64,000 nucleotides of DNA from Nocardia sp. BMG111209 (lineage in GTDB: Bacteria > Actinomycetota > Actinomycetes > Mycobacteriales > Mycobacteriaceae): contig NZ_KB907307.1 in the NCBI RefSeq assembly GCF_000381925.1, positions 2,232,001-2,296,000 of the forward strand, read 5' to 3'. Position 1 is the stretch's first letter, and each line of letters begins with the position of its first letter. The position numbers were made by a program, and so were the translations under genes. A model generated the notes under the pieces. The model searched no databases, was not told where the DNA came from, and saw only the letters and a program-made list of their open reading frames with translations. Positions 1 through 64,000 of the stretch are shown here, one piece after another.

Positions 1-81
1 GACCACGGACCTCCGGTGCAGGCGAAGCACATGGTCACCGCCGGATGTTGTCCCTGTCACACGGTACTCGGCCCCGGCGGC

Positions 82-762
82 TCAGCCCAGGCCGTGCGCG
101 CGCAGCGCCGATGCCAGCGCGTCCCGTCGCTCGCCGGTCGGCACCGCCGGGACCAGTGCGAATCGGCAGCCGAATGTCGTTGCCACACCGTCGTTCTCGG
201 GGCTGTCGCCTACCATGAGCACCGACTCCGGGGCCACCGCCAGCCGCTCGAAGGTCCAGTCGAAGATGGCGCGGTCCGGCTTCATCGAGCCGATCTCGAA
301 CGACAGCGCGAAGGCGGCCACGTACCGATCCCAGCCGTGCTCGACGAACGCCGGCCGCAGGTCGAAGGGGATGTTGCTCACCACGGCCGCCGGAATACGC
401 TGGGAATCCAGCAGTTTCAGCACCGCGCCGGTATCCGGATAGGGCGTCCAGGCCAGCGGGTCGACCAGTCGCGAGTACAACCGGCTCGCCTGCGGTCCGG
501 CCACTCCCGACTGCCGCAGCACCTCGCGATACGCCTGCTCGTGCAGCGCCGGGTCCAGATCGCGATGGTCCCAGGCGTACTGCTCGCGGGCGTCGAATTC
601 GAGGGTCTGGGTGGGGTGGGTGAGGTGGTGCAGGAGTTCCGCCGACCGATGCGCGTCGAACGGCTCACCGGCATCGGACACCAGGTCCGTGGTCCAGGTC
701 TCGTCCGGCTCCAGCCGGAACAGGGTTCCCGAGAAATCGAACAGGACGGCCTCGATGGTCAC
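82..762 (-). CDS. HAD-superfamily hydrolase
   Basis: A 226-residue haloacid-dehalogenase-fold hydrolase, probably a small-molecule phosphatase. Motif I is DFSGT at residues 9-13, so the nucleophile Asp9 is present but the usual second acid (DxD) is Ser11. That resembles dehalogenase-type members more than classical phosphatases. Motif II Ser lies in VVSN, motif III Lys in MKPD, and motif IV is MVGDSPENDG. The length suits a single Rossmann domain with an alpha-helical cap. It is divergent from the ABC gene, 81 bp away. The substrate cannot be told from sequence. The first 81 bases of the window show no gene. Confidence 0.85.
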   Translation of the reverse strand: MTIEAVLFDFSGTLFRLEPDETWTTDLVSDAGEPFDAHRSAELLHHLTHPTQTLEFDAREQYAWDHRDLDPALHEQAYREVLRQSGVAGPQASRLYSRLVDPLAWTPYPDTGAVLKLLDSQRIPAAVVSNIPFDLRPAFVEHGWDRYVAAFALSFEIGSMKPDRAIFDWTFERLAVAPESVLMVGDSPENDGVATTFGCRFALVPAVPTGERRDALASALRAHGLG

Positions 763-843
763 CCGGCCAGCCTACCCCGGCGCATTCGGCCGACCACGTC
801 ACACCCGCTACCACCCATCAGCTTGTCTGAGGAGTTTGCTACC

Positions 844-1662
844 GTGTCGGATATGGTCGACTCTCCCATCCTCCAGGTCACCGGCGTCGATTTCGTGCGC
901 GGCGGTAATCCGATCCTCAGCGATGTCGCGCTGACGGTCCGGCCGGGTGAGCACTGGGCGCTGCTCGGGCCGAACGGCGCGGGGAAGACCACGCTGCTGA
1001 AGATGGTCGGCGCCTACGAACATCCGACCCGCGGCGCGGTCGAGGTGCTCGGTCACCGGCTGGGCCGGGTCGATATGCGCGAATTGCGCACGGCCATCGG
1101 ACATGTCGACCCGCGCCACAATCCGCCGTATCCGCTGACGGCACACGAGGTGGTGCTCACCGGCCTCACCAACACCCCCGACCTGAAGCAGCGCTGGAGC
1201 CCGACCGCCGCCGATATCGCCGAGGCGGATCGGCTGATCGATCTGCTCGGCCTCACCCGCCGCCGCGACGCCCGCTGGCCGACCATGTCCCAGGGCGAGC
1301 GCGGCCGGGCCCTCATCGCCCGCGCGCTGATGCCGAAGCCGCGCCTGCTGCTGCTCGACGAGCCGGCCACCGGCCTGGACGTCGGCGGCCGCGAACAACT
1401 GATCGAGCGGATCGACCGGCTCCAGGCCGCCCACCCGGAACTGGCCTCGGTTCTGGTCACCCATCACCTGGAGGAACTGCCGCCCGGCACCACCCACGCC
1501 ATGCTGCTGCGCCAGGGGCGCACGGTCGCGCGCGGCCCGGTCGACGAGGTCCTGACCAGCGCCAACATCAGCGACTGCTTCGATCACCCGATCCGCCTGA
1601 CCCGCACCGACGGCCGCTGGCAGGTCCGCAGCCGCGGCGACAGCGTCGACGCCCGCCGCTGA
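844..1662 (+). CDS. ABC transporter ATP-binding protein (orphan)
   Basis: A single ABC ATPase domain of 272 residues. Walker A is GPNGAGKT at residues 42-49, the signature is MSQGE in place of LSGGQ (148-152), Walker B with catalytic Glu is LLLLDEP (168-174), and the switch His is in VLVTHH (about 205-210). The frame stays open upstream to position 16, but family alignment starts here. GTG 844 and ATG 853 are both possible starts. No permease or binding protein is adjacent, so it is either an orphan importer ATPase or a soluble ABC protein; the fold resembles the YlmA/ModF-type stand-alone ATPases. The substrate is unknown. Confidence 0.85.
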   Translation: MSDMVDSPILQVTGVDFVRGGNPILSDVALTVRPGEHWALLGPNGAGKTTLLKMVGAYEHPTRGAVEVLGHRLGRVDMRELRTAIGHVDPRHNPPYPLTAHEVVLTGLTNTPDLKQRWSPTAADIAEADRLIDLLGLTRRRDARWPTMSQGERGRALIARALMPKPRLLLLDEPATGLDVGGREQLIERIDRLQAAHPELASVLVTHHLEELPPGTTHAMLLRQGRTVARGPVDEVLTSANISDCFDHPIRLTRTDGRWQVRSRGDSVDARR

Positions 1663-1715
1663 ACGACCGGCGCTCGCCCGGATCCAGTCCGGCGCCGACC
1701 GGGCCTCGGTGGGGT

Positions 1716-1737
1716 GCGGAGCGCACGCCTGCTCCGC
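1716..1737 (+). terminator. Possible hairpin terminator after the ABC gene
   Basis: A 7-bp perfect inverted repeat, GCGGAGC (1716-1722) and GCTCCGC (1731-1737), with an 8-nt loop, lies 54 bp after the ABC stop codon and just before the ArsR operator. There is no T-run, which is common for actinobacterial hairpins. Termination activity is inferred. Confidence 0.3.
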
Positions 1738-1758
1738 GAGGTCCAGCAATATTCCTTT

Positions 1759-1784
1759 ACACGTATATACGTCGACACGTATAT
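1759..1784 (+). promoter_or_regulatory. Operator/promoter of the ArsR-SRPBCC operon
   Basis: The 10-mer ACACGTATAT occurs twice as a direct repeat (1759-1768 and 1775-1784), 16 bp apart. A perfect 12-bp palindrome, ACGTATATACGT, sits at 1761-1772. This AT-rich island ends 7 bp before the GTG start at 1792. The position and symmetry fit autoregulation by the ArsR-type repressor encoded next. The short distance suggests a very short leader or a leaderless transcript. The operator role is inferred. Confidence 0.55.
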
Positions 1785-1791
1785 TGAGCGC

Positions 1792-2109
1792 GTGTCCGCC
1801 GATCCGTTCACCGTCGTCGCCGAACCGCAGCGGCGGCGGATCCTCGAACAGCTGCGCGACGGGCACGCCACCGTCGGCGAACTCGTCGAGCGGCTCGCGC
1901 TGCCGCAGCCGACGGTGTCGAAACACCTGAAGGTGCTGCGCGATTCCGGCTTCGTCACCTGCGAGGTCGCCGCGCAGAAGCGCATCTACCGCCTCGCCCC
2001 GGGCCCGTTCGAACAGCTCGACAGCTGGCTGCTGCCGTATCTGCGGTTGTGGCGCCACCACCTCGACGCCCTGGGCCACCATCTCGACCGGAAGGACCGA
2101 ACCCCATGA
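1792..2109 (+). CDS. ArsR-family winged-helix repressor
   Basis: A 105-residue HTH regulator. It begins SADPFTVVAEPQRRRILEQL and carries the recognition-helix pattern LALPQPTVSKHLKVLRDSG, both typical of ArsR proteins that partner with SRPBCC/AHSA1 proteins. No Cys-rich metal site is visible, so metal sensing is unlikely. GTG 1792 is chosen because the frame extension upstream runs through the operator repeats. Its stop overlaps the ATG of the next gene (ATGA), so the two are translationally coupled. Confidence 0.85.
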   Translation: MSADPFTVVAEPQRRRILEQLRDGHATVGELVERLALPQPTVSKHLKVLRDSGFVTCEVAAQKRIYRLAPGPFEQLDSWLLPYLRLWRHHLDALGHHLDRKDRTP

Positions 2110-2660
2110 CCACACGTCCGTATCACCCCAGTCCGCTGCAACAGGTCGAACTCGTGGCGGAGGGCGAGCGCTGGTCGCTCGTCTTCACCCGGGACTTCCC
2201 GCAGGGCCGGGCGGCGGTCTGGTCGGCGCTGACCGAACCGGACGAACTGCGCGAGTGGGCGCCCTATACGGCGGACCGCTCGCTGACCACCACCGGACCC
2301 GTCACGCTCGTGATGGTCGACGGCGACCAGCGGCACGAACTCCCCGGCGAGGTCGGCATCGCCGATCGGCCCGAACTGCTCGAATTCACCTGGGGCGCAG
2401 ACGTTCTGCGCTGGGAGCTGCACGAGCACGGCACCGGCACCCGGCTGCGGCTGACCCACCGGCTGCCCGACCGCGCGGTGGCCGGGATGATGGCCGCGGG
2501 CTGGCATCTGTGCCTGGATGTGGCCGCCACCCTGCTCGACGGCAGCCCGATCGGCCCGATCGTCGGCGCGGCGGCCATGGACCACGGCTGGCCCGAGCTC
2601 AACGAGCAGTACTCGCATCGACTCGGCGTGGAGATCCGGCAGCCACCGCTGCCCCAGTGA
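2106..2660 (+). CDS. SRPBCC / AHSA1-like domain protein
   Basis: A 184-residue protein of the START/Bet v1-like SRPBCC fold. The N-terminal FTRDFPQGRAAVWSALTEPD followed by LREWAPY is the standard entry strand and helix of AHSA1-type proteins. The C-terminus DVAATLLDG...WPELNEQYSHRLG is also family-like. It overlaps the ArsR gene by 4 nt, so the pair forms one operon. Such pairs are common in actinobacteria. The hydrophobic ligand is not known. Confidence 0.8.
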   Translation: MTTRPYHPSPLQQVELVAEGERWSLVFTRDFPQGRAAVWSALTEPDELREWAPYTADRSLTTTGPVTLVMVDGDQRHELPGEVGIADRPELLEFTWGADVLRWELHEHGTGTRLRLTHRLPDRAVAGMMAAGWHLCLDVAATLLDGSPIGPIVGAAAMDHGWPELNEQYSHRLGVEIRQPPLPQ

Positions 2661-2662
2661 CC

Positions 2663-4135
2663 TCAATCCGGCTCGTCCACCGGAATATTGGCGACCACCG
2701 GGAATTCACCGGTATAGCCCTCCCGCTCCCGGGCGATGGCCAGCACCCGGCGCCGCGCGACGAACCAGCCGATGATCAGCGCCGGCACGATGAGCACCAG
2801 GCTGGAGACCGTCCAGGTGCCCACCGGATGGTCGAAGGCCATCAGCACCACCACGACCGCCAGGAACACCAGCGTCGCGATGCCGGTATAGGGCGCGCCG
2901 AACATCCGGAACGCCGGCCGCTGCATCTCGCCGCGGCGCCAGCGCGACCACAATCGCAACTGGCACAACACGATCGTCGCCCACGAGGCCAGAATCCCCA
3001 GTGAGGCCACGTTCAGCACGATCTCGAAGGCCCGCGCCGGCACGATGTAGTTCAGCCAGATACCGAACAACGCGATCACCCCGGTCAGCAGGATGCCGCC
3101 GTAGGGCACACCACGGCTGTTCATCACCCCGGTGAACTTCGGCGCGCTGCCGTTCATCGACATCGATCGCAGGATCCGCCCGGTGGAGTACAGCCCGGCG
3201 TTCAGACTGGACAGCGCGGCGGTCAGCACCACGAAGTTCATCACCGAACCGGCATGTCCCACACCGAGTTTCGAGAAGAAGGTGACGAACGGACTGACCG
3301 ACGCCGAATAGCTGGTGTAGGGCAGCAACAGCGCCAGCAGCACCAGCGAGCCGACGTAGAACACCGCGATGCGCACGATGACCGAATTGATCGCCCGGGG
3401 CATGATCCGCTGGGGATCGGCCGTCTCCCCCGCGGCGGTGCCGACCATTTCCACTGCGGCATAGGCGAACACCACGCCCGAGGTGACCGTGACCAGCGGC
3501 AGCACACCGGCCGGGAACAGGCCGCCGGAGGCGGAGATCATGCCGAAGCCGGTGCCGGCGTCCTGGATGCGGAAGCGCCCCGCCAGGAATACCGTGCCGA
3601 CCAGCAGGAAGCCCACCAGGGCGACCACCTTCACGAGCGCGGCCCAGAATTCCAGCTCGCCGAACCACTTCACCGAGACGAGGTTCACGCTCAGCACGAT
3701 GCACAGCGCGATCAGGGCCAGCAGCCACTGCGCCACCGGGCGGAACGCGGCCCAGTAGTGCAGATAGGTCGCGATCGCGGTGGTGTCGACGATGCCGGTC
3801 ATAGACCAGTTGAGGAAGTACATCCAGCCGGCCACGAAAGCCGCCTTCTCCCCGTAGAACTCGCGCGCGTAGGAGACGAACGACCCGGACGACGGCCGAT
3901 GCAGTACCAGCTCGCCGAGGGCCCGCAGGATGAAGAAGACGAACACCCCGCAGACCGCGTACACGACGAACAACCCCGGACCGGCCTGCGCCAGCCGCCC
4001 GCCGGCGCCCAGGAACAGACCCGTGCCGATCGCGCCGCCGATGGCGATCATCTGGAGTTGCCGTGGTTTGAGGCTCTTGTGGTAGCCGCTGTCCTCGCTG
4101 TCGAGAAATGTGTTGTTGCGCCGTAACTCGGTCAT
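2663..4135 (-). CDS. Amino-acid permease, L-asparagine permease-like (APC family)
   Basis: A 490-residue integral membrane transporter with about 12 hydrophobic segments. The N-terminal [19 protein letters not shown] is the APC-family TM1 signature. [18 protein letters not shown] followed by [10 protein letters not shown] closely matches the AnsP subgroup, so proton-coupled L-asparagine uptake is the best guess; other amino acids remain possible. The length is normal. It is convergent with the SRPBCC gene (2 bp apart) and is transcribed alone. The start ATG 4135 gives the short charged cytoplasmic N-terminus usual for the family. Confidence 0.85.
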
Positions 4136-4496
4136 TCGTGTCGGATCCTTCGCCTCGCCGGCGACCGCGCGGGCCGTCCGGAATCGCCGATCAGTAACCG
4201 CACTGCACGAAACTTCGAACTACTCGCCGTCGAACCGCCGGGCCCCGGCACCACCGGGCCGGAACACCATCGGGCCACCGCGCACGGGGCCTCGGACCGC
4301 TGTGCCTGTGGACAGCGGGACTGTGTGATCCACCAACGGCGCCGCCACATCCGTCGACCGCCGCACCATCGAATGTACTGGCAGCCACCGACAATCCGCG
4401 CCGATCGCTCGGATCGGCCCGCGCGCGAACCGTGAACGACGACGTTTCGCCCGAAAGCACCGCTTGCCAGTGGCGGGGGGCGGCTACAGTCCCTGC
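4136..4496. other. Divergent intergenic region (permease / ggt)
   Basis: 361 bp between two divergent starts. No gene is supported here. The right end holds a sigma-70-like promoter for ggt, annotated separately. No strong permease operator was recognised. Confidence 0.6.
4464..4490 (+). promoter_or_regulatory. Candidate promoter of ggt
   Basis: TTGCCA at 4464-4469 and TACAGT at 4485-4490, spacer 15 nt, followed 6 nt later by the ATG at 4497. The -10 placement predicts transcription starting at or next to the start codon, i.e. a leaderless mRNA, which is frequent in this group. The spacer is shorter than ideal. Confidence 0.4.
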
Positions 4497-6449
4497 ATGC
4501 GCCGCACTCGACATCTCTGGTCCGGCGCAACCATCGCGGTGTTGTCGACCGCGGGGTTGCTGACCGGCTGTTCCTCGTCCACCTCCGACAACCCGGCGAA
4601 TTCGGCGCAGGCATGCGCCCAGGCGCCCAACGGAACCCCCGTCACCGCGGGTGCACCGACCGCGAGCGGTGGCAACATCGCCACGAATCCCGAGATCGCC
4701 ACCGGCTTCCGCAGCAATATGACGCCGGTGCGCACCCGCACCTTCGCGGCCTCCACCGCCAATCCGCTGTCCACCGAGGCCGCCTGCACGGTGCTGGCCG
4801 CGGGCGGCACGGCCGCCGACGCGCTGGTCGCGGCGCAGATGGTGCTGGGCCTGGTGGAGCCGCAGGCCTCGGGCATCGGCGGCGGCGCGTTCCTGCTCTA
4901 CTACGACGCGGACCACCGGACCGTCGACGCCTACGACGGCCGCGAGATCGCCCCCGCCTCGGCCACCGAGAACTATCTGCGCTGGATCAGCGACGCGGAT
5001 CGCACAGTGCCGCAACCGAATGCGCGGGCCAGCGGACGTTCCATCGGCGTGCCCGGAGTGCTGCGGCTGCTCGAGGCGGCCCACGGCGACCACGGCCGGC
5101 AGCCGTGGAAGGATCTGTTCGATCCCGCGATCACGATGGCGGATCACGGTTTCCGGATCAGCCCGCGGATGGCGGGCCAGATCGCCGATTCGGCGAAGGA
5201 TCTGGCCCGCGACGACAACGCCAGGTCCTATTTCCTGCAGCCCGACGGCACCGCGAAACCGGCCGGCACCACGCTCACCAATCCGGCGATGGTGAAGACG
5301 CTCGGCGCCATCGCCACCGACGGCCCGAAGGCGTTCTACACCGGCGCCATCGCGCAGGACATCGTCGACGCCACCACGACCGCCGCCGGCGGCCGTACGC
5401 CCGGTCAGATCACGCTCGCCGACCTGGCCGGATATCAGGCCAAGAAGCGCACCGCGATCTGCACCGGCTACCGCACGCACGAGATCTGCGGTATGCCCAG
5501 CCCGTCGTCCGGCGGCATCACCGTCGCCGCGACACTCGGCATCCTGCAGAATTTCGACCTGTCCACGCTCCCTCCGGACAACCTCGACCGCAACGGCGGT
5601 AAGCCGAAAGCGCGTGCGGTGCACCTGATCTCGGAGGCCGAGCGGCTCGCGTACGCCGACCGCGACAAGTATGTGGCCGATACGGATTTCGTTCCGCTGC
5701 CCGGTAATTCGCCGGACACCCTGCTCAACGGGGACTATCTGAAGAAACGCGCCGCGCTGATCAATCCCGACCACAGCATGGGCACCGCACAGCCCGGCGA
5801 TTTCGGCCCGGTCCCGGTCGGCGCCGGACCCCAGCAGCCCGAGCACGGCACCAGCCATCTGTCGATCGTCGACAAGTACGGCAACGCCGCCAGTATGACC
5901 ACGACCGTCGAATCGGCGTTCGGGTCGTTCCACATCGTCGACGGTTTCGTGCTGAACAACCAGCTCACCGACTTCGCCGCGAATCCGCAGGCGCCGGACG
6001 GCACGCCGGTGGCCAATCGGGTACAGGCGGGCAAGCGCCCGCGCAGCTCGATGAGCCCGACCCTCGTCTTCGACCGCAATCCGGACGGCTCCCGCGGGCA
6101 GCTGTCGTACGTGACCGGATCCCCCGGCGGCTCGGTGATCATCCAGTTCGTGGTGAAAACCCTGGTGGGCCTGCTGGATTGGAATCTCGATCCGCAGCAG
6201 GCGGTGTCCCAGATCGACTTCGGCGCGAGCAACACCCCGGTCACCGGGCTCGGCGGCGAACATCCCGCGATCGACGCCACCGCCAACGGAGATCACGACC
6301 CGCTGGTCCAGCAGCTGCGCGCGATGGGCCACCAGGTGTCGGTCGATCAGCAGTCCAGCGGGCTGAGCGCGCTGAAACGCGAGAGTGACGGCTGGATCGG
6401 CGGCGCGGATCCGCGCCGCGAGGGCGCGGTCATGGGCGATACGAAGTAG
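4497..6449 (+). CDS. ggt: Gamma-glutamyltransferase, lipoprotein
   Basis: A 650-residue gamma-glutamyltranspeptidase that cleaves or transfers the gamma-glutamyl group of glutathione-like substrates outside the membrane. The signal peptide ends in the lipobox LLTGC with acylated Cys25. Features of the Ntn-hydrolase precursor are present: GIGGGAFLLYYD early in the large subunit, and the autocleavage/nucleophile site HGTSHLSIVD with Thr452, giving a small subunit of about 199 residues. PRSSMSPTLVF and GSPGGSVII follow as expected. ATG 4497 is chosen because it starts the signal peptide. It resembles mycobacterial GgtB, also a lipoprotein. It is followed by a strong inverted repeat. Confidence 0.92.
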   Translation: MRRTRHLWSGATIAVLSTAGLLTGCSSSTSDNPANSAQACAQAPNGTPVTAGAPTASGGNIATNPEIATGFRSNMTPVRTRTFAASTANPLSTEAACTVLAAGGTAADALVAAQMVLGLVEPQASGIGGGAFLLYYDADHRTVDAYDGREIAPASATENYLRWISDADRTVPQPNARASGRSIGVPGVLRLLEAAHGDHGRQPWKDLFDPAITMADHGFRISPRMAGQIADSAKDLARDDNARSYFLQPDGTAKPAGTTLTNPAMVKTLGAIATDGPKAFYTGAIAQDIVDATTTAAGGRTPGQITLADLAGYQAKKRTAICTGYRTHEICGMPSPSSGGITVAATLGILQNFDLSTLPPDNLDRNGGKPKARAVHLISEAERLAYADRDKYVADTDFVPLPGNSPDTLLNGDYLKKRAALINPDHSMGTAQPGDFGPVPVGAGPQQPEHGTSHLSIVDKYGNAASMTTTVESAFGSFHIVDGFVLNNQLTDFAANPQAPDGTPVANRVQAGKRPRSSMSPTLVFDRNPDGSRGQLSYVTGSPGGSVIIQFVVKTLVGLLDWNLDPQQAVSQIDFGASNTPVTGLGGEHPAIDATANGDHDPLVQQLRAMGHQVSVDQQSSGLSALKRESDGWIGGADPRREGAVMGDTK

Positions 6450-6452
6450 TCC

Positions 6453-6483
6453 GTCCGGGGCGCGGTGCCACCGCGCCCCGGAC
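6453..6483. terminator. Strong bidirectional hairpin between ggt and the PH-like gene
   Basis: A perfect 14-bp inverted repeat, GTCCGGGGCGCGGT (6453-6466) and its complement (6470-6483), with a 3-nt loop. It sits exactly between convergent genes (ggt stop 6449, PH-like stop 6489). It has no T-tail, so it is an I-shaped actinobacterial terminator that could serve both strands. Confidence 0.75.
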
Positions 6484-6488
6484 GTCCG

Positions 6489-7007
6489 TCACTTGTTCAG
6501 TGCCGCAGTATATTTCGCGCCGAGCTCGCGGAAGCGGTCCAGCGCCCGCGCCGCGCGCTCACCGTCGTTGGCGCGGACCGCCAGCATCGGCACATATTCG
6601 TCACCGGCGAGTTCCAGTCGCGCCCAGGCCTTCTTGTCCGGGAACGACACCCCGCGGACGTCCTTCCACTGGAACTCGCTGTCGCCGAACGCATTCCGCA
6701 CCACGACCCCCTCGGCCCCGACCTGCACCCGGGGCCGGGTGAGCAGCAGTACCGACGCCGCGAGCAACCAGCCGAACAGGATCACCGCGATCTGGTCGGC
6801 GGCCCGGAAGTTCACGCCGGTCGAACTGTGCGCCGACAGCACACCGGCGACGGTGAACACGATCGCGATCGCCGCCGAGACGATGCGGGCGGTCAGCACG
6901 GAGCGACGGGGGCGGATCTCCAGATCCCACCGGCCGGACTCCGGCGCGCCGGGCGACGGCGCTCCCGTGTCGGGGCCTCGTTTCCAGATCCGAACCACGG
7001 GCGCCAC
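6489..7007 (-). CDS. PH-like domain membrane protein downstream of ribH
   Basis: A 172-residue protein with two hydrophobic segments (about residues 40-60 and 75-92) followed by a bacterial PH-like (bPH2 type) domain: RVQVGAEGVVVRNAFG, then FQWKDVRGVSFPD. The first 28 residues are polar. It starts with GTG, 4 nt after the ribH stop, so it is co-transcribed. A gene of this type follows ribH in mycobacteria (the Rv1417 position), so the linkage is conserved, but no biochemical role is known. The conserved placement hints at a link with flavin synthesis; this is inference only. Confidence 0.75.
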   Translation of the reverse strand: MAPVVRIWKRGPDTGAPSPGAPESGRWDLEIRPRRSVLTARIVSAAIAIVFTVAGVLSAHSSTGVNFRAADQIAVILFGWLLAASVLLLTRPRVQVGAEGVVVRNAFGDSEFQWKDVRGVSFPDKKAWARLELAGDEYVPMLAVRANDGERAARALDRFRELGAKYTAALNK

Positions 7008-7011
7008 CGGC

Positions 7012-8794
<1,783 letters not shown>

Positions 8795-8918
8795 GTCTGC
8801 TGTGCTCCATCTTCCATTCGGTGGCCCTTCAACACTACGGCGTGTCGGCCGGGGCCCGGCTGCCGCCCGTACCGGGTTTACGTCACACCCGGGCGGCCTT
8901 CCGGCGTCGTACTCGCGC

Positions 8919-9539
8919 TCAGCCGCGCTGCGTGAGCCGCTCGACGTATTTCGCGATGATGTCGGCCTCGAGGTTCACCGTCGCCCCGACCGGCGCGGTG
9001 CCGAGGGTGGTCAGTTCACGGGTGGTGGGGATGAGCGAGACCTCGAACCAGTCGCGGTGCCCGGGCTCGCCGGCCTCGTCCACGCCGAGACCCGAGACGG
9101 TCAGCGAGATGCCGTCGACGGTGATCGAGCCCTTCTCCACGACGTAACGGGCCAGCGCGTCGGGCAGCGCGATGCGGACGACCTCCCAGTTCTCCTGCGG
9201 ATCGCGCGACACGATCGTGCCGGTCCCGTCCACGTGGCCCTGCACGATGTGGCCGCCGAGGCGGCTGTTCACGGCCGCGGCCCGTTCCAGATTGACCCGC
9301 GATCCGATGTCGAGCTTGCCGATGCCCGAACGGTTGAGGGTCTCCCCCATCACATCGGTGGTGAAGCTGTCGCCGCCGACCACGTCGACCACGGTCAGGC
9401 ACACCCCGTTGACCGCGATGGAGTCGCCGTGCCCGGCATCGGAGGTGACCAGCTTGCCGCGGATGGTGAGCCGGGACGCGTCGGTCAGCCGCTCGACCGC
9501 GACGATCTCGCCGAGTTCCTCCACGATGCCTGTGAACAT
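8919..9539 (-). CDS. ribE: Riboflavin synthase, alpha subunit
   Basis: A 206-residue riboflavin synthase with the two lumazine-binding repeats of the family. The first repeat starts [12 protein letters not shown] and has [13 protein letters not shown]. The second has [14 protein letters not shown] and [16 protein letters not shown]. It dismutates two lumazines to riboflavin. ATG 9539 follows AGGAGAG. It is the first gene of the rib cluster here, but ribD, which normally sits between rpe and this gene in mycobacteria and corynebacteria, is absent from the window. No FMN riboswitch was recognised upstream. Confidence 0.93.
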
Positions 9540-10016
9540 TCCGCTCTCCTGTCACCCGATGTCCGGACCGCTACGCCCACCTGCGCCAACCACCCGGGTC
9601 ATCGGTGCTATTCCCATCGGGCCGGGCGGACCCAGCGTAACGACGCCCGGTCGCGGCCCGGGACATCGCCTTCGGTGAGTGGGACGGCACCACCCCGACC
9701 GGCGGCCCGGAACCGACCGGGAAAAACAGGTCCGGAACCGAGTCGCACCCCCTGCCACCGAAATACACTCCTGTAATTCGCGCAGTTTGCCCCGAGTATT
9801 TCCGGATTTAACGGATCATTCGGACCCAAAAGAATCGAACATTCGGTTTCTATTTACCGACAACCTGATTTTCACCCGAAGGTGGGCAGTCCGACATCTG
9901 GTTGTACCCACTCCACGACCCACCCACACCCGACGCTTGCGCCCGGCACGAAGCGGACGCAATATTGTTATGGAGTTGATTTTTCGTATCGAATTCGCCG
10001 AACACCACAACGACAG
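9540..10016. other. Intergenic region with an AT-rich half
   Basis: 477 bp between divergent ribE and the hypothetical gene at 10017. The first 220 bp are GC-rich like the flanks. From about 9770 to 10015 the sequence becomes clearly AT-richer (for example AATATTGTTATGG at 9961 and TTTCTATTTACC near 9846), suggesting a regulatory or acquired segment belonging to the downstream gene. No RNA gene or coding region is supported. Confidence 0.5.
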
Positions 10017-10502
10017 ATGGGGGTTACGACGTTGACCACACTGCTCGATTCGATACTCGAAGTTCGTTGCGTCCAGTACCGCCGCGAATTTCATCTGCCC
10101 GCATCGATCGACGCGGGGTCACGTCACATCCTGCTCGACGTCGGCGGCCCGTACGGCGCCATCACGATGCCGGCCGACCTCGGTGCACGGGTCCAGGACC
10201 GGCTGGGCCAGGCCGATCTGACCGGCCCGGTGATCCATCATCCGCGCGCCCGCCGCTGGACCTTCATCGTCAGCGCCTGCCGGCCCGACGTGCTCACCAA
10301 ATCCGTATCCGCCGAACTATTCCGGCTCTACGCCACCGTCGCCTGCGCCGGCAGCCAGGTGGTACTGCCGTCCGCCGACGACGAGCGCACCGGTTACCGC
10401 ATCTGGGTGCAGGCCCCCGGAAACGCCGATCGGGTCCCGCCGCTGGCCGCGGTCATCGAGGCCACCCGGGCCGCCGCCGGCCGCAAGCAGGTGATCCGCT
10501 GA
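10017..10502 (+). CDS. Hypothetical protein, about 160 aa
   Basis: I do not recognise the family. Numbered from ATG 10017 the protein is 161 residues, soluble, without signal peptide or membrane segment. It contains LLDVGGPYGAITMPADLGARV, then RRWTFIVSACRPDV and a C-terminal helix IEATRAAAGRK. An alternative start is TTG 10032, which has a GGGGG ribosome-binding site 8 nt upstream, while the ATG has none. It lies divergent from ribE behind an AT-rich leader and convergent with rpe. The composition suggests a small regulator or binding protein of a kind often seen in Nocardia; no function is assigned. Confidence 0.6.
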   Translation: MGVTTLTTLLDSILEVRCVQYRREFHLPASIDAGSRHILLDVGGPYGAITMPADLGARVQDRLGQADLTGPVIHHPRARRWTFIVSACRPDVLTKSVSAELFRLYATVACAGSQVVLPSADDERTGYRIWVQAPGNADRVPPLAAVIEATRAAAGRKQVIR

Positions 10503-10526
10503 CGGCCGACCGGCCCGATCCGGCTG

Positions 10527-11195
10527 CTAGCGTGCGGCCTGCGTAGCACCCGCCGCCGTCGCCATCCGGCGCAGCTTCTCCACCGTCGCCGCCCGATCGG
10601 GTGTGCCGTACACCGCGGAACCGGCGACGAAACAGTCGATTCCCGCCTCCGCGGCCTGCTCGATGGTGTCCATGTTGATGCCGCCGTCGATCTCGATCAG
10701 CAAACGCAACTCGCCGGCATCGACCAGTCGGCGCACCGCCCGCGCCTTCTCCAGCACCTCGGGCATGAACGACTGCCCGCCGAAACCGGGCTCGACACTC
10801 ATCACCAGGAGTGTGTCGAACTCCCGCAGGATCTCCAGGTACGGCTCGATCGGCGTACCCGGCTTGACGGACAGCCCCGCCTTCGCACCGGCCGCCCGGA
10901 TGTCGCGCGCCACCGCGATCGGATTGTCGGACGCCTCCGCATGGAAGGTCACATTGTGCGCGCCGGCCTCCGCGTACGGCGGCGCCCAGCGCGCCGGATC
11001 GTCGATCATCAGATGGCAGTCCATCGGGATGTCGGTGACCTTCAGCAGACTCTCCACGACGGGCAGACCGAGGGTGAGATTCGGGACGAAGTGGTTGTCC
11101 ATCACATCGACGTGAACCCAGTCCGCTCCCTCGACCGCTCGCACCTCGTCGGCGAGGCGGGCGAAATCGGCGGACAGAATGGACGGTGCGATCAT
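10527..11195 (-). CDS. rpe: Ribulose-phosphate 3-epimerase
   Basis: A 222-residue TIM barrel that interconverts ribulose-5-phosphate and xylulose-5-phosphate. It starts [14 protein letters not shown], has [18 protein letters not shown] (metal His and Asp), [21 protein letters not shown] and the phosphate-binding IDGGIN and VAGSAVYG. The open frame continues upstream to 11549, but the family begins at ATG 11195. In related genomes rpe sits between rsmB and ribD; here rsbW-sigF-nadE and other genes separate it from rsmB. Confidence 0.94.
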
Positions 11196-11275
11196 CGGTG
11201 ACGGACGATGGAAGTGGGACTGGGGCAGGGACACAGCGCGAAGTGTACTGGCAGGCCGCAAATCCGCCACAACTC

Positions 11276-11300
11276 GATTGTCGCCGACTTTATTGGGTAG
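11276..11300 (+). promoter_or_regulatory. Possible sigma-F-type promoter of rsbW-sigF
   Basis: GGGTA at 11295-11299 matches the -10 of mycobacterial sigma-F promoters. The best -35 candidate is GATTG at 11276-11280, 14 nt upstream, a weak match to GTTT. The -10 is 11 nt before the GTG of rsbW. Autoregulation of usfX-sigF from such a promoter is known in mycobacteria; here it is inferred. Confidence 0.4.
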
Positions 11301-11310
11301 CCTTCTCAGG

Positions 11311-11733
11311 GTGATCAACATTTCGGCGGAACAGGGGTTGCGCGGTACCCCGGTGGAGATCGGCGTCGCAGCCACCGTGTCACAGTTGCCCATCGTGCGC
11401 GGGCTCGCCGAAACACTCGTCCTGCTCAGCGATTTCACCCTCGACGAGGTGGCCGACATCCGGCTGGCCGTCGACGAGGCGTGCTCGACTCTCATCGCCG
11501 TCGCCGCGCCCGATACGAGCCTGCAGTGCCGATTCACCGTCGGCGACAAGGATCTGCTGGTGCGCGTCGCCGGTGTCGCCGGTGCGGCGGGCCTACCCGA
11601 TCAGCGCAGTTTCGGCTGGCATGTGTTGCGGACCTTGACCGACGAGGTCACGGCCACCCAGGACCCCTACGATCCGGCGGTCTCCGGTTATCCGACGACC
11701 GTGGAGTTCCGGCGGGTCCGGGGGAAGGCGTAG
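11311..11733 (+). CDS. rsbW: Anti-sigma-F factor, RsbW/UsfX-like kinase-fold protein
   Basis: A 140-residue GHKL ATPase-fold anti-sigma factor. The segment [14 protein letters not shown] is the N-box helix, but it lacks the Asn that binds Mg-ATP in B. subtilis Rsb[15 protein letters not shown] is the C-terminal helix. It should bind sigma F directly, as UsfX does. The start GTG 11311 follows CAGG. The stop codon shares a base with the sigF start (TAGTG), so sigma and anti-sigma are made in a coupled ratio. No anti-anti-sigma gene is nearby. Confidence 0.82.
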
Positions 11734-12641
11734 TGGGCGGGGACACCGTGTACGAACCCGCACCCGGCAACTCCCCCAGCGAAAAGACCGAGTTCGACAC
11801 GCAGAACGAGAACGCGCGCCCCGAGACCGACGAGCCGGCGGACGAGGCCACCGACGAGAGCGAGATCGAAGAGGTCGCCGCGGCGGTTACCGAATACGAC
11901 GATGTCACAGCGCTGTTCGAGGAATTGGCGGCGGCCGCGGACGATCCGCAGCGCCGTGCCAAGGTGCGCCACGAGCTGATCCATCGGTGTATTCCGCTGG
12001 CGGACCACATCGCCCGGAAGTTCTCCGGCCGCGGGGAGCCGTTCGACGATCTCACCCAGGTCGCCCGGGTCGGGCTGGTGCACGCGGTCGACCGGTTCGA
12101 CCTGTCGCGCGGATCGAATTTCCTGTCGTTCGCGGTGCCGACCATCATGGGCGAGGTGCGGCGGTACTTCCGCGACAACACCTGGGCGATGCGGGTGCCG
12201 CGCCGGATCAAGGAGACGCATCTGCGCATCGGCGCGGCCGTCGACGCCCTGTCGCAGACCCTGGGCCGCTCCCCCACCGCCAAGGAGATCGCCGCCGAAC
12301 TCGGTATCGACGCGGACGAGGTGACGCAGGCGGTGATCGCCGGAAATGCCTACCAGCCCAGCTCGATCGACGCGGTCTCCACCGGCCGCGACACCGAGGC
12401 GTCGCTGCTGGACACCCTCGGCGAGGAGGAGTCCCAGTTCGATCGGGTCGAGGAGTACGTGGCGATCCGGCCGTTGCTGGCCGGTCTGCCGGAGCGGGAA
12501 CGCCGCATCCTCACCATGCGGTTCTTCGAGTCCATGACCCAGACCCAGATCGCCGCGCAGATGGGGATCTCGCAGATGCACGTCTCGCGCATTCTCGCCA
12601 AGACGCTGGCCCGATTACGCGAGCAGTCCGCTCGGGAGTAA
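11733..12641 (+). CDS. sigF: RNA polymerase sigma factor SigF (SigB/SigF/SigG family)
   Basis: A 302-residue group-3 sigma factor for general stress response. The N-terminal 55 residues are acidic and low-complexity (Glu/Asp/Asn rich), longer than in many homologues. Region 2 covers [20 protein letters not shown] and [20 protein letters not shown]; region 3 has [21 protein letters not shown]; region 4 has [20 protein letters not shown] followed by the helix-turn-helix [15 protein letters not shown]. The start GTG 11733 overlaps the rsbW stop. nadE follows 68 bp downstream. Confidence 0.92.
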
Positions 12642-12709
12642 CCGACCGCGGGCTGCCCCCGGCCGTCATGACAGACTGGACGCACTGTCTGCGAGTGAAG
12701 GGACCCGGT

Positions 12710-14773
12710 GTGAAGCAGTTGCCGTTCGATTCGCTGTATCGGCACGGGTTCGCGCGCGTGGCACTCGCCGTCCCGACGATCCGAGTCGCCGATCCGGCCT
12801 TCAACGCCGAGCACACCCTGCAGCTGGCCCGGCAGGCCGCCGCAGACGGCGCCGTGCTCACCGTGTTCCCGGAACTCGGACTGTCCAGCTACACCGCCGA
12901 CGACCTGTTCCATCAGGACGCCCTCGACGATGCCGTGCAAGCGGCGCTGGAACGGGTGATCGCCGAGAGCGCCGAGATCGATTCGGTGCTGCTGGTCGGC
13001 GCGCCGGTGCGGTCGCAGGGCCGACTGTTCAACTGCGGCATAGCGATCGATCGGGGCCGGGTGCTCGGCGCCACTCCCAAGAGCTATCTGCCGAACTACC
13101 GCGAATTCTACGAGAAGCGGCAGTTCGCCGCTGCCCGTGAGGCACTCGACGATCACATCACCATCGCCGGGCAGCGCGTGCCGTTCGGCAGCGATCTGCT
13201 GTTCGAGGCGAGCAATCTCGACGGCTTCGTCTTCCATCTGGAGATCTGCGAGGACGGCTGGGTTCCCGTGACGCCCAGCGCTTTCGCCGCGCTGGCCGGC
13301 GCGACGGTGCTGGTGAACCTGTCGGCGAGCAACATCGTGGTCGGCAAGGCCGACTACCGCAGGCAATTGTGCGCTTCGCACTCCGCGCGATTCATGGCCG
13401 CCTATCTGTATTCGGCTGCGGGACACGGGGAATCGACCACCGACATGGCCTGGGACGGTCAGGCGCTGGTCTGCGAGAACGGCGACATCCTCGCCGAGGG
13501 TGAGCGTTTCACCGATCATCCGCAACTGGTCACCGCCGATCTGGACCTGCGCCGCCTGACCGCCGACCGGCTGCGGATGACCAGCTTCGCCGACAACGTG
13601 CACGACCACCGCGACCGCCTCACCCGGCTGCGGCGCGTCCCGGTCGAACTGCCGGTACCGGCCGAGGCCGTGCCGCTGCGCCGTGAAATCCCGCGCTTCC
13701 CTTACGTTCCCGCGAATCCCGCGGTGCGCAACGAACGCTGCGCCGAGGTGCACCACATCCAGGTGGAGGGCCTGAGCACCCGGCTCGCCGCGACCGGCTC
13801 GAAGCGGGTGGTGATCGGCGTCTCCGGCGGCCTGGACTCCACGCTGGCGCTGATCGTCGCGGTCAAGACCATGGACCGGCTGGGCCTGCCGCGGGCGAAT
13901 GTGCTGGCCTACACCATGCCCGGCTTCGCGACCAGCAAGCGCACCCTCGAGGACGCGCATCGGCTGATGCGAGCGCTGGGCGTATCGGCGCACGAGATCG
14001 ACATCCGGCCCTCGGCCACCCAGATGCTGCGCGATCTGGAACACCCTGCGGCCGACGGGGTTCCGCAGTACGACATCGCCTACGAGAACGTGCAGGCGGG
14101 CGAGCGCACCTCACACCTGTTCCGGCTGGCCAATCAGCACGAGGCCATCGTGATCGGCACCGGCGATCTCAGCGAACTCGCCCTCGGCTGGTGCACTTTC
14201 GGGGTCGGCGACCATATGGCGCACTACAGCGTCAACGCCTCGGTCCCGAAGACGCTGATCAAATATCTGATCGCCTGGACGATCGACACCGACGAACTGG
14301 GCCCGCAGGCCGGCGCGGTGCTGTCCTCGATCCTCACCACCGAGATCTCGCCGGAGCTGATCCCCGCCGCCGACGGCGACGACGACGCACCCGGCCAGAG
14401 TTCCGAGGCCACCGTCGGCCCGTACGAGCTGCAGGATTTCCACCTGTACTTCCTGCTCCGCTTCGGCTACCTGCCCAGCCGCATCGCCTATCTCGCGCAG
14501 CACGCCTGGTCGGATCGCACCCGCGGCCGCTGGCCGGATCTGATCCCGGTCGCGGACCGGCACGAATACGACCTGCCGACCATCAAGCACTGGCTGGCCC
14601 AGTTCCTGCGCCGGTTCGTGCAGACCAGTCAGTTCAAGCGGTCCACGCTGCCGAACGCGCCGAAGGTCGGCTCGGGCGGATCGCTGTCGCCGCGCGGCGA
14701 TTGGCGCGCCCCCAGCGATGCGGTCGCGACGGCCTGGCTGGCCGAACTCGAACGCAACGTCCCGGACCGCTGA
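12710..14773 (+). CDS. nadE: Glutamine-dependent NAD(+) synthetase
   Basis: A 687-residue two-domain enzyme that amidates nicotinate adenine dinucleotide. The N-terminal nitrilase-like glutaminase has catalytic Glu55 (VFPELG), Lys in TPKSYLPNY and Cys in LEICEDGW. The C-terminal synthetase has the ATP pyrophosphatase P-loop SGGLDST near residue 372 and [12 protein letters not shown]. The length matches mycobacterial NadE. GTG 12710 has an AAGGGA ribosome-binding site; an in-frame ATG at 12668 is less likely. It ends 7 bp from the convergent ybaK-like gene. Confidence 0.95.
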
Positions 14774-14780
14774 GCCGCAC

Positions 14781-15260
14781 TCAGTTCACGGAAACCTGTT
14801 GCCCGCCGGTCATCTCGACCAGTTCGGTGAACGTGGTCGCGAAGACCGTGTGCGGATGCCCGGCCGCCGCCCAGATCTCGGGGTGATCGGCCAGCGTCTC
14901 GTCGACCAGCGTGCGGATCGGCGCCGGATGACCGACCGGCGCGACGCCGCCGATCACCTGACCGGTGTGCGTGCGCACGAAAGCGGGCTTGGCACGGGCG
15001 ATTTCGGCCACCCCGATCCGTTCGGCGAGCTTCCCGGTGTCGACCCGATGCGCCCCGCTGGTGAGCACGAGCAGCGGAGCGCCGTCCACCTCGAAGATCA
15101 GGCTGTTCGCGATCGCCGCGACCGGACAGCCGATCTGCTCGGCCGCCGCGGCGGCGGTCGGCGCGGTCTCCGGCAGCACCCGTACCCGCGGCTCGATTCC
15201 GGCGGTGCGCAGCGCCTCGGCGACCGCGAGAACGTTGGGATGACTGGCGATCTCGTCCAT
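14781..15260 (-). CDS. YbaK/EbsC-type aminoacyl-tRNA editing protein
   Basis: A 159-residue YbaK/aminoacyl-tRNA deacylase-fold protein, probably hydrolysing mischarged tRNA such as Cys- or Ala-tRNA(Pro). Visible family segments are AAAAAEQIGCPVAAIANSLIF, SGAHRVDTGKLAERIG, FVRTHTGQVIGGVAPVGHP and the C-terminal GHPHTVFATTFTEL. No synthetase domain is fused. The start ATG 15260 gives MDEIASHPNV, matching the family; an upstream in-frame start at 15299 is less likely. It is transcribed in the same direction as the LysR gene, 41 bp downstream of it. Confidence 0.82.
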   Translation of the reverse strand: MDEIASHPNVLAVAEALRTAGIEPRVRVLPETAPTAAAAAEQIGCPVAAIANSLIFEVDGAPLLVLTSGAHRVDTGKLAERIGVAEIARAKPAFVRTHTGQVIGGVAPVGHPAPIRTLVDETLADHPEIWAAAGHPHTVFATTFTELVEMTGGQQVSVN

Positions 15261-15301
15261 TCGGACATGGTAGCGATCGGCCGCGCCCCGCTCGCGCACG
15301 G

Positions 15302-16213
15302 TCAGCCCGGTTCGCGATGGCGGGCACGGACGATCCCCGCGACCAGTTCACCCGCCGGACCGGCCAATCGCCGCGGCGGACGCCAGACCGCCCGCAACGT
15401 CCGCGACAGATCCAGCCCGTCGACCGGGACAGCCCGCAGTTCCCCGCGCGCCAGCTGATCCGCCACGGCCAGGCTGCTGACCACCGCCGGACCGACCCCG
15501 GCCAGCACGCTGGTCCGGATCGCGGCGGCACTTCCCAACTCCAGCAACGGTTCCGCGCGCGGATATTCGGCGAGCGCGATATCGAGCGTGCTGCGGGTTC
15601 CCGACCCCGGCTCACGCACCACCAGCGGCGTCGCCGCCAATTCCGTGACGGTCAGCGGACGCCGCCGCCGGGCCCACCGGTGCGCCGGATCCACGATCAC
15701 CACGAGCCGATCCCCGGCCACCGTGGCGCGGTGCAGAGTCCTTGGCACAGTAGGACTTTCGACGAACCCCAGATCGCATTCCCCCGCCGCGAGCCGCTCG
15801 AACACCTCGCGCGAATTGCGCATCTGGAGATGGATACGCACCTGCGGACGACTGCGCCGGAACTCCCCCAGCCATCCCGGCAACAGACATTCCGCGACGG
15901 TCATACTCGCGAACACGGTGAGTTCGGCCTCCTGATCGGTGCGCAGCGCCGCCGCCGCGTCCAGCAGCCGATCCACATCCGCCAGCACCTGCCGCGCCCA
16001 GTGCACGACCACTCCACCCGCGGCGGTCATCCGCGACCCACGCGGACTGCGCTCGACCAGCGGCATCCCGAGCTTGCGCTCCCACATCCGCACCGCCCGG
16101 CTCGCATTCGGCTGCGCCATCCCCACCGCCCGCGCCGCGGCGCCGAGGCTCCCGTGATCGTCGATGGCGACCAGCAGCGCGAGAACGGTCAGGTCGGGAC
16201 GCTCGGAGGTCAT
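15302..16213 (-). CDS. LysR-family transcriptional regulator
   Basis: A 303-residue LysR regulator. The N-terminal winged helix has VLALLVAIDDHGSLGAAARA followed by VGMAQPNASRAVRMWERKLG. The effector domain follows, with LGFVESPTVP and a VVREPGSGTR motif typical of the ligand pocket. It is divergent from a YeiH-type exporter with a symmetrical operator between them, so the exporter gene is the likely target, as in E. coli yeiE-yeiH. ATG 16213 is preferred to a GTG at 16249 because the latter would place the operator inside the gene. Confidence 0.85.
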   Translation of the reverse strand: MTSERPDLTVLALLVAIDDHGSLGAAARAVGMAQPNASRAVRMWERKLGMPLVERSPRGSRMTAAGGVVVHWARQVLADVDRLLDAAAALRTDQEAELTVFASMTVAECLLPGWLGEFRRSRPQVRIHLQMRNSREVFERLAAGECDLGFVESPTVPRTLHRATVAGDRLVVIVDPAHRWARRRRPLTVTELAATPLVVREPGSGTRSTLDIALAEYPRAEPLLELGSAAAIRTSVLAGVGPAVVSSLAVADQLARGELRAVPVDGLDLSRTLRAVWRPPRRLAGPAGELVAGIVRARHREPG

Positions 16214-16221
16214 GCCCTCAG

Positions 16222-16258
16222 CATATGGAACCCCGCTTTCCCATATCACGAAGATATG
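16222..16258. promoter_or_regulatory. LysR-type operator with three half sites
   Basis: ATATGG (16223-16228) and CCATAT (16241-16246) form an inverted repeat with a 12-nt spacer. CATATC (16242-16247) and GATATG (16253-16258) form a second one with a 5-nt spacer that shares the middle half site. The array lies directly before the LysR start and 57 bp before the divergent exporter, fitting recruitment- and activation-site geometry. Confidence 0.5.
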
Positions 16259-16314
16259 TCCCGATAGCGATTCCCGCGCTACCGCGGATGCCGCCGCACC
16301 GACAGGGTCGATGC

Positions 16315-17610
16315 ATGACCGTCACCGCAGATCCCCGTCCCAGCGGACCGCGACCGACCCCCTCCCGGCACACCGGGGCGGTGACACCCGGATTGGCGGT
16401 GGTCACCGTGGTGACGGCCCTCAGCCTGCTGGTGAACCGGCTGCTGCCGGCCGTCAGCCCCCTGCTGGTGGCCATCACGATCGGTGCGATCTTCACGAAT
16501 ATCGTTGCGGTGCCGCAATATTGGCAGGCCGGATTGCAGTTCTCGGCGAAACGCCTGCTGCGCGCCGGAGTCGCACTGCTCGGCCTGCAGGTCACCTTCC
16601 GCGACGTCCTCGGACTGGGTCCGGCGGTACTGGCGGTGGTGGTGACGATCGTCGCCGGCGGCATCGGCGGCACCCTGTTGCTGGGCCGCGCACTCGGCTT
16701 GAGCCGGACCCAGCGCCTGCTGATCGCCTGCGGCTTCTCCATCTGCGGCGCGGCGGCGGCCGCCGCCGTCGGCGAGGCGATCGATGCCGACGAAGAGGAC
16801 CTGGTCACCACCGTCGCCCTGGTGGTCGTGTTCGGCACCGTCCTGATCGCTGCGATCCCACTGGCGGCCCACGCCCTCGACCTCACCCCACACACCAGCG
16901 GCGTGTGGGCAGGCGGCGCGGTCCACGAGGTCGCACAAGTAGTGGCAACCGGAACCGCCCTGGGCGGAGGAGCACTGACCATCGCGGTCATCGTCAAACT
17001 CGCCCGCGTGATCCTACTGGCACCGGTACTCATCGTGATCGGCCGCCAAGAGCGGCGCACCAACCCGCCCCACCCACACACCCGAACCGACACCCTCCCG
17101 ACCCACCGCACCCCCATCGCCGACGGTACTGACAGCCGCACCTCCACAGCTGGCCACACCCACCGGCGCATCCCTACGGCCGCGCACATTCACGGCCACA
17201 CCCTCACAGCCGACCACCTTCCCGGCCGCACCCTCACAGACGACCACCTTCCCGGCCGCACCCCGACAGACGACCACACCCACAGCCCCACTCCGACGAC
17301 CGACCACACTCAGGGCCACACCCCGACCGCCGACCACACTCGCCGCCGCGCTCCGCTGATCCCCCTGTTCGTCGTCGCCTTCCTCCTCTGCGCTGCGCTA
17401 CGCACCACCGACCTGCTCCCCACAGTCGTCCTCGGCGCCACCAAACTGGTCCAAACCGCCCTGCTGACCGGTGCCATGTTCGCCCTCGGTACCGGCGTCC
17501 GAATCTCGGCCCTGCGGCGTGTCGGCCCCCGCCCCTTCGTCTTGGCGGCACTCTCGACAACCTGGGTGACGGGCCTCGCCCTGGGTGGCGCGATCCTCAC
17601 CGGTAGTTGA
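16315..17610 (+). CDS. YeiH-family (UPF0324) putative exporter with His-rich insert
   Basis: A 431-residue membrane protein of the YeiH/UPF0324 putative sulfate exporter family. N-terminal membrane segments include AVTPGLAVVTVVTALSLLVN and RLLRAGVALLGLQVTF; GGAVHEVAQVVATGTALG is the most conserved family motif. The C-terminal membrane part resumes at LIPLFVVAFLLCAALRTTDL and ends with TTWVTGLALGGA. Between them, at about residues 243-350 where homologues have only a short linker, there is a polar His/Thr/Pro-rich segment with seven 10-residue repeats. Both flanks remain in frame, so it is an insertion, not a decay product. ATG 16315 is chosen over an upstream in-frame ATG. Confidence 0.82.
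   Translation: MTVTADPRPSGPRPTPSRHTGAVTPGLAVVTVVTALSLLVNRLLPAVSPLLVAITIGAIFTNIVAVPQYWQAGLQFSAKRLLRAGVALLGLQVTFRDVLGLGPAVLAVVVTIVAGGIGGTLLLGRALGLSRTQRLLIACGFSICGAAAAAAVGEAIDADEEDLVTTVALVVVFGTVLIAAIPLAAHALDLTPHTSGVWAGGAVHEVAQVVATGTALGGGALTIAVIVKLARVILLAPVLIVIGRQERRTNPPHPHTRTDTLPTHRTPIADGTDSRTSTAGHTHRRIPTAAHIHGHTLTADHLPGRTLTDDHLPGRTPTDDHTHSPTPTTDHTQGHTPTADHTRRRAPLIPLFVVAFLLCAALRTTDLLPTVVLGATKLVQTALLTGAMFALGTGVRISALRRVGPRPFVLAALSTTWVTGLALGGAILTGS
17152..17361 (+). repeat. Seven 30-bp tandem repeats encoding a His-rich decapeptide
   Basis: Seven consecutive 30-nt units start at 17152, 17182, 17212, 17242, 17272, 17302 and 17332 (codons 280-349 of the exporter). The units read as GHTHRRIPTA, AHIHGHTLTA, DHLPGRTLTD, DHLPGRTPTD, DHTHSPTPTT, DHTQGHTPTA and DHTRRRAPLI. 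Units 3 and 4 are nearly identical in DNA. The consensus is D-H-T/L-x-G-x-T-x-T-A/D. Confidence 0.9.
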
Positions 17611-17941
17611 GTCGACCATCGCTTCGATGCGGTCCGACGCTGGCAGGTGGCAGCGAATTGGTCTCTGCCGCAACAACTCCTCGATCAATCGGCAGTACCG
17701 CGCCGAACAGCAGGCCGTCCGGCGTTGCCGCTGTATTGGCCTAATGCGCCGAGCACAGCCACGCCGGGTCTTCAACCGACCGAGCAATCTCGGTCACCGC
17801 TACTGACCGATCTTCTCGGTTCTGCCCGCGACGCGCCGATCGTGCTGTGGGCAGAGATCACACGCGGCGTTTCCTCTGGCAGAGTCCGGTCAGCGACGGC
17901 ATCGGTGCGTCACAGCGGTCGGCTTCCGCCGATGTGTCCGC
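17611..17941. other. Intergenic region between convergent genes
   Basis: 331 bp between the exporter stop and the rsmB stop. Several short open frames exist on both strands, but none has family-like sequence, a convincing start or a ribosome-binding site. No strong terminator hairpin, tRNA or repeat was seen. It may be degraded sequence. Confidence 0.5.
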
Positions 17942-19957
17942 TCACTCGGGTTTGCGGAGGGCGGCGACGAACATGGCGTCGGTGCCGTGGCGGTGGGGCC
18001 AGAGTTGGGCGGCGGGGCCGTCGCCGAGGTCCGGGACGCTGGGGAGCAGGGTTCGGGCGTCGAGTTGTTCGGCGTCCGTGCGGCGGACCGTATCGCTCAC
18101 CACAGCAACGGTTTCCGGCAGATGCGGGGAGCAGGTCGAGTAGACGACCACGCCGCCGGGACGGAGCAGATTCCATGCGGCGGTGAGCAGTTCGCGCTGG
18201 AGCACGGTGAGGTCGCGGACGTCGGCCGGGGTTCGGCGCCAACGGGATTCGGGGCGGCGGCGCAGGGCACCCAGGCCGGTGCACGGGGCGTCGACCAGGA
18301 TGCGGTCGTATCCGGGGGTGAGCCCGCTGTCGCGGCCGTCGGTGACGTGGATGGTCACCGGCATGTCGCGAGTTGCCTTGCGGACCAGTTCGGCGCGGTG
18401 TTCGGCCGGTTCCACGGCGTCGACGTGGAAACCGTCGATATCGGCGAGGGCACCCAGGAGCGCGGTCTTGCCGCCGGGGCCGGCGCATAGGTCCAGCCAG
18501 CGGCCGGTGTCGGGTCCGTGCAGCGGGGCGCGGGTCAGTGCGAGGGCGACCAGTTGGCTGCCCTCGTCCTGCACGGCGGCCATGCCGTCACGCACCGGCT
18601 CCAATTTGCCCGGATCGCCACCGTCCAGGTACACCGCGTACGGCGACCAGCGGCCTTCCTCACCACCGGTGACCAGGGCCAATTCCTCGGCGGTGATCTC
18701 GCCGGGCCGGGCCACCAGGTGGACGGCGGGGCGCTCGTCGTCGGCGGCCAGCAGGTCGCGCAGTTCCCCGGCCTGCGCGCCGAGTGCGTCCGCGAACGCC
18801 TGGGCGATCCAGATGGGGTGTGCGTATTCGAAGGCCATGTGGCCCAACGGGTCTGGCGGTGCGAGCCGGTCGATCCATTCGGCGGTGGTCCGCTCGGCCG
18901 CTCGCCGCAGCACCGCGTTCACGAATCCGGCCTTACCGCTGCCGGATTCGGATCGCGCCAGATCCACGGAGGTGTCGACCGCGGCGTGCGCTCCGACGCG
19001 CGTGCGCAGGAGTTGATAGACCCCGAGCCGCAGTACATCCAGCAGCGGGCCGTCGATCTCCTCGACGGGACGGCCGGCGCAGTCGGCGATCACCGCATCC
19101 AACAGACCCAGCGATCGGCTTGCGCCGTAGGCCAATTCGGTCGCGAACGCCGCATCCCGTCCGGTCAGCCGCTGTTCCCGGAGCAGCCCCGGCAGTACGA
19201 GATTCGCATAGGCGTCCCGTTCCCGCACCGCACGCAGCACATCCCGGGCCACCTCACGAGGGGCATCCACCGATGCCGATCGCCCACCGCGCGGACGTTT
19301 CCCGACTCCGGACTCCCGGCGGCCCCCGGATTCCCCGGGGCCGACATTCCCGCGACCCGAGCTCGCCGACGACCGTCCACCGGTCCGAGCCACCGCGCGG
19401 TCGCCGCCACCCACGCCGAAGTCGTTGCGCGACTTACCGCTACGTGCGGAGTCTCCTCCGCCGGACGACGTACGTCCGGACCTCTCCGAGCCACCGGAAT
19501 CGCCCGACCTCGCCGCGCCACCGGAATCACCGGACCTCACCCGGCCACCGGAGTCGTCGGACCGTCGGCCACGGGCGGAAGGAGCACCGGTTCCGCGTGC
19601 CGTCCCCGGATCGCGGCGAGCCGCATCCGGTCCGGTGCCGGGCGCGTCGGTACCGCTGCGCCACTTACCGTTTCGTCCGGTCTCCCCCTGTGCCCGCGCA
19701 CGATCGGACTCGCGGCCGCGGGTGGATTCACCGGCGCGCCTGTCGTTTCCGGACGATGCCCGGGTGCCGCGATCGGCCCCGCTCGATTCGGGGCCGGCGG
19801 GGCGGCGGGGTGGCTTGCCGGTGGCGTCGCGACGCGATTCCTGGCGGCGGTCGCGGTCGGCGGGTACCCCGCCGGAGCGAGAAGTGTTGCGTTGGTTGGT
19901 ATTCGCACCGGCCGTGCGGCCGGAGTCGTCGCCTCGTCCCCGATCGGGGCGCGTCAC
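17942..19957 (-). CDS. rsmB: 16S rRNA (cytosine-967-C5)-methyltransferase with long disordered N-terminus
   Basis: A 671-residue RsmB/Fmu protein that methylates C967 of 16S rRNA using SAM. The core starts near residue 230 with the NusB-like RNA-binding domain ([20 protein letters not shown]). The Rossmann methyltransferase has [12 protein letters not shown] for SAM and the two catalytic cysteines in DAPCTGLG and YSTCSPH. Residues 1-225 are unlike usual homologues of about 450 residues: Arg/Gly/Ser/Asp-rich, with repeated SGDSGG, predicted disordered and basic. The start GTG 19957 overlaps the fmt stop (GTGA), so the extension appears translated. Confidence 0.9.
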
Positions 19958-20877
19958 GCGACCACCGCGCCAGGCTCGAGGCGGGCGCCGCGAGCCCAGT
20001 CGAGGGCGGGCATCATCCGTTTGCCCTGGGGCTGAACCTGATCGAGGCGGACCGCAGTGGTGGCGGTGCCGACGAAGACGCCGGATTTGCGGACCTCGAT
20101 GGTGCGCGCGGGCAGTGTTTCCTCCACTAGTTCGACGGGGCCGAGTTTGAGGCGGATACCCTCGACCTCGGTCCAGGCGCCGGGAGCGGGGGTGACGGCC
20201 CGGACGCGGCGGCCGATCGCCAGCGCGGGCTGATCCCAGCGGATGTGGCCGGTTTCCGCATCGAGTTTGGGGGCATAGGAGACACCGTCGGGACTCTGCG
20301 GAATCGGTTGCAGGACACCGTCTTCGATGCCGTCCATGGTCGACTCGAGCAGTTGCGCGCCGGTGCCGGCCAAGCGGTCCAGCAGCACACCCGCGGTGTC
20401 GGTGACGGCGATCTTCTCGGTGACCACGCCGAATACCGGGCCGGTGTCGAGACCCTTCTCGATCTGGAAGGTCGAGGCGCCGGTGAATTCGTCACCGGCG
20501 AGCACGGCCGCCTGGACCGGGGCCGCACCGCGCCAGACGGGCAGCAGCGAGAAGTGCAGATTCACCCAGCCGTGGGCCGGGATGTCGAGCAGGCGCTGCG
20601 GCAACAGCGCGCCGTAGGCCACCACGGGGCAGCAGTCCGGCGCGAGTGCGGTGAGTTCCGCGACGAACTCCGGGTCGGACGGCTTCTGCGGGGTGAACAC
20701 CGGGATACCGTGCTCGTCGGCGAGCAGGCCGACCGGGGAGCGGGTGACCTTGCGGCCGCGACCGGCGATCGCGTCGGGACGAGTGACGACCGCGACCACC
20801 TCGTGGCGAGCGGAGTCGAGCAACCGCCGCAACGACGGGACGGCGGGTTCCGGGGTGCCGGCGAAGACCAGGCGCAT
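19954..20877 (-). CDS. fmt: Methionyl-tRNA formyltransferase
   Basis: A 307-residue enzyme that formylates initiator Met-tRNA using 10-formyl-tetrahydrofolate. It starts [16 protein letters not shown]. The catalytic region has [20 protein letters not shown] followed by [20 protein letters not shown] (His and the SLLP loop), with the invariant Asp in the GLDTGPVF segment. The C-terminal OB-like domain includes [14 protein letters not shown]. Its ATG shares one base with the def stop (TGATG), and its stop overlaps rsmB. Confidence 0.96.
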
Positions 20878-21503
20878 CAGCGGCCACGCCCCGAGACCGC
20901 GGCCTCACGGGTGGCGGCGACCTCCGCGGCCGACATCACCGTCTTACCGGCGTTGAACCAGGCCGACTCCCGGACCGCGCGCATCGCCTCCTTGCGCGAG
21001 GTCTGGTCCAGCCGCTGCAGGTACAGCACACCGTCCAGGTGGTCGGTCTCGTGTTGTACGCAGCGCGCGAGCAGGTCGGACGCGTCGAATTCGACGGGCT
21101 CGCCCTCGGCGTCGAGTCCGCGCGCGACGACCCGCATGGCGCGAGTGACGTCGTAACGCAGGCCCGGTATCGACAGGCAGCCCTCGGGACCGGTCTGCTG
21201 TTCCTCGCCGACCACCTCGAAGGTGGGGTTGACCAGCGCTCCCGCGGAGCCGGCGGCGGCCGACCGGCCGTCGCGGCGGGTGTCGTACACGAACACCCGC
21301 AGCCCGACCCCGATCTGCGGCGCCGCCATCCCGACGCCACCGCTGCCGTGCATGGTGTCGGTGAGGTCGCTCACCAGCTGGCGCAGTTCCCGGTCGAATG
21401 CGGTGACCTCGTCGGCACGAGCACGCAGAACGGGATCGCCGAACAGGCGAACGGGCTGGATGGTCACGGCGATCTCCCCGGACGAGCGAACAAGTTGTTT
21501 CAT
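20877..21503 (-). CDS. def: Peptide deformylase
   Basis: A 208-residue metalloenzyme that removes N-formyl groups from nascent proteins. All three family motifs are intact: [19 protein letters not shown] (metal Cys) and QHETDHLDG (two metal His and catalytic Glu). The tail after [14 protein letters not shown] is longer than in enteric enzymes, as usual in actinobacteria. ATG 21503 overlaps the stop of the upstream lipase gene (ATGA), supporting this start; an internal GTG giving [12 protein letters not shown] is the alternative. It forms an operon with fmt and rsmB. Confidence 0.95.
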
Positions 21504-22567
21504 TTTACGGGTCCGGCCGACCCCATCCCGCCCGGTCCCGATCCGGTCTCCGGCGCGTGCGCGGCGATGACGACCTCGGGGATCTCGGTACCCAGCGGTA
21601 CGGGCGTGCACTTCGGCTGCGGCGCGTGCTCCGGATCGAGCACGCCGAGCAGCAATTGCTGCACGTACGGGTCGTAGACCATGTGGAAGTGCCCGGTCAG
21701 ATCGACCGGGCACCGCTGCTGCAGCACGATGTTCTCGGCGCCGGGACCGCGCAGGGCCATGTTCTCGAATGGCTGGATCATCTCGTCGACGCGACTGCCG
21801 ATAGTGGTGTATCGCACTCCCGGCACGGTGTCGCCGCCGTCGTTCAGCTCCTGCATGAACGTGGATCCGGCGGCCTGCTGCCGCACCGCGGTCGAGGTGA
21901 CGTGCGCGGCGATCCACCACAGCGGCGGTACGACATTCGCCAAGGGGACCAGGCCGTACAGAATGCCGCCGTAGGTGGGCGAGGCCACTCCGACCCATTG
22001 GCCCACCCGGGCCGCCCCGCCGAGTTTGTTGACGTAGTACCGGGTCACGACGGCGCCCTGTGAGAAGCCGACCAGATCGACCTTCTTCGCGCCGGTGGCG
22101 GCGAGCACATCGCCGACGAATGCGGCGAGTTGCCGTCCCGAGAGGTGGATGTCGTCGTTGCCGAAGTTGGCGCCGCCCGGCTCACCGCCGTAATTCAGTG
22201 CGAAAACACAGAATCCGGCCTGCACCAGTTCCGGGCCGATGCCCGCCCAGTCGGCGTAGGCGGTCGAACCGCTACCGTGCGCCAGCACCACGGGATCCGG
22301 GTGCGCAGCGCTCGGCTTGCAGTGAAAGTCGTTGGTGCCCAGCGGTGTCGCATTCGGGTGGTCTGCCAGGTGCCGGGCCGCGCCGAGATGTTCGGACTGC
22401 GCGGGGCCGGGTTCGGTCGGGACCACGGGCGGGCGGTAGTCGGCGGATCCGTCCGGATCCGCGACCGCGACCGCGCCGGAAAGCCATACAGCGCAACTCA
22501 GCGCGATCGCGACCGCGACTCCTCGTTGTGACCGGCGCCAACTGCGCCGCCCCCGAATTTGTGCCAT
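21500..22567 (-). CDS. Secreted alpha/beta-fold lipase/esterase
   Basis: A 355-residue exported lipase. The N-terminus has Arg residues and then VAVAIALSCAVWLSGAVAVA, a Sec signal peptide ending near ADPDG. PVVLAHGSGSTAYADW gives the oxyanion region and LVGFSQGAVVTRYYVNKLGG the nucleophile elbow (GFSQG). Acid and His probably lie in the C-terminal third (LTGHFHMVYD). The family looks like the secreted class-2/EstA-type triacylglycerol lipases common in Nocardia. The start is uncertain: ATG 22567, or GTG 22612 with AAAGG just upstream. Its stop overlaps def, so deformylase translation may depend on it. Confidence 0.8.
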   Translation of the reverse strand: MAQIRGRRSWRRSQRGVAVAIALSCAVWLSGAVAVADPDGSADYRPPVVPTEPGPAQSEHLGAARHLADHPNATPLGTNDFHCKPSAAHPDPVVLAHGSGSTAYADWAGIGPELVQAGFCVFALNYGGEPGGANFGNDDIHLSGRQLAAFVGDVLAATGAKKVDLVGFSQGAVVTRYYVNKLGGAARVGQWVGVASPTYGGILYGLVPLANVVPPLWWIAAHVTSTAVRQQAAGSTFMQELNDGGDTVPGVRYTTIGSRVDEMIQPFENMALRGPGAENIVLQQRCPVDLTGHFHMVYDPYVQQLLLGVLDPEHAPQPKCTPVPLGTEIPEVVIAAHAPETGSGPGGMGSAGPVK

Positions 22568-22621
22568 CTCCCGATCATCGCGTATCCCTGGTGGAAAAAC
22601 GCGCTGGGACACGGCCTTTCG

Positions 22622-23284
22622 TCACGGCTGCTGGTCGGTGACATCGTCGGCCAGGATCCGGTAGATCGCGCGGCGCGCCTCGGTGAGCACCTCGGCCGCC
22701 TTGGCCGCCTGCTCCGGCGAGCCCGCCCGCGCCGCCTGCGCCACCGCACCCATCAACTGGTGTACCTGTCCACGCAGGTCCAGCGCCTGATCTCCGACGC
22801 CCGCCCGGACGTCCTGCCACGGATCGCCGAGCTCCTCGCGGTTGTCCCCGAGGTAGGTGACACCCTCCTCGGTGAGCTTGGCGGTCTTGCGCCCGGCCAC
22901 CTTGTCGATGAGCACCAGACCCTCGTCCTCGAGCTGGGACAGTGCCGGGTAGATCGAGCCGGGGCTCGGCCGCCAGACATCGTCGCTACGCTCGCGGATC
23001 TGCTGGATGAGCTCGTATCCGTGCATCGGCCGCTCCTGCAACAGCAGCAGGATGGCCGCGCGGACATCACCGCGCCGACCCCGGCCACCACGCCCGCGAC
23101 CGCGGCCGAAGTGCCCGCCACCGCCCGGACCGAACCCGGGTCCGAATTCGGACCCGAACGGGCCACCGCCGAATCCCGGACCGAAACCGCGGTGATCCCG
23201 CGGATGCCGGCGGAAGTGCTCCCGCCCGCCCGGTCGCGGACCACGTCCACGACCACGAATGCTGTTGTTTCCCATGTCTTCCAT
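22622..23284 (-). CDS. PadR-family transcriptional regulator
   Basis: A 220-residue PadR regulator. The winged-helix core is at about 73-145: VRAAILLLLQERPMHGYELI, then RPSPGSIYPALSQLEDEGLV and AKLTEEG. The C-terminal helical dimerisation segment ends at DDVTDQQP. Residues 1-72 are Gly/Arg/Phe/Pro-rich (RGRGRG, FGPGFG), a low-complexity lead common in actinobacterial PadR proteins. ATG 23284 follows AGGAGG at good spacing. A palindrome 42 bp upstream is the likely autoregulatory site. The lipase gene is 54 bp downstream. Confidence 0.87.
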   Translation of the reverse strand: MEDMGNNSIRGRGRGPRPGGREHFRRHPRDHRGFGPGFGGGPFGSEFGPGFGPGGGGHFGRGRGRGGRGRRGDVRAAILLLLQERPMHGYELIQQIRERSDDVWRPSPGSIYPALSQLEDEGLVLIDKVAGRKTAKLTEEGVTYLGDNREELGDPWQDVRAGVGDQALDLRGQVHQLMGAVAQAARAGSPEQAAKAAEVLTEARRAIYRILADDVTDQQP

Positions 23285-23325
23285 GGAGTGCCTCCTGAGG
23301 CTTCGTTCTTACGATTACGTTGTCA

Positions 23326-23337
23326 ACGATATATCGT
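23326..23337 (-). promoter_or_regulatory. Palindromic operator upstream of padR
   Basis: A perfect 12-bp palindrome, ACGATATATCGT, in an AT-rich stretch. On the minus strand, TTGACG overlaps it as a possible -35, with TAATCG 17 nt later as a weak -10. Binding here would block padR transcription. The operator role is inferred. Confidence 0.5.
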
Positions 23338-23455
23338 CAATGTATCTACTGCAAGGGATGAAGCGAAGTGATCCATGACACGAACCGGCCGATCGGCACT
23401 CGACCCAGCCCGCGAACCCTGCCCGACCGGGCGATCCGGCTTGCAGAATGAGGCG

Positions 23456-23915
23456 ATGCCGACAGCGCCGACGATCCGCCCCGCCGTCCCCGCCGACTAC
23501 GACGCCATCGTCGCGGTGGCCGACGAGTGGTGGGGCCGCCCGATCGTCGCGGTACTCCCCCCGCCTGTTCCTGGACCATTTCGCGGCGACCAGCCTGATC
23601 GCGGAATCCGGCCCCGACCTGGCCGGTTTCCTCGTCGGCTTCCATTCCCCGACCGACACCGAGGCCGCCTACATCCACTTCGTCGGCGTACACCCGGACC
23701 GGCGCGGCGCCGGTACCGCCCGCACTCTGTACCACCGGTTCTTCGCCGCCGCAGTGGCGGACGGTCGCCGCGTCGTACGCGCGATCACCTCACCCGGCAA
23801 TCAGGGCTCGGTGGCATTCCACACCACTCTCGGGTTCACCGTCCGCGACTCGGTCCCGGATTACCACGGCCCCGGCCGGCCGATGACGACCTTCGAACGA
23901 CAGCTCCGGCCGTAA
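23456..23915 (+). pseudogene. GNAT acetyltransferase broken by a frameshift
   Basis: The N-terminus starts at ATG 23456 (MPTAPTIRPAVPADYDAIVA) and runs in one frame to the six-C run at 23557-23562. The rest of the GNAT domain continues in the next frame: RLFLDHFAATSLIAESGPDL, then FVGVHPDRRGAGTARTLYHR (acetyl-CoA-binding R/Q-x-x-G-x-G/A loop) and SVAFHTTLGFTVRDS, ending at 23915. Removing one C restores a protein of about 152 residues. It is either a true frameshift mutation, a phase-variable tract, or a base-calling error in the homopolymer. Substrate unknown. Confidence 0.8.
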
Positions 23916-23927
23916 CCCGCCGCCGAG

Positions 23928-24167
23928 CTACGAATCCCCTTCGGCGACAAGCTTTCCCAGCTCGGCAATCTTGTGCGCGAGCGATTCCTCGGCAGGTTCC
24001 ACCGGCGTCGTCCGCCGCCGCGAACCGGCCCCACCGGCCATCAGCCCGACCCGCCCCTGCTGCTCCACCAACCACCTACCGCAAACACACCGCAAATATC
24101 GAGTGGTGCCGCGCGACGAGATCAGCATGGGCGATGGCCAGGCGCAGGTAGGGCAAATAGCGGGCAT
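23928..24167 (-). CDS. Small zinc-ribbon protein
   Basis: A 79-residue protein. CPTC at residues 5-8 and CVCG at about 31-34 form a four-Cys zinc ribbon (C-x2-C...C-x-C), followed by a short basic linker and a C-terminal helix AEESLAHKIAELGKL. Small proteins of this form are widespread but uncharacterised in Nocardia-type genomes. The start ATG 24167 puts the first Cys pair next to the N-terminus; a longer frame to 24254 is not family-like. It could bind nucleic acid or a partner protein; no function is assigned. Confidence 0.6.
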   Translation of the reverse strand: MPAICPTCAWPSPMLISSRGTTRYLRCVCGRWLVEQQGRVGLMAGGAGSRRRTTPVEPAEESLAHKIAELGKLVAEGDS

Positions 24168-24272
24168 ACCGCCAGCCTGGACACCGCCCACCGCTAGTAC
24201 AAGCATGCCGACGGCGTGGCGCGAGAATTCCCGGCAACCAAATCCTGTCGCCACCCAAACCTACCCAGCAGG

Positions 24273-24539
24273 CTAGTTATCTTCTGGCAACGACTGCGGA
24301 GTAGGCGGCTTCTCCGGAAGAATCGCCTCGATCGGCGAAGTCGCAAGAAGCCGCCGGGACACTATCGGCAGAGTGTCCACATCTGCCGAACGAACCATCT
24401 GGACGATGTAGTCCGGGAGCAGCCCGTACTTATACGACAGCATGTCGAGCAGCTGGTCCATCTGCCCTTCTACGTATCCCTCGATCCACCACTCCTGTTG
24501 AGCCCATCCCAGGTCTCGGAATCGGTCTGTCGAGTTCAT
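24273..24539 (-). pseudogene. C-terminal fragment of an Rpn-type nuclease protein
   Basis: An 88-residue frame beginning at ATG 24539. It carries only the C-terminal region seen in Rpn/transposase-31 family proteins: EGYVEGQMDQLLDMLSYKYGLLP, then a helical tail ending in SRRLLATSPIEAILPE. It is clearly paralogous to the C-terminus of the next gene (EGQAEQLVDQLSIKFGPLSE...SRRFIFATSIDDVV). The nuclease domain is missing, so it is probably a remnant. It sits 7 bp downstream of the paralogue. Confidence 0.65.
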
Positions 24540-24546
24540 CCGTGGC

Positions 24547-25053
24547 CTATTCGGCGACTACGTCATCGATCGAGGTCGCGAAAATAAACCGCCGCGACAG
24601 ATCGCGAAGCGTGGCTGCGTCCGCCCCACGCACCCTCCGAAGCACACGTTCGGAGAGCGGGCCGAACTTGATCGACAGCTGATCGACCAACTGCTCCGCC
24701 TGTCCCTCGACACGTCCTTCTGCTCGCAAGTCGTCAGCGATGGTCACCATGGCCTCCTTGGCGCTCGGCCCGATCCGTTCGAATATCGACGGATCCTGGC
24801 TGCTCTGGTGTTCGATCAAGAAGTACACGAAGGCGTCGCGGGTGGCCCAGCGGGTGCGGAACAGGATGTCGCTGTAGCGGGAACGCAACTCGGCGGGCAC
24901 GAAGCTGACCGACTGGCGTTCCATCACCGTCCAATCGAATCGGTCCTTCATCTCGGCGGGCAGGACCGCACGGATTTCACCGGCCGCCGTTTCGGGATCG
25001 GACAGTTCCGCACGGAAGTAGGCGTCGTGCGGGTTGCTCGGTTTCTCCCCCAT
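24547..25053 (-). pseudogene. Internally deleted Rpn-family (PD-(D/E)XK) nuclease
   Basis: A 168-residue frame. The N-terminal 90 residues match recombination-promoting nuclease/transposase-31 proteins: NPHDAYFRAELSDPETAAGE, RYSDILFRTRW (nuclease Asp) and FVYFLIEHQSSQD (E-x-Q motif). The sequence then jumps straight to the C-terminal EGRVEGQAEQLVDQLSIKFG segment. Roughly 120-150 central residues normal for the family (usually about 290-330 in total) are absent. This looks like an in-frame internal deletion. ATG 25053 is the only ordinary start. Confidence 0.65.
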
Positions 25054-25155
25054 ACCCGGCAAAGTACCGACATCGTCACGGCGGTGCCAGAATTTTTCCG
25101 AAAGCTCGCCGTGAAAGCTGTGTGCGGCAAGCTTTTACGGCGTAGCGACACGCCG

Positions 25156-28100
25156 TCAGCCGATGTCGACCGGGTCGATCTGGACGCGGAGGGGGGCGTC
25201 GTCGCGGTGGGTGCTGCGGACCGCTTGGGCGGCAGTGAGGGCTCTGGACAGGGCCGCGCCGGCCGAGCGATCGACGCGGAGGATCATGCGTTCGACCTCG
25301 GCGGGAGAATCGCCGGAGGAGAACGGTTTTCGGGCGCCGGGGGGCAGCGGGACCGGGCCGAGTAGCTCCACTCCATCGGGAAGCTTTGTCTCGCTGAGCA
25401 ATTCGGCCACGGAATCGGTGGTGCCGTCGACGACGGCCAAGCGGACGGCCGGGGGGAAGCGAACCTCGGTGCGGGCGTTCAGTTCCAGATCGGCGTGGCC
25501 CGCCGGATCCCAGCGCACCAGCGCCTGCACGGTCGGCAGTGCCGGGTCGGCCATGACGATCACCTGGCCGGTCGGGCGGACCAGGGTGGCGGCGGACATC
25601 CAACGGCGCAGCGTGTCCTCGGCGGCGCGCAGGTCGGCCCGGCCCAGCAGGGCCCAGCCGTCCAGCAGCAGGGCGACGCCGTACCCGCCGGGGGCCGAGG
25701 GTTCGGCGCCGATGGTCGATACCACCACCTGCGGGCCCTCGGGAACGGTGTCCAAGACCTCGGTGCCGCCGGAGCCGCGGATCGGTATTCCCGGGAAGGC
25801 CCGGCCCAGTTCCTCGGCGGTGCGGGCGGCGCCGATCACCACCCCGCGCAGGACCCGCGACCCGCAGGTCGTGCAGCGGAACGCGGCCTCCACGAGGCCG
25901 CACCATCGGCAGCTGGGGCTGTGCGCGACCGCACCGGACTCTTTGCGGGACAAGGTGATTCCGAGGTCGCGCGCCGAACCCGGATGCGCCGCGCGGATGT
26001 CCGGCTCGTCCGGCGGCGGGGAGTCGTGGCGCGCGGATTCGTGTAGTGCGGCCGCCGCTGCGGCACCACGTCGCTGCGCACGGGGCCCGGCGGTGCGCCG
26101 ATCACCTCGTCCGCCGGACGTGTCGTTGCCGTCCGGCAGCGCCAGCGGGCCGTTGCAGTGCCGGCAGCGGGCCGGTGTCCGGCATTTCGAGCACGCCAGC
26201 GCCGGAACGTAGCCGCGGCGCGGAACCTGCACGAGCACAGGCATTCCCGCGGACAACGCGCGGCGGGCGGCGGTGAACGCGACGCCGGGAATCCGGGCCG
26301 CCCGAGCCACCGGGTCCCGTTCCAATGCCACATCGGTGTCGCCGGGAGCGCTGATCCGCGGCGCGTTCTCCCGCACCACCGATCGGTCGGCGACCAGGTC
26401 GTGGGCCCAGCCGGTCCGGACCACGGCGTGGATCTCCGCCGTGCGCGCGAATCCGCCCGCGACGAAGGCCGCGCCGGACTCGTGCACCCGCAGCATCGCC
26501 ACCTCGCGCGCATGCGAATAGGGTGCGCGCGGTTCGGCGTAGGTGTCGTCGCCGTCGTCCCAGATCATGATCAGGCCCAGGTCGCGCGCGGGAGCGAACA
26601 CCGCGCTGCGGGTGCCGACGACGATCCGCGCGGTCCCACGCAGGATCGCCAGCCACCGGCGATATCGCGCCGCGGGCCCGAGCCCGGCCGCCAGGCCGAC
26701 CGCCTGGTCTCCCACGAGATTCGTGCACGCCGCCAGCACCCGATCCAGATCCCGCTGATCCGGAACCATCATGATCGCGGTGCGCCCCGCCGAGACCGTC
26801 ACCGCCGCCAGCTCCGCGAGCCGCCCCGCCCAATCCTCGCCGGGCAGCGCCTGCCACGCCGCACGCGGACCCTTCCCCTGCGCCAGCGCTCCGACGAACG
26901 ACATCCCGTGCCGATATCGTTCCCATCCGCTGAATTGCGAAAGATCAACGGCGGCAACGTTCGTCGCCACTGCATCGAGTTGCTCGGCCGCAACTTCGTG
27001 CATCGGCCGATTGCCGTCACCAGGCTCCCGCTGCTGAGACGTCTCACGAACCGTCCCGGGCGATTCGACCGACTCGCCTTCTACTTCGATTGCATCCGCC
27101 CCGACTCGGTCCGTCGAAGCGTCGGCCTCGTCACGGCGAGCGGCTCTCTCGCGCTCGTCCGAAATATCGCGGTCCACAAGGCCTGAGGTCCGATCGCGAA
27201 CGATCGAATCGCCCTGGTTCACGGTGGCGGCCTGGCTCGTGGTGGCGGCCGAGTTCGCGTCGGCGGCTGGGTTCGCGGCAGCAGCCGAGTTCGCGGCAGC
27301 GGCAGCCGGGTTTGCAGCGGCAACCAGGCACGCAGCGGCAACCGGGTTCGCGGCGGCGGCTGAGTTCGCGGCAGCGGCAACCGAATTCGCAGCAGCAACC
27401 GGGTTCGCGGCATCGGCATCGGCATCGGCATCGGCATCGGCATCGGCATCGGCATCGGCATCGGCATCGGCATCGGCATCGGCATCGGCATCGGCATCGG
27501 CATCGGCATCGGCATCGGCATCGGCATCGGCATCGGCAGGATTCTGGGGCCGACTGCTGCCGGACGCCACCCCCGAATCGGGTGCGACGCGCATCACATG
27601 ACTTGCACCGGCCGAAACATCTTGCGGCGCCGCTGATTCCGCAGGCGCGACGACACCGGTCGTTGCCGGATCCCCCGGGGCCGGGTCGGGCTCGGCGCCA
27701 CGGCCCGTACCTCCCGCCGGATCGGCATCCGGCGCCGGACCAACCGACTCCGGGGCCGGAGCATCACCGGACATCCCGGCGGCGGCGTCGCCCGCCGCAA
27801 CCGTATCCGTCGGCGAAAGCGCTTGTTTCCCACGCTTTTTCGGTGGTTTGTTCGGATCCTCGGCCTCGGTTCTGGCATGCCGGGGCGGGATGGCCAAGCG
27901 GAGGACGTCGGCGCGGGTGCCGGCGTAGCGGGCCGCGACGGCGGTGACCAGGCGAAGAATCTCGGGAGTGAGGACACGCTCGCCGGAGACCACCCGGTCC
28001 AGCGGCATCAGGCGGCCCGTGTGATCGGTGCGGTCGAGTCGTTCGAGGATGTAGCCGTCGACCAGGCGACCCGAGAAACGGATACGGACGCGCACGCCGG

Positions 28101-28281
28101 GCTGGGCGAGCGCGTCCATATCGAGGGGAACGAGATAGTCGAAATCGCGGTCCAGATGGGCCGGTTCGAGCAGTGGCAGGACCCGGGCGATCGGGTGCGA
28201 CGGGCTGGTGGCAGGCCCGGTGGTGGAGTGCGCGGCCGCGACCGATCCGCGACTGCCACCACCGGGCACTGCCTCCGTCAC
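25156..28281 (-). CDS. priA: PriA-like primosome protein, helicase-dead, with large low-complexity insert
   Basis: A 1041-residue PriA, against about 650-700 in relatives. Residues 31-140 are the 3'-end DNA-binding domain (IARVLPLLEPAHLDRDFDYL). Residues about 140-445 are an insert: acidic/Pro-rich, then (Asp-Ala)21 at 250-291, then an Ala/Asn-rich repeat to about 355, then a charged linker. The helicase-like part follows, but the P-loop is replaced (ALPGEDWAGR), motif II DEEH is WDDGDD and motif III is degenerate. Actinobacterial PriA proteins are known to lack these motifs. Eight cysteines (CSKC, CRHC, CRWC, CTTC) keep the zinc-binding region. GTG 28281 lies 1 nt after the metK stop. Confidence 0.88.
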   Translation of the reverse strand: MTEAVPGGGSRGSVAAAHSTTGPATSPSHPIARVLPLLEPAHLDRDFDYLVPLDMDALAQPGVRVRIRFSGRLVDGYILERLDRTDHTGRLMPLDRVVSGERVLTPEILRLVTAVAARYAGTRADVLRLAIPPRHARTEAEDPNKPPKKRGKQALSPTDTVAAGDAAAGMSGDAPAPESVGPAPDADPAGGTGRGAEPDPAPGDPATTGVVAPAESAAPQDVSAGASHVMRVAPDSGVASGSSRPQNPADADADADADADADADADADADADADADADADADADADADADAANPVAAANSVAAAANSAAAANPVAAACLVAAANPAAAAANSAAAANPAADANSAATTSQAATVNQGDSIVRDRTSGLVDRDISDERERAARRDEADASTDRVGADAIEVEGESVESPGTVRETSQQREPGDGNRPMHEVAAEQLDAVATNVAAVDLSQFSGWERYRHGMSFVGALAQGKGPRAAWQALPGEDWAGRLAELAAVTVSAGRTAIMMVPDQRDLDRVLAACTNLVGDQAVGLAAGLGPAARYRRWLAILRGTARIVVGTRSAVFAPARDLGLIMIWDDGDDTYAEPRAPYSHAREVAMLRVHESGAAFVAGGFARTAEIHAVVRTGWAHDLVADRSVVRENAPRISAPGDTDVALERDPVARAARIPGVAFTAARRALSAGMPVLVQVPRRGYVPALACSKCRTPARCRHCNGPLALPDGNDTSGGRGDRRTAGPRAQRRGAAAAAALHESARHDSPPPDEPDIRAAHPGSARDLGITLSRKESGAVAHSPSCRWCGLVEAAFRCTTCGSRVLRGVVIGAARTAEELGRAFPGIPIRGSGGTEVLDTVPEGPQVVVSTIGAEPSAPGGYGVALLLDGWALLGRADLRAAEDTLRRWMSAATLVRPTGQVIVMADPALPTVQALVRWDPAGHADLELNARTEVRFPPAVRLAVVDGTTDSVAELLSETKLPDGVELLGPVPLPPGARKPFSSGDSPAEVERMILRVDRSAGAALSRALTAAQAVRSTHRDDAPLRVQIDPVDIG
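27409..27534. repeat. Perfect hexanucleotide microsatellite, 21 copies
   Basis: GGCATC is repeated 21 times without error (GATGCC on the coding minus strand), 126 bp in total, encoding 21 Asp-Ala pairs inside priA. Because the unit is 6 nt, slippage alters length without breaking the frame. A degenerate Ala/Asn-rich repeat encoded at about 27230-27408 continues from it. Confidence 0.97.
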
Positions 28282-28282
28282 A

Positions 28283-29497
28283 TCAGAGTCCGGCGGCGGC
28301 GCGCAGCTTCTCGGCGCGGTCGGTACGCTCCCACGGCAGGTCGATGTCGGTGCGGCCGAAGTGGCCGTACGCGGCGGTCGGTGCGTAGATCGGACGCAGC
28401 AGGTCCAGGTCGCGGATGATCGCGCCGGGGCGCAGGTCGAAGACCTCGCTGATCGCGGCGGAGATCTGCTCGGGGGCGACCTTCTCGGTGCCGAAGGTCT
28501 CCACGAACAGGCCGACCGGGGCGGCCTTGCCGATGGCGTACGCGACCTGCACCTCGGTGCGGTCGGCCAGGTCGGCGGCGACCACGTTCTTGGCGACCCA
28601 GCGCATGGCGTACGCGGCCGAGCGGTCCACCTTCGACGGATCCTTGCCCGAGAACGCGCCGCCACCGTGACGGGCCATGCCGCCGTAGGTGTCGACGATG
28701 ATCTTGCGGCCGGTGAGGCCGGCGTCGCCCATCGGGCCGCCGAGGACGAACTTGCCGGTGGGGTTGACCAGCAGCCGGACGTTGGCGGTGTCCAGCGGAC
28801 TCGGCAGGGCCAGCTCGGCCAGCACCGATTCCAGGACCTTCTCGCGGATGTCGGGGGCGAGCAGGTTGTCCAGGTCGATGTCGGCGGCGTGCTGGGTGGA
28901 CACGACGACCGTGTCCAGCCGGACCGGGATCGCGCCGTCGTATTCGATGGTGACCTGGGTCTTGCCGTCGGGCCGCAGGTACGGCAGCACGCCGGACTTG
29001 CGGACCTCGGTCAGCCGGCGGGCCAGCCGATGCGCGAGCGCGATCGGCAGCGGCATGAGCTCCGGGGTCTCCTTGGTGGCGTAGCCGAACATCAGGCCCT
29101 GGTCACCCGCGCCCTGCTGCTCGATCTCGTCGTCGGAGCCGCCGACGCGGGACTCGTGGGACTTGTCGACACCCTGCGCGATATCGGGCGACTGCGCGCC
29201 GATCGCGATGTTGACGCCGCAGGACGCGCCGTCGAAACCCTTGGCCGACGAGTCGTAACCGATCTCGAGGACCTTCTCGCGGACGATGGTCGGGATGTCG
29301 GCGTAGGCCTCGGTGGTCACCTCACCGGCGACGTGCACCTGACCGGTGGTGACCATGGTCTCCACTGCGACGCGGCTGCGGTGATCCTCGCGGAGCAGTG
29401 CGTCGAGGATGGAATCGCTGATGGCATCACAGATCTTGTCCGGATGACCTTCGGTCACGGACTCACTCGTGAAAAGCCGGCTACCGGACTTGGGCAC
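28283..29497 (-). CDS. metK: S-adenosylmethionine synthetase
   Basis: A 404-residue enzyme that makes SAM from methionine and ATP. Diagnostic segments are [18 protein letters not shown] near the N-terminus, [12 protein letters not shown] (the conserved GAGDQG loop), [20 protein letters not shown] and [20 protein letters not shown]. The length is typical. It starts with GTG 29497. The upstream 223 bp before coaBC show no SAM riboswitch that I recognise. priA follows after a single base, so the two are co-translated. Confidence 0.97.
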
Positions 29498-29720
29498 AGT
29501 TATTCCCTCTCCTCAACGGATACTTCGCTCGGGTCGCAACGGTAGCGGCACACCGCCACCGCACAACCCTTCAGATCAGAATATTCCAAACCACCGACAG
29601 TGGGTACGCTGTACGCACCACTATTCCACACCATCATCCATGGGGTGGACGGCACGCGCACGTCGAACCGCTGCCGGAGCCTCCGGCGTGTCGATGGGTA
29701 TTTCCGGGAGCGGCCGCCGC

Positions 29721-30938
29721 TCAGCGCAGCAGCGGTCCCAGCGCATCCAGCACCCGGCTGGCCAGCAAGGCCTTCGAACCGTGGTCGAGGGCCTGTTCGG
29801 TGCCGTCGGCGCCGAGCAGCCAGCCGTCGTTGTGGTCGACCTCGAAGGCCCGGCCCTCGCCGACCGCGTTGACCACCAGCAGATCACAGCCCTTGCGCTT
29901 CAGTTTGGCCCGAGCGTGGGTGAGGACGTCGCCGTGTTCGTCGCCGGTCTCGGCGGCGAAGCCGACGATGGCGGTACCCGGCAGCCGGCCGTCGTTGCGG
30001 GCCTGGACCAGACCCGCGAGGATGTCGCGGTTCTTGGTCAGCTCGATCGACTGCGGCTCGTTCGCGCCCTTCTTGATCTTCGCCGCGGCCACGTGCACCG
30101 GCCGGAAATCGGCCACCGCCGCGGCCATGATCACCGCGTCCGCGCCGACGGCGTGCTTGTCGACCGCGACGCCGAGCTGCTCGGCGGTGGTGACGTGCAC
30201 CAGCTCGACGGCGGCCGGCGGCTCCAGGCCGACGGTGTTGCCCGCGATCAGCGTCACCTGCGCACCGCGCTGGGCGGCGAGCCGGGCGACCGCGAACCCC
30301 TGTTTACCGGAGCTGCGATTGCCCAGGAAGCGCACGGGATCCATCGGTTCCCGGGTACCGCCGGCGGACACCACGACGCGCCGGCCCTCCAGATCGCGCG
30401 GAACGGCGTCCGCGCGTTCGAGCAGCAGCGACGCCAGGCCGAAGATCTCCTCGGGTTCGGGCAGCCGGCCCGCACCGGTATCGGCGCCGGTCAGGCGGCC
30501 CGAGGCGGGTTCGATCACGGTGGCGCCGCGCGCACGCAGGGTCCGCACGTTGGCGACGGTCGCCGGATGCTCCCACATCTCGGTGTGCATCGCGGGGGCG
30601 AACACCACGGGACATCGAGCGGTGAGCAGGGTCGCGGTGAGCAGGTCGTCCGCGCGGCCCATGGCCGCCCGCGCCATCAGGTCGGCCGTCGCGGGGGCGA
30701 TGACCACGAGATCGGCTTCCTGGCCCAGACGCACGTGCGGAACCTCGGGGACATCGGTGAACACATCCGTGTGCACCGGATTGCCCGACAGCGCCTCGAA
30801 GGTGGCCCGGCCGACGAACTGCAGTGCCGACTCGGTCGGAATCACCCGGACATCGTGCCCGGTCTCGGTGAATTTCCGGACCAGCGAGCAGGACTTGTAT
30901 GCGGCGATCCCGCCGCCAACACCGACTACGATCCGCAT
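29721..30938 (-). CDS. coaBC: Bifunctional CoaBC (phosphopantothenoylcysteine synthetase/decarboxylase)
   Basis: A 405-residue fusion for two steps of coenzyme A synthesis. The N-terminal flavoprotein decarboxylase (CoaC, about 1-185) has VGVGGGIAAYKSC, catalytic His in VPHVRLGQ, the PXMNXXMW-like motif as APAMHTEMWEH and the substrate-clamp Cys region. The C-terminal synthetase (CoaB) starts VVVSAGGTREPMDPVRFLGN and has SSGKQG, AAAVADFRP and the KKG loop. It is 59 bp downstream of rpoZ and belongs to the same operon. Confidence 0.95.
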   Translation of the reverse strand: MRIVVGVGGGIAAYKSCSLVRKFTETGHDVRVIPTESALQFVGRATFEALSGNPVHTDVFTDVPEVPHVRLGQEADLVVIAPATADLMARAAMGRADDLLTATLLTARCPVVFAPAMHTEMWEHPATVANVRTLRARGATVIEPASGRLTGADTGAGRLPEPEEIFGLASLLLERADAVPRDLEGRRVVVSAGGTREPMDPVRFLGNRSSGKQGFAVARLAAQRGAQVTLIAGNTVGLEPPAAVELVHVTTAEQLGVAVDKHAVGADAVIMAAAVADFRPVHVAAAKIKKGANEPQSIELTKNRDILAGLVQARNDGRLPGTAIVGFAAETGDEHGDVLTHARAKLKRKGCDLLVVNAVGEGRAFEVDHNDGWLLGADGTEQALDHGSKALLASRVLDALGPLLR

Positions 30939-30997
30939 CTGATCAAGCCTTTTCGATCGCAGGTGGCGGCGGCGTCACCACGCCGCCGCGCGCGGAG

Positions 30998-31884
<887 letters not shown>

Positions 31885-31891
31885 TCTCGGC

Positions 31892-32212
31892 TCAGGCCGT
31901 GAAGTCGAATTTGGCCAGCAGCGCCTTACGCTGCCGGTCACCGAGGCCACGCAGGCGCCGGGTCGGCGCGATCTCGAGCTCGCTCATGATCTCCGCCGCC
32001 TTGACCTTGCCCACCTTCGGCAGGGCCTCCAACAACGCCGACACCTTCATCTTCCCGAGAACCTCGTCGGTCTCGGCGTCCTTCAGGACCGTCTTCAGGT
32101 CGGTGCCGCCACGCTTCAAGCGCTCCTTGAGCTCTGCCCGAGCGCGGCGAGCGGCAGCCGCCTTCTCCAAAGCAGCGGCGCGCTGCTCGTCGGTCAGCTG
32201 GGGAAGGGCCAC
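31892..32212 (-). CDS. mihF: Integration host factor, actinobacterial type (mIHF)
   Basis: A 106-residue nucleoid-associated protein essential in mycobacteria. It has the conserved [20 protein letters not shown] start, [19 protein letters not shown], and the helix-two-turn-helix DNA-binding part [20 protein letters not shown] followed by [21 protein letters not shown] 32212 follows GGAGG at a 6-nt spacing and gives the normal length. It heads the mihF-gmk-rpoZ-coaBC-metK-priA gene run and is preceded by a 622-bp leader. Confidence 0.95.
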
Positions 32213-32834
32213 GGGGTTCCTCCGTCTCATCGTTCATTGCATGATCTACCACCGGTAACCCGGCGGTCTCAGCGACCGTACCCACGCCGCCTGCCGATTG
32301 CGAACCCACCCCCCAGGTCAGCGACGGATTCCGGGCGTGTCAGGAGCCGGTGCGAGGGTGGCGGCGACGCGCCCGGGGTCAGTCCGCGGATCCCGTCGCC
32401 GGAACCCTTCGCAACCCCGTGACCTGGGCTTTTCCGTAGGGCGAGCGGGCCCGGGACGGGAGCGGCGGCGGTCCGGATCCGGTCGTGATCGACCTGTTAT
32501 CGCGCGACCTGGAACTTTCTTGAATTCCTCGGCGTGTCGCTCTTTTTCGCGTCTGCGTGTCGCGTGTCGCGACCCCCGCAAGGGGCTTTCCGGAGGGCCG
32601 CGCGACCCGGCCGCGGAGGGGGCTCGCAATACCGGCGGAAAGACCCACTGACGCGGAAAAACACATCGGTGTGATTCGTCGTGCCGACCCGGGATGCCGG
32701 TGGCTCAGCGGCCCGATTTCGAAAACGGACCAGTCGGAATTCAATCAGGTTACGCCGAGCGTGCCCGAGAGCACACTCGCGCGCGTGCGCGCATCGACCC
32801 CGGACGGGAGGGGAAATGCCCCGATCGGGCGGCC
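32213..32834. other. Long intergenic region between pyrF and mihF
   Basis: 622 bp with no supported gene. On the minus strand it forms the upstream region of mihF. It contains GTGTCGC-type repeats around 32553-32571 and a GNRA-capped hairpin CCCC-GCAA-GGGG at 32574-32585, flanked by complementary GTCGCG/CGCGAC blocks. A weak hairpin at 32661-32672 (ACAC/GTGT), followed on the minus strand by a short T-run, may end pyrF transcription. The short open frames here look like GC-rich noise. Confidence 0.5.
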
Positions 32835-33659
32835 CTACGGCTGGAGGAATGCGAATCCGGAGGCGAGTTCGCGCACCCGCTGCCGCAGTGCGCTCACCGC
32901 CGGACCCGCCCCGAGCACCTCGCGGGAGACGCTCGGCACCACGGCCGGCAGCACCTGCGGCGGGACCAGCGACCGGATCGACTCCGGTCCCCCGCCCTGC
33001 GCGCCCACTCCGGGCATCAGGATCGGCCCGTTGAGCCGGCTCAGATCCGGCGCGGCCGCGAGGGTCGCACCCACGACCACGCCGACCGAGCCGAATTCGG
33101 GACCGGCGTTGCGCGCGGCCGCGGCGTCGACCATGGTCTGCGCGAGGGTGCGGCCGTCGGCGGTCGCGGTGTCCTGCACGGCGGCCGCCTCGGGATTCGA
33201 GGTGGCCGCCAGGACGAACACGCCACGGTGATTGGCCGCGGCGAGATCGAGTGCCGGCGCCAGCGAGCCGAATCCGAGATACGGCGACGCGGTGACCGCG
33301 TCGCCGGCCAGTGGCCCGTCGCCGAGCCAGGCGTCGGCGTACGCGGCCATGGTGGAACCGATGTCACCGCGCTTGGCGTCGGCGAGCACCAGCGTGTCCA
33401 GCGAGCGCAGTGCGGCGATCGTGGACTCCAGGACGGCGAACCCCGCGGACCCGTAGGTCTCGAAGAACGCCACCTGCGGTTTCACCAGCGCCACCTGGCC
33501 GCCGAAGGCGGCCACGCAGATATCGGCGAACCGCCGCAACCCGTCGGTGTCCTCGCCGAACCCCCACGCGCGCAACAGCGCCGGGTGCGGGTCGATGCCG
33601 ACGCACAGTGGGCCGAATTCGGCCATGGCGTGGCGCAGCCGGACACCGAACGGCTTCAC
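32835..33659 (-). CDS. pyrF: Orotidine-5'-phosphate decarboxylase (type 2)
   Basis: A 274-residue TIM-barrel enzyme for the last step of UMP synthesis. It belongs to the longer type-2 group found in actinobacteria: [28 protein letters not shown], and the catalytic motif [14 protein letters not shown] with the Asp/Lys/Asp set. [15 protein letters not shown] is the phosphate loop. ATG 33659 overlaps the stop of a small upstream frame (ATGA). It is the last gene of the pyr run. Confidence 0.95.
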
Positions 33660-33955
33660 TGCTGGTCCGCCGTGGAACCGGCCACCGCCAGTTCGAGCTC
33701 GTCGGTGGCCGTGACGGCCTCGGGTTCCGGTTCGATGGGCGCGGGCGACCGGTCGATCGGCGGCGTGGCCCGGAAGCCGACGGCGCCGTAGGTGCCGAAC
33801 CCACCCGCCTTCCGCAGACCGCGGATGTCACCGCCACCGCGCGGTGTCACCTCACCGGGCATCGGCACCCCCGCGGTGTCGATCGCCCGCCGACGCGGCT
33901 TCACCCGTCCGGCCCCCACGGGCCGAGCCCCTGCACCAAACCCGATGGCTCCCAC
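33656..33955 (-). CDS. Small hypothetical protein coupled to pyrF
   Basis: A 99-residue Gly/Pro/Ala-rich frame of unknown family. It has no domain that I recognise, no signal peptide and no membrane segment. Residues 35-60 are Gly/Arg rich ([18 protein letters not shown]) and the tail is acidic ([17 protein letters not shown]). The evidence for expression is the 4-nt overlap with pyrF and a GGGAGAG ribosome-binding site 8 nt before GTG 33955. It lies 131 bp downstream of carB, after a tandem repeat. It could be an unstructured leader or a short real protein. Confidence 0.5.
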
Positions 33956-33974
33956 CGTAATTCTCTCCCGTCAG

Positions 33975-34026
33975 TGTTGCGTAGGACGTCTGCGACGTCG
34001 TGTTGCGTAGGACGTCTGCGACGTCG
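33975..34026. repeat. Exact 26-bp tandem duplication downstream of carB
   Basis: Two identical 26-bp units (33975-34000 and 34001-34026), followed by a degenerate third copy to about 34050. Each unit contains GACGTCTGCGACGTC, two palindromic GACGTC hexamers three bases apart, so the transcript could form alternative stems. It sits between the carB stop and the small gene upstream of pyrF. Confidence 0.9.
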
Positions 34027-34086
34027 TGTCGCTCGACGTCGGCGACGCCGGTCTTCCGTTCGAACGTGTCCGAAGCCCCTGCGTGG

Positions 34087-37000
34087 TTACGCCGGGCTTG
34101 CACCTCGGGACTCTTCGGTCACGTCCGCGCGCAGCACGGCATGCAACTCCTGGAGGGAGCGCACACCTATGCCGCCGTTTATTGTGGCCTCGATACCCTG
34201 TACGGCCGCAGCCGCACCCTGCACCGTGGTTATGCACGGAATGTTCGCACCCACCGCGGCGGTCCGGATCTCGTAGCCGTCGACCCGAGGTCCGGAGTTC
34301 CCGTAGGGGGTATTGAACACGATGTCGATCTCACCATCCTTGATCTGATCTACGATCGAGGGACCAAGAATGTCCGATGTCGTGTCGGCGCGGTGAATAT
34401 CCGAGGCCGTGTTGTCGCGCTCGCCCGTCACTTCCGGATCGGAGTGCTTCCGCACAGTCTGGCACGGGATGCCGTTGCGGCGGAGCATTTCGGCGGTGCC
34501 CTCGGTGGCCAGGATCCGGAACCCCAGATCGTGCAGGCGCTTCACCGGGAACACCATCGCGCGCTTGTCCCGGTTGGCGATCGAGACGAACACCGTGCCC
34601 TGCGTCGGCAGCGACCCGTAGGCCGCGGTCTGGCTCTTGGCGAAGGCGGTGCCGAAGTCGGCGTCGATACCCATGACCTCGCCGGTGGACTTCATCTCCG
34701 GCGACAGCAGCGAGTCGATGCCCGAACCGTCGGGGCGGCGGAAGCGGTGGAACGGCAGGACCGCCTCCTTGACCGCGACCGGCGCGTCCATCGGAGCGTG
34801 ACCACCGTCTCCCTCGGCGGGGAGCATCCCCTCCTTGCGCAGTTGGGCGACGGTGGCGCCCAACATGATCCGGGCCGCGGCCTTCGCCAGCGGCACCGCG
34901 GTCGCCTTGGACACGAACGGAACCGTGCGGCTGGCACGCGGATTGGCCTCCAGCACGTACAGCACATCGTCCTTCAGCGCGTACTGCACGTTCAGCAGGC
35001 CGCGCACGCCGATCCCCTTGGCGAGGGCGGTGGTGGAGCGGCGGACGGACTCGATATCGCTGCGCCCCAACGTGATCGGCGGCAGCGCGCAGGCCGAGTC
35101 GCCGGAGTGGATACCGGCCTCCTCGATATGTTCCATGACCCCGGCGAGGTAGACCTCCTCGCCGTCGCACAGCGCGTCGACGTCGATCTCGATGGCGTCC
35201 TCCAGGAACCGGTCGACCAGCACCGGATGTTCCGGCGACACGTCGGTGGCCCGGGAGATGTACCCCTCCAGCGAGGATTCGTCGTAGACGATCTCCATAC
35301 CGCGGCCGCCGAGCACGTACGAGGGCCGGACCAGCACCGGATACCCGATCTCGGTGGCGATCTTCTTCGCCTGCGCGAAGGTGGTGGCGGTGCCGTACTT
35401 CGGCGCGGGCAGCCCGGCCGCGGTCAGCACCTGGCCGAATTCGCCGCGGTCCTCGGCCAGGTCGATCGCGGCGGCCGAGGTACCGACCACCGGCACGCCG
35501 GCGTCGGTCAGCCGCTGCGCCAGGGCCAGCGGGGTCTGGCCGCCGAGCTGCACGATCACGCCCTCGACCGTGCCGGACTCCTGCTCGGCGTGGAACACCT
35601 CGAGCACGTCCTCGAAGGTCAGCGGCTCGAAGTACAGGCGATCGGCGGTGTCGTAGTCGGTGGAGACGGTCTCCGGGTTGCAGTTGACCATCACCGTCTC
35701 GTAACCCGCGTCCGACAGCGTCTGCGCGGCGTGCACACAGGAGTAGTCGAATTCGATGCCCTGGCCGATGCGGTTCGGGCCGGAGCCCAGGATGATCACC
35801 TTCGCGCGCTCGGGCTGCGGCGTCACCTCGGACTCCGCGGCCGGATCCAGCTCGTACGCCGAGTAGTGGTACGGGGTGCGGGCCTCGAATTCGGCGGCGC
35901 AGGTGTCGACGGTCTTGTACACCGGGCGGATCCCGAGCCGGTGCCGCAGCGCGCGCACGCCGTTCTCGCCGGCCAATTCCGGTCGCAGCGCGGCGATCTG
36001 GCGATCGGACAGGCCGTGGTGCTTGGCGCGGCGCAGCAGCGGCTCGTCCAGGACCGGCGCGTCGAGCACCTCGCGGCGCAGGTCCACCAGGCTCTCGACC
36101 TCGGCGACGAACCACGGGTCGATACCGGACGCCTCCGCCACCTGCTCGACCGTCGCGCCCAGTCGCAGCGCGCGTTCCACCTGGTAGATGCGGCCCTCGG
36201 TGGGGGTTGTCAGGTCGAGGAGGATGTCCTGTACGTCGGTCCAGCGGCCGTCGGGGCGGGTCCAGAAGCCGGCGGCCTTGGTCTCGAGCGACCGCAGCAC
36301 CTTGCCGAGCGCCTCGGTGAAGTTGCGGCCCAGGCTCATCGCCTCGCCGACCGACTTCATCGTGGTGGTCAGCGTCGGGTCGGCGCCGGGGAACTTCTCG
36401 AACGCGAACCGCGGCGCCTTCACCACGACGTAGTCGAGGGTCGGCTCGAAACAGGCCGGGGTCTCCTTGGTGATGTCGTTGACGATCTCGTCCAGCGTGT
36501 AGCCGATGGCCAGCTTCGCGGCGATCTTCGCGATCGGGAAACCCGTTGCCTTGGAAGCCAATGCGGACGAGCGCGACACCCGCGGATTCATCTCGATGAC
36601 GATCAGGCGGCCGTTGCTCGGGTCGACGGCGAACTGGATGTTGCAGCCGCCGGTGTCGACGCCGACCTCGCGCAGGATCGCGATGCCGAGATCGCGCATC
36701 TTCTGGTACTCGCGGTCGGTGAGGGTCATCGCGGGGGCGACGGTCATCGAGTCGCCGGTGTGCACGCCCATCGGGTCGACGTTCTCGATCGAGCACACGA
36801 TCACCACGTTGTCGCGGCGGTCGCGCATGAGCTCGAGCTCGAATTCCTTCCAGCCCAGGATGGATTCCTCGATGAGCACGTTCGCTGTCGGCGAGGCCGT
36901 GAGGCCGCCGCCGGCGATGCGGTCCAGGTCGACATCGTCGTAGGCCATGCCCGAGCCCAGGCCGCCCATGGTGAACGACGGCCGCACGACCACGGGGAAG

Positions 37001-37488
37001 CCGAGTTCGGCGACCGTGTCGCGGACCTCGTCCATGGTGTGGCAGACCCGCGAGCGCGCGCTCTCGCCGCCGACCTTGGCGACGATGTCCTTGAACTTCT
37101 GCCGGTCCTCACCGCGCTGGATGGCGTCGAAGTCGGCGCCGATCATCTCGACGCCGAACTTCGCCAGCGTGCCGCGCTCGTGCAGCGCGACCGCGGTGTT
37201 CAGCGCGGTCTGGCCGCCCAGGGTCGCCAGGATGGCGTCGGGGCGTTCCTTCTCGATGATCTTCTCGACGTATTCCGCGGTGATCGGCTCGACATAGGTG
37301 GCGTCGGCGAATTCCGGATCGGTCATGATCGTGGCCGGATTCGAGTTGACCAGCGTCACCCGCAGGCCCTCGGACCGCAGCACGCGGCACGCCTGGGTGC
37401 CGGAGTAGTCGAATTCGCAGGCCTGGCCGATGACGATCGGGCCGGAACCGATCACCAGGATGTGCCGGAGGTCTTGGCGACGAGGCAT
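34087..37488 (-). CDS. carB: Carbamoyl-phosphate synthase large subunit
   Basis: An 1133-residue synthetase that makes carbamoyl phosphate from ammonia, bicarbonate and two ATP. It has the duplicated ATP-grasp architecture. The first half starts [20 protein letters not shown] and has [11 protein letters not shown] and [18 protein letters not shown]. The second half has [32 protein letters not shown] and [18 protein letters not shown]. The C-terminal MGS-like domain binds regulators ([24 protein letters not shown]). ATG 37488 is chosen over a longer frame. It is 70 bp downstream of carA. Confidence 0.97.
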
Positions 37489-37558
37489 CAGACACCTTCC
37501 TGTGTCATGCGGGACACCCGCACCCGGTCGGCCCGACAAGTGGGCTGCGCAGTGTCAC

Positions 37559-38670
<1,112 letters not shown>

Positions 38671-38674
<4 letters not shown>

Positions 38675-39177
38675 TGGTTGTCTCCGTTCGTCGTGCTGGT
38701 GTGGGCGCCCGTCCAGGCCGGGTACACCGTCTTGTCGTCGCCGCGGAACCCGGTATCCACCTCGGTCCCCGTCGGCAGCTTCCAGCGAATGACCAGCACA
38801 CCATCTTCCGTCATGACCTTGCCCGCGTGGCCGCGCTCGGTCCGCACCGCCGTGATGGACTCGCGCGGAATCCAGATCGGCGCGGCGCCGTCGCGCTCCA
38901 GCAGTACGCCGCGCTCGAAGCGGGTCAGCTCCGCGGTCGCGCGGAAACCGAGGTCTCCCACCACGATCCGGTTCTGCCAACTCGGTGCGAGCGTCGTCCC
39001 GGTGTAGAGGCCGGTGGTCGGCTCCAGCACCTGCGCGCCGAGTTCGGCGGGCACCTGCGGCAGTTCGCCGACGGCGTCCGCCTGGCGCGCGCCGCGCTTG
39101 CGCCACGACCGGTACATTCCCCACAGGATCAGCGCGAACAGCGCCAGCAGCAGGAGAACCAGCAGGGTCCGTTCCAT
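38671..39177 (-). CDS. Single-pass membrane protein of the pyr operon
   Basis: A 168-residue protein with one N-terminal membrane helix ([18 protein letters not shown], about residues 5-22), a basic stop-transfer (RSWRKRG) and a soluble PH-like beta domain ([20 protein letters not shown], then [20 protein letters not shown]). A homologue lies between pyrC and carA in mycobacteria (the Rv1382 position), so the placement is conserved. Its start shares one base with the pyrC stop (TAATG) and its stop overlaps carA, so it is tightly coupled. The function is unknown; a membrane tether or regulator is possible. Confidence 0.85.
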
Positions 39178-40499
39178 TACGACTCTCCTCCCGTCCCGGC
39201 GCCGGCACCGGCGCGGATCGACCCGTTCCGGGCGGTGAGCCGGCCGCGCAGGAAGGTGGCTGTCACCCGCCCCGGCAGGGTCATCGCCTCGTAGGGCGTG
39301 TTGTTCGAGATGCTGGCCAGGTCGGCGGACCGCACCGTCCACTCGGCCTCGGGGTCGACCAGCACCAGGTTGGCCGGTTCGCCCACGGCGAGCGGCCGGC
39401 CCTGATCGTCCAGGCCCACGATCCGGGCCGGATTCTCGCTCATCACGCGGGCCACCCCGCGCCAGTCCAGCAGACCCGGGCGGACCATGGTGTCCACCAC
39501 CACCGACAGCGCGGTCTCCAGGCCCAGCATGCCGGGCCGGGCCGCCGCGAATTCGCAGCACTTGTCCTGCTCGGCGTGCGGTGCGTGGTCGGTGGCGACG
39601 CAGTCGACGACCCCGTCGGCCAGCGCCTGCCGCAGCGCGGCCACGTCGGTGGCCTCGCGCAGCGGCGGATTCACCTTGTTCACCGCGTCGTAGGTCGCGA
39701 GCCGCGAGTCGTCCAGCAGCAGATGATGCGGGGTGACCTCGGCGGTGATCGAAATCCCTTGCGCCTTCGCCCATTTCAGGATCTCGACGGTGCCCGCGGT
39801 GGAGGCGTGGCAGATGTGCACGCGGGCGCCGGCGTCGCGGGCCAGCAGCGCGTCGCGGGCGACGATCGACTCCTCGGCCGCGCGCGGCCAACCGGCCAGG
39901 CCGAGCCGCGACGCGTTCGGGCCCTCGTGTGCCACGGCGCCCGCGGTCAGCCGGGGCTCCTCGGCGTGCTGGGCGATCAGGACGCCCAGCGAGTTCGCGT
40001 ATTCCAGGGCGCGGCGCATGATCAGCGGATCGTGCACGCACTGGCCGTCGTCGGAGAACATCCGGACCTCGGCCTCGCCGGCGGCCATGGTGCCCATCTC
40101 GGCCAGCTGCTTGCCGGCCAGGCCCACGGTGACCGCGCCGACCGGGTACACGTCGACCAGGCCGATCTCGCGGCCGCGGCGCCGGACGTGGTCGGTGACC
40201 ACCGGGTTGTCGGCCACCGGGCTGGTGTTGGCCATCGCGAACACCGCGGTGTAGCCGCCGAGAGCCGCTGCGGCGGAACCGGATTCGATGGTCTCGGTAT
40301 CCTCGCGGCCGGGCTCGCGCAGATGGGTGTGCAGATCCACGAAGCCGGGCAGCAGCACCTGGCCGGCGCCGTCGATCGTCTCCACCTCGCCGTCGGTCAC
40401 GAGATCCGGTCCGAGCGCACGGATCTCGCCCTCACCGAGCAGGACGTCGACGGGTTCGCCCTCGCCGTAGGGCCGGACATTCCTGATCAAGATGGTCAT
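39177..40499 (-). CDS. pyrC: Dihydroorotase
   Basis: A 440-residue amidohydrolase that cyclises carbamoyl aspartate. Metal ligands are visible: [12 protein letters not shown] (two His), HICHAST and EVTPHHL (His) and VATDHAPH (Asp). The length suits the class-I type. The start is taken as ATG 40499 ([14 protein letters not shown]) with GGGAG 9 nt upstream. An alternative ATG at 40574 overlaps the pyrB stop (ATGA) and would add 25 residues not typical of the family, so it may instead be a coupling frame. Confidence 0.95.
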
Positions 40500-40570
40500 G
40501 CTGCGCTTCTCCCGCACGATCGGGAGGCCTCCGTGGTTACGCTCCGCTGCCGCCTCCGGCCTCGACCCGC

Positions 40571-41536
40571 TCATGCGACGACCTCCTCCGCACCGGCGAG
40601 CAGACGGAACAGCACCGCCATGCGCATGTGTACGCCGTTGTTGACCTGTTGCAGCACAGCGGCTTTCGGTGAATCGGCGACCGCCGAGGCGATCTCCATA
40701 CCGCGCAGCATGGGGCCGGGGTGCAGCACCACCGCGTCCTCGGACAGCAGCGCGAGACGACGTTCGTTCAGCCCGTAGCGGATCGAGTACTCGCGGGCCG
40801 ACGGGAAGAAACCGCCGTTCATCCGCTCGGCCTGCACGCGCAGCATCATCACCGCGTCCGCACCGGGCAGTTCGGCGTCCAGCGAATCCGAGATCCGCAC
40901 CGGCCAGTGGGTCACGCCGACCGGCAGCAGGGTGCGCGGCGCGACCAGCACCACATCGGCGCCGAGGATGTTCAGCAGGAAGGCATTCGAGCGCGCCACC
41001 CGGCTGTGCAGGATGTCGCCGACGATCACGATCCGCTTGCCCTCGAGCGATCCCAGCCGCTGCCGCAGCGTCAGCGCGTCCAGCAGCGCCTGGGTCGGAT
41101 GTTCGTGCATACCGTCGCCGGCGTTCACCACCGCCGGGCCGTTGCCCGCGAAACCGCCGGAGCCGCTGGGCATCTCGGCGAACCACCGGGCGATCTGATG
41201 TGCGGCGCCGGAGGCCGGGTGCCGCACCACCAGCGCGTCGGCGCCGGCCGCGTGCAGGGTCAGCGCGGTGTCGCGCAGCGATTCCCCCTTGGACACCGAG
41301 GAACTGGAGGCGCTGACGTTGATCACGTCCGCACTCATCCACTTTCCGGCGACCTCGAAGGACACCCGGGTGCGGGTGGAGTTCTCGAAGAAGACCGTCA
41401 TCACGGTGCGACCGCGCAGCGTCGGCAGCTTGCGCACCTCGCGGCCGAGCAGCGCCTGCTCGAATCGCTCGGCGTCGTCGAGCAACCGGGTCGCGGCATC
41501 GCGATCGAGGTCGGTCACCGACAGCAGATGCCTCAC
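40571..41536 (-). CDS. pyrB: Aspartate carbamoyltransferase catalytic subunit
   Basis: A 321-residue transcarbamoylase for the first committed step of pyrimidine synthesis. The carbamoyl-phosphate site is [13 protein letters not shown] (STRTR); [14 protein letters not shown] is the mobile loop, [12 protein letters not shown] the aspartate-side motif and [10 protein letters not shown] the LRxQ-type region. No regulatory subunit gene (pyrI) is present, as usual in actinobacteria. ATG 41536 overlaps the pyrR stop by 4 nt. Confidence 0.96.
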
Positions 41537-42138
41537 TGTTCGTCCCCCTGATGCAGGTAGACGCCGTCGCGGCCGTCGTGTTCGGTGAGCAGTACGGAGA
41601 TGTCCTCACTGCGGGAGGTCGGCACGTTCTTGCCGACGTAATCGGCACGGATCGGCAGTTCGCGGTGGCCGCGGTCGATCAGCACGGCCAGCTGCACCGC
41701 GCGGGGACGGCCGAGGTCGCGCAGGCCGTCGAGCGCCGAACGGACGCTGCGGCCGGAGAAGAGCACATCGTCGACCAGCACCACCAGGGCGTTCTCGATG
41801 CCACCCTCCGGCACCTGGGTCCGCTCGAGCGGGCGGTGCGGCCGGTTGCGCAGATCGTCGCGATAGAGGGTGATGTCCAGCGAGCCGAGCGCCGGGCGCA
41901 CCCCGGAGAACTCCTCGATCCGGTCGGTCAGCCGGGCGGCCAACGAGGTTCCGCGCGTGGGGATTCCGATGAGCACCACGCGCGGCGCCCCGGAATCGGC
42001 CGCGTCGAGGGCGGTCTTCTCGATGATCTGGTGGGCCATCCGGGCCACGGTGCGGCTCACGTCCTGCGCCGACAGCAACTCGCGCCCGGCCCGGATCCAC
42101 TCCGGGTCGTGCCGCTGCGAGTATTCGGGCACGGCCAT
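41533..42138 (-). CDS. pyrR: PyrR, pyrimidine operon regulator / uracil phosphoribosyltransferase
   Basis: A 201-residue bifunctional PyrR. It has the PRPP loop [35 protein letters not shown] and the RNA-binding surface typical of the family ([12 protein letters not shown]). In Bacillus it attenuates transcription; in mycobacteria it is thought to block translation of its own operon. The leader here fits the latter. It is the first gene of pyrR-pyrB-pyrC-(membrane protein)-carA-carB-(small ORF)-pyrF. Confidence 0.95.
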
Positions 42139-42140
42139 GC

Positions 42141-42182
42141 CGACCTCCTTCCCCGCCTCACGGGACGGTCCGTTAAAGGATG
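42141..42182 (-). promoter_or_regulatory. PyrR-binding leader hairpin overlapping the pyrR ribosome-binding site
   Basis: Reading the minus strand from 42180, TCCTT pairs with AAGGA (42150-42146) and, inside, TCCCG pairs with CGGGG around a TGAGG loop (CCCGTGAGGCGGGG). The core resembles the PyrR target CCAGAGAGGCTGG-type hairpin. The outer stem uses AAGGAGG, the pyrR ribosome-binding site 6 nt before the ATG. PyrR-UMP binding would therefore stabilise a fold that hides the site. The base pairs are seen; the regulatory role is inferred from mycobacterial pyr operons. Confidence 0.7.
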
Positions 42183-42319
42183 TCTGTTCGGCTGGAGAGC
42201 CTAGCAGCGCGGCGATTCGGCGCTCCCGCCGGTCCCCGCTTTTCGCGACCCGCCGGCGAATCCCCGGCTACGCCACCGCGATGTTGTCATACACTGTAAA
42301 TTCCACCCCTACCTGTGCC

Positions 42320-43210
42320 ATGCTCGATATCGTGAGCGATGCGAATGGGTTCACGGATCCGACCCCCCTGACCTTCCGGGGCGCCGACGGGATCCGACTC
42401 GCCGGAGAGAGCTGGGGGCCCGAGGACGGCCCGCTGGCGGTGTTCCTGCACGGCGGGGGCCAGACCCGGCATTCCTGGAAGGACACCGGCGCCGCCCTGG
42501 CCAAGGTCGGGTTGCGCGCGATACTGCTGGACGCCCGCGGCCACGGCGACAGCGACTGGGCCCCGGACGGGAACTACAGCCGCGAGGCCCAGGCCGCCGA
42601 CCTGCTCGGCATCCTGGCCGAACTGGGCCGCCCGGCGATCCTCGTCGGCGCCAGCATGGGCGGGCTGACCAGCCTCCTGGCCACCACCCTGCCCGGTGGC
42701 GAACGGATCGCCGGACTGGTGCTGGTCGACGTGGTGCCGCGCCCCGAGCGCAAGGGTATCGACCGGGTGCTGAACTTCCTGACCGGCAATCCGGCGGGTT
42801 TCGCCACCCTCGAGGAGGCCGCCGACGCGGTCGCGGAGTATCTGCCGCACCGCCCCCGGCCGCGCAGTCCCGAGGGTCTGCGCCGCAATCTGCGCGAGCG
42901 CGACGGCCGCTGGTACTGGCACTGGGATCCGGCGATGATGCAGCGGCCCGAGAATCCCGAGGATCTCGACCTCAACGCCGACGAACTCGAGGCGGCGGCC
43001 CGCGAACTCACCGTTCCGGTGCTGCTGGTCCGCGGCCGGCTGTCCGATGTGGTCGGCGAGGAGAGCGTCGCCGCGTTCCGGGCCCTGGTTCCGCACCTGG
43101 AGTATGTCGAGATCGCCGGGGCCGCGCACACCGCCGCCAGCGACGTGAACGACCAATTCACCGACGCCGTCGTCGATTTCGTGCGCGCGCACATCCCGCC
43201 CGCCGCCTGA
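42320..43210 (+). CDS. Alpha/beta-fold hydrolase
   Basis: A 296-residue cytosolic hydrolase. The oxyanion turn is VFLHGGGQTRHSW and ILLDARGHGDSDW follows. The nucleophile elbow is LVGASMGGLTSLL (GASMG, Ser), the acid is likely in LLVRGRLSDVV and the catalytic His in IAGAAHTAASD. The subfamily resembles epoxide-hydrolase/haloperoxidase-like esterases; the substrate is unknown. It is divergent from pyrR. ATG 42320 is chosen; GTG 42332 or an upstream ATG 42281 are alternatives. A TACACT at 42290-42295 could be its -10. Confidence 0.8.
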   Translation: MLDIVSDANGFTDPTPLTFRGADGIRLAGESWGPEDGPLAVFLHGGGQTRHSWKDTGAALAKVGLRAILLDARGHGDSDWAPDGNYSREAQAADLLGILAELGRPAILVGASMGGLTSLLATTLPGGERIAGLVLVDVVPRPERKGIDRVLNFLTGNPAGFATLEEAADAVAEYLPHRPRPRSPEGLRRNLRERDGRWYWHWDPAMMQRPENPEDLDLNADELEAAARELTVPVLLVRGRLSDVVGEESVAAFRALVPHLEYVEIAGAAHTAASDVNDQFTDAVVDFVRAHIPPAA

Positions 43211-43263
43211 CGCACCCTCCCCGTGGCCGCGGCGGGTGCGTGCGGCCGGCAATTACCCAATCC

Positions 43264-43298
43264 GGATTGAACAACCTGGATTGAACAATTCAGGTTGT
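43264..43298 (+). promoter_or_regulatory. MarR operator
   Basis: GGATTGAACAA occurs twice (43264-43274 and 43278-43288). ACAACCTG (43271-43278) and CAGGTTGT (43291-43298) form a perfect 8-bp inverted repeat with a 12-nt spacer. The cluster ends 17 bp before the marR ATG, in an AT-rich island, so it is probably the autoregulatory site of the marR-MFS operon. Confidence 0.6.
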
Positions 43299-43315
43299 CT
43301 ATCTATCGTGGGGTC

Positions 43316-43762
43316 ATGGATTCCACGCAGACCGTCTCCGAGTCGGCCGTCCGGGCGGCCCGTGAGCTGCGGGTGCTGATCAGCCGGCTGCGGCGGCGCT
43401 TCCTGGAGGCCTCCGACAGCCGCGAGCTCACCCCCTCGCAGATGTCGGTGCTGAGCCGGTTGCACAAGCGCGGCGACAGCACCGCCAGTGACCTCGCCGC
43501 CGCCGAACGGGTGCGTCCGCAGGCGGTCGCCGCCACTCTCGGCGTGCTCGACGAGCGTGGATTCGTCGAACGTCGCACCGATCCCGCCGACCGCCGCCGC
43601 CAGGTGGTGTCGCTGACAAGGGCCGGCCGCGATCTGCTGGACGACCGCGGGCAGGCGGGACAGGAATGGCTGTCCGCCGCCCTGCAGGAACATTTCACCG
43701 AGGCCGAACGGGCCACCGTACTGGACGCGCTGGCACTGCTGGAGAGGCTGACCGCGCAATGA
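43316..43762 (+). CDS. MarR-family transcriptional regulator
   Basis: A 148-residue winged-helix regulator. The DNA-binding part is LTPSQMSVLSRLHKRGDSTA, SDLAAAERVRPQAVAATLGV and the wing RRTDPADRRRQVVSLT (the DxRxxR motif of MarR). The flanking helices form the dimerisation domain. The start ATG 43316 follows the operator closely. Its stop overlaps the transporter start (ATGA), so it likely represses the efflux gene until an inducer binds. Confidence 0.9.
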   Translation: MDSTQTVSESAVRAARELRVLISRLRRRFLEASDSRELTPSQMSVLSRLHKRGDSTASDLAAAERVRPQAVAATLGVLDERGFVERRTDPADRRRQVVSLTRAGRDLLDDRGQAGQEWLSAALQEHFTEAERATVLDALALLERLTAQ

Positions 43763-45174
43763 CGGCCACGCTGGAGCGATTCGGCCGCAGATTCCGGCGA
43801 CCGGCGCAGGCCGACGGGTTCGACCGGCGGCTGATCGTCCCGATGATCGTGTCGTCGGTGCTCAATCCGGTGAACTCGTCGATCCTCGCCGTATCGCTGG
43901 TGCCGATCGGGGTCGCGTTCGGCGCGCCGCCGGCGCAGACCGCGTGGCTGGTGTCGGCGCTGTACCTGGCCACCGCGATCGGTCAGCCGGTGGTCGGACG
44001 GCTGATCGACCTGTACGGACCGCGCCGGTTGTATCTCGCGGGCGCCGCGCTGACCGGGATCGCCGGGGTGCTGGGCCTGCTGGCGCCGGCGTTGTGGGTG
44101 CTCGTGCTGGCCCGGGTCGTCCTCGGTTTCGGCACGTGCGCGGGCTATCCCGCCTCGATGTACCTGATCCGCAGCGAGTCCCGGCGAACCGGCCACGACA
44201 GCCCGGCGCGTGTGCTGACCGCGCTGTCGATCGCCAGTCAGACCGTCGTCGTACTCGGCCCCACCGCGGGCGGACTGCTGATCCATCTGGGTGGCTGGCG
44301 CGCCACCTTCGCCGTGAACATTCCGCTGGCCCTGGCCTGTCTGGTCCTGGGTATCCGGCGACTGCCCCGGACTCCGATCGCCCGGCGGGGCAGCCTCGCC
44401 GGACTGGACGTCCCGGGTATCGGCCTGTTCGCCGTCATGCTCGTCGCGCTGCTGCTGTTCCTGATGAAACCCGCTGTGGCGCACTGGTATCTGCCGGTGC
44501 TCGCGGTGGTCGCCGCGGCCGCGCTGGTGGTGCGGGAACGGCGCACGGCCGAGCCGTTCGTGGACGTCCGCCTGCTCGGCGGGAATCTGCCGCTGGTCGC
44601 CACCTATGTGCGCGCCACGTTGTCCGCGCTGATCGCCTATTGCTTCCTGTACGGGTTCACCCAGTGGCTCGAGGACGGCCGCGGGCTGTCGGCGGCCACC
44701 GCCGGTCTGGTGCTGTTGCCGATGTCGCTGGCCGGGATCGGCGTCGCGGCACTCACCGGGCGCCGCAACGGAATTCGCGGCAAACTGGTGGTCGGTGCGA
44801 TCGCGCAGATCGCGGCCGCGAGCCTGCTGCTGGCCGTGCACGCGTCGACCACCATCTGGGTGCTGGTCGCGGCGGTGTGCATCATGGGAATTCCGCAGGG
44901 GCTCAACAATCTCGCGATCCAGAACGCCGTCTACCACCAGGCCGAGCCGGAACGGATGGCCTCGTCGGCGGGGCTGCTGCGCACCTTCATGTATCTCGGG
45001 GCCATCGGCTCGGCGGCGGCCGGCGGCGCGCTGCTGACCCGGCCCGCGGGTACCGATGCGCTGCACCATCTTTCGCTGTTCATGCTGATCGCGGCGGTGC
45101 TGTTCCTGATCATGACCCTCGCGGACCGCTCGCTGGCGCGCCCCGGTCGGCCCGCGGCGGCCGGACAGCCCTGA
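43759..45174 (+). CDS. MFS efflux transporter (DHA2-like)
   Basis: A 471-residue transporter with about 14 membrane segments. TM1-2 with SVLNPVNSSILAVSLVPIGV, the loop VVGRLIDLYGPRRLYLAG (motif A, G-x-L-x-D-x-x-G-x-R/K) and TM5 ASQTVVVLGPTAGGLLIHLG (motif C-like) point to the drug/proton antiporter group. It is expressed with marR, so drug or toxic-metabolite export is likely; the substrate is unknown. The start ATG 43759 overlaps marR. Confidence 0.87.
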   Translation: MTATLERFGRRFRRPAQADGFDRRLIVPMIVSSVLNPVNSSILAVSLVPIGVAFGAPPAQTAWLVSALYLATAIGQPVVGRLIDLYGPRRLYLAGAALTGIAGVLGLLAPALWVLVLARVVLGFGTCAGYPASMYLIRSESRRTGHDSPARVLTALSIASQTVVVLGPTAGGLLIHLGGWRATFAVNIPLALACLVLGIRRLPRTPIARRGSLAGLDVPGIGLFAVMLVALLLFLMKPAVAHWYLPVLAVVAAAALVVRERRTAEPFVDVRLLGGNLPLVATYVRATLSALIAYCFLYGFTQWLEDGRGLSAATAGLVLLPMSLAGIGVAALTGRRNGIRGKLVVGAIAQIAAASLLLAVHASTTIWVLVAAVCIMGIPQGLNNLAIQNAVYHQAEPERMASSAGLLRTFMYLGAIGSAAAGGALLTRPAGTDALHHLSLFMLIAAVLFLIMTLADRSLARPGRPAAAGQP

Positions 45175-45278
45175 CCGGTCCCGGCGCCGCACGCGCCGAT
45201 CGCCGCCCGAACCCGTACCGGACACGGCCCCGGCGACCCGGACCGTGGATCCCGCACCGGAAACTGCGTAGTTGCTAC

Positions 45279-45307
45279 TGGAACATACGTTCGATCATGG
45301 GTACATT
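45279..45307 (+). promoter_or_regulatory. LexA-type SOS box and leaderless promoter of the alkB-like gene
   Basis: TGGAACATACGTTCGA at 45279-45294 matches the mycobacterial LexA consensus TCGAAC-N4-GTTCGA with one mismatch (G for C at the second base). TACATT at 45302-45307 is a plausible -10, with the box covering the -35 position 17 nt upstream. The predicted transcription start falls on or next to the ATG at 45315. DNA-damage induction is inferred. Confidence 0.65.
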
Positions 45308-45314
45308 GGGTCGC

Positions 45315-45956
45315 ATGCCGACCACACTCCAGGGATCGCTGTTCGACTGTCCCGACGAGGACGCGAGCGGGGAGGCCGCGCCCCGGGCGCTGACCGGGGT
45401 GCGGCGCACACACCTGGGTTCGGGGGCGTGGGTCGATGTGTTGCCGGCCTGGCTCACCGGGTCGGATGCGCTGTTCGAACGGCTGGTCGCGCGGGTGCCG
45501 TGGCGGGCCGACCGGCGGCCGATGTACGACCGGGTGGTGGATGTGCCACGGCTGCAACGGTTCTACGACGAGGACGAGCCGTTACCGGATCCGGCGCTCG
45601 ACGCGGCGCGGGTGGCGCTGAGCACGTATTACGCCGCGGAACTCGGCGAGCCGTTCCGCACGGTCGGGTTGTGCTGGTATCGCGACGGCAACGACAGCGT
45701 CGCGTGGCACGGTGACACGACCGGGCGCGGCGCCCGGTACGACACGATGGTCGCGATCGTATCCGTCGGCGCGCCGCGGGGGCTGGCGTTGCGGCCGCGC
45801 GGTGGGGGCGCGGCGGTCCGGTACCAGCTCGGCCACGGTGATCTGCTGGTGATGGGTGGGTCGTGCCAGCGGACGTGGGAGCATGCGGTGCCGAAGACCC
45901 GGCGGTCGGTCGGGCCGCGGATCAGTATCCAGTTCCGGCCTCGCGGGGTGCGCTGA
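45315..45956 (+). CDS. AlkB-like Fe(II)/2-oxoglutarate dioxygenase
   Basis: A 213-residue dioxygenase, probably removing alkyl lesions from DNA or RNA bases. The metal triad is His132 and Asp134 in WHGDTTG and His190 in TWEHAVP. The 2-oxoglutarate arginines are in PRISIQFR (Arg202, Arg208), and the upstream LCWYRDGNDSVAWHGD is the family's N/L-x-Y-R/x-D/G strand. It starts after an SOS-like box. The 3' end overlaps the convergent MutS-like gene by 35 bp, an unusual tail-to-tail overlap. The adaptive-response genes ada/aidB are not nearby. Confidence 0.9.
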   Translation: MPTTLQGSLFDCPDEDASGEAAPRALTGVRRTHLGSGAWVDVLPAWLTGSDALFERLVARVPWRADRRPMYDRVVDVPRLQRFYDEDEPLPDPALDAARVALSTYYAAELGEPFRTVGLCWYRDGNDSVAWHGDTTGRGARYDTMVAIVSVGAPRGLALRPRGGGAAVRYQLGHGDLLVMGGSCQRTWEHAVPKTRRSVGPRISIQFRPRGVR

Positions 45957-47403
45957 ACACCTGCCGGAACAGGTCGGCGCCGTGCGCCTCCGGGCGGGGT
46001 GCGCCCGGCGTCATCCGATAGGTGCGGGTGCCGTCGTCGGCGCGTCCGGCGCGCAGGAACAGATCCGCCGGCCGGGCCTCGGCGCTACGGGCGGCGGCGA
46101 ATTCGTGGAGATGTGTGACGACGACGACCGTCACCCCGGAATCCACCAGGGCCGCGAACAACGGCCCGGCCAGCCGCGCGGCGTCGTGTTCGCCGGTGGA
46201 GGCGAACGACTCGTTGCACAGCAGCAATCCACCGGCGCCGATCCGGTCGACGACGCCGCTCATCGCCGCCAGTTCCTCGGCCAACCGGCCGCGGGTCAGC
46301 GTCCGGTCCTCCTCCGGCGCGAAATGGGTGAACACGCCGGAGCGGACGGGTGCGGCGAATTCGTCGGCGGCCACGAACAGGCCCGCCTGCAACATGATCT
46401 GAGCGATACCGGCGCTGCGCAGGAAGGTGGTCTTGCCGCCGTTGTTGGCCCCGGTCACGACGAGCAGCGTGCGATCGGCGGCCGCCACGTCGACCCCGGC
46501 CACCAGCTCCCCCGCCAGGCACAGGCCGATATCGCGCAGGCCGACGCAGTGCAGACCGGGTGACCGCGCCGGGAGCACGGCCGGTACGCACACCGGCACC
46601 CCGGCCTGTTCCAGACGCTGCCGCAGGGTGTGCGCGCCGAGGTAGAAGGCCAGTTCGGTGCGCAATCGGAGGAAGAAGTCGCCGATACCGTCCGCGGCGC
46701 GGCTGACCACGTCGGCGACCTCCGCCAGCGCCCGGCTCCGGAAACGGGTCAGCGCGGTGGCCCCGGCCTCGAAATCATCGATCGCCTCGAAGGCCCCGCT
46801 CCGGCGGCGCAGCCCGCGCGGGCGGGATCGGGGCGGGGCGTGCAGAATCGGATCCACCGGCTTGTTACCCGGTCCGAGGGCGACGCTGAGGTGCGTGCCG
46901 TGCTCGAAATCCAGGGCGGCGAGGTGCGTGCCGACCTCGTCGAAGTACTCGTCCGGGAGGGTGGCGCGCACCTGCGCGCACAGTTCGGTCAGTCCGGCCG
47001 AGCGGAAAACCGCTGCGCCACGGTCGCATTCGGCGCGCAGGCGGTGCAGCAGGGTCATCAGCTCGGTGATCGGCTGGAGCGCCAGCAGCAGTTTGCCGCC
47101 CGGACGGCTGCCGCGGCCGATCGTCCAGCGCCGCACTTCCGTTGCCGCGCAGGCGATCTCGTACATCGCGCGGATCCGGTCCGGGTGTGCGCAGCAGTCG
47201 GCGAACACCTCCTGGCGGTACCGGACGGTCGCGGCGTCGGCGGCGAGCGCGGTCAGGCCGGACCGGGCGGCGGCCAGCAGCACCGCGTCGCCACCGGCCA
47301 TCGCGGCGCAGACGGCGTCCAAGCCCAGGTCGGCGGCCACGGTCTCGCCGAGGGTCGCGGACGCGACGGGGGCGCCGGGCGGGTATCGGAGGTGCGGTCT
47401 CAT
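45922..47403 (-). CDS. MutS-like ATPase, second of a tandem pair
   Basis: A 493-residue protein with only the MutS core (lever/clamp-like helices) and ATPase domain; the mismatch-reading N-terminal domain is absent and there is no Smr domain as in MutS2. Near the N-terminus TVRYRQEVFADC (59-70) matches the sister protein. Walker A is GANNGGKTT (318-326). The Walker B position reads GLLLCNESFAST (392-403), with Asn in place of the Asp of the usual DE pair; a HLHEF (MutS His) follows. Its ATG overlaps the sister gene stop (ATGA), suggesting a stoichiometric pair, perhaps a heterodimer. Confidence 0.85.
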   Translation of the reverse strand: MRPHLRYPPGAPVASATLGETVAADLGLDAVCAAMAGGDAVLLAAARSGLTALAADAATVRYRQEVFADCCAHPDRIRAMYEIACAATEVRRWTIGRGSRPGGKLLLALQPITELMTLLHRLRAECDRGAAVFRSAGLTELCAQVRATLPDEYFDEVGTHLAALDFEHGTHLSVALGPGNKPVDPILHAPPRSRPRGLRRRSGAFEAIDDFEAGATALTRFRSRALAEVADVVSRAADGIGDFFLRLRTELAFYLGAHTLRQRLEQAGVPVCVPAVLPARSPGLHCVGLRDIGLCLAGELVAGVDVAAADRTLLVVTGANNGGKTTFLRSAGIAQIMLQAGLFVAADEFAAPVRSGVFTHFAPEEDRTLTRGRLAEELAAMSGVVDRIGAGGLLLCNESFASTGEHDAARLAGPLFAALVDSGVTVVVVTHLHEFAAARSAEARPADLFLRAGRADDGTRTYRMTPGAPRPEAHGADLFRQVFSAPREAGTGY

Positions 47404-48923
47404 CCGGCGATCCGCGCGGTGACCGCCTCGTAGGTGAGGCCGTATCGGTCCGCGAGCGTCGCCGCGTGCGCCCGGCTGTCGGCGGGGCGCCGGTGCAGCC
47501 GGTAGGTGCGGCGCGCCGGATCGCCGGACGCCACCGCCGCGACCAGGCCGACCCGGGCCGGACCGGTGGCCAGCCCCTCGAAGAAGGTGACGAAGACCGT
47601 GATCGCCCCCAGCGCGGCGATCCGGTCGAGCACCTCGCCGCCGATGCGCAGGCCGTCGGCGGTGGTGGTCGACGCGAAACTCTCGTTCAGCAGGATCACG
47701 CTGCGGGAGGTGGCGACGGCGAGTGTGTCGCGGACCGCGGTGAGTTCGCGCAGCAACCGGCCGGTCCGGTCGTCGGCGGCGTCGGCACGTTCGAAATGGG
47801 TGCAGATCCGGTCCGGTAGCGGCAGTCGCGCGTGCGCCGCCGGTACCGGGCAACCCAGGGCCGCCAGGTAGACCAATTGGCCCACGGTGCGAGCGAAAGT
47901 GGTCTTGCCACCGGAGTTCGGTCCGGTGACCACCAGGATGCGCTCGGTGTCGTCGAGCCGGACGTCGTTGCACACCAGCGGTTTCCGCTCGGCCACGTGT
48001 TTCAGGGCGAGTGTCATGTCGAAAGCCGCGGTGGCGGTGGGGCGGTCGAATTCCGCGGTCACCTCGGGCAGGGTCAGCGCGCGGCCGTCGCCGGTCACGC
48101 GCTCGGCCACGGCGAGATACCGCAGATAGAAATGGATTTCGCGATCGAAGACGGCGACACCCGGATCGGCGAACTCCGCGTGCTCGCGCGCGAACCGGTC
48201 GAGCAGCCGGAACGGCGCGGGGAACAGCTCCGCCACCCGGTCCAGCATCTGCATCTCGAACGGATCCGGCTCCGAGCGATCCGGCGCGGATCTCGGCGCG
48301 GGCTCGCCGGATCCGAAGCGGCGGAACAGGTTCGCGATGGTGTCCGCGTAATCCGGCTCACCGCCGTATGTTCCGACCTCGACGGTGCGGTCCAGGATCC
48401 GGACTGCGAAACGCACCTCGCGCAACGCGCTTTCGGCGGCCCGTACGTCCGTGGCGAGCCGGGTGAACGCGGCGCCCGCGGTCAATTCCGCGACGTAGGC
48501 GCGCCAGCCGGTGAGCGCGCGGGAGGTGAGCGGCAGTCCGGTCAGCTCGTCGTGCAGCCGGGTCACCGCCGATACGTACTCCGCCGCGGCGTCGAGCAAC
48601 CGGCGGGCCCGCTGCCGCGGATGGCGATGCCCGGTCGACAGCGCGGTCAGATCGCGCATCCGCCACAGCGCCACGGCGAACTCGTCGAACACCCGACAGG
48701 CCTGCGGCGCGGCCAGATCGGTGAACACCTCCTGGCGATACCGGACCGCGTCGAGATCGCACAACGGCCGGCGCAGCCATTCGGTGAGCCGATACGGGTC
48801 GAGGTCGCCGGCCACCGCCGCGATGATCCGGTCCAGGTGCAGATCGGCCCGCACCCGATCGGAGACTACCGTCTCCCCGATCGGCGCGGGCCGGGGCTGC
48901 CACAGCACACTGCGATACTCCAT
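47400..48923 (-). CDS. MutS-like ATPase, first of a tandem pair
   Basis: A 507-residue paralogue of the downstream gene, also lacking the mismatch-recognition and Smr domains. AVRYRQEVFTDL is at 59-70, the helical core covers about 75-300, Walker A is GPNSGGKTT (334-342), and Walker B is SVILLNESFAST (408-419) with Asn413-Glu414 instead of Asp-Glu. It resembles the MutS-related ATPases of unknown role found in actinobacteria and firmicutes. Classical mutS/mutL are absent from Corynebacteriales in general, so canonical repair is unlikely. A 161-bp divergent gap separates it from the HD hydrolase. Confidence 0.85.
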   Translation of the reverse strand: MEYRSVLWQPRPAPIGETVVSDRVRADLHLDRIIAAVAGDLDPYRLTEWLRRPLCDLDAVRYRQEVFTDLAAPQACRVFDEFAVALWRMRDLTALSTGHRHPRQRARRLLDAAAEYVSAVTRLHDELTGLPLTSRALTGWRAYVAELTAGAAFTRLATDVRAAESALREVRFAVRILDRTVEVGTYGGEPDYADTIANLFRRFGSGEPAPRSAPDRSEPDPFEMQMLDRVAELFPAPFRLLDRFAREHAEFADPGVAVFDREIHFYLRYLAVAERVTGDGRALTLPEVTAEFDRPTATAAFDMTLALKHVAERKPLVCNDVRLDDTERILVVTGPNSGGKTTFARTVGQLVYLAALGCPVPAAHARLPLPDRICTHFERADAADDRTGRLLRELTAVRDTLAVATSRSVILLNESFASTTTADGLRIGGEVLDRIAALGAITVFVTFFEGLATGPARVGLVAAVASGDPARRTYRLHRRPADSRAHAATLADRYGLTYEAVTARIAG

Positions 48924-49072
48924 CGCCCTCAGGATGCCGTGCGACGCCGGGTCCTGTCGATCCGCCGCCGCCGCGCGTGCGGGTGCGCCGGCCTTTCCGC
49001 AGGCACCGGAACAGCGGAAACGCGTATCCGGCGGCGCCGCCGACGGCCCACGGAAATGTCATATCGGACTGG

Positions 49073-49078
49073 TACATT
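49073..49078 (+). promoter_or_regulatory. Candidate -10 of a leaderless HD-hydrolase transcript
   Basis: TACATT in GGTACATTGG lies 6 nt before the ATG at 49085. The alkB-like gene has the same GGTACATTGG 8 bp before its ATG. No clear -35 was seen, but the position predicts an mRNA beginning at the start codon. Confidence 0.35.
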
Positions 49079-49084
49079 GGCGCC

Positions 49085-49798
49085 ATGAACACTCCGGGGG
49101 CGGGAATTCTGGCCGTGATGCCGTTGCACGCCATCAGTGACGTGCACGGCGAAGAAGGCCTGCGGCAACGGCTCGACATCGAGAAGGAGAAGTTGCCGCG
49201 GCCGGACCGGGTCGAGGCCGCGCTCGAGCTGGCCGCCGACCTGCACCGCGACGACCGTTACGGTCGCGAGCCGTACGTGAATCATCTGCTCCGCGTGGCG
49301 ATTCGCATCGTCAGCCACTACGAGGTGCACGATACCGATGTGGCGGTGGCCGGGCTGCTGCACGATTCGGTGGAGGACCATACGCCCGAATTGGCCGGCG
49401 CCCGTGGCGGTTCCGGCACCGGCGCGGCGCTGGCCGAGGTCGGCGAGCGGTTCGGGCCACGGGTCGCGGGACTGATCGCCTCGGTCACCGTCCCCGAGCC
49501 CGACCCCGCCGGCGACAAGCACGTCCAGTACCGTGAGCACATCGCCACCAGCCTCGATCGCGATCCGTGGGCGCGGGTCGTGAAGCTGTCCGACTTCACC
49601 GACAACGGGGTCGGCATCCTCTACGCCACCGAGCCCGCGATGCGTCATCTGGCCACCAAGTACCGGCCGATGACCCCCATCTACCGCGATCTGGTGAACC
49701 GCCCCGACACTCCGCTGACCGAACATGTCAAACAGCACATTCGCGACCAGCTGGAGCTGGCCGAGGAACGTTTCCGCGCCATCCTCGACACGAAGTAG
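49085..49798 (+). CDS. HD-domain hydrolase, MESH1/RelA-type
   Basis: A 237-residue metal-dependent phosphohydrolase of the RelA/SpoT hydrolase group. REPYVNHLLRVA has the first metal His67, VAGLLHDSVEDHTPE has His93, Asp94 and the Glu97-Asp98 pair, and VVKLSDFTDN has Asp170 and Asn174, all in the order seen in small (p)ppGpp hydrolases such as MESH1. No synthetase, TGS or ACT domain is present. It probably hydrolyses an alarmone or related nucleotide. It stops at TAG 49796, and the same frame continues into the next coding region. Confidence 0.82.
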   Translation: MNTPGAGILAVMPLHAISDVHGEEGLRQRLDIEKEKLPRPDRVEAALELAADLHRDDRYGREPYVNHLLRVAIRIVSHYEVHDTDVAVAGLLHDSVEDHTPELAGARGGSGTGAALAEVGERFGPRVAGLIASVTVPEPDPAGDKHVQYREHIATSLDRDPWARVVKLSDFTDNGVGILYATEPAMRHLATKYRPMTPIYRDLVNRPDTPLTEHVKQHIRDQLELAEERFRAILDTK

Positions 49799-49870
49799 GC
49801 CGACCTGACCGCCACCGAACTACCGTTCATCGATGAACACCGGATCACGGTACCGGTTCCCGTCCCGGTC

Positions 49871-50251
49871 GTGTGGGCCGCGCTGTCGGACTGGATCGCC
49901 CGCACCGGGCCCGGCGTGAACCCGTATTTCGCAACGGTGATCGGCACCGAACCCCGTTCGGCCGGTGGCACCCTGCCCGAACTCGGCGCCACCGTCCCCG
50001 GTTTCGCGGTGACCGAGTCCGCGCCGGACGACCACCTCACCCTCGCGGGCAGGCATCGGTTCTCCCGCTACCGGCTGAGCTTCCACCTCGCGGCCGATCC
50101 GGCCGGCACGATCCTCACCGCGCGCTCCGCGGCGGCATTCCCGGGCCTGTACGGCCTCGGGTACCGGATGCTGGTCATCCGCTCCGGCGCGCACCGGATG
50201 ATCGTCCGGCGCATGCTCCGGGACATCGCCCGCACCGCCGGGCGGCGCTGA
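49871..50251 (+). CDS. SRPBCC-family protein, start unclear
   Basis: A Bet v1/SRPBCC-type domain. The frame is that of the HD gene, immediately after its TAG: LPFIDEHRITVPVPVPVVWA lies before the first possible start GTG 49871 and looks like the true first strand and helix of the domain. No ATG, GTG or TTG exists between the TAG and 49871; CTG 49805 is the only near-start. From GTG the protein has 126 residues, including FRYRLS-like strands (HRFSRYRLSFHLA), AAFPGLYGLGYRMLVI and a basic tail. It may start at CTG, arise by TAG readthrough, or be truncated. Confidence 0.6.
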   Translation: MWAALSDWIARTGPGVNPYFATVIGTEPRSAGGTLPELGATVPGFAVTESAPDDHLTLAGRHRFSRYRLSFHLAADPAGTILTARSAAAFPGLYGLGYRMLVIRSGAHRMIVRRMLRDIARTAGRR

Positions 50252-50255
50252 ACCG

Positions 50256-51068
50256 TCAGCCGCGCACCCGATCCTCGCAGGGCACCGGCGCGGGGAGGCG
50301 GCCCTCGAAGAACCAGGACGGCGGCACCCCCATGAGCGCGCGGAAGTCCGCGGTCATGTGCGACTGGTCGTAATAGCCCTCGTCGGCGGCGAGATGCGCC
50401 AGCGGTCCGGCGTCCGGATCGCTCAGTAACCGGCGGACCCGGGCGATACGGGCGAAATGCTTGGGCGACAAGCCGATTCCCGTCGTGAACAGTTTGCGCA
50501 GCTGGCGCTCGCTCACCGACAGCCGGGCCGCCACCTCCGAGACACCGGCGCGATCGGCGGCCAGTGCGGCGGTGGCCGCCGCGAGTACGGCACGATGCGC
50601 ACGCGCGGCCGGATCGTCCGGCATGTGCTGTGGCAGTTGCTGTTCCAGCAGCGACAGCACCGCGGCGGGTTCGGTGTGCAGCAGCTGTTCGGTGAATCCG
50701 GCCAGCGGGCCGGTGAATTCGGCCAGCGGCGCGACGTGGTCGGTCAGCTCATCGGCGGCCACGCCGAGCAACGAGCGCACCGCGCCGGGTGCGATCCGCA
50801 GCCGCAGGCAGGACGCGGGGGCCTTCGCGGCGTAGTAACTCGCGCGCGTGCGCGGGCCGATCACCATGAGATCGCGGTGATCCGCGGCCTGCCGGCGCAG
50901 CACCACCGTCGTCGCCACGCTCGGGGCATGGGTGAACGAATCGGGCAGCGTCGCCCGGCCCGGGATACGCCCGGCCGCCGCGAACCAGGGGCGCAGCGCC
51001 GTCGGAATACCGACCGGCCGTTCGTGGACTTCGGCCGTGCGGGTCGGGCCGAGCAGACGAGTGGTCAC
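50256..51068 (-). CDS. AraC-family transcriptional regulator
   Basis: A 270-residue regulator. The C-terminal AraC domain has two helix-turn-helices: VSEVAARLSVSERQLRKLFT and LAHLAADEGYYDQSHMTADF, followed by RALMGVPPSWFFEGR. The N-terminal ligand domain (DUF6597/cupin-like: PWFAAAGRIPGRATLPDSFT) is typical of actinobacterial regulators. The start GTG 51068 is tentative. It is divergent from the NmrA-like gene (86 bp), which is its likely target. Confidence 0.85.
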   Translation of the reverse strand: MTTRLLGPTRTAEVHERPVGIPTALRPWFAAAGRIPGRATLPDSFTHAPSVATTVVLRRQAADHRDLMVIGPRTRASYYAAKAPASCLRLRIAPGAVRSLLGVAADELTDHVAPLAEFTGPLAGFTEQLLHTEPAAVLSLLEQQLPQHMPDDPAARAHRAVLAAATAALAADRAGVSEVAARLSVSERQLRKLFTTGIGLSPKHFARIARVRRLLSDPDAGPLAHLAADEGYYDQSHMTADFRALMGVPPSWFFEGRLPAPVPCEDRVRG

Positions 51069-51154
51069 CGCATCCACTGTAGCCACCGTCGCACCCGGAC
51101 CGGCGTGCCGGTTTTTCCTATCGCCGCAGGTCGATCGCACTGCACTGTGGTCAC

Positions 51155-52012
51155 ATGATTCTGGTGACGGGTGCGACGGGCACCATCGGTAGTGAACTGG
51201 TCCGGCAGTTGGCGGAAAGCGGCGAACGAGTGCGAGCGCTGACCCGGAATCCGGCGGCGGCGACGGTGCCGGACGGTGTCGAGGTGGTCGGCGGCGATTA
51301 CGCCGATCCGGACGCGCTGTCGGCCGCGATGGCCGGGGCGGAGGCGGCGTTCCTGGTCGGGGTGTTCGGCCCGCACACCGACGCGGATACCGCGCTGGTG
51401 GCGGCCGCGCAGGCGGCCGGGGTACGCCGGGCGGTCAAACTCTCGGCGATCGGCACCGGCGATCCCGAACTGGGCTGGATCGGCACCTGGCATCGGACCG
51501 GTGAACTGGCCCTGCAGGACAGCGGGCTGGCCTGGACCGTGTTGCGCCCCAGCGCATTCGCCACCAACTCGCTGGCCTGGGCCGACGACATCCGCCACGG
51601 CAAACCGGTCCCGAGCCGCACCGGGCGAGGTGCCCAGGGCGTGATCGATCCGCAGGACGTCGCGGCGGTGGCGGTGCGCGCGCTGGTCTCGGATGCACAC
51701 GCCGGGCGGACCTACACCCTCACCGGCCCCGCGGCACTGTCCGAATACGATCAAGCGGCGATCCTCGGCGCGGCGCTGGGCCGTCCGGTGGAGGTGGTCG
51801 ATCTGTCCGAGGCCGAGATCCGGGCCCGGATGTCCGCGGCCGGGATGCCGGACGACTACATCGACGGTGCGCAGCAGGGCGGCGCGTTCATCCGCTCGGG
51901 CCGCAACGCGACGCTCACCGACGATGTGCGCGAGGTTCTGGGCCGCTCACCCCGCAGCTACGCGGAATGGGTCGCCGACCATCTCGACGCCTTCACCGCG
52001 CCGGGGGCCTGA
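51155..52012 (+). CDS. NAD(P)-binding NmrA/SDR-a5-like protein
   Basis: A 285-residue atypical short-chain dehydrogenase. The nucleotide loop MILVTGATGTIGSELVRQL is at the N-terminus (GxTGxxG), ALTRNP gives the NADP-preferring Arg, and the catalytic Tyr of true SDRs is missing, as in NmrA-type proteins. AWTVLRPSAFATNSLAW and YTLTGPAALSEYDQAA are subfamily signatures. It may be a quinone or NADPH sensor/reductase. The divergent AraC regulator probably controls it. Confidence 0.88.
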   Translation: MILVTGATGTIGSELVRQLAESGERVRALTRNPAAATVPDGVEVVGGDYADPDALSAAMAGAEAAFLVGVFGPHTDADTALVAAAQAAGVRRAVKLSAIGTGDPELGWIGTWHRTGELALQDSGLAWTVLRPSAFATNSLAWADDIRHGKPVPSRTGRGAQGVIDPQDVAAVAVRALVSDAHAGRTYTLTGPAALSEYDQAAILGAALGRPVEVVDLSEAEIRARMSAAGMPDDYIDGAQQGGAFIRSGRNATLTDDVREVLGRSPRSYAEWVADHLDAFTAPGA

Positions 52013-52041
52013 GACTCGGCGAACAGCTCTGTCGCAGTGGA

Positions 52042-53277
52042 TCATTCGGCCGGGCGGCGGGCGAAATCCGGTGCGTGCTCGGGGCGGATGCCGCGCGCGA
52101 CCAGGTACGCGGGCAGGGTGCGGATCACCGGGAGGCTGCGGAAGATGCGCAGCGGCAACGGGATCCGATCGAAGGTGGAGACGTCCAGCGCGCCGGACAG
52201 GCTCGGCTCGATACCGAAGCGGTGGACCAGGCGCTGCATGTCCTGGGTCACCATCGTCGGCACGATCCGCCGGCGCTGTACGCGGGCGAGGTCGGCCTCG
52301 GAGACGGTGTGCGACAACAGTTTCGGAGCAAGGATGCGAGCCGCGGCCACGGCATCCTGGACGGCCAGGTTGATGCCGACGCCGCCGATCGGCGACATGG
52401 CGTGCGCGGCATCACCGAGGCACAACAGGCCGTCGGCGTACCAGCGGTGCAGCCGGTCGAGCTTCACGTCGAGCAGTTTGACGTCGTCCCAGCTGCGGAC
52501 GGCGTCGGCCCGATCGGCCAGCCAGGGCACGATCGCGATCATGGTGCGCATGACGTCGGCGATCGGGGCCGTCCGCAGGACCGCGTCGGCGCCCTTGCGG
52601 ATGACGGTGGCGCACTGCCAGTAGTCGCCGCGGTCCAGCAGCAGGGCGAAGCGGTTCGCGGTGACCATCCACACCGCGCCCGCGGGGTCGGTGTCGTTGC
52701 GGGGGAAGCGGAACCACCACACGTCCATCGGGGTGGTCCACTGTTTCGGGTCGAGTCCGGCGGCGGCGCGCAGCACCGAGGTGCGGCCGTCGCAGGCCAC
52801 GGTCAGATCGGCGTGGATCTCGCCGGTGGCGCCGTCCTTCGTGTGGTACCGCACGCCGGTGATCCGCTCACCCGCGCGGATCAGGCCGGTGGCCTCGGTG
52901 TTCATCCGCAGCCGGAACGTCGGCTCCTCGGCCGCGGCGCGGGTCAGCAGGTTCAGCAGATCCCACTGCGGGACCATCGCGATGTATTTGTGCCGGCCGG
53001 GCAGGTGGCCGAGGGTGGCGATGCGGACCATGCGGCCGCGGATCGGCAGCTGGATATCGGTCATGCGCCGTGCGGGCAATTTCGCGAATTCCGCACCCAG
53101 GCCCAGCTCGTCGAGCAGGTCGAGGGTGGTCGGATGGACGGTGTCGCCGCGGAAGTCCCGGAGGAAATCGGCGTGTTTCTCCAGGACGGTGACCTCGACG
53201 CCGGCGCGGGCCAGCAGCAGTCCGAGCACCACGCCCGCCGGGCCGCCGCCCGCCACGAGACATGTCGTGCGTTCCAT
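52042..53277 (-). CDS. FAD-dependent monooxygenase (PHBH-type)
   Basis: A 411-residue flavoprotein hydroxylase. CLVAGGGPAGVVLGLLLARA is the Rossmann FAD motif (GxGxxG), TVACDGRTSVLR the DG motif and CLGDAAHAMSPIGGVGINLA the second FAD/ribityl-binding GD motif. The length fits the class-A group that oxidises aromatic or polyketide substrates. The active-site residues that set the substrate are not recognisable. ATG 53277. It is downstream of the DUF4334 gene in the same direction, 76 bp apart. Confidence 0.9.
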   Translation of the reverse strand: MERTTCLVAGGGPAGVVLGLLLARAGVEVTVLEKHADFLRDFRGDTVHPTTLDLLDELGLGAEFAKLPARRMTDIQLPIRGRMVRIATLGHLPGRHKYIAMVPQWDLLNLLTRAAAEEPTFRLRMNTEATGLIRAGERITGVRYHTKDGATGEIHADLTVACDGRTSVLRAAAGLDPKQWTTPMDVWWFRFPRNDTDPAGAVWMVTANRFALLLDRGDYWQCATVIRKGADAVLRTAPIADVMRTMIAIVPWLADRADAVRSWDDVKLLDVKLDRLHRWYADGLLCLGDAAHAMSPIGGVGINLAVQDAVAAARILAPKLLSHTVSEADLARVQRRRIVPTMVTQDMQRLVHRFGIEPSLSGALDVSTFDRIPLPLRIFRSLPVIRTLPAYLVARGIRPEHAPDFARRPAE

Positions 53278-53353
53278 TCGACGGCCTCCCTGCGGATCCG
53301 GCGGTTGTCGCCTCGATGCTAGCGCCGGACCGCCGGAAAACAGCGTGCGTCGA

Positions 53354-53902
53354 TCACCGATCGTGATCGCGGCGCAGGATGAAGAAGTACGGTTCCCGCA
53401 GGCCGCGCAGGTCCATCACGCCGAGCAGCGTGTCGTCGTCGACCCAGCGGAACATGTCGATGATCGGGAGATGGTCGTACACCATTGCGGCACTGACCTT
53501 TCCGCGGAATTCGAGATCGCGCAGACGGGCCCGGGACGCACGGGCGCGCAGGACCGGCCGCAGCAGCGGCAGCGCCGCCCGGGTCAGGCGCAGGGCCGCC
53601 GATGGGACGCGGCCCGCGAGTCCGAGCGGGGCGCGGCGCGGATCGACCGGGAACACCACCTTGTCCGGGCCCGCGAACAGCAGGGGCTGCACGTGGTCGG
53701 CGTCGTCGAATTGCTTTCCGTACCAACCGGATTCGACGAGCACCCCGGCCCAGGGATGGCACGTGTCCAGTTCGCTGCCGCGCCACCGGTCACCGACGAT
53801 ACGGTCGACGGGTACCGACGGCAGGCTGTCGAACAGCTCCCAGGCCTGATCGGGCGTGCAGTCGCCCTCCTGCAGTTCCCGCAATCGCACGGTACCGGGC
53901 AC
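53354..53902 (-). CDS. GXWXG/DUF4334-type protein
   Basis: A 182-residue protein of unknown function with two recognised parts. The N-terminal VPVDRIVGDRWRGSELDTCH is the GxWxG motif region, and the C-terminal FRGKVSAAMVYDHLPIIDMF followed by DDTLLGVMDLRG matches DUF4334. Proteins with this layout occur in many actinobacteria, often next to oxidoreductases. It starts with GTG 53902 after AGGAGG at close spacing and is preceded by a 31-bp inverted repeat. It is 76 bp upstream of the FAD monooxygenase, suggesting a two-gene operon. Confidence 0.8.
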   Translation of the reverse strand: MPGTVRLRELQEGDCTPDQAWELFDSLPSVPVDRIVGDRWRGSELDTCHPWAGVLVESGWYGKQFDDADHVQPLLFAGPDKVVFPVDPRRAPLGLAGRVPSAALRLTRAALPLLRPVLRARASRARLRDLEFRGKVSAAMVYDHLPIIDMFRWVDDDTLLGVMDLRGLREPYFFILRRDHDR

Positions 53903-53925
53903 CGCATCCTCCTCGGCAGCTCGAC

Positions 53926-53956
53926 GGTGAGAGTAATTGCTCGAATTGCTCTCACC
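53926..53956. promoter_or_regulatory. 31-bp inverted repeat upstream of the DUF4334 gene
   Basis: Two 13-nt arms (GGTGAGAGTAATT and AATTGCTCTCACC) pair with a single mismatch around GCTCG. The site lies 24 bp before the GTG start and about 200 bp before the divergent serpin. It has the size and symmetry of a TetR-type operator. No regulator gene adjoins it, so the binding protein may be encoded elsewhere. Confidence 0.65.
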
Positions 53957-54156
53957 TTATCGCAGTGCGCGGTGCGGCTCGACCGCTGCCGATGCGGCGC
54001 CGCTTGACCTCGAGTGCGCTCGAGGTACGAGGATCGGCAACGGTCCGGTACCGCCCGCGCGGCTGCCCCCGCCGCCTCCCGTACACCCGGCGGCGGGGGC
54101 CCGGACCGCCGCCGCGCGTGCTCGTCGGTGTCGGTACGCGCGGTTAGGCTGGTCGG

Positions 54157-55302
54157 GTGCAGACCAGCCTGCTGTCACATGTGTCGGCCGCCAACGATCT
54201 GACCGCCCGGTGGTGTGCCGCCGCCGGTCGCGGCGATTTCGTCCTGTCGGGCTGCGGCGTGTGGCCACTGCTCGGCGTGCTGGCCGGCGCCGCCGACGAA
54301 CCGGCCCGCGCCGAGCTCACCGCCGCGGTCGGCCTGTCCGGGGCCGAGGCGCACGCGGGGGCGCTGCGTCTGCTCGAATCGCTGTCCGCGGCCGAATCGG
54401 TGGCCGGAGCGCTCGGGTTGTGGGTGCGGCGCGACATCGAGCTGAATCCGGACTGGTCGGGCACGCTGCCGGCGGGCACGGTCGAGCCGCTCACCGATCA
54501 GCCGGCCCTGGACGCCTGGGCCGCGCGGCACACCGCGGGTCTCATCCCCCGTTTCCCGCTGGACCTCACCGCCGAGACCGCGATGCTGCTCGCGACCGCC
54601 GTGGTCGCCCGCACCGCCTGGGCCGATCCGTTCCACGACGATGTGCTGGAACCGGTTTCGGGCCCGTGGCGGGGGCATCGCGGGCCCGGCCTGTCCCGCT
54701 ATTCGAAGCAACTCGGCGACGCGGCGCTGCTCGGCGGGTCCGATCCGGTCACGCGCGTGGTGGTGCGCGGCCACGGCGATCTCGATGTGCATCTGCTGCT
54801 CGGCGACGGCTCCCCCGGCGAGGTCCTGGCCACCGGTTTCGGCGCGCTCGACGGCACGGTCGAGGTGCGCGGCGAGCTGCCGGTCGGCACGCTCGGGCCG
54901 GGGCTGACCGTCGAGGCCACCCGCGCGATGTCGGATTCGCTGCGAATCCAGTTGCCGCCCTTCGAGATCCGCTCCTCGCACGATCTGCTCGCCGATCCGG
55001 ACCTGTTCGGCCTCCGGGCCGCCACCGATTCGACCCGCGGCCACTTCCCGGCGGTGTCGGCCACCCCGCTGGCGGTCGATTCGGCGCGACAGGATGCGCT
55101 GGCCCGGTTCACCCGTGAGGGATTCGAGGCCGCCGCGGTCACCGCGGTCGCGTTCGCGGTCGCCGCGGCGCTGTTCCCGCCGCGCCGCACCGTCGAGATC
55201 GCCGTCACCTTCGACCGGCCGTTCGCCTTCCTCGCGGTGCACCGGCCGACCGGTCTGGTCGTGGTCGCGGGCTGGGTCGAACAGCCGCCCACCCGGATGT
55301 GA
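54157..55302 (+). CDS. Serpin-family protein
   Basis: A 381-residue bacterial serpin, likely an intracellular inhibitor since no signal peptide is seen. Family features are the N-terminal helix A (ANDLTARWCAAAGRGDFVLS), the gate/breach segment QLPPFEIRSSHDLL, and the C-terminal FDRPFAFLAVHRPTGLVVVA strand. The hinge before the reactive loop is at about residues 321-331 (EGFEAAAVTAV), similar to the E-G-T-E-A-A-A-x-T/A pattern of inhibitory serpins, with Phe323 in place of Thr. The loop is cut in at AFAVAAALFP. GTG 54157 is the start. Confidence 0.82.
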   Translation: MQTSLLSHVSAANDLTARWCAAAGRGDFVLSGCGVWPLLGVLAGAADEPARAELTAAVGLSGAEAHAGALRLLESLSAAESVAGALGLWVRRDIELNPDWSGTLPAGTVEPLTDQPALDAWAARHTAGLIPRFPLDLTAETAMLLATAVVARTAWADPFHDDVLEPVSGPWRGHRGPGLSRYSKQLGDAALLGGSDPVTRVVVRGHGDLDVHLLLGDGSPGEVLATGFGALDGTVEVRGELPVGTLGPGLTVEATRAMSDSLRIQLPPFEIRSSHDLLADPDLFGLRAATDSTRGHFPAVSATPLAVDSARQDALARFTREGFEAAAVTAVAFAVAAALFPPRRTVEIAVTFDRPFAFLAVHRPTGLVVVAGWVEQPPTRM

Positions 55303-55359
55303 GTTCCGGCGAACACCCCGCGAACGACTCGTACCGGCCGGGCTTGCGAAGATGACGGT

Positions 55360-56598
55360 GTGCCCGAGCAGCTCGACTCCGTCCGATCCCCTGCCGAACC
55401 GCGGCCGCGCCGGCGCATCGGGTTGCTGGACGGGATCCGGCTGGGGCTGCTCGTCGCGGGTGTGCTGTGCGTCGTGACGGGACTGCTGCCGCGGGCGGAC
55501 GCGGTGGCGAACATGCGGCGGATCGGGCCGCTGCTGCTGTTCCTCGGCAGTGTGATCGTGCTGGCCGAATTGGCCAGGCAGGCAAGGGTTTTCGATGTGA
55601 TCGCGCATCGGCTCGCGATCATCGGACGCGGCAACTACGTGGCGCTGTTCCTGTTGTGCGTGCTGTTCGCGGCCACGACCACCACGGTCCTGAATCTCGA
55701 CACCACCGCGGTCCTGCTCACCCCGGTGATGCTGGCGCTGGCGGTGCCGGCCCGCATCCCGCCGCTGCCGCTGGCGATGACGACGCTGTGGCTGGCGAAT
55801 ACCGCGAGTTTGCTACTGCCCGTATCGAATCTGACCAATCTGCTCGCCGCCGGCCGGGTCGGGCTCGACGGCCGCGGGTTCGCGACCACGATGTGGCTGC
55901 CGCAGCTGGCGTCGATCGCGGTCACCATGTTGTGCCTGTGGGGGTGGTACTGGCGGCGGGGCCGGCGCGGCGTGGACCGGTATCTGCCGCCGGAACCCGT
56001 GCGCCCCTCGGGCCGCCGGGAGCGCGCGCTGCTGTATCTGACGGCCGCCGCCTGCGTACTGTTCATCGCGGCGATCCCGATCGTCGGCGACCGCATCGGC
56101 CTCGCGGCCGGTGTCGCGGCGATCATCGCGGTCGTGGCGTTCGCATGTCTGGACCGTTCGGCGCTGCGCTGGTCGCTGATCCCGTGGCGGCTGCTGGTAT
56201 TCGTGATCGGCCTGTTCCTGGTGGTGCCGACCCTCGGGCGGTTCGGCCTGTCACACCTGATGCACGATCTGATCGGCACCGACCCGGGTACCGCGGGCGC
56301 CTACCGGGCGGCGGCCGCCGGCGCCGGCCTGTCCAACATCGCCAACAACCTCCCCGCCTACACCGCGGGCGAGGCGGTGATCCCGGCGGCGAATCACACG
56401 CAGTTGCTGGCACTGCTGATCGGCACGAATGTCGGTTCGGTGCTGACCCCGTGGGCGTCGCTGGCGACCCTGCTGTGTCTCGAGTTCTGCCGCAGCCACG
56501 GGGTGCGGGTCCCGATGAGCCGGTTCCTGCTCAGCGGCGCGATGCTCGCGGTACTCGCCACCGCCGCGGCGACCGCCGCCCTGATCTGGATCCGCTGA
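55360..56598 (+). CDS. ArsB/SLC13-like anion transporter
   Basis: A 412-residue transporter with 11-12 membrane segments. ATTTTVLNLDTTAVLLTPVM resembles the first conserved region of the ArsB/NhaD/SLC13 group, and NIANNLPAYTAGEAVIPA with LIGTNVGSVLTPWAS the mirrored second region. Arsenite, dicarboxylate or another anion is possible; the absence of nearby ars genes speaks against arsenite being certain. It starts with GTG 55360, 57 bp after the serpin, so they may be co-transcribed. Confidence 0.82.
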   Translation: MPEQLDSVRSPAEPRPRRRIGLLDGIRLGLLVAGVLCVVTGLLPRADAVANMRRIGPLLLFLGSVIVLAELARQARVFDVIAHRLAIIGRGNYVALFLLCVLFAATTTTVLNLDTTAVLLTPVMLALAVPARIPPLPLAMTTLWLANTASLLLPVSNLTNLLAAGRVGLDGRGFATTMWLPQLASIAVTMLCLWGWYWRRGRRGVDRYLPPEPVRPSGRRERALLYLTAAACVLFIAAIPIVGDRIGLAAGVAAIIAVVAFACLDRSALRWSLIPWRLLVFVIGLFLVVPTLGRFGLSHLMHDLIGTDPGTAGAYRAAAAGAGLSNIANNLPAYTAGEAVIPAANHTQLLALLIGTNVGSVLTPWASLATLLCLEFCRSHGVRVPMSRFLLSGAMLAVLATAAATAALIWIR

Positions 56599-56605
56599 CC
56601 GGCGG

Positions 56606-57268
56606 TTACTGCTGGCCGGGCTCGAGGGTGAGGAACAGGCCGTGCGCCTCGGCGCAGAGGCGGTCGCCGTCGTGGATGGTGCCGCGCACGAAGATCTTGC
56701 GGCCCTCGCGGCGTTCGGTCCAGGCGCGGGCGGACAGTTCCCGGTTCAGCGGCGTGATCGAGCGGTAGTCGACGGTGAGAGACGCTGTGCGCGTAGGTGA
56801 TTCACCGTGCAGCGAGGCGATCGTGCCGAGCAGGGTGTCGAAGGCGAGGGCGATGTGGCCGCCGTGCGCGGCGGCGTTGCCACCGAGGTGGAACGTGTCG
56901 AAGGTCAGGCGGGCCTGCACGTTGTCGTTGTCGGCGTGATCGATGAAGAACGGCGGCAGCGTGATGTTGCCGTTCGCCGGGAGGTCGCGGCGCACCCAGC
57001 CGGGCAGCGACCACTCGTCGACCACCGTGGCGTCCAGCAGATCGTTGAGTTCCTTCAGGCGGGCGATCGCCTCCAGGGCCTGCTCGTCCGAGGGGCAGGA
57101 CAACCGGACCCGGTCCATCAGCCCGCGCACCTGCGCGATGTACTCGCCGAACCAGGGACCGCCGCGCAGGTCCTCGATCGGTTCGCTGTGATCCGGTCCC
57201 GGCATCGGCCGGAAACCACCCTCGTGGTGTTCCGCGCTGGGCAATGCCTCGGTCCGATTCTCAGTCAT
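56606..57268 (-). CDS. PaaI-type hotdog thioesterase
   Basis: A 220-residue protein with a hotdog-fold domain in its C-terminal half: FHLGGNAAAHGGHIALAFDT (conserved N-x-x-x-x-H-G-G loop with Asn/His) followed by SLTVDYRSITPLNRELSARA. The N-terminal 95 residues are helical. It should hydrolyse an acyl-CoA thioester; the acyl group is unknown. ATG 57268 is preferred. It is convergent with the ArsB-like gene, and the TetR gene is 63 bp upstream in the same direction. Confidence 0.85.
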   Translation of the reverse strand: MTENRTEALPSAEHHEGGFRPMPGPDHSEPIEDLRGGPWFGEYIAQVRGLMDRVRLSCPSDEQALEAIARLKELNDLLDATVVDEWSLPGWVRRDLPANGNITLPPFFIDHADNDNVQARLTFDTFHLGGNAAAHGGHIALAFDTLLGTIASLHGESPTRTASLTVDYRSITPLNRELSARAWTERREGRKIFVRGTIHDGDRLCAEAHGLFLTLEPGQQ

Positions 57269-57331
57269 AAGAACGACGTTATCGCCCAGCATTCCGGATT
57301 CCCGCATCCGCCGGGCCGACTGTGAGCACTG

Positions 57332-57904
57332 TTACCCGCGTACCACCGACTCCACGAGTTGCACCATGGCCGCCCGCGCTCGGTCCTTCGCGCCGGAACG
57401 GGCCAGCTGTGGCAGCAGTTCGCCGCCCAGCGGCGCCATCAGGAGCATCCCGACCATCTGCGCGTCCAGATCCGGGCGCACCTCCCGCAGCAGAGCGGTG
57501 ACATGCTCGTTCCAGAAGACGTGCAACTCCTCGGCATCCTCGTGCGGCGGCATCGCCTGATAGGCCAGCATGAGTTCGGCGTTGTCGGTCACGACGTCGG
57601 TGAACGCCGCGAAGAAGGCCACCAGCCGGTCGCCTGCCGGTGCGCCGGGACCCAGCGGCGGCGGTCCCTGCACGACCGCGTCGCGCAGCGCGTGGACATG
57701 GTCGCCGAGCAGTTCCAGCAACAATCCGGCACGGCTGCCGAAACGGTGGAAGATGGTGCCCTTCCCGACACCCGCCACCGCGGCGACCCGATCCATCGTC
57801 ACCGCGGCCGCGCCGTGTTCGGCCAGCAGCGCCGCGGTCGCGTCCAGGATCGCGCGGCGGTTGCGCGCGGCATCCGCGCGTTCCTTCGGCCGCTCTCCGA
57901 CCAT
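57332..57904 (-). CDS. TetR-family transcriptional regulator
   Basis: A 190-residue TetR regulator. The HTH is RRAILDATAALLAEHGAAAV, VTMDRVAAVAGVGKGTIFHRF. The C-terminal ligand domain includes YQAMPPHEDAEELHVFWN. It is divergent from a quinone-oxidoreductase-like gene, with two copies of a palindromic site between them, so it probably represses both. ATG 57904. Confidence 0.9.
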   Translation of the reverse strand: MVGERPKERADAARNRRAILDATAALLAEHGAAAVTMDRVAAVAGVGKGTIFHRFGSRAGLLLELLGDHVHALRDAVVQGPPPLGPGAPAGDRLVAFFAAFTDVVTDNAELMLAYQAMPPHEDAEELHVFWNEHVTALLREVRPDLDAQMVGMLLMAPLGGELLPQLARSGAKDRARAAMVQLVESVVRG

Positions 57905-57925
57905 GTCACCACACTCCTTGACAAT

Positions 57926-57977
57926 GTTGACCGTCGGTCCATATCGTAGGGCCGCACAAGTTGACCGCTAGTCCATT
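57926..57977. promoter_or_regulatory. Paired TetR operators
   Basis: GTTGACCGTCGGTCCATA (57926-57943) contains the perfect inverted repeat GACCG-T-CGGTC. GTTGACCGCTAGTCCATT (57960-57977) is a second, weaker copy. The repeats start 34 bp apart. They lie in the gap between the divergent tetR and oxidoreductase starts, the second ending 12 bp before the latter, so occupancy would block transcription. Confidence 0.7.
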
Positions 57978-57989
57978 TATGGAGATGTC

Positions 57990-58973
57990 ATGCAGGCAGT
58001 CGTCATGCTCGAAACCGGCGCACCCGAGGTGCTCGTCGCCCGGGAGGTCGACGATCCTCGTCCCGGCCCCGGCGAAATCCTGATCGATACCGTGGCGATC
58101 CCGGTGTTGTATCCCGAAACCCTGTTGCGCTCCGGGGCTTTCCCCTTTCCGGTGCCGACGCCCGTGGTGTTCGGATTCCAGGCCGCGGGCGTCGTCACCG
58201 AAATCGGGCCGGGCGCCGATCCCGCGCTGCGCGGCGCGCGGGTCGTCGCGGCCACCGCGGGACTCGGAGGCTATGCCGAAAAGGTGTGTGTCCCCGCGGA
58301 ATTCGCGACCGTCATCCCGGACGGGCTCGACACCGATACCGCGGCCGCGGTACTGATGGGTGGTTCGGTCGCGCTGCCGCTGCTGGAGACGGCGAGGTTG
58401 AGCGGCACCGAGACCGTGCTGGTGCAGGCGGCCGCGGCCGGGGTCGGCGGCAGTCTCACCCAGCTGGCGAAGCGGTTCGGCGCCGCGCGCGTCATCGCCA
58501 CGGCCGGCGGTGCGCGCAAGGGTGACCGCGCGCGCGAACTCGGCGCGGACGAGGTCCTCGACCACACCGATCCCGACTGGCCGCAGCGGCTGCGGGAAGC
58601 GCTGGGCGAGAACACGATCGATGTCGTCTTCGATGCCATCGGCGGGTCGACCGCCAACCGGCTGCTCGCCGTGCTCACACCCGCCGGCGGCCGCATGCTC
58701 GGCTACGGGCACCTGTCCGGGAGCCCGGCCGAGGTGTCGGCCGCGGATCTGATGGCCGCCGGGCTCACCTACACCGGCTGCGCCGGGCCCGCCTGGCTGG
58801 GCCGGGTCGCGGCGGCCCGCGCGCGTACCCTCGAACTCGCCGCGACCGGCGCACTGCGGCCCATGCTGGCGGACGTACTCCCGCTGGCGCAGGCCGCGGC
58901 GGCGCATCGGCTGATCGAGCAGCGGGCCACGGCCGGCACCATCATCCTGCGTCCGGAAAACGCTGCCGGATAA
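57990..58973 (+). CDS. Zinc-type alcohol dehydrogenase / quinone oxidoreductase-like protein
   Basis: A 327-residue medium-chain dehydrogenase/reductase of the NADPH:quinone oxidoreductase group. The N-terminal GroES-like fold has GEILIDTVAIPVLYPETLLR, lacking the zinc-binding Cys/His ligands. The Rossmann domain has VQAAAAGVGGSLTQLAKRFG (AxxGVGG motif) and IATAGGARKGDRARELGADE. GRMLGYGHLSGSP and LPLAQAAAAHRLIEQRATAG are typical later motifs. The substrate is an enone or quinone. Controlled by the divergent TetR. ATG 57990 follows GGAG. Confidence 0.88.
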   Translation: MQAVVMLETGAPEVLVAREVDDPRPGPGEILIDTVAIPVLYPETLLRSGAFPFPVPTPVVFGFQAAGVVTEIGPGADPALRGARVVAATAGLGGYAEKVCVPAEFATVIPDGLDTDTAAAVLMGGSVALPLLETARLSGTETVLVQAAAAGVGGSLTQLAKRFGAARVIATAGGARKGDRARELGADEVLDHTDPDWPQRLREALGENTIDVVFDAIGGSTANRLLAVLTPAGGRMLGYGHLSGSPAEVSAADLMAAGLTYTGCAGPAWLGRVAAARARTLELAATGALRPMLADVLPLAQAAAAHRLIEQRATAGTIILRPENAAG

Positions 58974-59005
58974 GGTTTTCCGCCGCGCGGATCGCCGCCG
59001 GCAGC

Positions 59006-59263
59006 TCAGCCGGTGATCTCCCATTCGAAGACCACGAGTTCGGAGGCGCCCGAGGTGTGGATCGGGTCGGTGGCGACCAATTCGCGTGCGGCGTCGAGAT
59101 TGTCGGCGAGGATCACGTAGGCGCCACCGGTGCCGTCGGTGAAACGGCCGGTGCAGTCCAGATTTCCGGAGGCGCGCACCTCGTCGAGCCAGTCCCGGTG
59201 CGGCTCGGCGACCTCATCGGTCCAGTCGGGCGTGCGCAGTGCGAGCACCAGATATTTGTACAT
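59006..59263 (-). CDS. YciI-family protein
   Basis: An 85-residue YCII-domain protein with the ferredoxin-like fold. His22 (EPHRDWL) and an Asp region (SGNLDCTGRF...GGAYVILADNLDAARELV) are family-typical. YciI proteins may act as small dehalogenase-like or binding proteins; the role is unknown. Its ATG directly follows the nusB stop (TAGATG), so it is the last gene of the pepQ-efp-nusB operon. Confidence 0.88.
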   Translation of the reverse strand: MYKYLVLALRTPDWTDEVAEPHRDWLDEVRASGNLDCTGRFTDGTGGAYVILADNLDAARELVATDPIHTSGASELVVFEWEITG

Positions 59264-59779
59264 CTACACCTCACCGTCCGGGCGCGGAACCGCGCGAGTG
59301 GCGGCCGCGGCGGCGCGCACCTGCGGCGCCACCTCCACGACCCGGCCGAGCACGCCGTTGACGAAGCCGGGGGAATCGTCCGTGGACAACTCCTTGGCCA
59401 ATTCCACCGCCTCGTCGACGGCGACCACCGGCGGTACGTCGGCGGCGTGGAACAGTTCCCACACCGCCACCCGCAGGATGGCGCGGTCGACGGCGGGCAG
59501 CCGCGGCAGCGTCCAGTCCTGCAGATACGACTCGATGGCGCCGTCCACCCGGTCGAGGTCGTCGGCGACGCCCTCGACCAGGGTGCGGGTGTACGGATTC
59601 ACGGGCGCGACGCTGTCGTCCTTGGCCGACAGTTGCACCCGATCGTCGATCAGATCGGCGGGATCGACATCCCGGGCCTCGGCCTCGAACAACAGGTCCA
59701 CCGCGCGACGCCGGGCCTTGTGCCGGGCGCCTAGCTTCTTGTGCGGGGACTTCCTGTCGCCCCCGGGATGGTCGGCCAC
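59264..59779 (-). CDS. nusB: Transcription antitermination factor NusB
   Basis: A 171-residue RNA-binding protein that, with NusE (S10), binds boxA RNA in rRNA operon antitermination. Conserved features are [20 protein letters not shown] (basic RNA-binding helix), [20 protein letters not shown] and [20 protein letters not shown] followed by VNGVLGRV. The GTG start 59779 is 4 nt downstream of efp. The C-terminal tail after [16 protein letters not shown] is longer than in E. coli. Confidence 0.95.
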
Positions 59780-59783
59780 CGGA

Positions 59784-60347
59784 TCAGGCGTTGACGCGGC
59801 CGAGGTAGCTGCCGTCGCGCGAGTCGATCTTCAACTTGTCGCCTTCGTTGATGAACAGCGGCACCTGCACCTCGGCACCCGTCTCCAGGGTGGCCGGCTT
59901 GGTGCCCGCGCTGGAACGATCGCCCTGCAGGCCCGGCTCGGTGTGCGCGACCAGCAGCTCCACGGTGACCGGGAGCTCCACGTACAGCACCGCGCCCTCG
60001 TTGGTCGCGACCTGGACCTGCATGTTCTCCAGCAGGAAGCCGGCGGCCTTGCCGATGATCGGCTCCGCGATGCTGATCTGGTCGAACGTGTCGCCGTCCA
60101 TGAAGATGTAGTCCGACCCGTCGTGGTACAGGTAGGTCATGTCGCGGCGGTCGACGGTGGCGATCTCCACCTTCACACCCGCGTTGAAGGTCTTGTCGAC
60201 CACCTTGCCGGAGAGGACGTTCTTCAGCTTCGTCCGCACGAACGCAGGACCCTTACCCGGCTTGACGTGCTGGAACTCGATAATCTGCTGAAGCTGATTA
60301 TCGATGCGCAGCACGATGCCGTTCTTGAAGTCACTGGTGTCCGCCAC
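59784..60347 (-). CDS. efp: Translation elongation factor P
   Basis: A 187-residue EF-P that relieves ribosome stalling at polyproline. Domain I has [20 protein letters not shown] and the tip loop [17 protein letters not shown] with the conserved KPGKG; unlike in enterics, no lysylation genes are nearby. Domains II-III continue to the conserved C-terminal [23 protein letters not shown] 60347 is chosen over a longer frame. It is 33 bp downstream of pepQ. Confidence 0.96.
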
Positions 60348-60380
60348 TGTCCTCAGGTCTCCTGTTCGTAGCAACCGGCG

Positions 60381-61502
60381 TCAATCGACGACGGTCAATT
60401 CTTTGCTGGTGAGCGTGAGCAGCTCGGGTCCCCCCTCGCGAACCACGAGCGTATCCTCGATCCGGACACCGCCACGGCCGGGGAAATACACACCTGGCTC
60501 GACGGTGACCGCCACGCCTCCGAGGAGTGTACCCGTGCCGGCTCGGGCGATCCCCGGCGCTTCGTGGATCTGCAAACCGACCCCGTGACCGAGGCCGTGC
60601 ACGAACAGATCGCCGTGGCCCGCGCCCTCGATCACCGAGCGCGCGGCCGCGTCCACCTCCGCACACGAGACACCCGGGCGCAGCGATTCCCGGCCCGCCC
60701 GCTGCGCCTCGTACACCAGCGTGTACACGTCCCGCTGCCAGTCGTCGGCCGCGCCGAGCACGAAGGTGCGGGTCATGTCCGAGTGGTAGCCGCCCACCAC
60801 CGCGCCGAAGTCGAACTTCACGAAATCGCCGGTGGCCAGCACGGCGTCGGTGGGCCGATGATGCGGGACGGCGGAGTTGGCGCCGGTCGCGACGATCGTC
60901 TCGAACGACACGGCCTCCGAGCCGTGCTCGAACATCAGCCATTCCAGTTCACGGGCCACCTGCCGCTCGGTGCGTCCCGGGCGCAGCCCGCCGCGCCCGA
61001 GCAGGGCCGCGAGCCCGGCGTCGGCGGCGGCGCAGGCCGCGCGCAACTGCGACACCTCGTACGGATCCTTGACCATCCGCAGCTGCTCCACCAGGCCCGG
61101 CATCGGCACGAGTTGCAGGCCGCCGGCCTGTTCCAGCAGCGCGCGATGCTGGTCCACGGTCACGACGTGACTCTCGAAGCCGATCCGGCCGACCTGCCAC
61201 TCCCCCGCCAGCTCGACGAGGCGGCGGGCGCAGGCGCGGGCGATCTCGGCGCGCAGATCGGGAACCTGTTCACCGACCTGGGTGGCGTAGCGGCCGTCGG
61301 TGCAGATCATCGTGCGTTCCTCGATGCCGTCCCAGGAGTGGACCAGCAGCGCCGCGTTGGATCCGGTGAATCCGGTCAGATACCGGATGTTGATCAGATC
61401 GGTCACCAGCAGGGCATCCACCCCCGCTTCCACCAGCAGATCACGCAACGCGGCCCGGCGAACGGCATAATTGGGGCGCCAGGCGCCCTGGTCGGCACAC
61501 AT
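60381..61502 (-). CDS. pepQ: Xaa-Pro aminopeptidase (M24)
   Basis: A 373-residue metallopeptidase of the pita-bread fold. The N-terminal creatinase-like domain (about 1-130) is followed by metal ligands in [19 protein letters not shown] (two Asp), [17 protein letters not shown] (His), VTVEPGVY (Glu) and GVRIEDT (Glu). It cleaves N-terminal residues before proline. It precedes efp in the same operon, as in relatives. ATG 61502 is chosen; GTG 61511 is an alternative. Confidence 0.92.
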
Positions 61503-61627
61503 GAACTCCACGCTACCGCCGTCATGTCACGAACAATTGATAGCGATCGGCTGTTCACATCGGCGAAGTTGTCCACATTTTCCGATCGCACCCCCTGTTC
61601 CGTGGTCCGGGCGGTCAGGCTGGATCC

Positions 61628-62065
61628 ATGTCCGCCGAATCCGTGACCGCCGTCCTCGCTCCCGTGCTGCTGATCGCGTGGTGCGCCCTGCTCACCGTCA
61701 CCGACCTGCGTACCCGGCGCCTGCCCAACCCGCTGACCGCCGCGGGCGCGGTCGCGGTCCTGGGCTACGCGGGCGTCACCGGTCGCCTGCTGCCCGCACT
61801 GCTCGGCGCGCTGCTGCTGGCCGGTCCGTATCTCGTTGTGCACCTGGCGGTTCCGGCCGCGTTCGGTGCCGGCGACGTGAAGCTGGCCGTCGGGCTCGGC
61901 GCCGCCGCCGCGCTGGGCGGCGCCGCGGTCTGGGTCTGGTCGGCGCTGGCCGCGCCGGTCCTCACCGCGGCGGCCGGCGTCGCGAGACCGGGCGGCGCGC
62001 GGGCGATTCCGCACGGTCCGGCCATGTGTGCGTGCACCCTGGCCGCCCTCGGATGGGCGTCGTGA
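61628..62065 (+). CDS. Type IV prepilin peptidase-like (A24) membrane protein
   Basis: A 145-residue membrane protease of the A24 family, short for the group. The two catalytic Asp are in [13 protein letters not shown] (Asp26) and [11 protein letters not shown] (the GxGD motif). Four to five membrane segments flank them. The N-terminal methylase part of the full enzyme is missing, as in small actinobacterial homologues. A gene of this type lies upstream of aroC in mycobacteria too. It is 147 bp upstream of aroC on the same strand. Confidence 0.85.
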
Positions 62066-62211
62066 GACGCGCGCCGGGCGGAGGGCTGGGTCCCGGCGTT
62101 GTGCGCATCCACGGTGGTCATGGCGTTGTGCGCGGCCGGAGCGCGGGCCGCGGCGCGCATCATGCCGGGCCATGTGTCGGGTCACCCGTGTTGACATGGA
62201 AAGATGGACCC

Positions 62212-63423
62212 GTGTTGCGCTGGATTACTGCTGGAGAATCCCATGGTCCCGCCCTCGTCGCCATCCTCGAAGGAATGGCCGCCGGGGTCGAGGTGACCTC
62301 CGCCGATGTCGCCGCGCAACTGGCGCGTCGCCGTCTCGGCTACGGCCGTGGCGCGCGGATGAAGTTCGAGGCCGACCAGGTCACCATTCTGGGCGGCGTC
62401 CGCCACGGCCGCACGATGGGCGGTCCGGTCGCCATCCAGATCGGTAACAGCGAGTGGCCGAAGTGGACTCAGGTGATGTCCGCCGATCCGGTCGATCCCG
62501 CGGAGCTGGCCGAGCAGGCGCGCAATGCCCCGCTGACCCGGCCGCGGCCCGGTCACGCCGACTTCGCCGGCATGCTCAAGTACGGCTTCGACGACGCTCG
62601 CCCGGTGCTCGAGCGGGCCAGCGCGCGCGAGACCGCGGCCCGGGTCGCCGTCGGCACGGTCGCGCGGCAGTTCCTGCGGCAGGCGCTCGGTGTCGAGGTG
62701 ATCTCGCACGTGGTGTCGATCGGCACCGCCGCGGCCACCGCCGGGCTGGTGCCCGCCGCCGACGATCTGGCCGCGATCGACGAGTCGCCGGTGCGGGCCT
62801 TCGACAAGGAGGCCGAGGCGGCGATGATCGCCGAGATCGAGGCCGCCAAGAAGGACGGCGACACCCTCGGCGGCGTGGTCGAGGTGGTCGTCTCCGGCCT
62901 GCCGATCGGACTGGGCTCGTTCACCAGTGGTGAGAACCGTCTCGACTCGCGGCTGGCCGCGGCGCTGATGGGCATCCAGGCGATCAAGGGTGTCGAGGTG
63001 GGCGACGGTTTCGAGACCGCCCGCCGCCGCGGCAGCCAGGCCCACGACGAGATGCGGCCCGGACCCGACGGCGTACTGCGGTCCACCAACCGGGCCGGCG
63101 GCCTGGAGGGCGGTATGACCAACGGCGAGGCGCTGCGGGTGCGGGCCGCCATGAAGCCCATCTCGACCGTGCCGCGCGCGCTCGCGACGGTCGACATGGC
63201 CACCGGCGACGAGGCCGTCGCGATCCATCAGCGCTCCGACGTGTGCGCGGTACCGGCCGCCGGTGTCGTCGCCGAGGCGATGGTCGCGCTGGTCGTCGCG
63301 CAAGCGGTGCTGGAGAAATTCGGCGGGGATTCGCTGCCGGAGACCATCGGCAACATCGACGGCTACCTGAAGCGGATCGCTGCCCGCCCGCATTTCGCGG
63401 GCCCGGTCGTGCAGGAGGCGTAG
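62212..63423 (+). CDS. aroC: Chorismate synthase
   Basis: A 403-residue FMN-dependent enzyme that makes chorismate from EPSP. Signatures are [57 protein letters not shown] and the C-terminal [20 protein letters not shown]. The start GTG 62212 has GGAAAG upstream; the frame stays open far upstream but without family sequence. It begins the shikimate run aroC-aroK. Confidence 0.97.
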
Positions 63424-64000
63424 TTGATCGTGCAGACCGACCCGCGCCGTCCGTGCGTGGTTCTGGTCGGGCCGCCCGGAGCGGGCAAGTCGACGATCGG
63501 CCGCAAGCTGGCCAAGGAACTCGGGGTCGACCTGTTCGATACCGATGCCGGGATCGAGGCCGAGACCGGACGGACCATCCCGGACATCTTCGCCGTCGAC
63601 GGTGAGCCCGAATTCCGGCGCATCGAGGAACGGGTGGTCCGGCGTGCGATCCTCGCCGAACGCGGCGTCGTCTCGCTCGGCGGCGGCGCCGTCCTGTCGG
63701 ATGCCACCCGCGACCTGTTGCGCGGCCGTACCGTCGTGTACCTGGAGATCAGCATCGCCGAGGGCCTGCGCCGCACCGGCGCGAACAACAATCGCCCCCT
63801 GCTGGCAGGCGACGACCCGGGCGAGAAGTACCGCACCCTGATGCGCCACCGCCGCCCCTTGTACCGCGAGGTGGCCTCGGTGCGCGTCCGCACCGACGGC
63901 CGCAGCCCCGGCCGCGTGGTGCGCCACATCATGGCGAAACTCGACCTGGAACCGGTATCCACCACCGAAGAACCGGACCCCGAAACCGCCCGCACCCCCC
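63424..64000 (+). CDS. aroK: Shikimate kinase, 3' end cut by the window edge
   Basis: Translation from TTG 63424 (directly after the aroC stop TAG) or GTG 63430 gives a P-loop kinase: [20 protein letters not shown], the shikimate-binding [14 protein letters not shown] (Asp pair), SLGGGAVLS and RPLLAGDD of the lid. The frame continues without a stop to base 64000, at least 192 residues, so the end lies outside the window; the tail after MAKLDLEPV is acidic and Pro-rich. Co-translation with aroC is likely. Confidence 0.9.

Follow-up and report, generated by a model that had tools for sequence, protein, structure and literature searches.

What is the function of two short MutS-like ATPases that are encoded in tandem in a Nocardia genome? 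The window analysed here, a stretch of 64,000 nucleotides from Nocardia sp. BMG111209, contains both genes on its reverse strand. The first-pass annotation described them as translationally coupled paralogues with Asn-Glu at Walker B, lacking mismatch-binding and Smr domains and acting outside mismatch repair. The open reading frames, Pfam and BLASTP bear out the description of the genes, whose features are as follows.

47400-48923, reverse strand: MutS4A (gene A, P0002), 507 aa; lever, reduced clamp and MutS_V ATPase, from profile search and predicted fold
45922-47403, reverse strand: MutS4B (gene B, P0001), 493 aa; layout as in MutS4A
47400-47403, reverse strand: ATGA stop/start overlap, with the ATG of B over the TGA of A
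47898-47924, reverse strand: Walker A of gene A, GPNSGGKTT, residues 334-342
47667-47687, reverse strand: Walker B of gene A, NESFAST, residues 413-419
46426-46452, reverse strand: Walker A of gene B, GANNGGKTT, residues 318-326
46195-46215, reverse strand: Walker B of gene B, NESFAST, residues 397-403

Gene pair and Walker B motif

The two proteins align with 30% identity in BLASTP (E 7e-22) and are therefore paralogues of one family, not members of unrelated ones; RYRQEVF occupies residues 61-67 in each. Where both genes were called, they lie on the same strand at all 75 loci and overlap by exactly 4 nt at 60 of them. From this gene arrangement, a heterodimer of A and B made in matched amounts is plausible. 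The pair is also present in relatives, with some match to B in 17 of 58 same-genus genomes.

Walker B reads Asn and Glu in all 76 A rows and all 83 B rows longer than 350 aa, some rows being near copies. By alignment, N413 of gene A is the counterpart of D693 in E. coli MutS, a position at which the engineered change D693N is known (PDB 3k0s). Asp-Glu was read at 13 of 18 loci of the MutS1/MutS2 type in Firmicutes genomes; at the other five the search pattern halted at a preceding DE, which left Walker B unread. Asn-Glu is also found in single-gene Firmicutes relatives that carry no riboswitch, and the motif is thus no adaptation to fluoride.

Family assignment

Pfam detects MutS_V in both proteins (72 and 50.9 bits; cut-off 30.2), while MutS_III in gene A stays below threshold (18.8 bits versus 34.1). 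MutS_I, MutS_II and Smr are found in neither protein up to E 1, as the first-pass annotation had claimed. The pair falls outside MutS1 (TIGR01070: A 95.2 and B 43.9 bits, cut-off 641.7) and, with Smr absent, outside MutS2 (TIGR01069: A 54.1 and B 47.6 bits, cut-off 400). It is also far below the cut-off of the NCBIfam model for KamC, another short MutS-like ATPase (NF052383, 508 positions: 50.3 and 50.9 bits versus 300). For B, KamC ranks first among the NCBIfam models, barely above MutS2; for A it ranks below MutS1. The same model gives MutS2-type frames of about 790-810 aa more than 200 bits, and a special kinship with KamC was therefore rejected. No protein scored above the KamC cut-off in the 13 genomes or records searched.

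The names MutS4A and MutS4B are said to come from Lin, Nei and Ma in 2007. In the available excerpts of PMC5742357, MutS4A and MutS4B are adjacent paralogues, the first stop overlapping the second start, with a patchy spread by lateral transfer. The window pair shows the same arrangement of adjacent MutS-ATPase paralogues, with no mismatch-binding domain I in Pfam, and it fits MutS4A/MutS4B, an assignment made from gene structure and those excerpts rather than from a tree with reference proteins.

A role in mismatch repair is contradicted on several sides, in agreement with the first-pass annotation. Besides the lack of domains I and II, the predicted folds of A and B match MSH2 only from about residue 291-298. 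A and B are the only MutS_V matches in their own genome, which contains no MutL above the cut-off (three weak TIGR00585 matches, the best 31.8 bits versus 180). Among 200 genomes of a proteobacterial family, taken as Burkholderiaceae, all nine with MutS4A also have a match to a separate long MutS frame. A defence system was considered as well and dropped, since PADLOC gave no hit at E 0.01 or better.

Fluoride riboswitches upstream of MutS4A

What the first-pass annotation overlooked is a fluoride riboswitch in front of the pair in one proteobacterial family and in several actinobacteria. In the family taken as Burkholderiaceae, RF01734 lies 124-266 nt upstream of 8/8 full-length MutS4A genes, and of 6/6 when the genome chosen as centre is left out. 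In the class of the window (394 genomes), RF01734 occurs in 4 of 11 genomes with the pair versus 7 of 383 others, and in these class genomes it is located 71-208 nt upstream of the pair. At least four of the 28 upstream matches are below the Rfam gathering score (L051, L052, L057 and L069).

The riboswitch is not found everywhere. Five of the nine pair-bearing class genomes outside the genus have no RF01734 match, one of these with the gene starting at a contig edge. It is absent from all 19 loci of Nocardia at which A is complete or nearly so, from positions 40000-55000 of the window in a search up to E 10, and, above the cut-off, from the 31 same-genus genomes searched. The genome of the window itself has two weak matches elsewhere (17.4 and 16 bits versus 34). 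No match lies within 600 nt upstream at 17 archaeal and seven Firmicutes loci, nor at the plasmid loci from Rhodococcus and Tsukamurella (L115 and L116). A GGCGATG at the start of A resembles the aptamer core by eye; the model gives no match there, and a riboswitch in the window was rejected. At L035 and L133 a loose aptamer-core pattern spans the start codon, again with no model match. SOS control was likewise discarded, since 19 actinobacterial loci (18 from Nocardia, and L116) have no LexA-type box upstream of A. At L126, the sole exception, one loose LexA-type pattern match runs across the start codon.

Excerpts of PMC2864571 list mutS among the genes downstream of the crcB motif, an RNA known today as the fluoride riboswitch; there the subfamily is unnamed and a response to DNA-damaging stress is proposed. 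Judging by our matches, the MutS4 pair is one of these genes, although the window copy differs in having no riboswitch. The literature search, which left subscription papers mostly outside, returned no paper linking MutS4 to fluoride and no measured fluoride phenotype for these genes. One paper names, in the part available, a plasmid mutS and a fluoride transporter, the two separately.

Neighbouring genes

In other genomes, the neighbours of the pair include enolase, pyrophosphatase and CrcB. The window contains no neighbour of these types and no fluoride island. It also differs from the MutS4 island of M. yongonense, where excerpts of PMC5742357 place enolase together with NADH-dehydrogenase/hydrogenase genes. 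Among 21 loci, the only recurrent neighbours of the pair are a MarR/MFS set, seen in two arrangements at six of them, and such sets may be common anyway. In Lachnospiraceae, recurrent neighbours resemble polA and coaE by eye.

Discussion

Our preferred reading, on which we are evenly divided between belief and doubt, is that the pair forms a heterodimer, a clamp of MutS fold that serves in fluoride stress and not in mismatch repair. A and B would assemble into a dimer with the MutS lever-and-ATPase fold and a reduced clamp, devoid of the domain that reads mismatches. In each protein Walker A is intact and Walker B retains its catalytic glutamate, but asparagine replaces the magnesium-binding aspartate, and slow, switch-like use of ATP is therefore expected. 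The pair would, over part of its range, belong to the fluoride-stress response, with fluoride acting on the riboswitch and both proteins made in matched amounts. Fluoride would poison magnesium-dependent phosphoryl-transfer enzymes, a bulky target would build up, and the dimer would close around it and change state on binding ATP. In Nocardia the riboswitch would have been lost and the proteins retained, and the copy there may still serve in fluoride stress.

MutS2 is a homodimer with an Smr domain. Like the pair, it has lever, clamp and ATPase core but no domains I and II, and its fold matches those predicted for A and B; it differs from the heterodimer-type, Smr-free, Asn-Glu pair in its homodimeric form and its Asp-Glu Walker B. 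By analogy with MutS2, the simplest target would be a branched nucleic acid or nucleoprotein.

The same likeness can be read as pointing to recombination. MutS4AB would then bind recombination intermediates and alter the uptake of foreign DNA into the genome, fluoride control being secondary in some lineages. PMC12292046 describes MutS2 as able to accommodate Holliday junctions and D-loops. According to the excerpts of PMC5742357, when M. smegmatis was given the operon of M. yongonense, 27/36 sequenced colonies had recombined versus 5/16 in controls, with longer tracts. This is the only published experiment that we found, and it counts against the fluoride reading. The paper discusses recombination, and the word fluoride is absent from its main text. 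The assay is, however, a gain of function with few colonies, and the island used holds enolase and the hydrogenase/NADH-dehydrogenase set, as fluoride islands do. Recombination alone does not explain the riboswitch position at 8/8 genes, and the place of the clamp is taken in both models by a single two-stranded hairpin, which argues against a recombination factor. We regard this explanation as unlikely.

Two further proposals connect the pair to fluoride by analogy. The dimer could act as a protein reactivase that strips fluoride-trapped dead-end complexes from magnesium enzymes such as enolase or pyrophosphatase, on the model of KamC, which is named as a reactivase of lysine 5,6-aminomutase. 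The KamC model is a precedent for a short MutS-like ATPase named as a reactivase, and enolase and pyrophosphatase are co-located with the pair in relatives; yet the match to KamC is weak, at 50 of 300 bits, and both enzymes are reported also in fluoride operons that lack MutS4. We consider this proposal improbable. Quite improbable, in our estimate, is a ribosome-rescue factor whose ATPase would split ribosomes stalled by fluoride-blocked translational GTPases, much as B. subtilis MutS2 acts on collided ribosomes. The fold match to MutS2 is equalled or exceeded in score by chains of mismatch-repair MSH proteins, and MutS2 is reportedly recruited through KOW and SMR domains, while Pfam finds no Smr domain in the pair.

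A wider form of the fluoride-stress clamp, which we hold only tentatively and consider unlikely, would make MutS4AB a dedicated fluoride-stress ATPase across bacteria and acid-loving archaea. It would be an ATP-switched clamp with a fixed Asp-to-Asn change at the magnesium site, and would release macromolecules that magnesium-fluoride-phosphate chemistry has locked, be they enzymes, ribosomes or nucleic acids.

In the MutS branch to which the pair belongs, Asn-Glu is fixed at Walker B. Because relatives stand behind fluoride-sensing RNA switches, proteins labelled as mismatch repair may help cells survive fluoride poisoning, and a mobile fluoride-tolerance package probably includes some of the "mismatch repair" genes that plasmids and chromosomes carry. 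This connects, as far as the excerpts of both papers show, two unexplained points in the literature: the mutS under the crcB RNA (PMC2864571) and a MutS4 of unknown job (PMC5742357). MutS4 becomes directly testable with sodium fluoride. If the wider form of the fluoride reading is true, this branch of MutS would serve to undo fluoride damage to cell machinery instead of correcting DNA mismatches.

The MutS4A/MutS4B pair

Two short MutS-type ATPase genes of the window share the four bases ATGA:

47400-48923, minus strand: gene A, MutS4A, 507 aa
45922-47403, minus strand: gene B, MutS4B, 493 aa

The two proteins are paralogues with 30% identity (E 7e-22). In Pfam, MutS_V lies over its cut-off in both and MutS_III below threshold in A, while neither protein shows a mismatch, connector or Smr domain up to E 1. 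The first-pass annotation had described the ATGA overlap, the paralogy and the absence of mismatch-binding and Smr domains, and its account of the pair is correct in all details checked. A MutS_V search of the host genome (9.14 Mb, 5 contigs) at E 0.001 finds A and B alone, and MutL matches reach 31.8 bits at best, the cut-off being 180. Among the matches listed, the closest named loci are from Nocardia, with 83-85% identity. The pair fits the MutS4A and MutS4B that PMC5742357 describes in excerpt, following Lin 2007, as adjacent genes with overlapping stop and start; the assignment is made on gene structure and that description.

An AlkB-like 2OG-Fe(II) oxygenase gene (PF13532, window 45315-45956) converges on MutS4B with a 35-base overlap at the 3' end, and the genes at window 37559-42138 resemble by eye a pyrimidine biosynthesis set (pyrR, pyrB, pyrC, carA). 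The Tsukamurella pair (fetched locus L116) has nusB, efp and aroB nearby. The window pair, with its pyrimidine genes close by, and the Tsukamurella pair possibly share an insertion neighbourhood.

Conservation and spread of the pair

Relatives were drawn from whole-genome searches, a public-genome scan (best 80 of 148 relatives) and plasmids, the plasmid search giving 104 records, not every one a MutS4. A and B are co-oriented in 75/75 loci where both were called, one Clostridiales locus having the reversed gene order, and they overlap by exactly 4 nt in 60 of the 75. The Asn-Glu previously read at Walker B is kept in all rows over 350 aa (76/76 for A, 83/83 for B); Asp-Glu is found in 13 of 18 MutS1/MutS2-type loci, the remaining 5 not being read by the pattern used. 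By alignment-derived numbering, N413 of A aligns with D693 of E. coli MutS, and the solved structure 3k0s is an engineered D693N E. coli MutS. Since Asn-Glu is also present in 8/8 inspected single-gene Firmicutes relatives (16 fetched), the change is either older than the pair or common to a wider branch. These relatives (loci L097-L112, Ruminococcus and kin, ~540-570 aa) are roughly as close to A as to B, carry no riboswitch and represent a possible homodimeric sister group.

The spread is patchy. The pair does recur in relatives, with some B match in 17/58 same-genus genomes (15 near full length) and in 1/40 other genomes of the order. Some genomes hold two MutS4 pairs or MutS4A genes, namely G010 (contigs C1 and C6) and G503, the genome of locus L053; each of the two G503 MutS4A genes has its own riboswitch.

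A fluoride riboswitch upstream of MutS4A in relatives

Several sets of loci have the Rfam fluoride riboswitch RF01734, at gathering score, next to the pair. Our own model, built from 21 Rfam hits and holding only 6 base pairs, so that its E-values are rough, gives 112 matches in 72 sources and none in the window, in the relatives' loci L033-L035 or in 34 further sources. Counting matches within 600 nt upstream of A and on its strand, 28/33 Burkholderiales, non-Nocardia actinobacterial, other proteobacterial and Chloroflexi loci with a full A are positive (31/33 anywhere in the locus), as are 4/7 plasmid loci (6/7 anywhere). No upstream match is found in 19 Nocardia, 7 Firmicutes, 16 single-gene outgroup or 17 archaea-labelled loci, the last mostly Thermoplasmata, with two matches anywhere. 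Rfam scoring covered 16 of the 28 upstream matches, of which 12 are at gathering score and 4 miss it (L051, L052, L057, L069); the other 12 rest on our own model. The 18 MutS1/MutS2-type control loci yield two weak matches only (E 0.4-0.5). L074 and L087 are titled Thermoplasmata archaeon and carry fluoride-riboswitch matches, L087 standing among actinobacterial rows in the tree; binning errors or transfer are possible.

Because this set was assembled by similarity and includes near copies, broader genome draws were made. One draw covered 200 genomes from the family, taken as Burkholderiaceae, to which G503 (Burkholderia anthina) belongs; 7 of them carry 8 full-length MutS4A genes and 2 others truncated ones; the remaining matches are mostly partial hits inside long MutS frames. 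RF01734 was searched in these 9 and in 41 genomes lacking MutS4A, the first listed above 5 Mb. All 8 full-length genes (6/6 without G503, the draw centre, which was picked for carrying the pair and supplies 2 of the 8) have it on the same strand, 124-266 nt before the matched region. Neither of the two truncated genes has it upstream. Any RF01734 occurs in 9/9 genomes with MutS4A versus 24/41 without (Fisher p 0.015), a comparison that counts the pair's own riboswitch.

Of 394 genomes from the window's class, 11 carry MutS4A, including two from the own genus; one additional weak partial match is left uncounted. RF01734 exceeds its cut-off in 4/11 of these versus 7/383 others (p 1e-4), and in 4/9 when the own genus is removed (p 4e-5). 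Each of those four genomes has it 71-208 nt ahead of a MutS4A; G109, one of the four, holds a second MutS4A whose sole upstream match is weak (24.5 bits). The other five carriers outside the own genus have no RF01734 match, the gene of G125 beginning 32 bases into its contig. Across 31 own-genus genomes (of 40 searched), no match passes the cut-off; a single weak one scores 21.7 bits.

A quick tree built on 74 concatenated A+B rows groups the 16 Nocardia rows together (support 100, starred), adjoining a Mycobacterium branderi plasmid pair (99, starred) whose A is preceded by a riboswitch at 33 nt. The Nocardia rows belong to a wider bacterial group (54 rows; support 94, unstarred), in which 35 of the 38 non-Nocardia rows have a riboswitch match in their locus. 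The simplest reading is that Nocardia lost the riboswitch. The tree program warns of long branches and of uneven composition, which leaves the deep branches unsure.

Neighbouring genes and a palindrome in Nocardia

In 5/7 plasmid regions (one of the seven, L118, is unannotated), the annotation around the pair shows enolase, pyrophosphatase, CrcB, universal stress proteins, phosphoglycerate mutase, DUF190 or a hydrogenase-like module; the Tsukamurella record shows none of these. One plasmid region reads, in the opposite direction, riboswitch, Na/H antiporter (PF00999), usp, MutS4A, MutS4B. In a tblastn survey with 31 plasmid proteins at E 1e-6, which could miss more distant family members, many Burkholderiales and several actinobacterial loci again show such neighbours, and the window and Nocardia loci have none bar one weak NUDIX match.

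A MarR regulator and an MFS exporter lie near the pair in 6/21 loci, in two arrangements (window 43316-45174; L033, L127-L129, L133). A palindromic element of the ATTACTTGAC..CCGGTAAGT.AT type overlaps a -35-like TTGACG 85-96 nt before MutS4A in the following loci, at the positions listed:

L124, 7588
L126, 7493
L127, 1587
L128, 11414
L129, 11191
L133, 7355
L035, 657

The GAC-core pattern occurs once each in 6/16 pair-bearing Nocardia genomes, always at MutS4A, while two other-core matches (G000, G006) lie away from it; the window copy has no palindrome. The pattern suggests a putative dedicated repressor site. The palindrome of L129 and L133 stands between MutS4A and a divergently oriented MarR gene.

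Possible function

Beyond the predicted fold, the pairing, the motif and the riboswitch position in relatives, which are established here, A and B may form a heterodimer. Its ATP switching would be slow because the magnesium aspartate is replaced by asparagine, its target would be bulky, and the pair may have a role in fluoride tolerance. The excerpted text of PMC11139923 reports that fluoride inhibits enolase, that the riboswitch commonly precedes pyrophosphatase and Na/H antiporter genes, and that HF, a weak acid, enters at low pH; MutS does not occur in it. HF entry at low pH would suit the Thermoplasmata copies, yet those lack a nearby riboswitch.

A recombination role of MutS4AB is the rival with experimental support: in excerpts of PMC5742357, M. 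smegmatis carrying the operon shows increased recombination (27/36 vs 5/16 sequenced colonies). Enolase, NADH-dehydrogenase/hydrogenase genes and MutS4AB are among the 13 genes of the M. yongonense island in the same source, whose main text has 0 occurrences of the word fluoride. By analogy, the pair might instead split ribosomes, as likened to MutS2 (PMC10897456, in excerpt), or reactivate an enzyme, as the name of KamC, a reactivase, would suggest.

MutS4A/B was already known, and a mutS under crcB RNA, the earlier name of this riboswitch, was recorded in 2010 (PMC2864571, in excerpt); the loci studied here indicate that MutS4 is such a mutS. Our literature search found no paper equating the two, nor one reporting the riboswitch at the eight full-length MutS4A genes. 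The interest lies in the functional proposal, a role in fluoride tolerance, rather than in the window pair itself.
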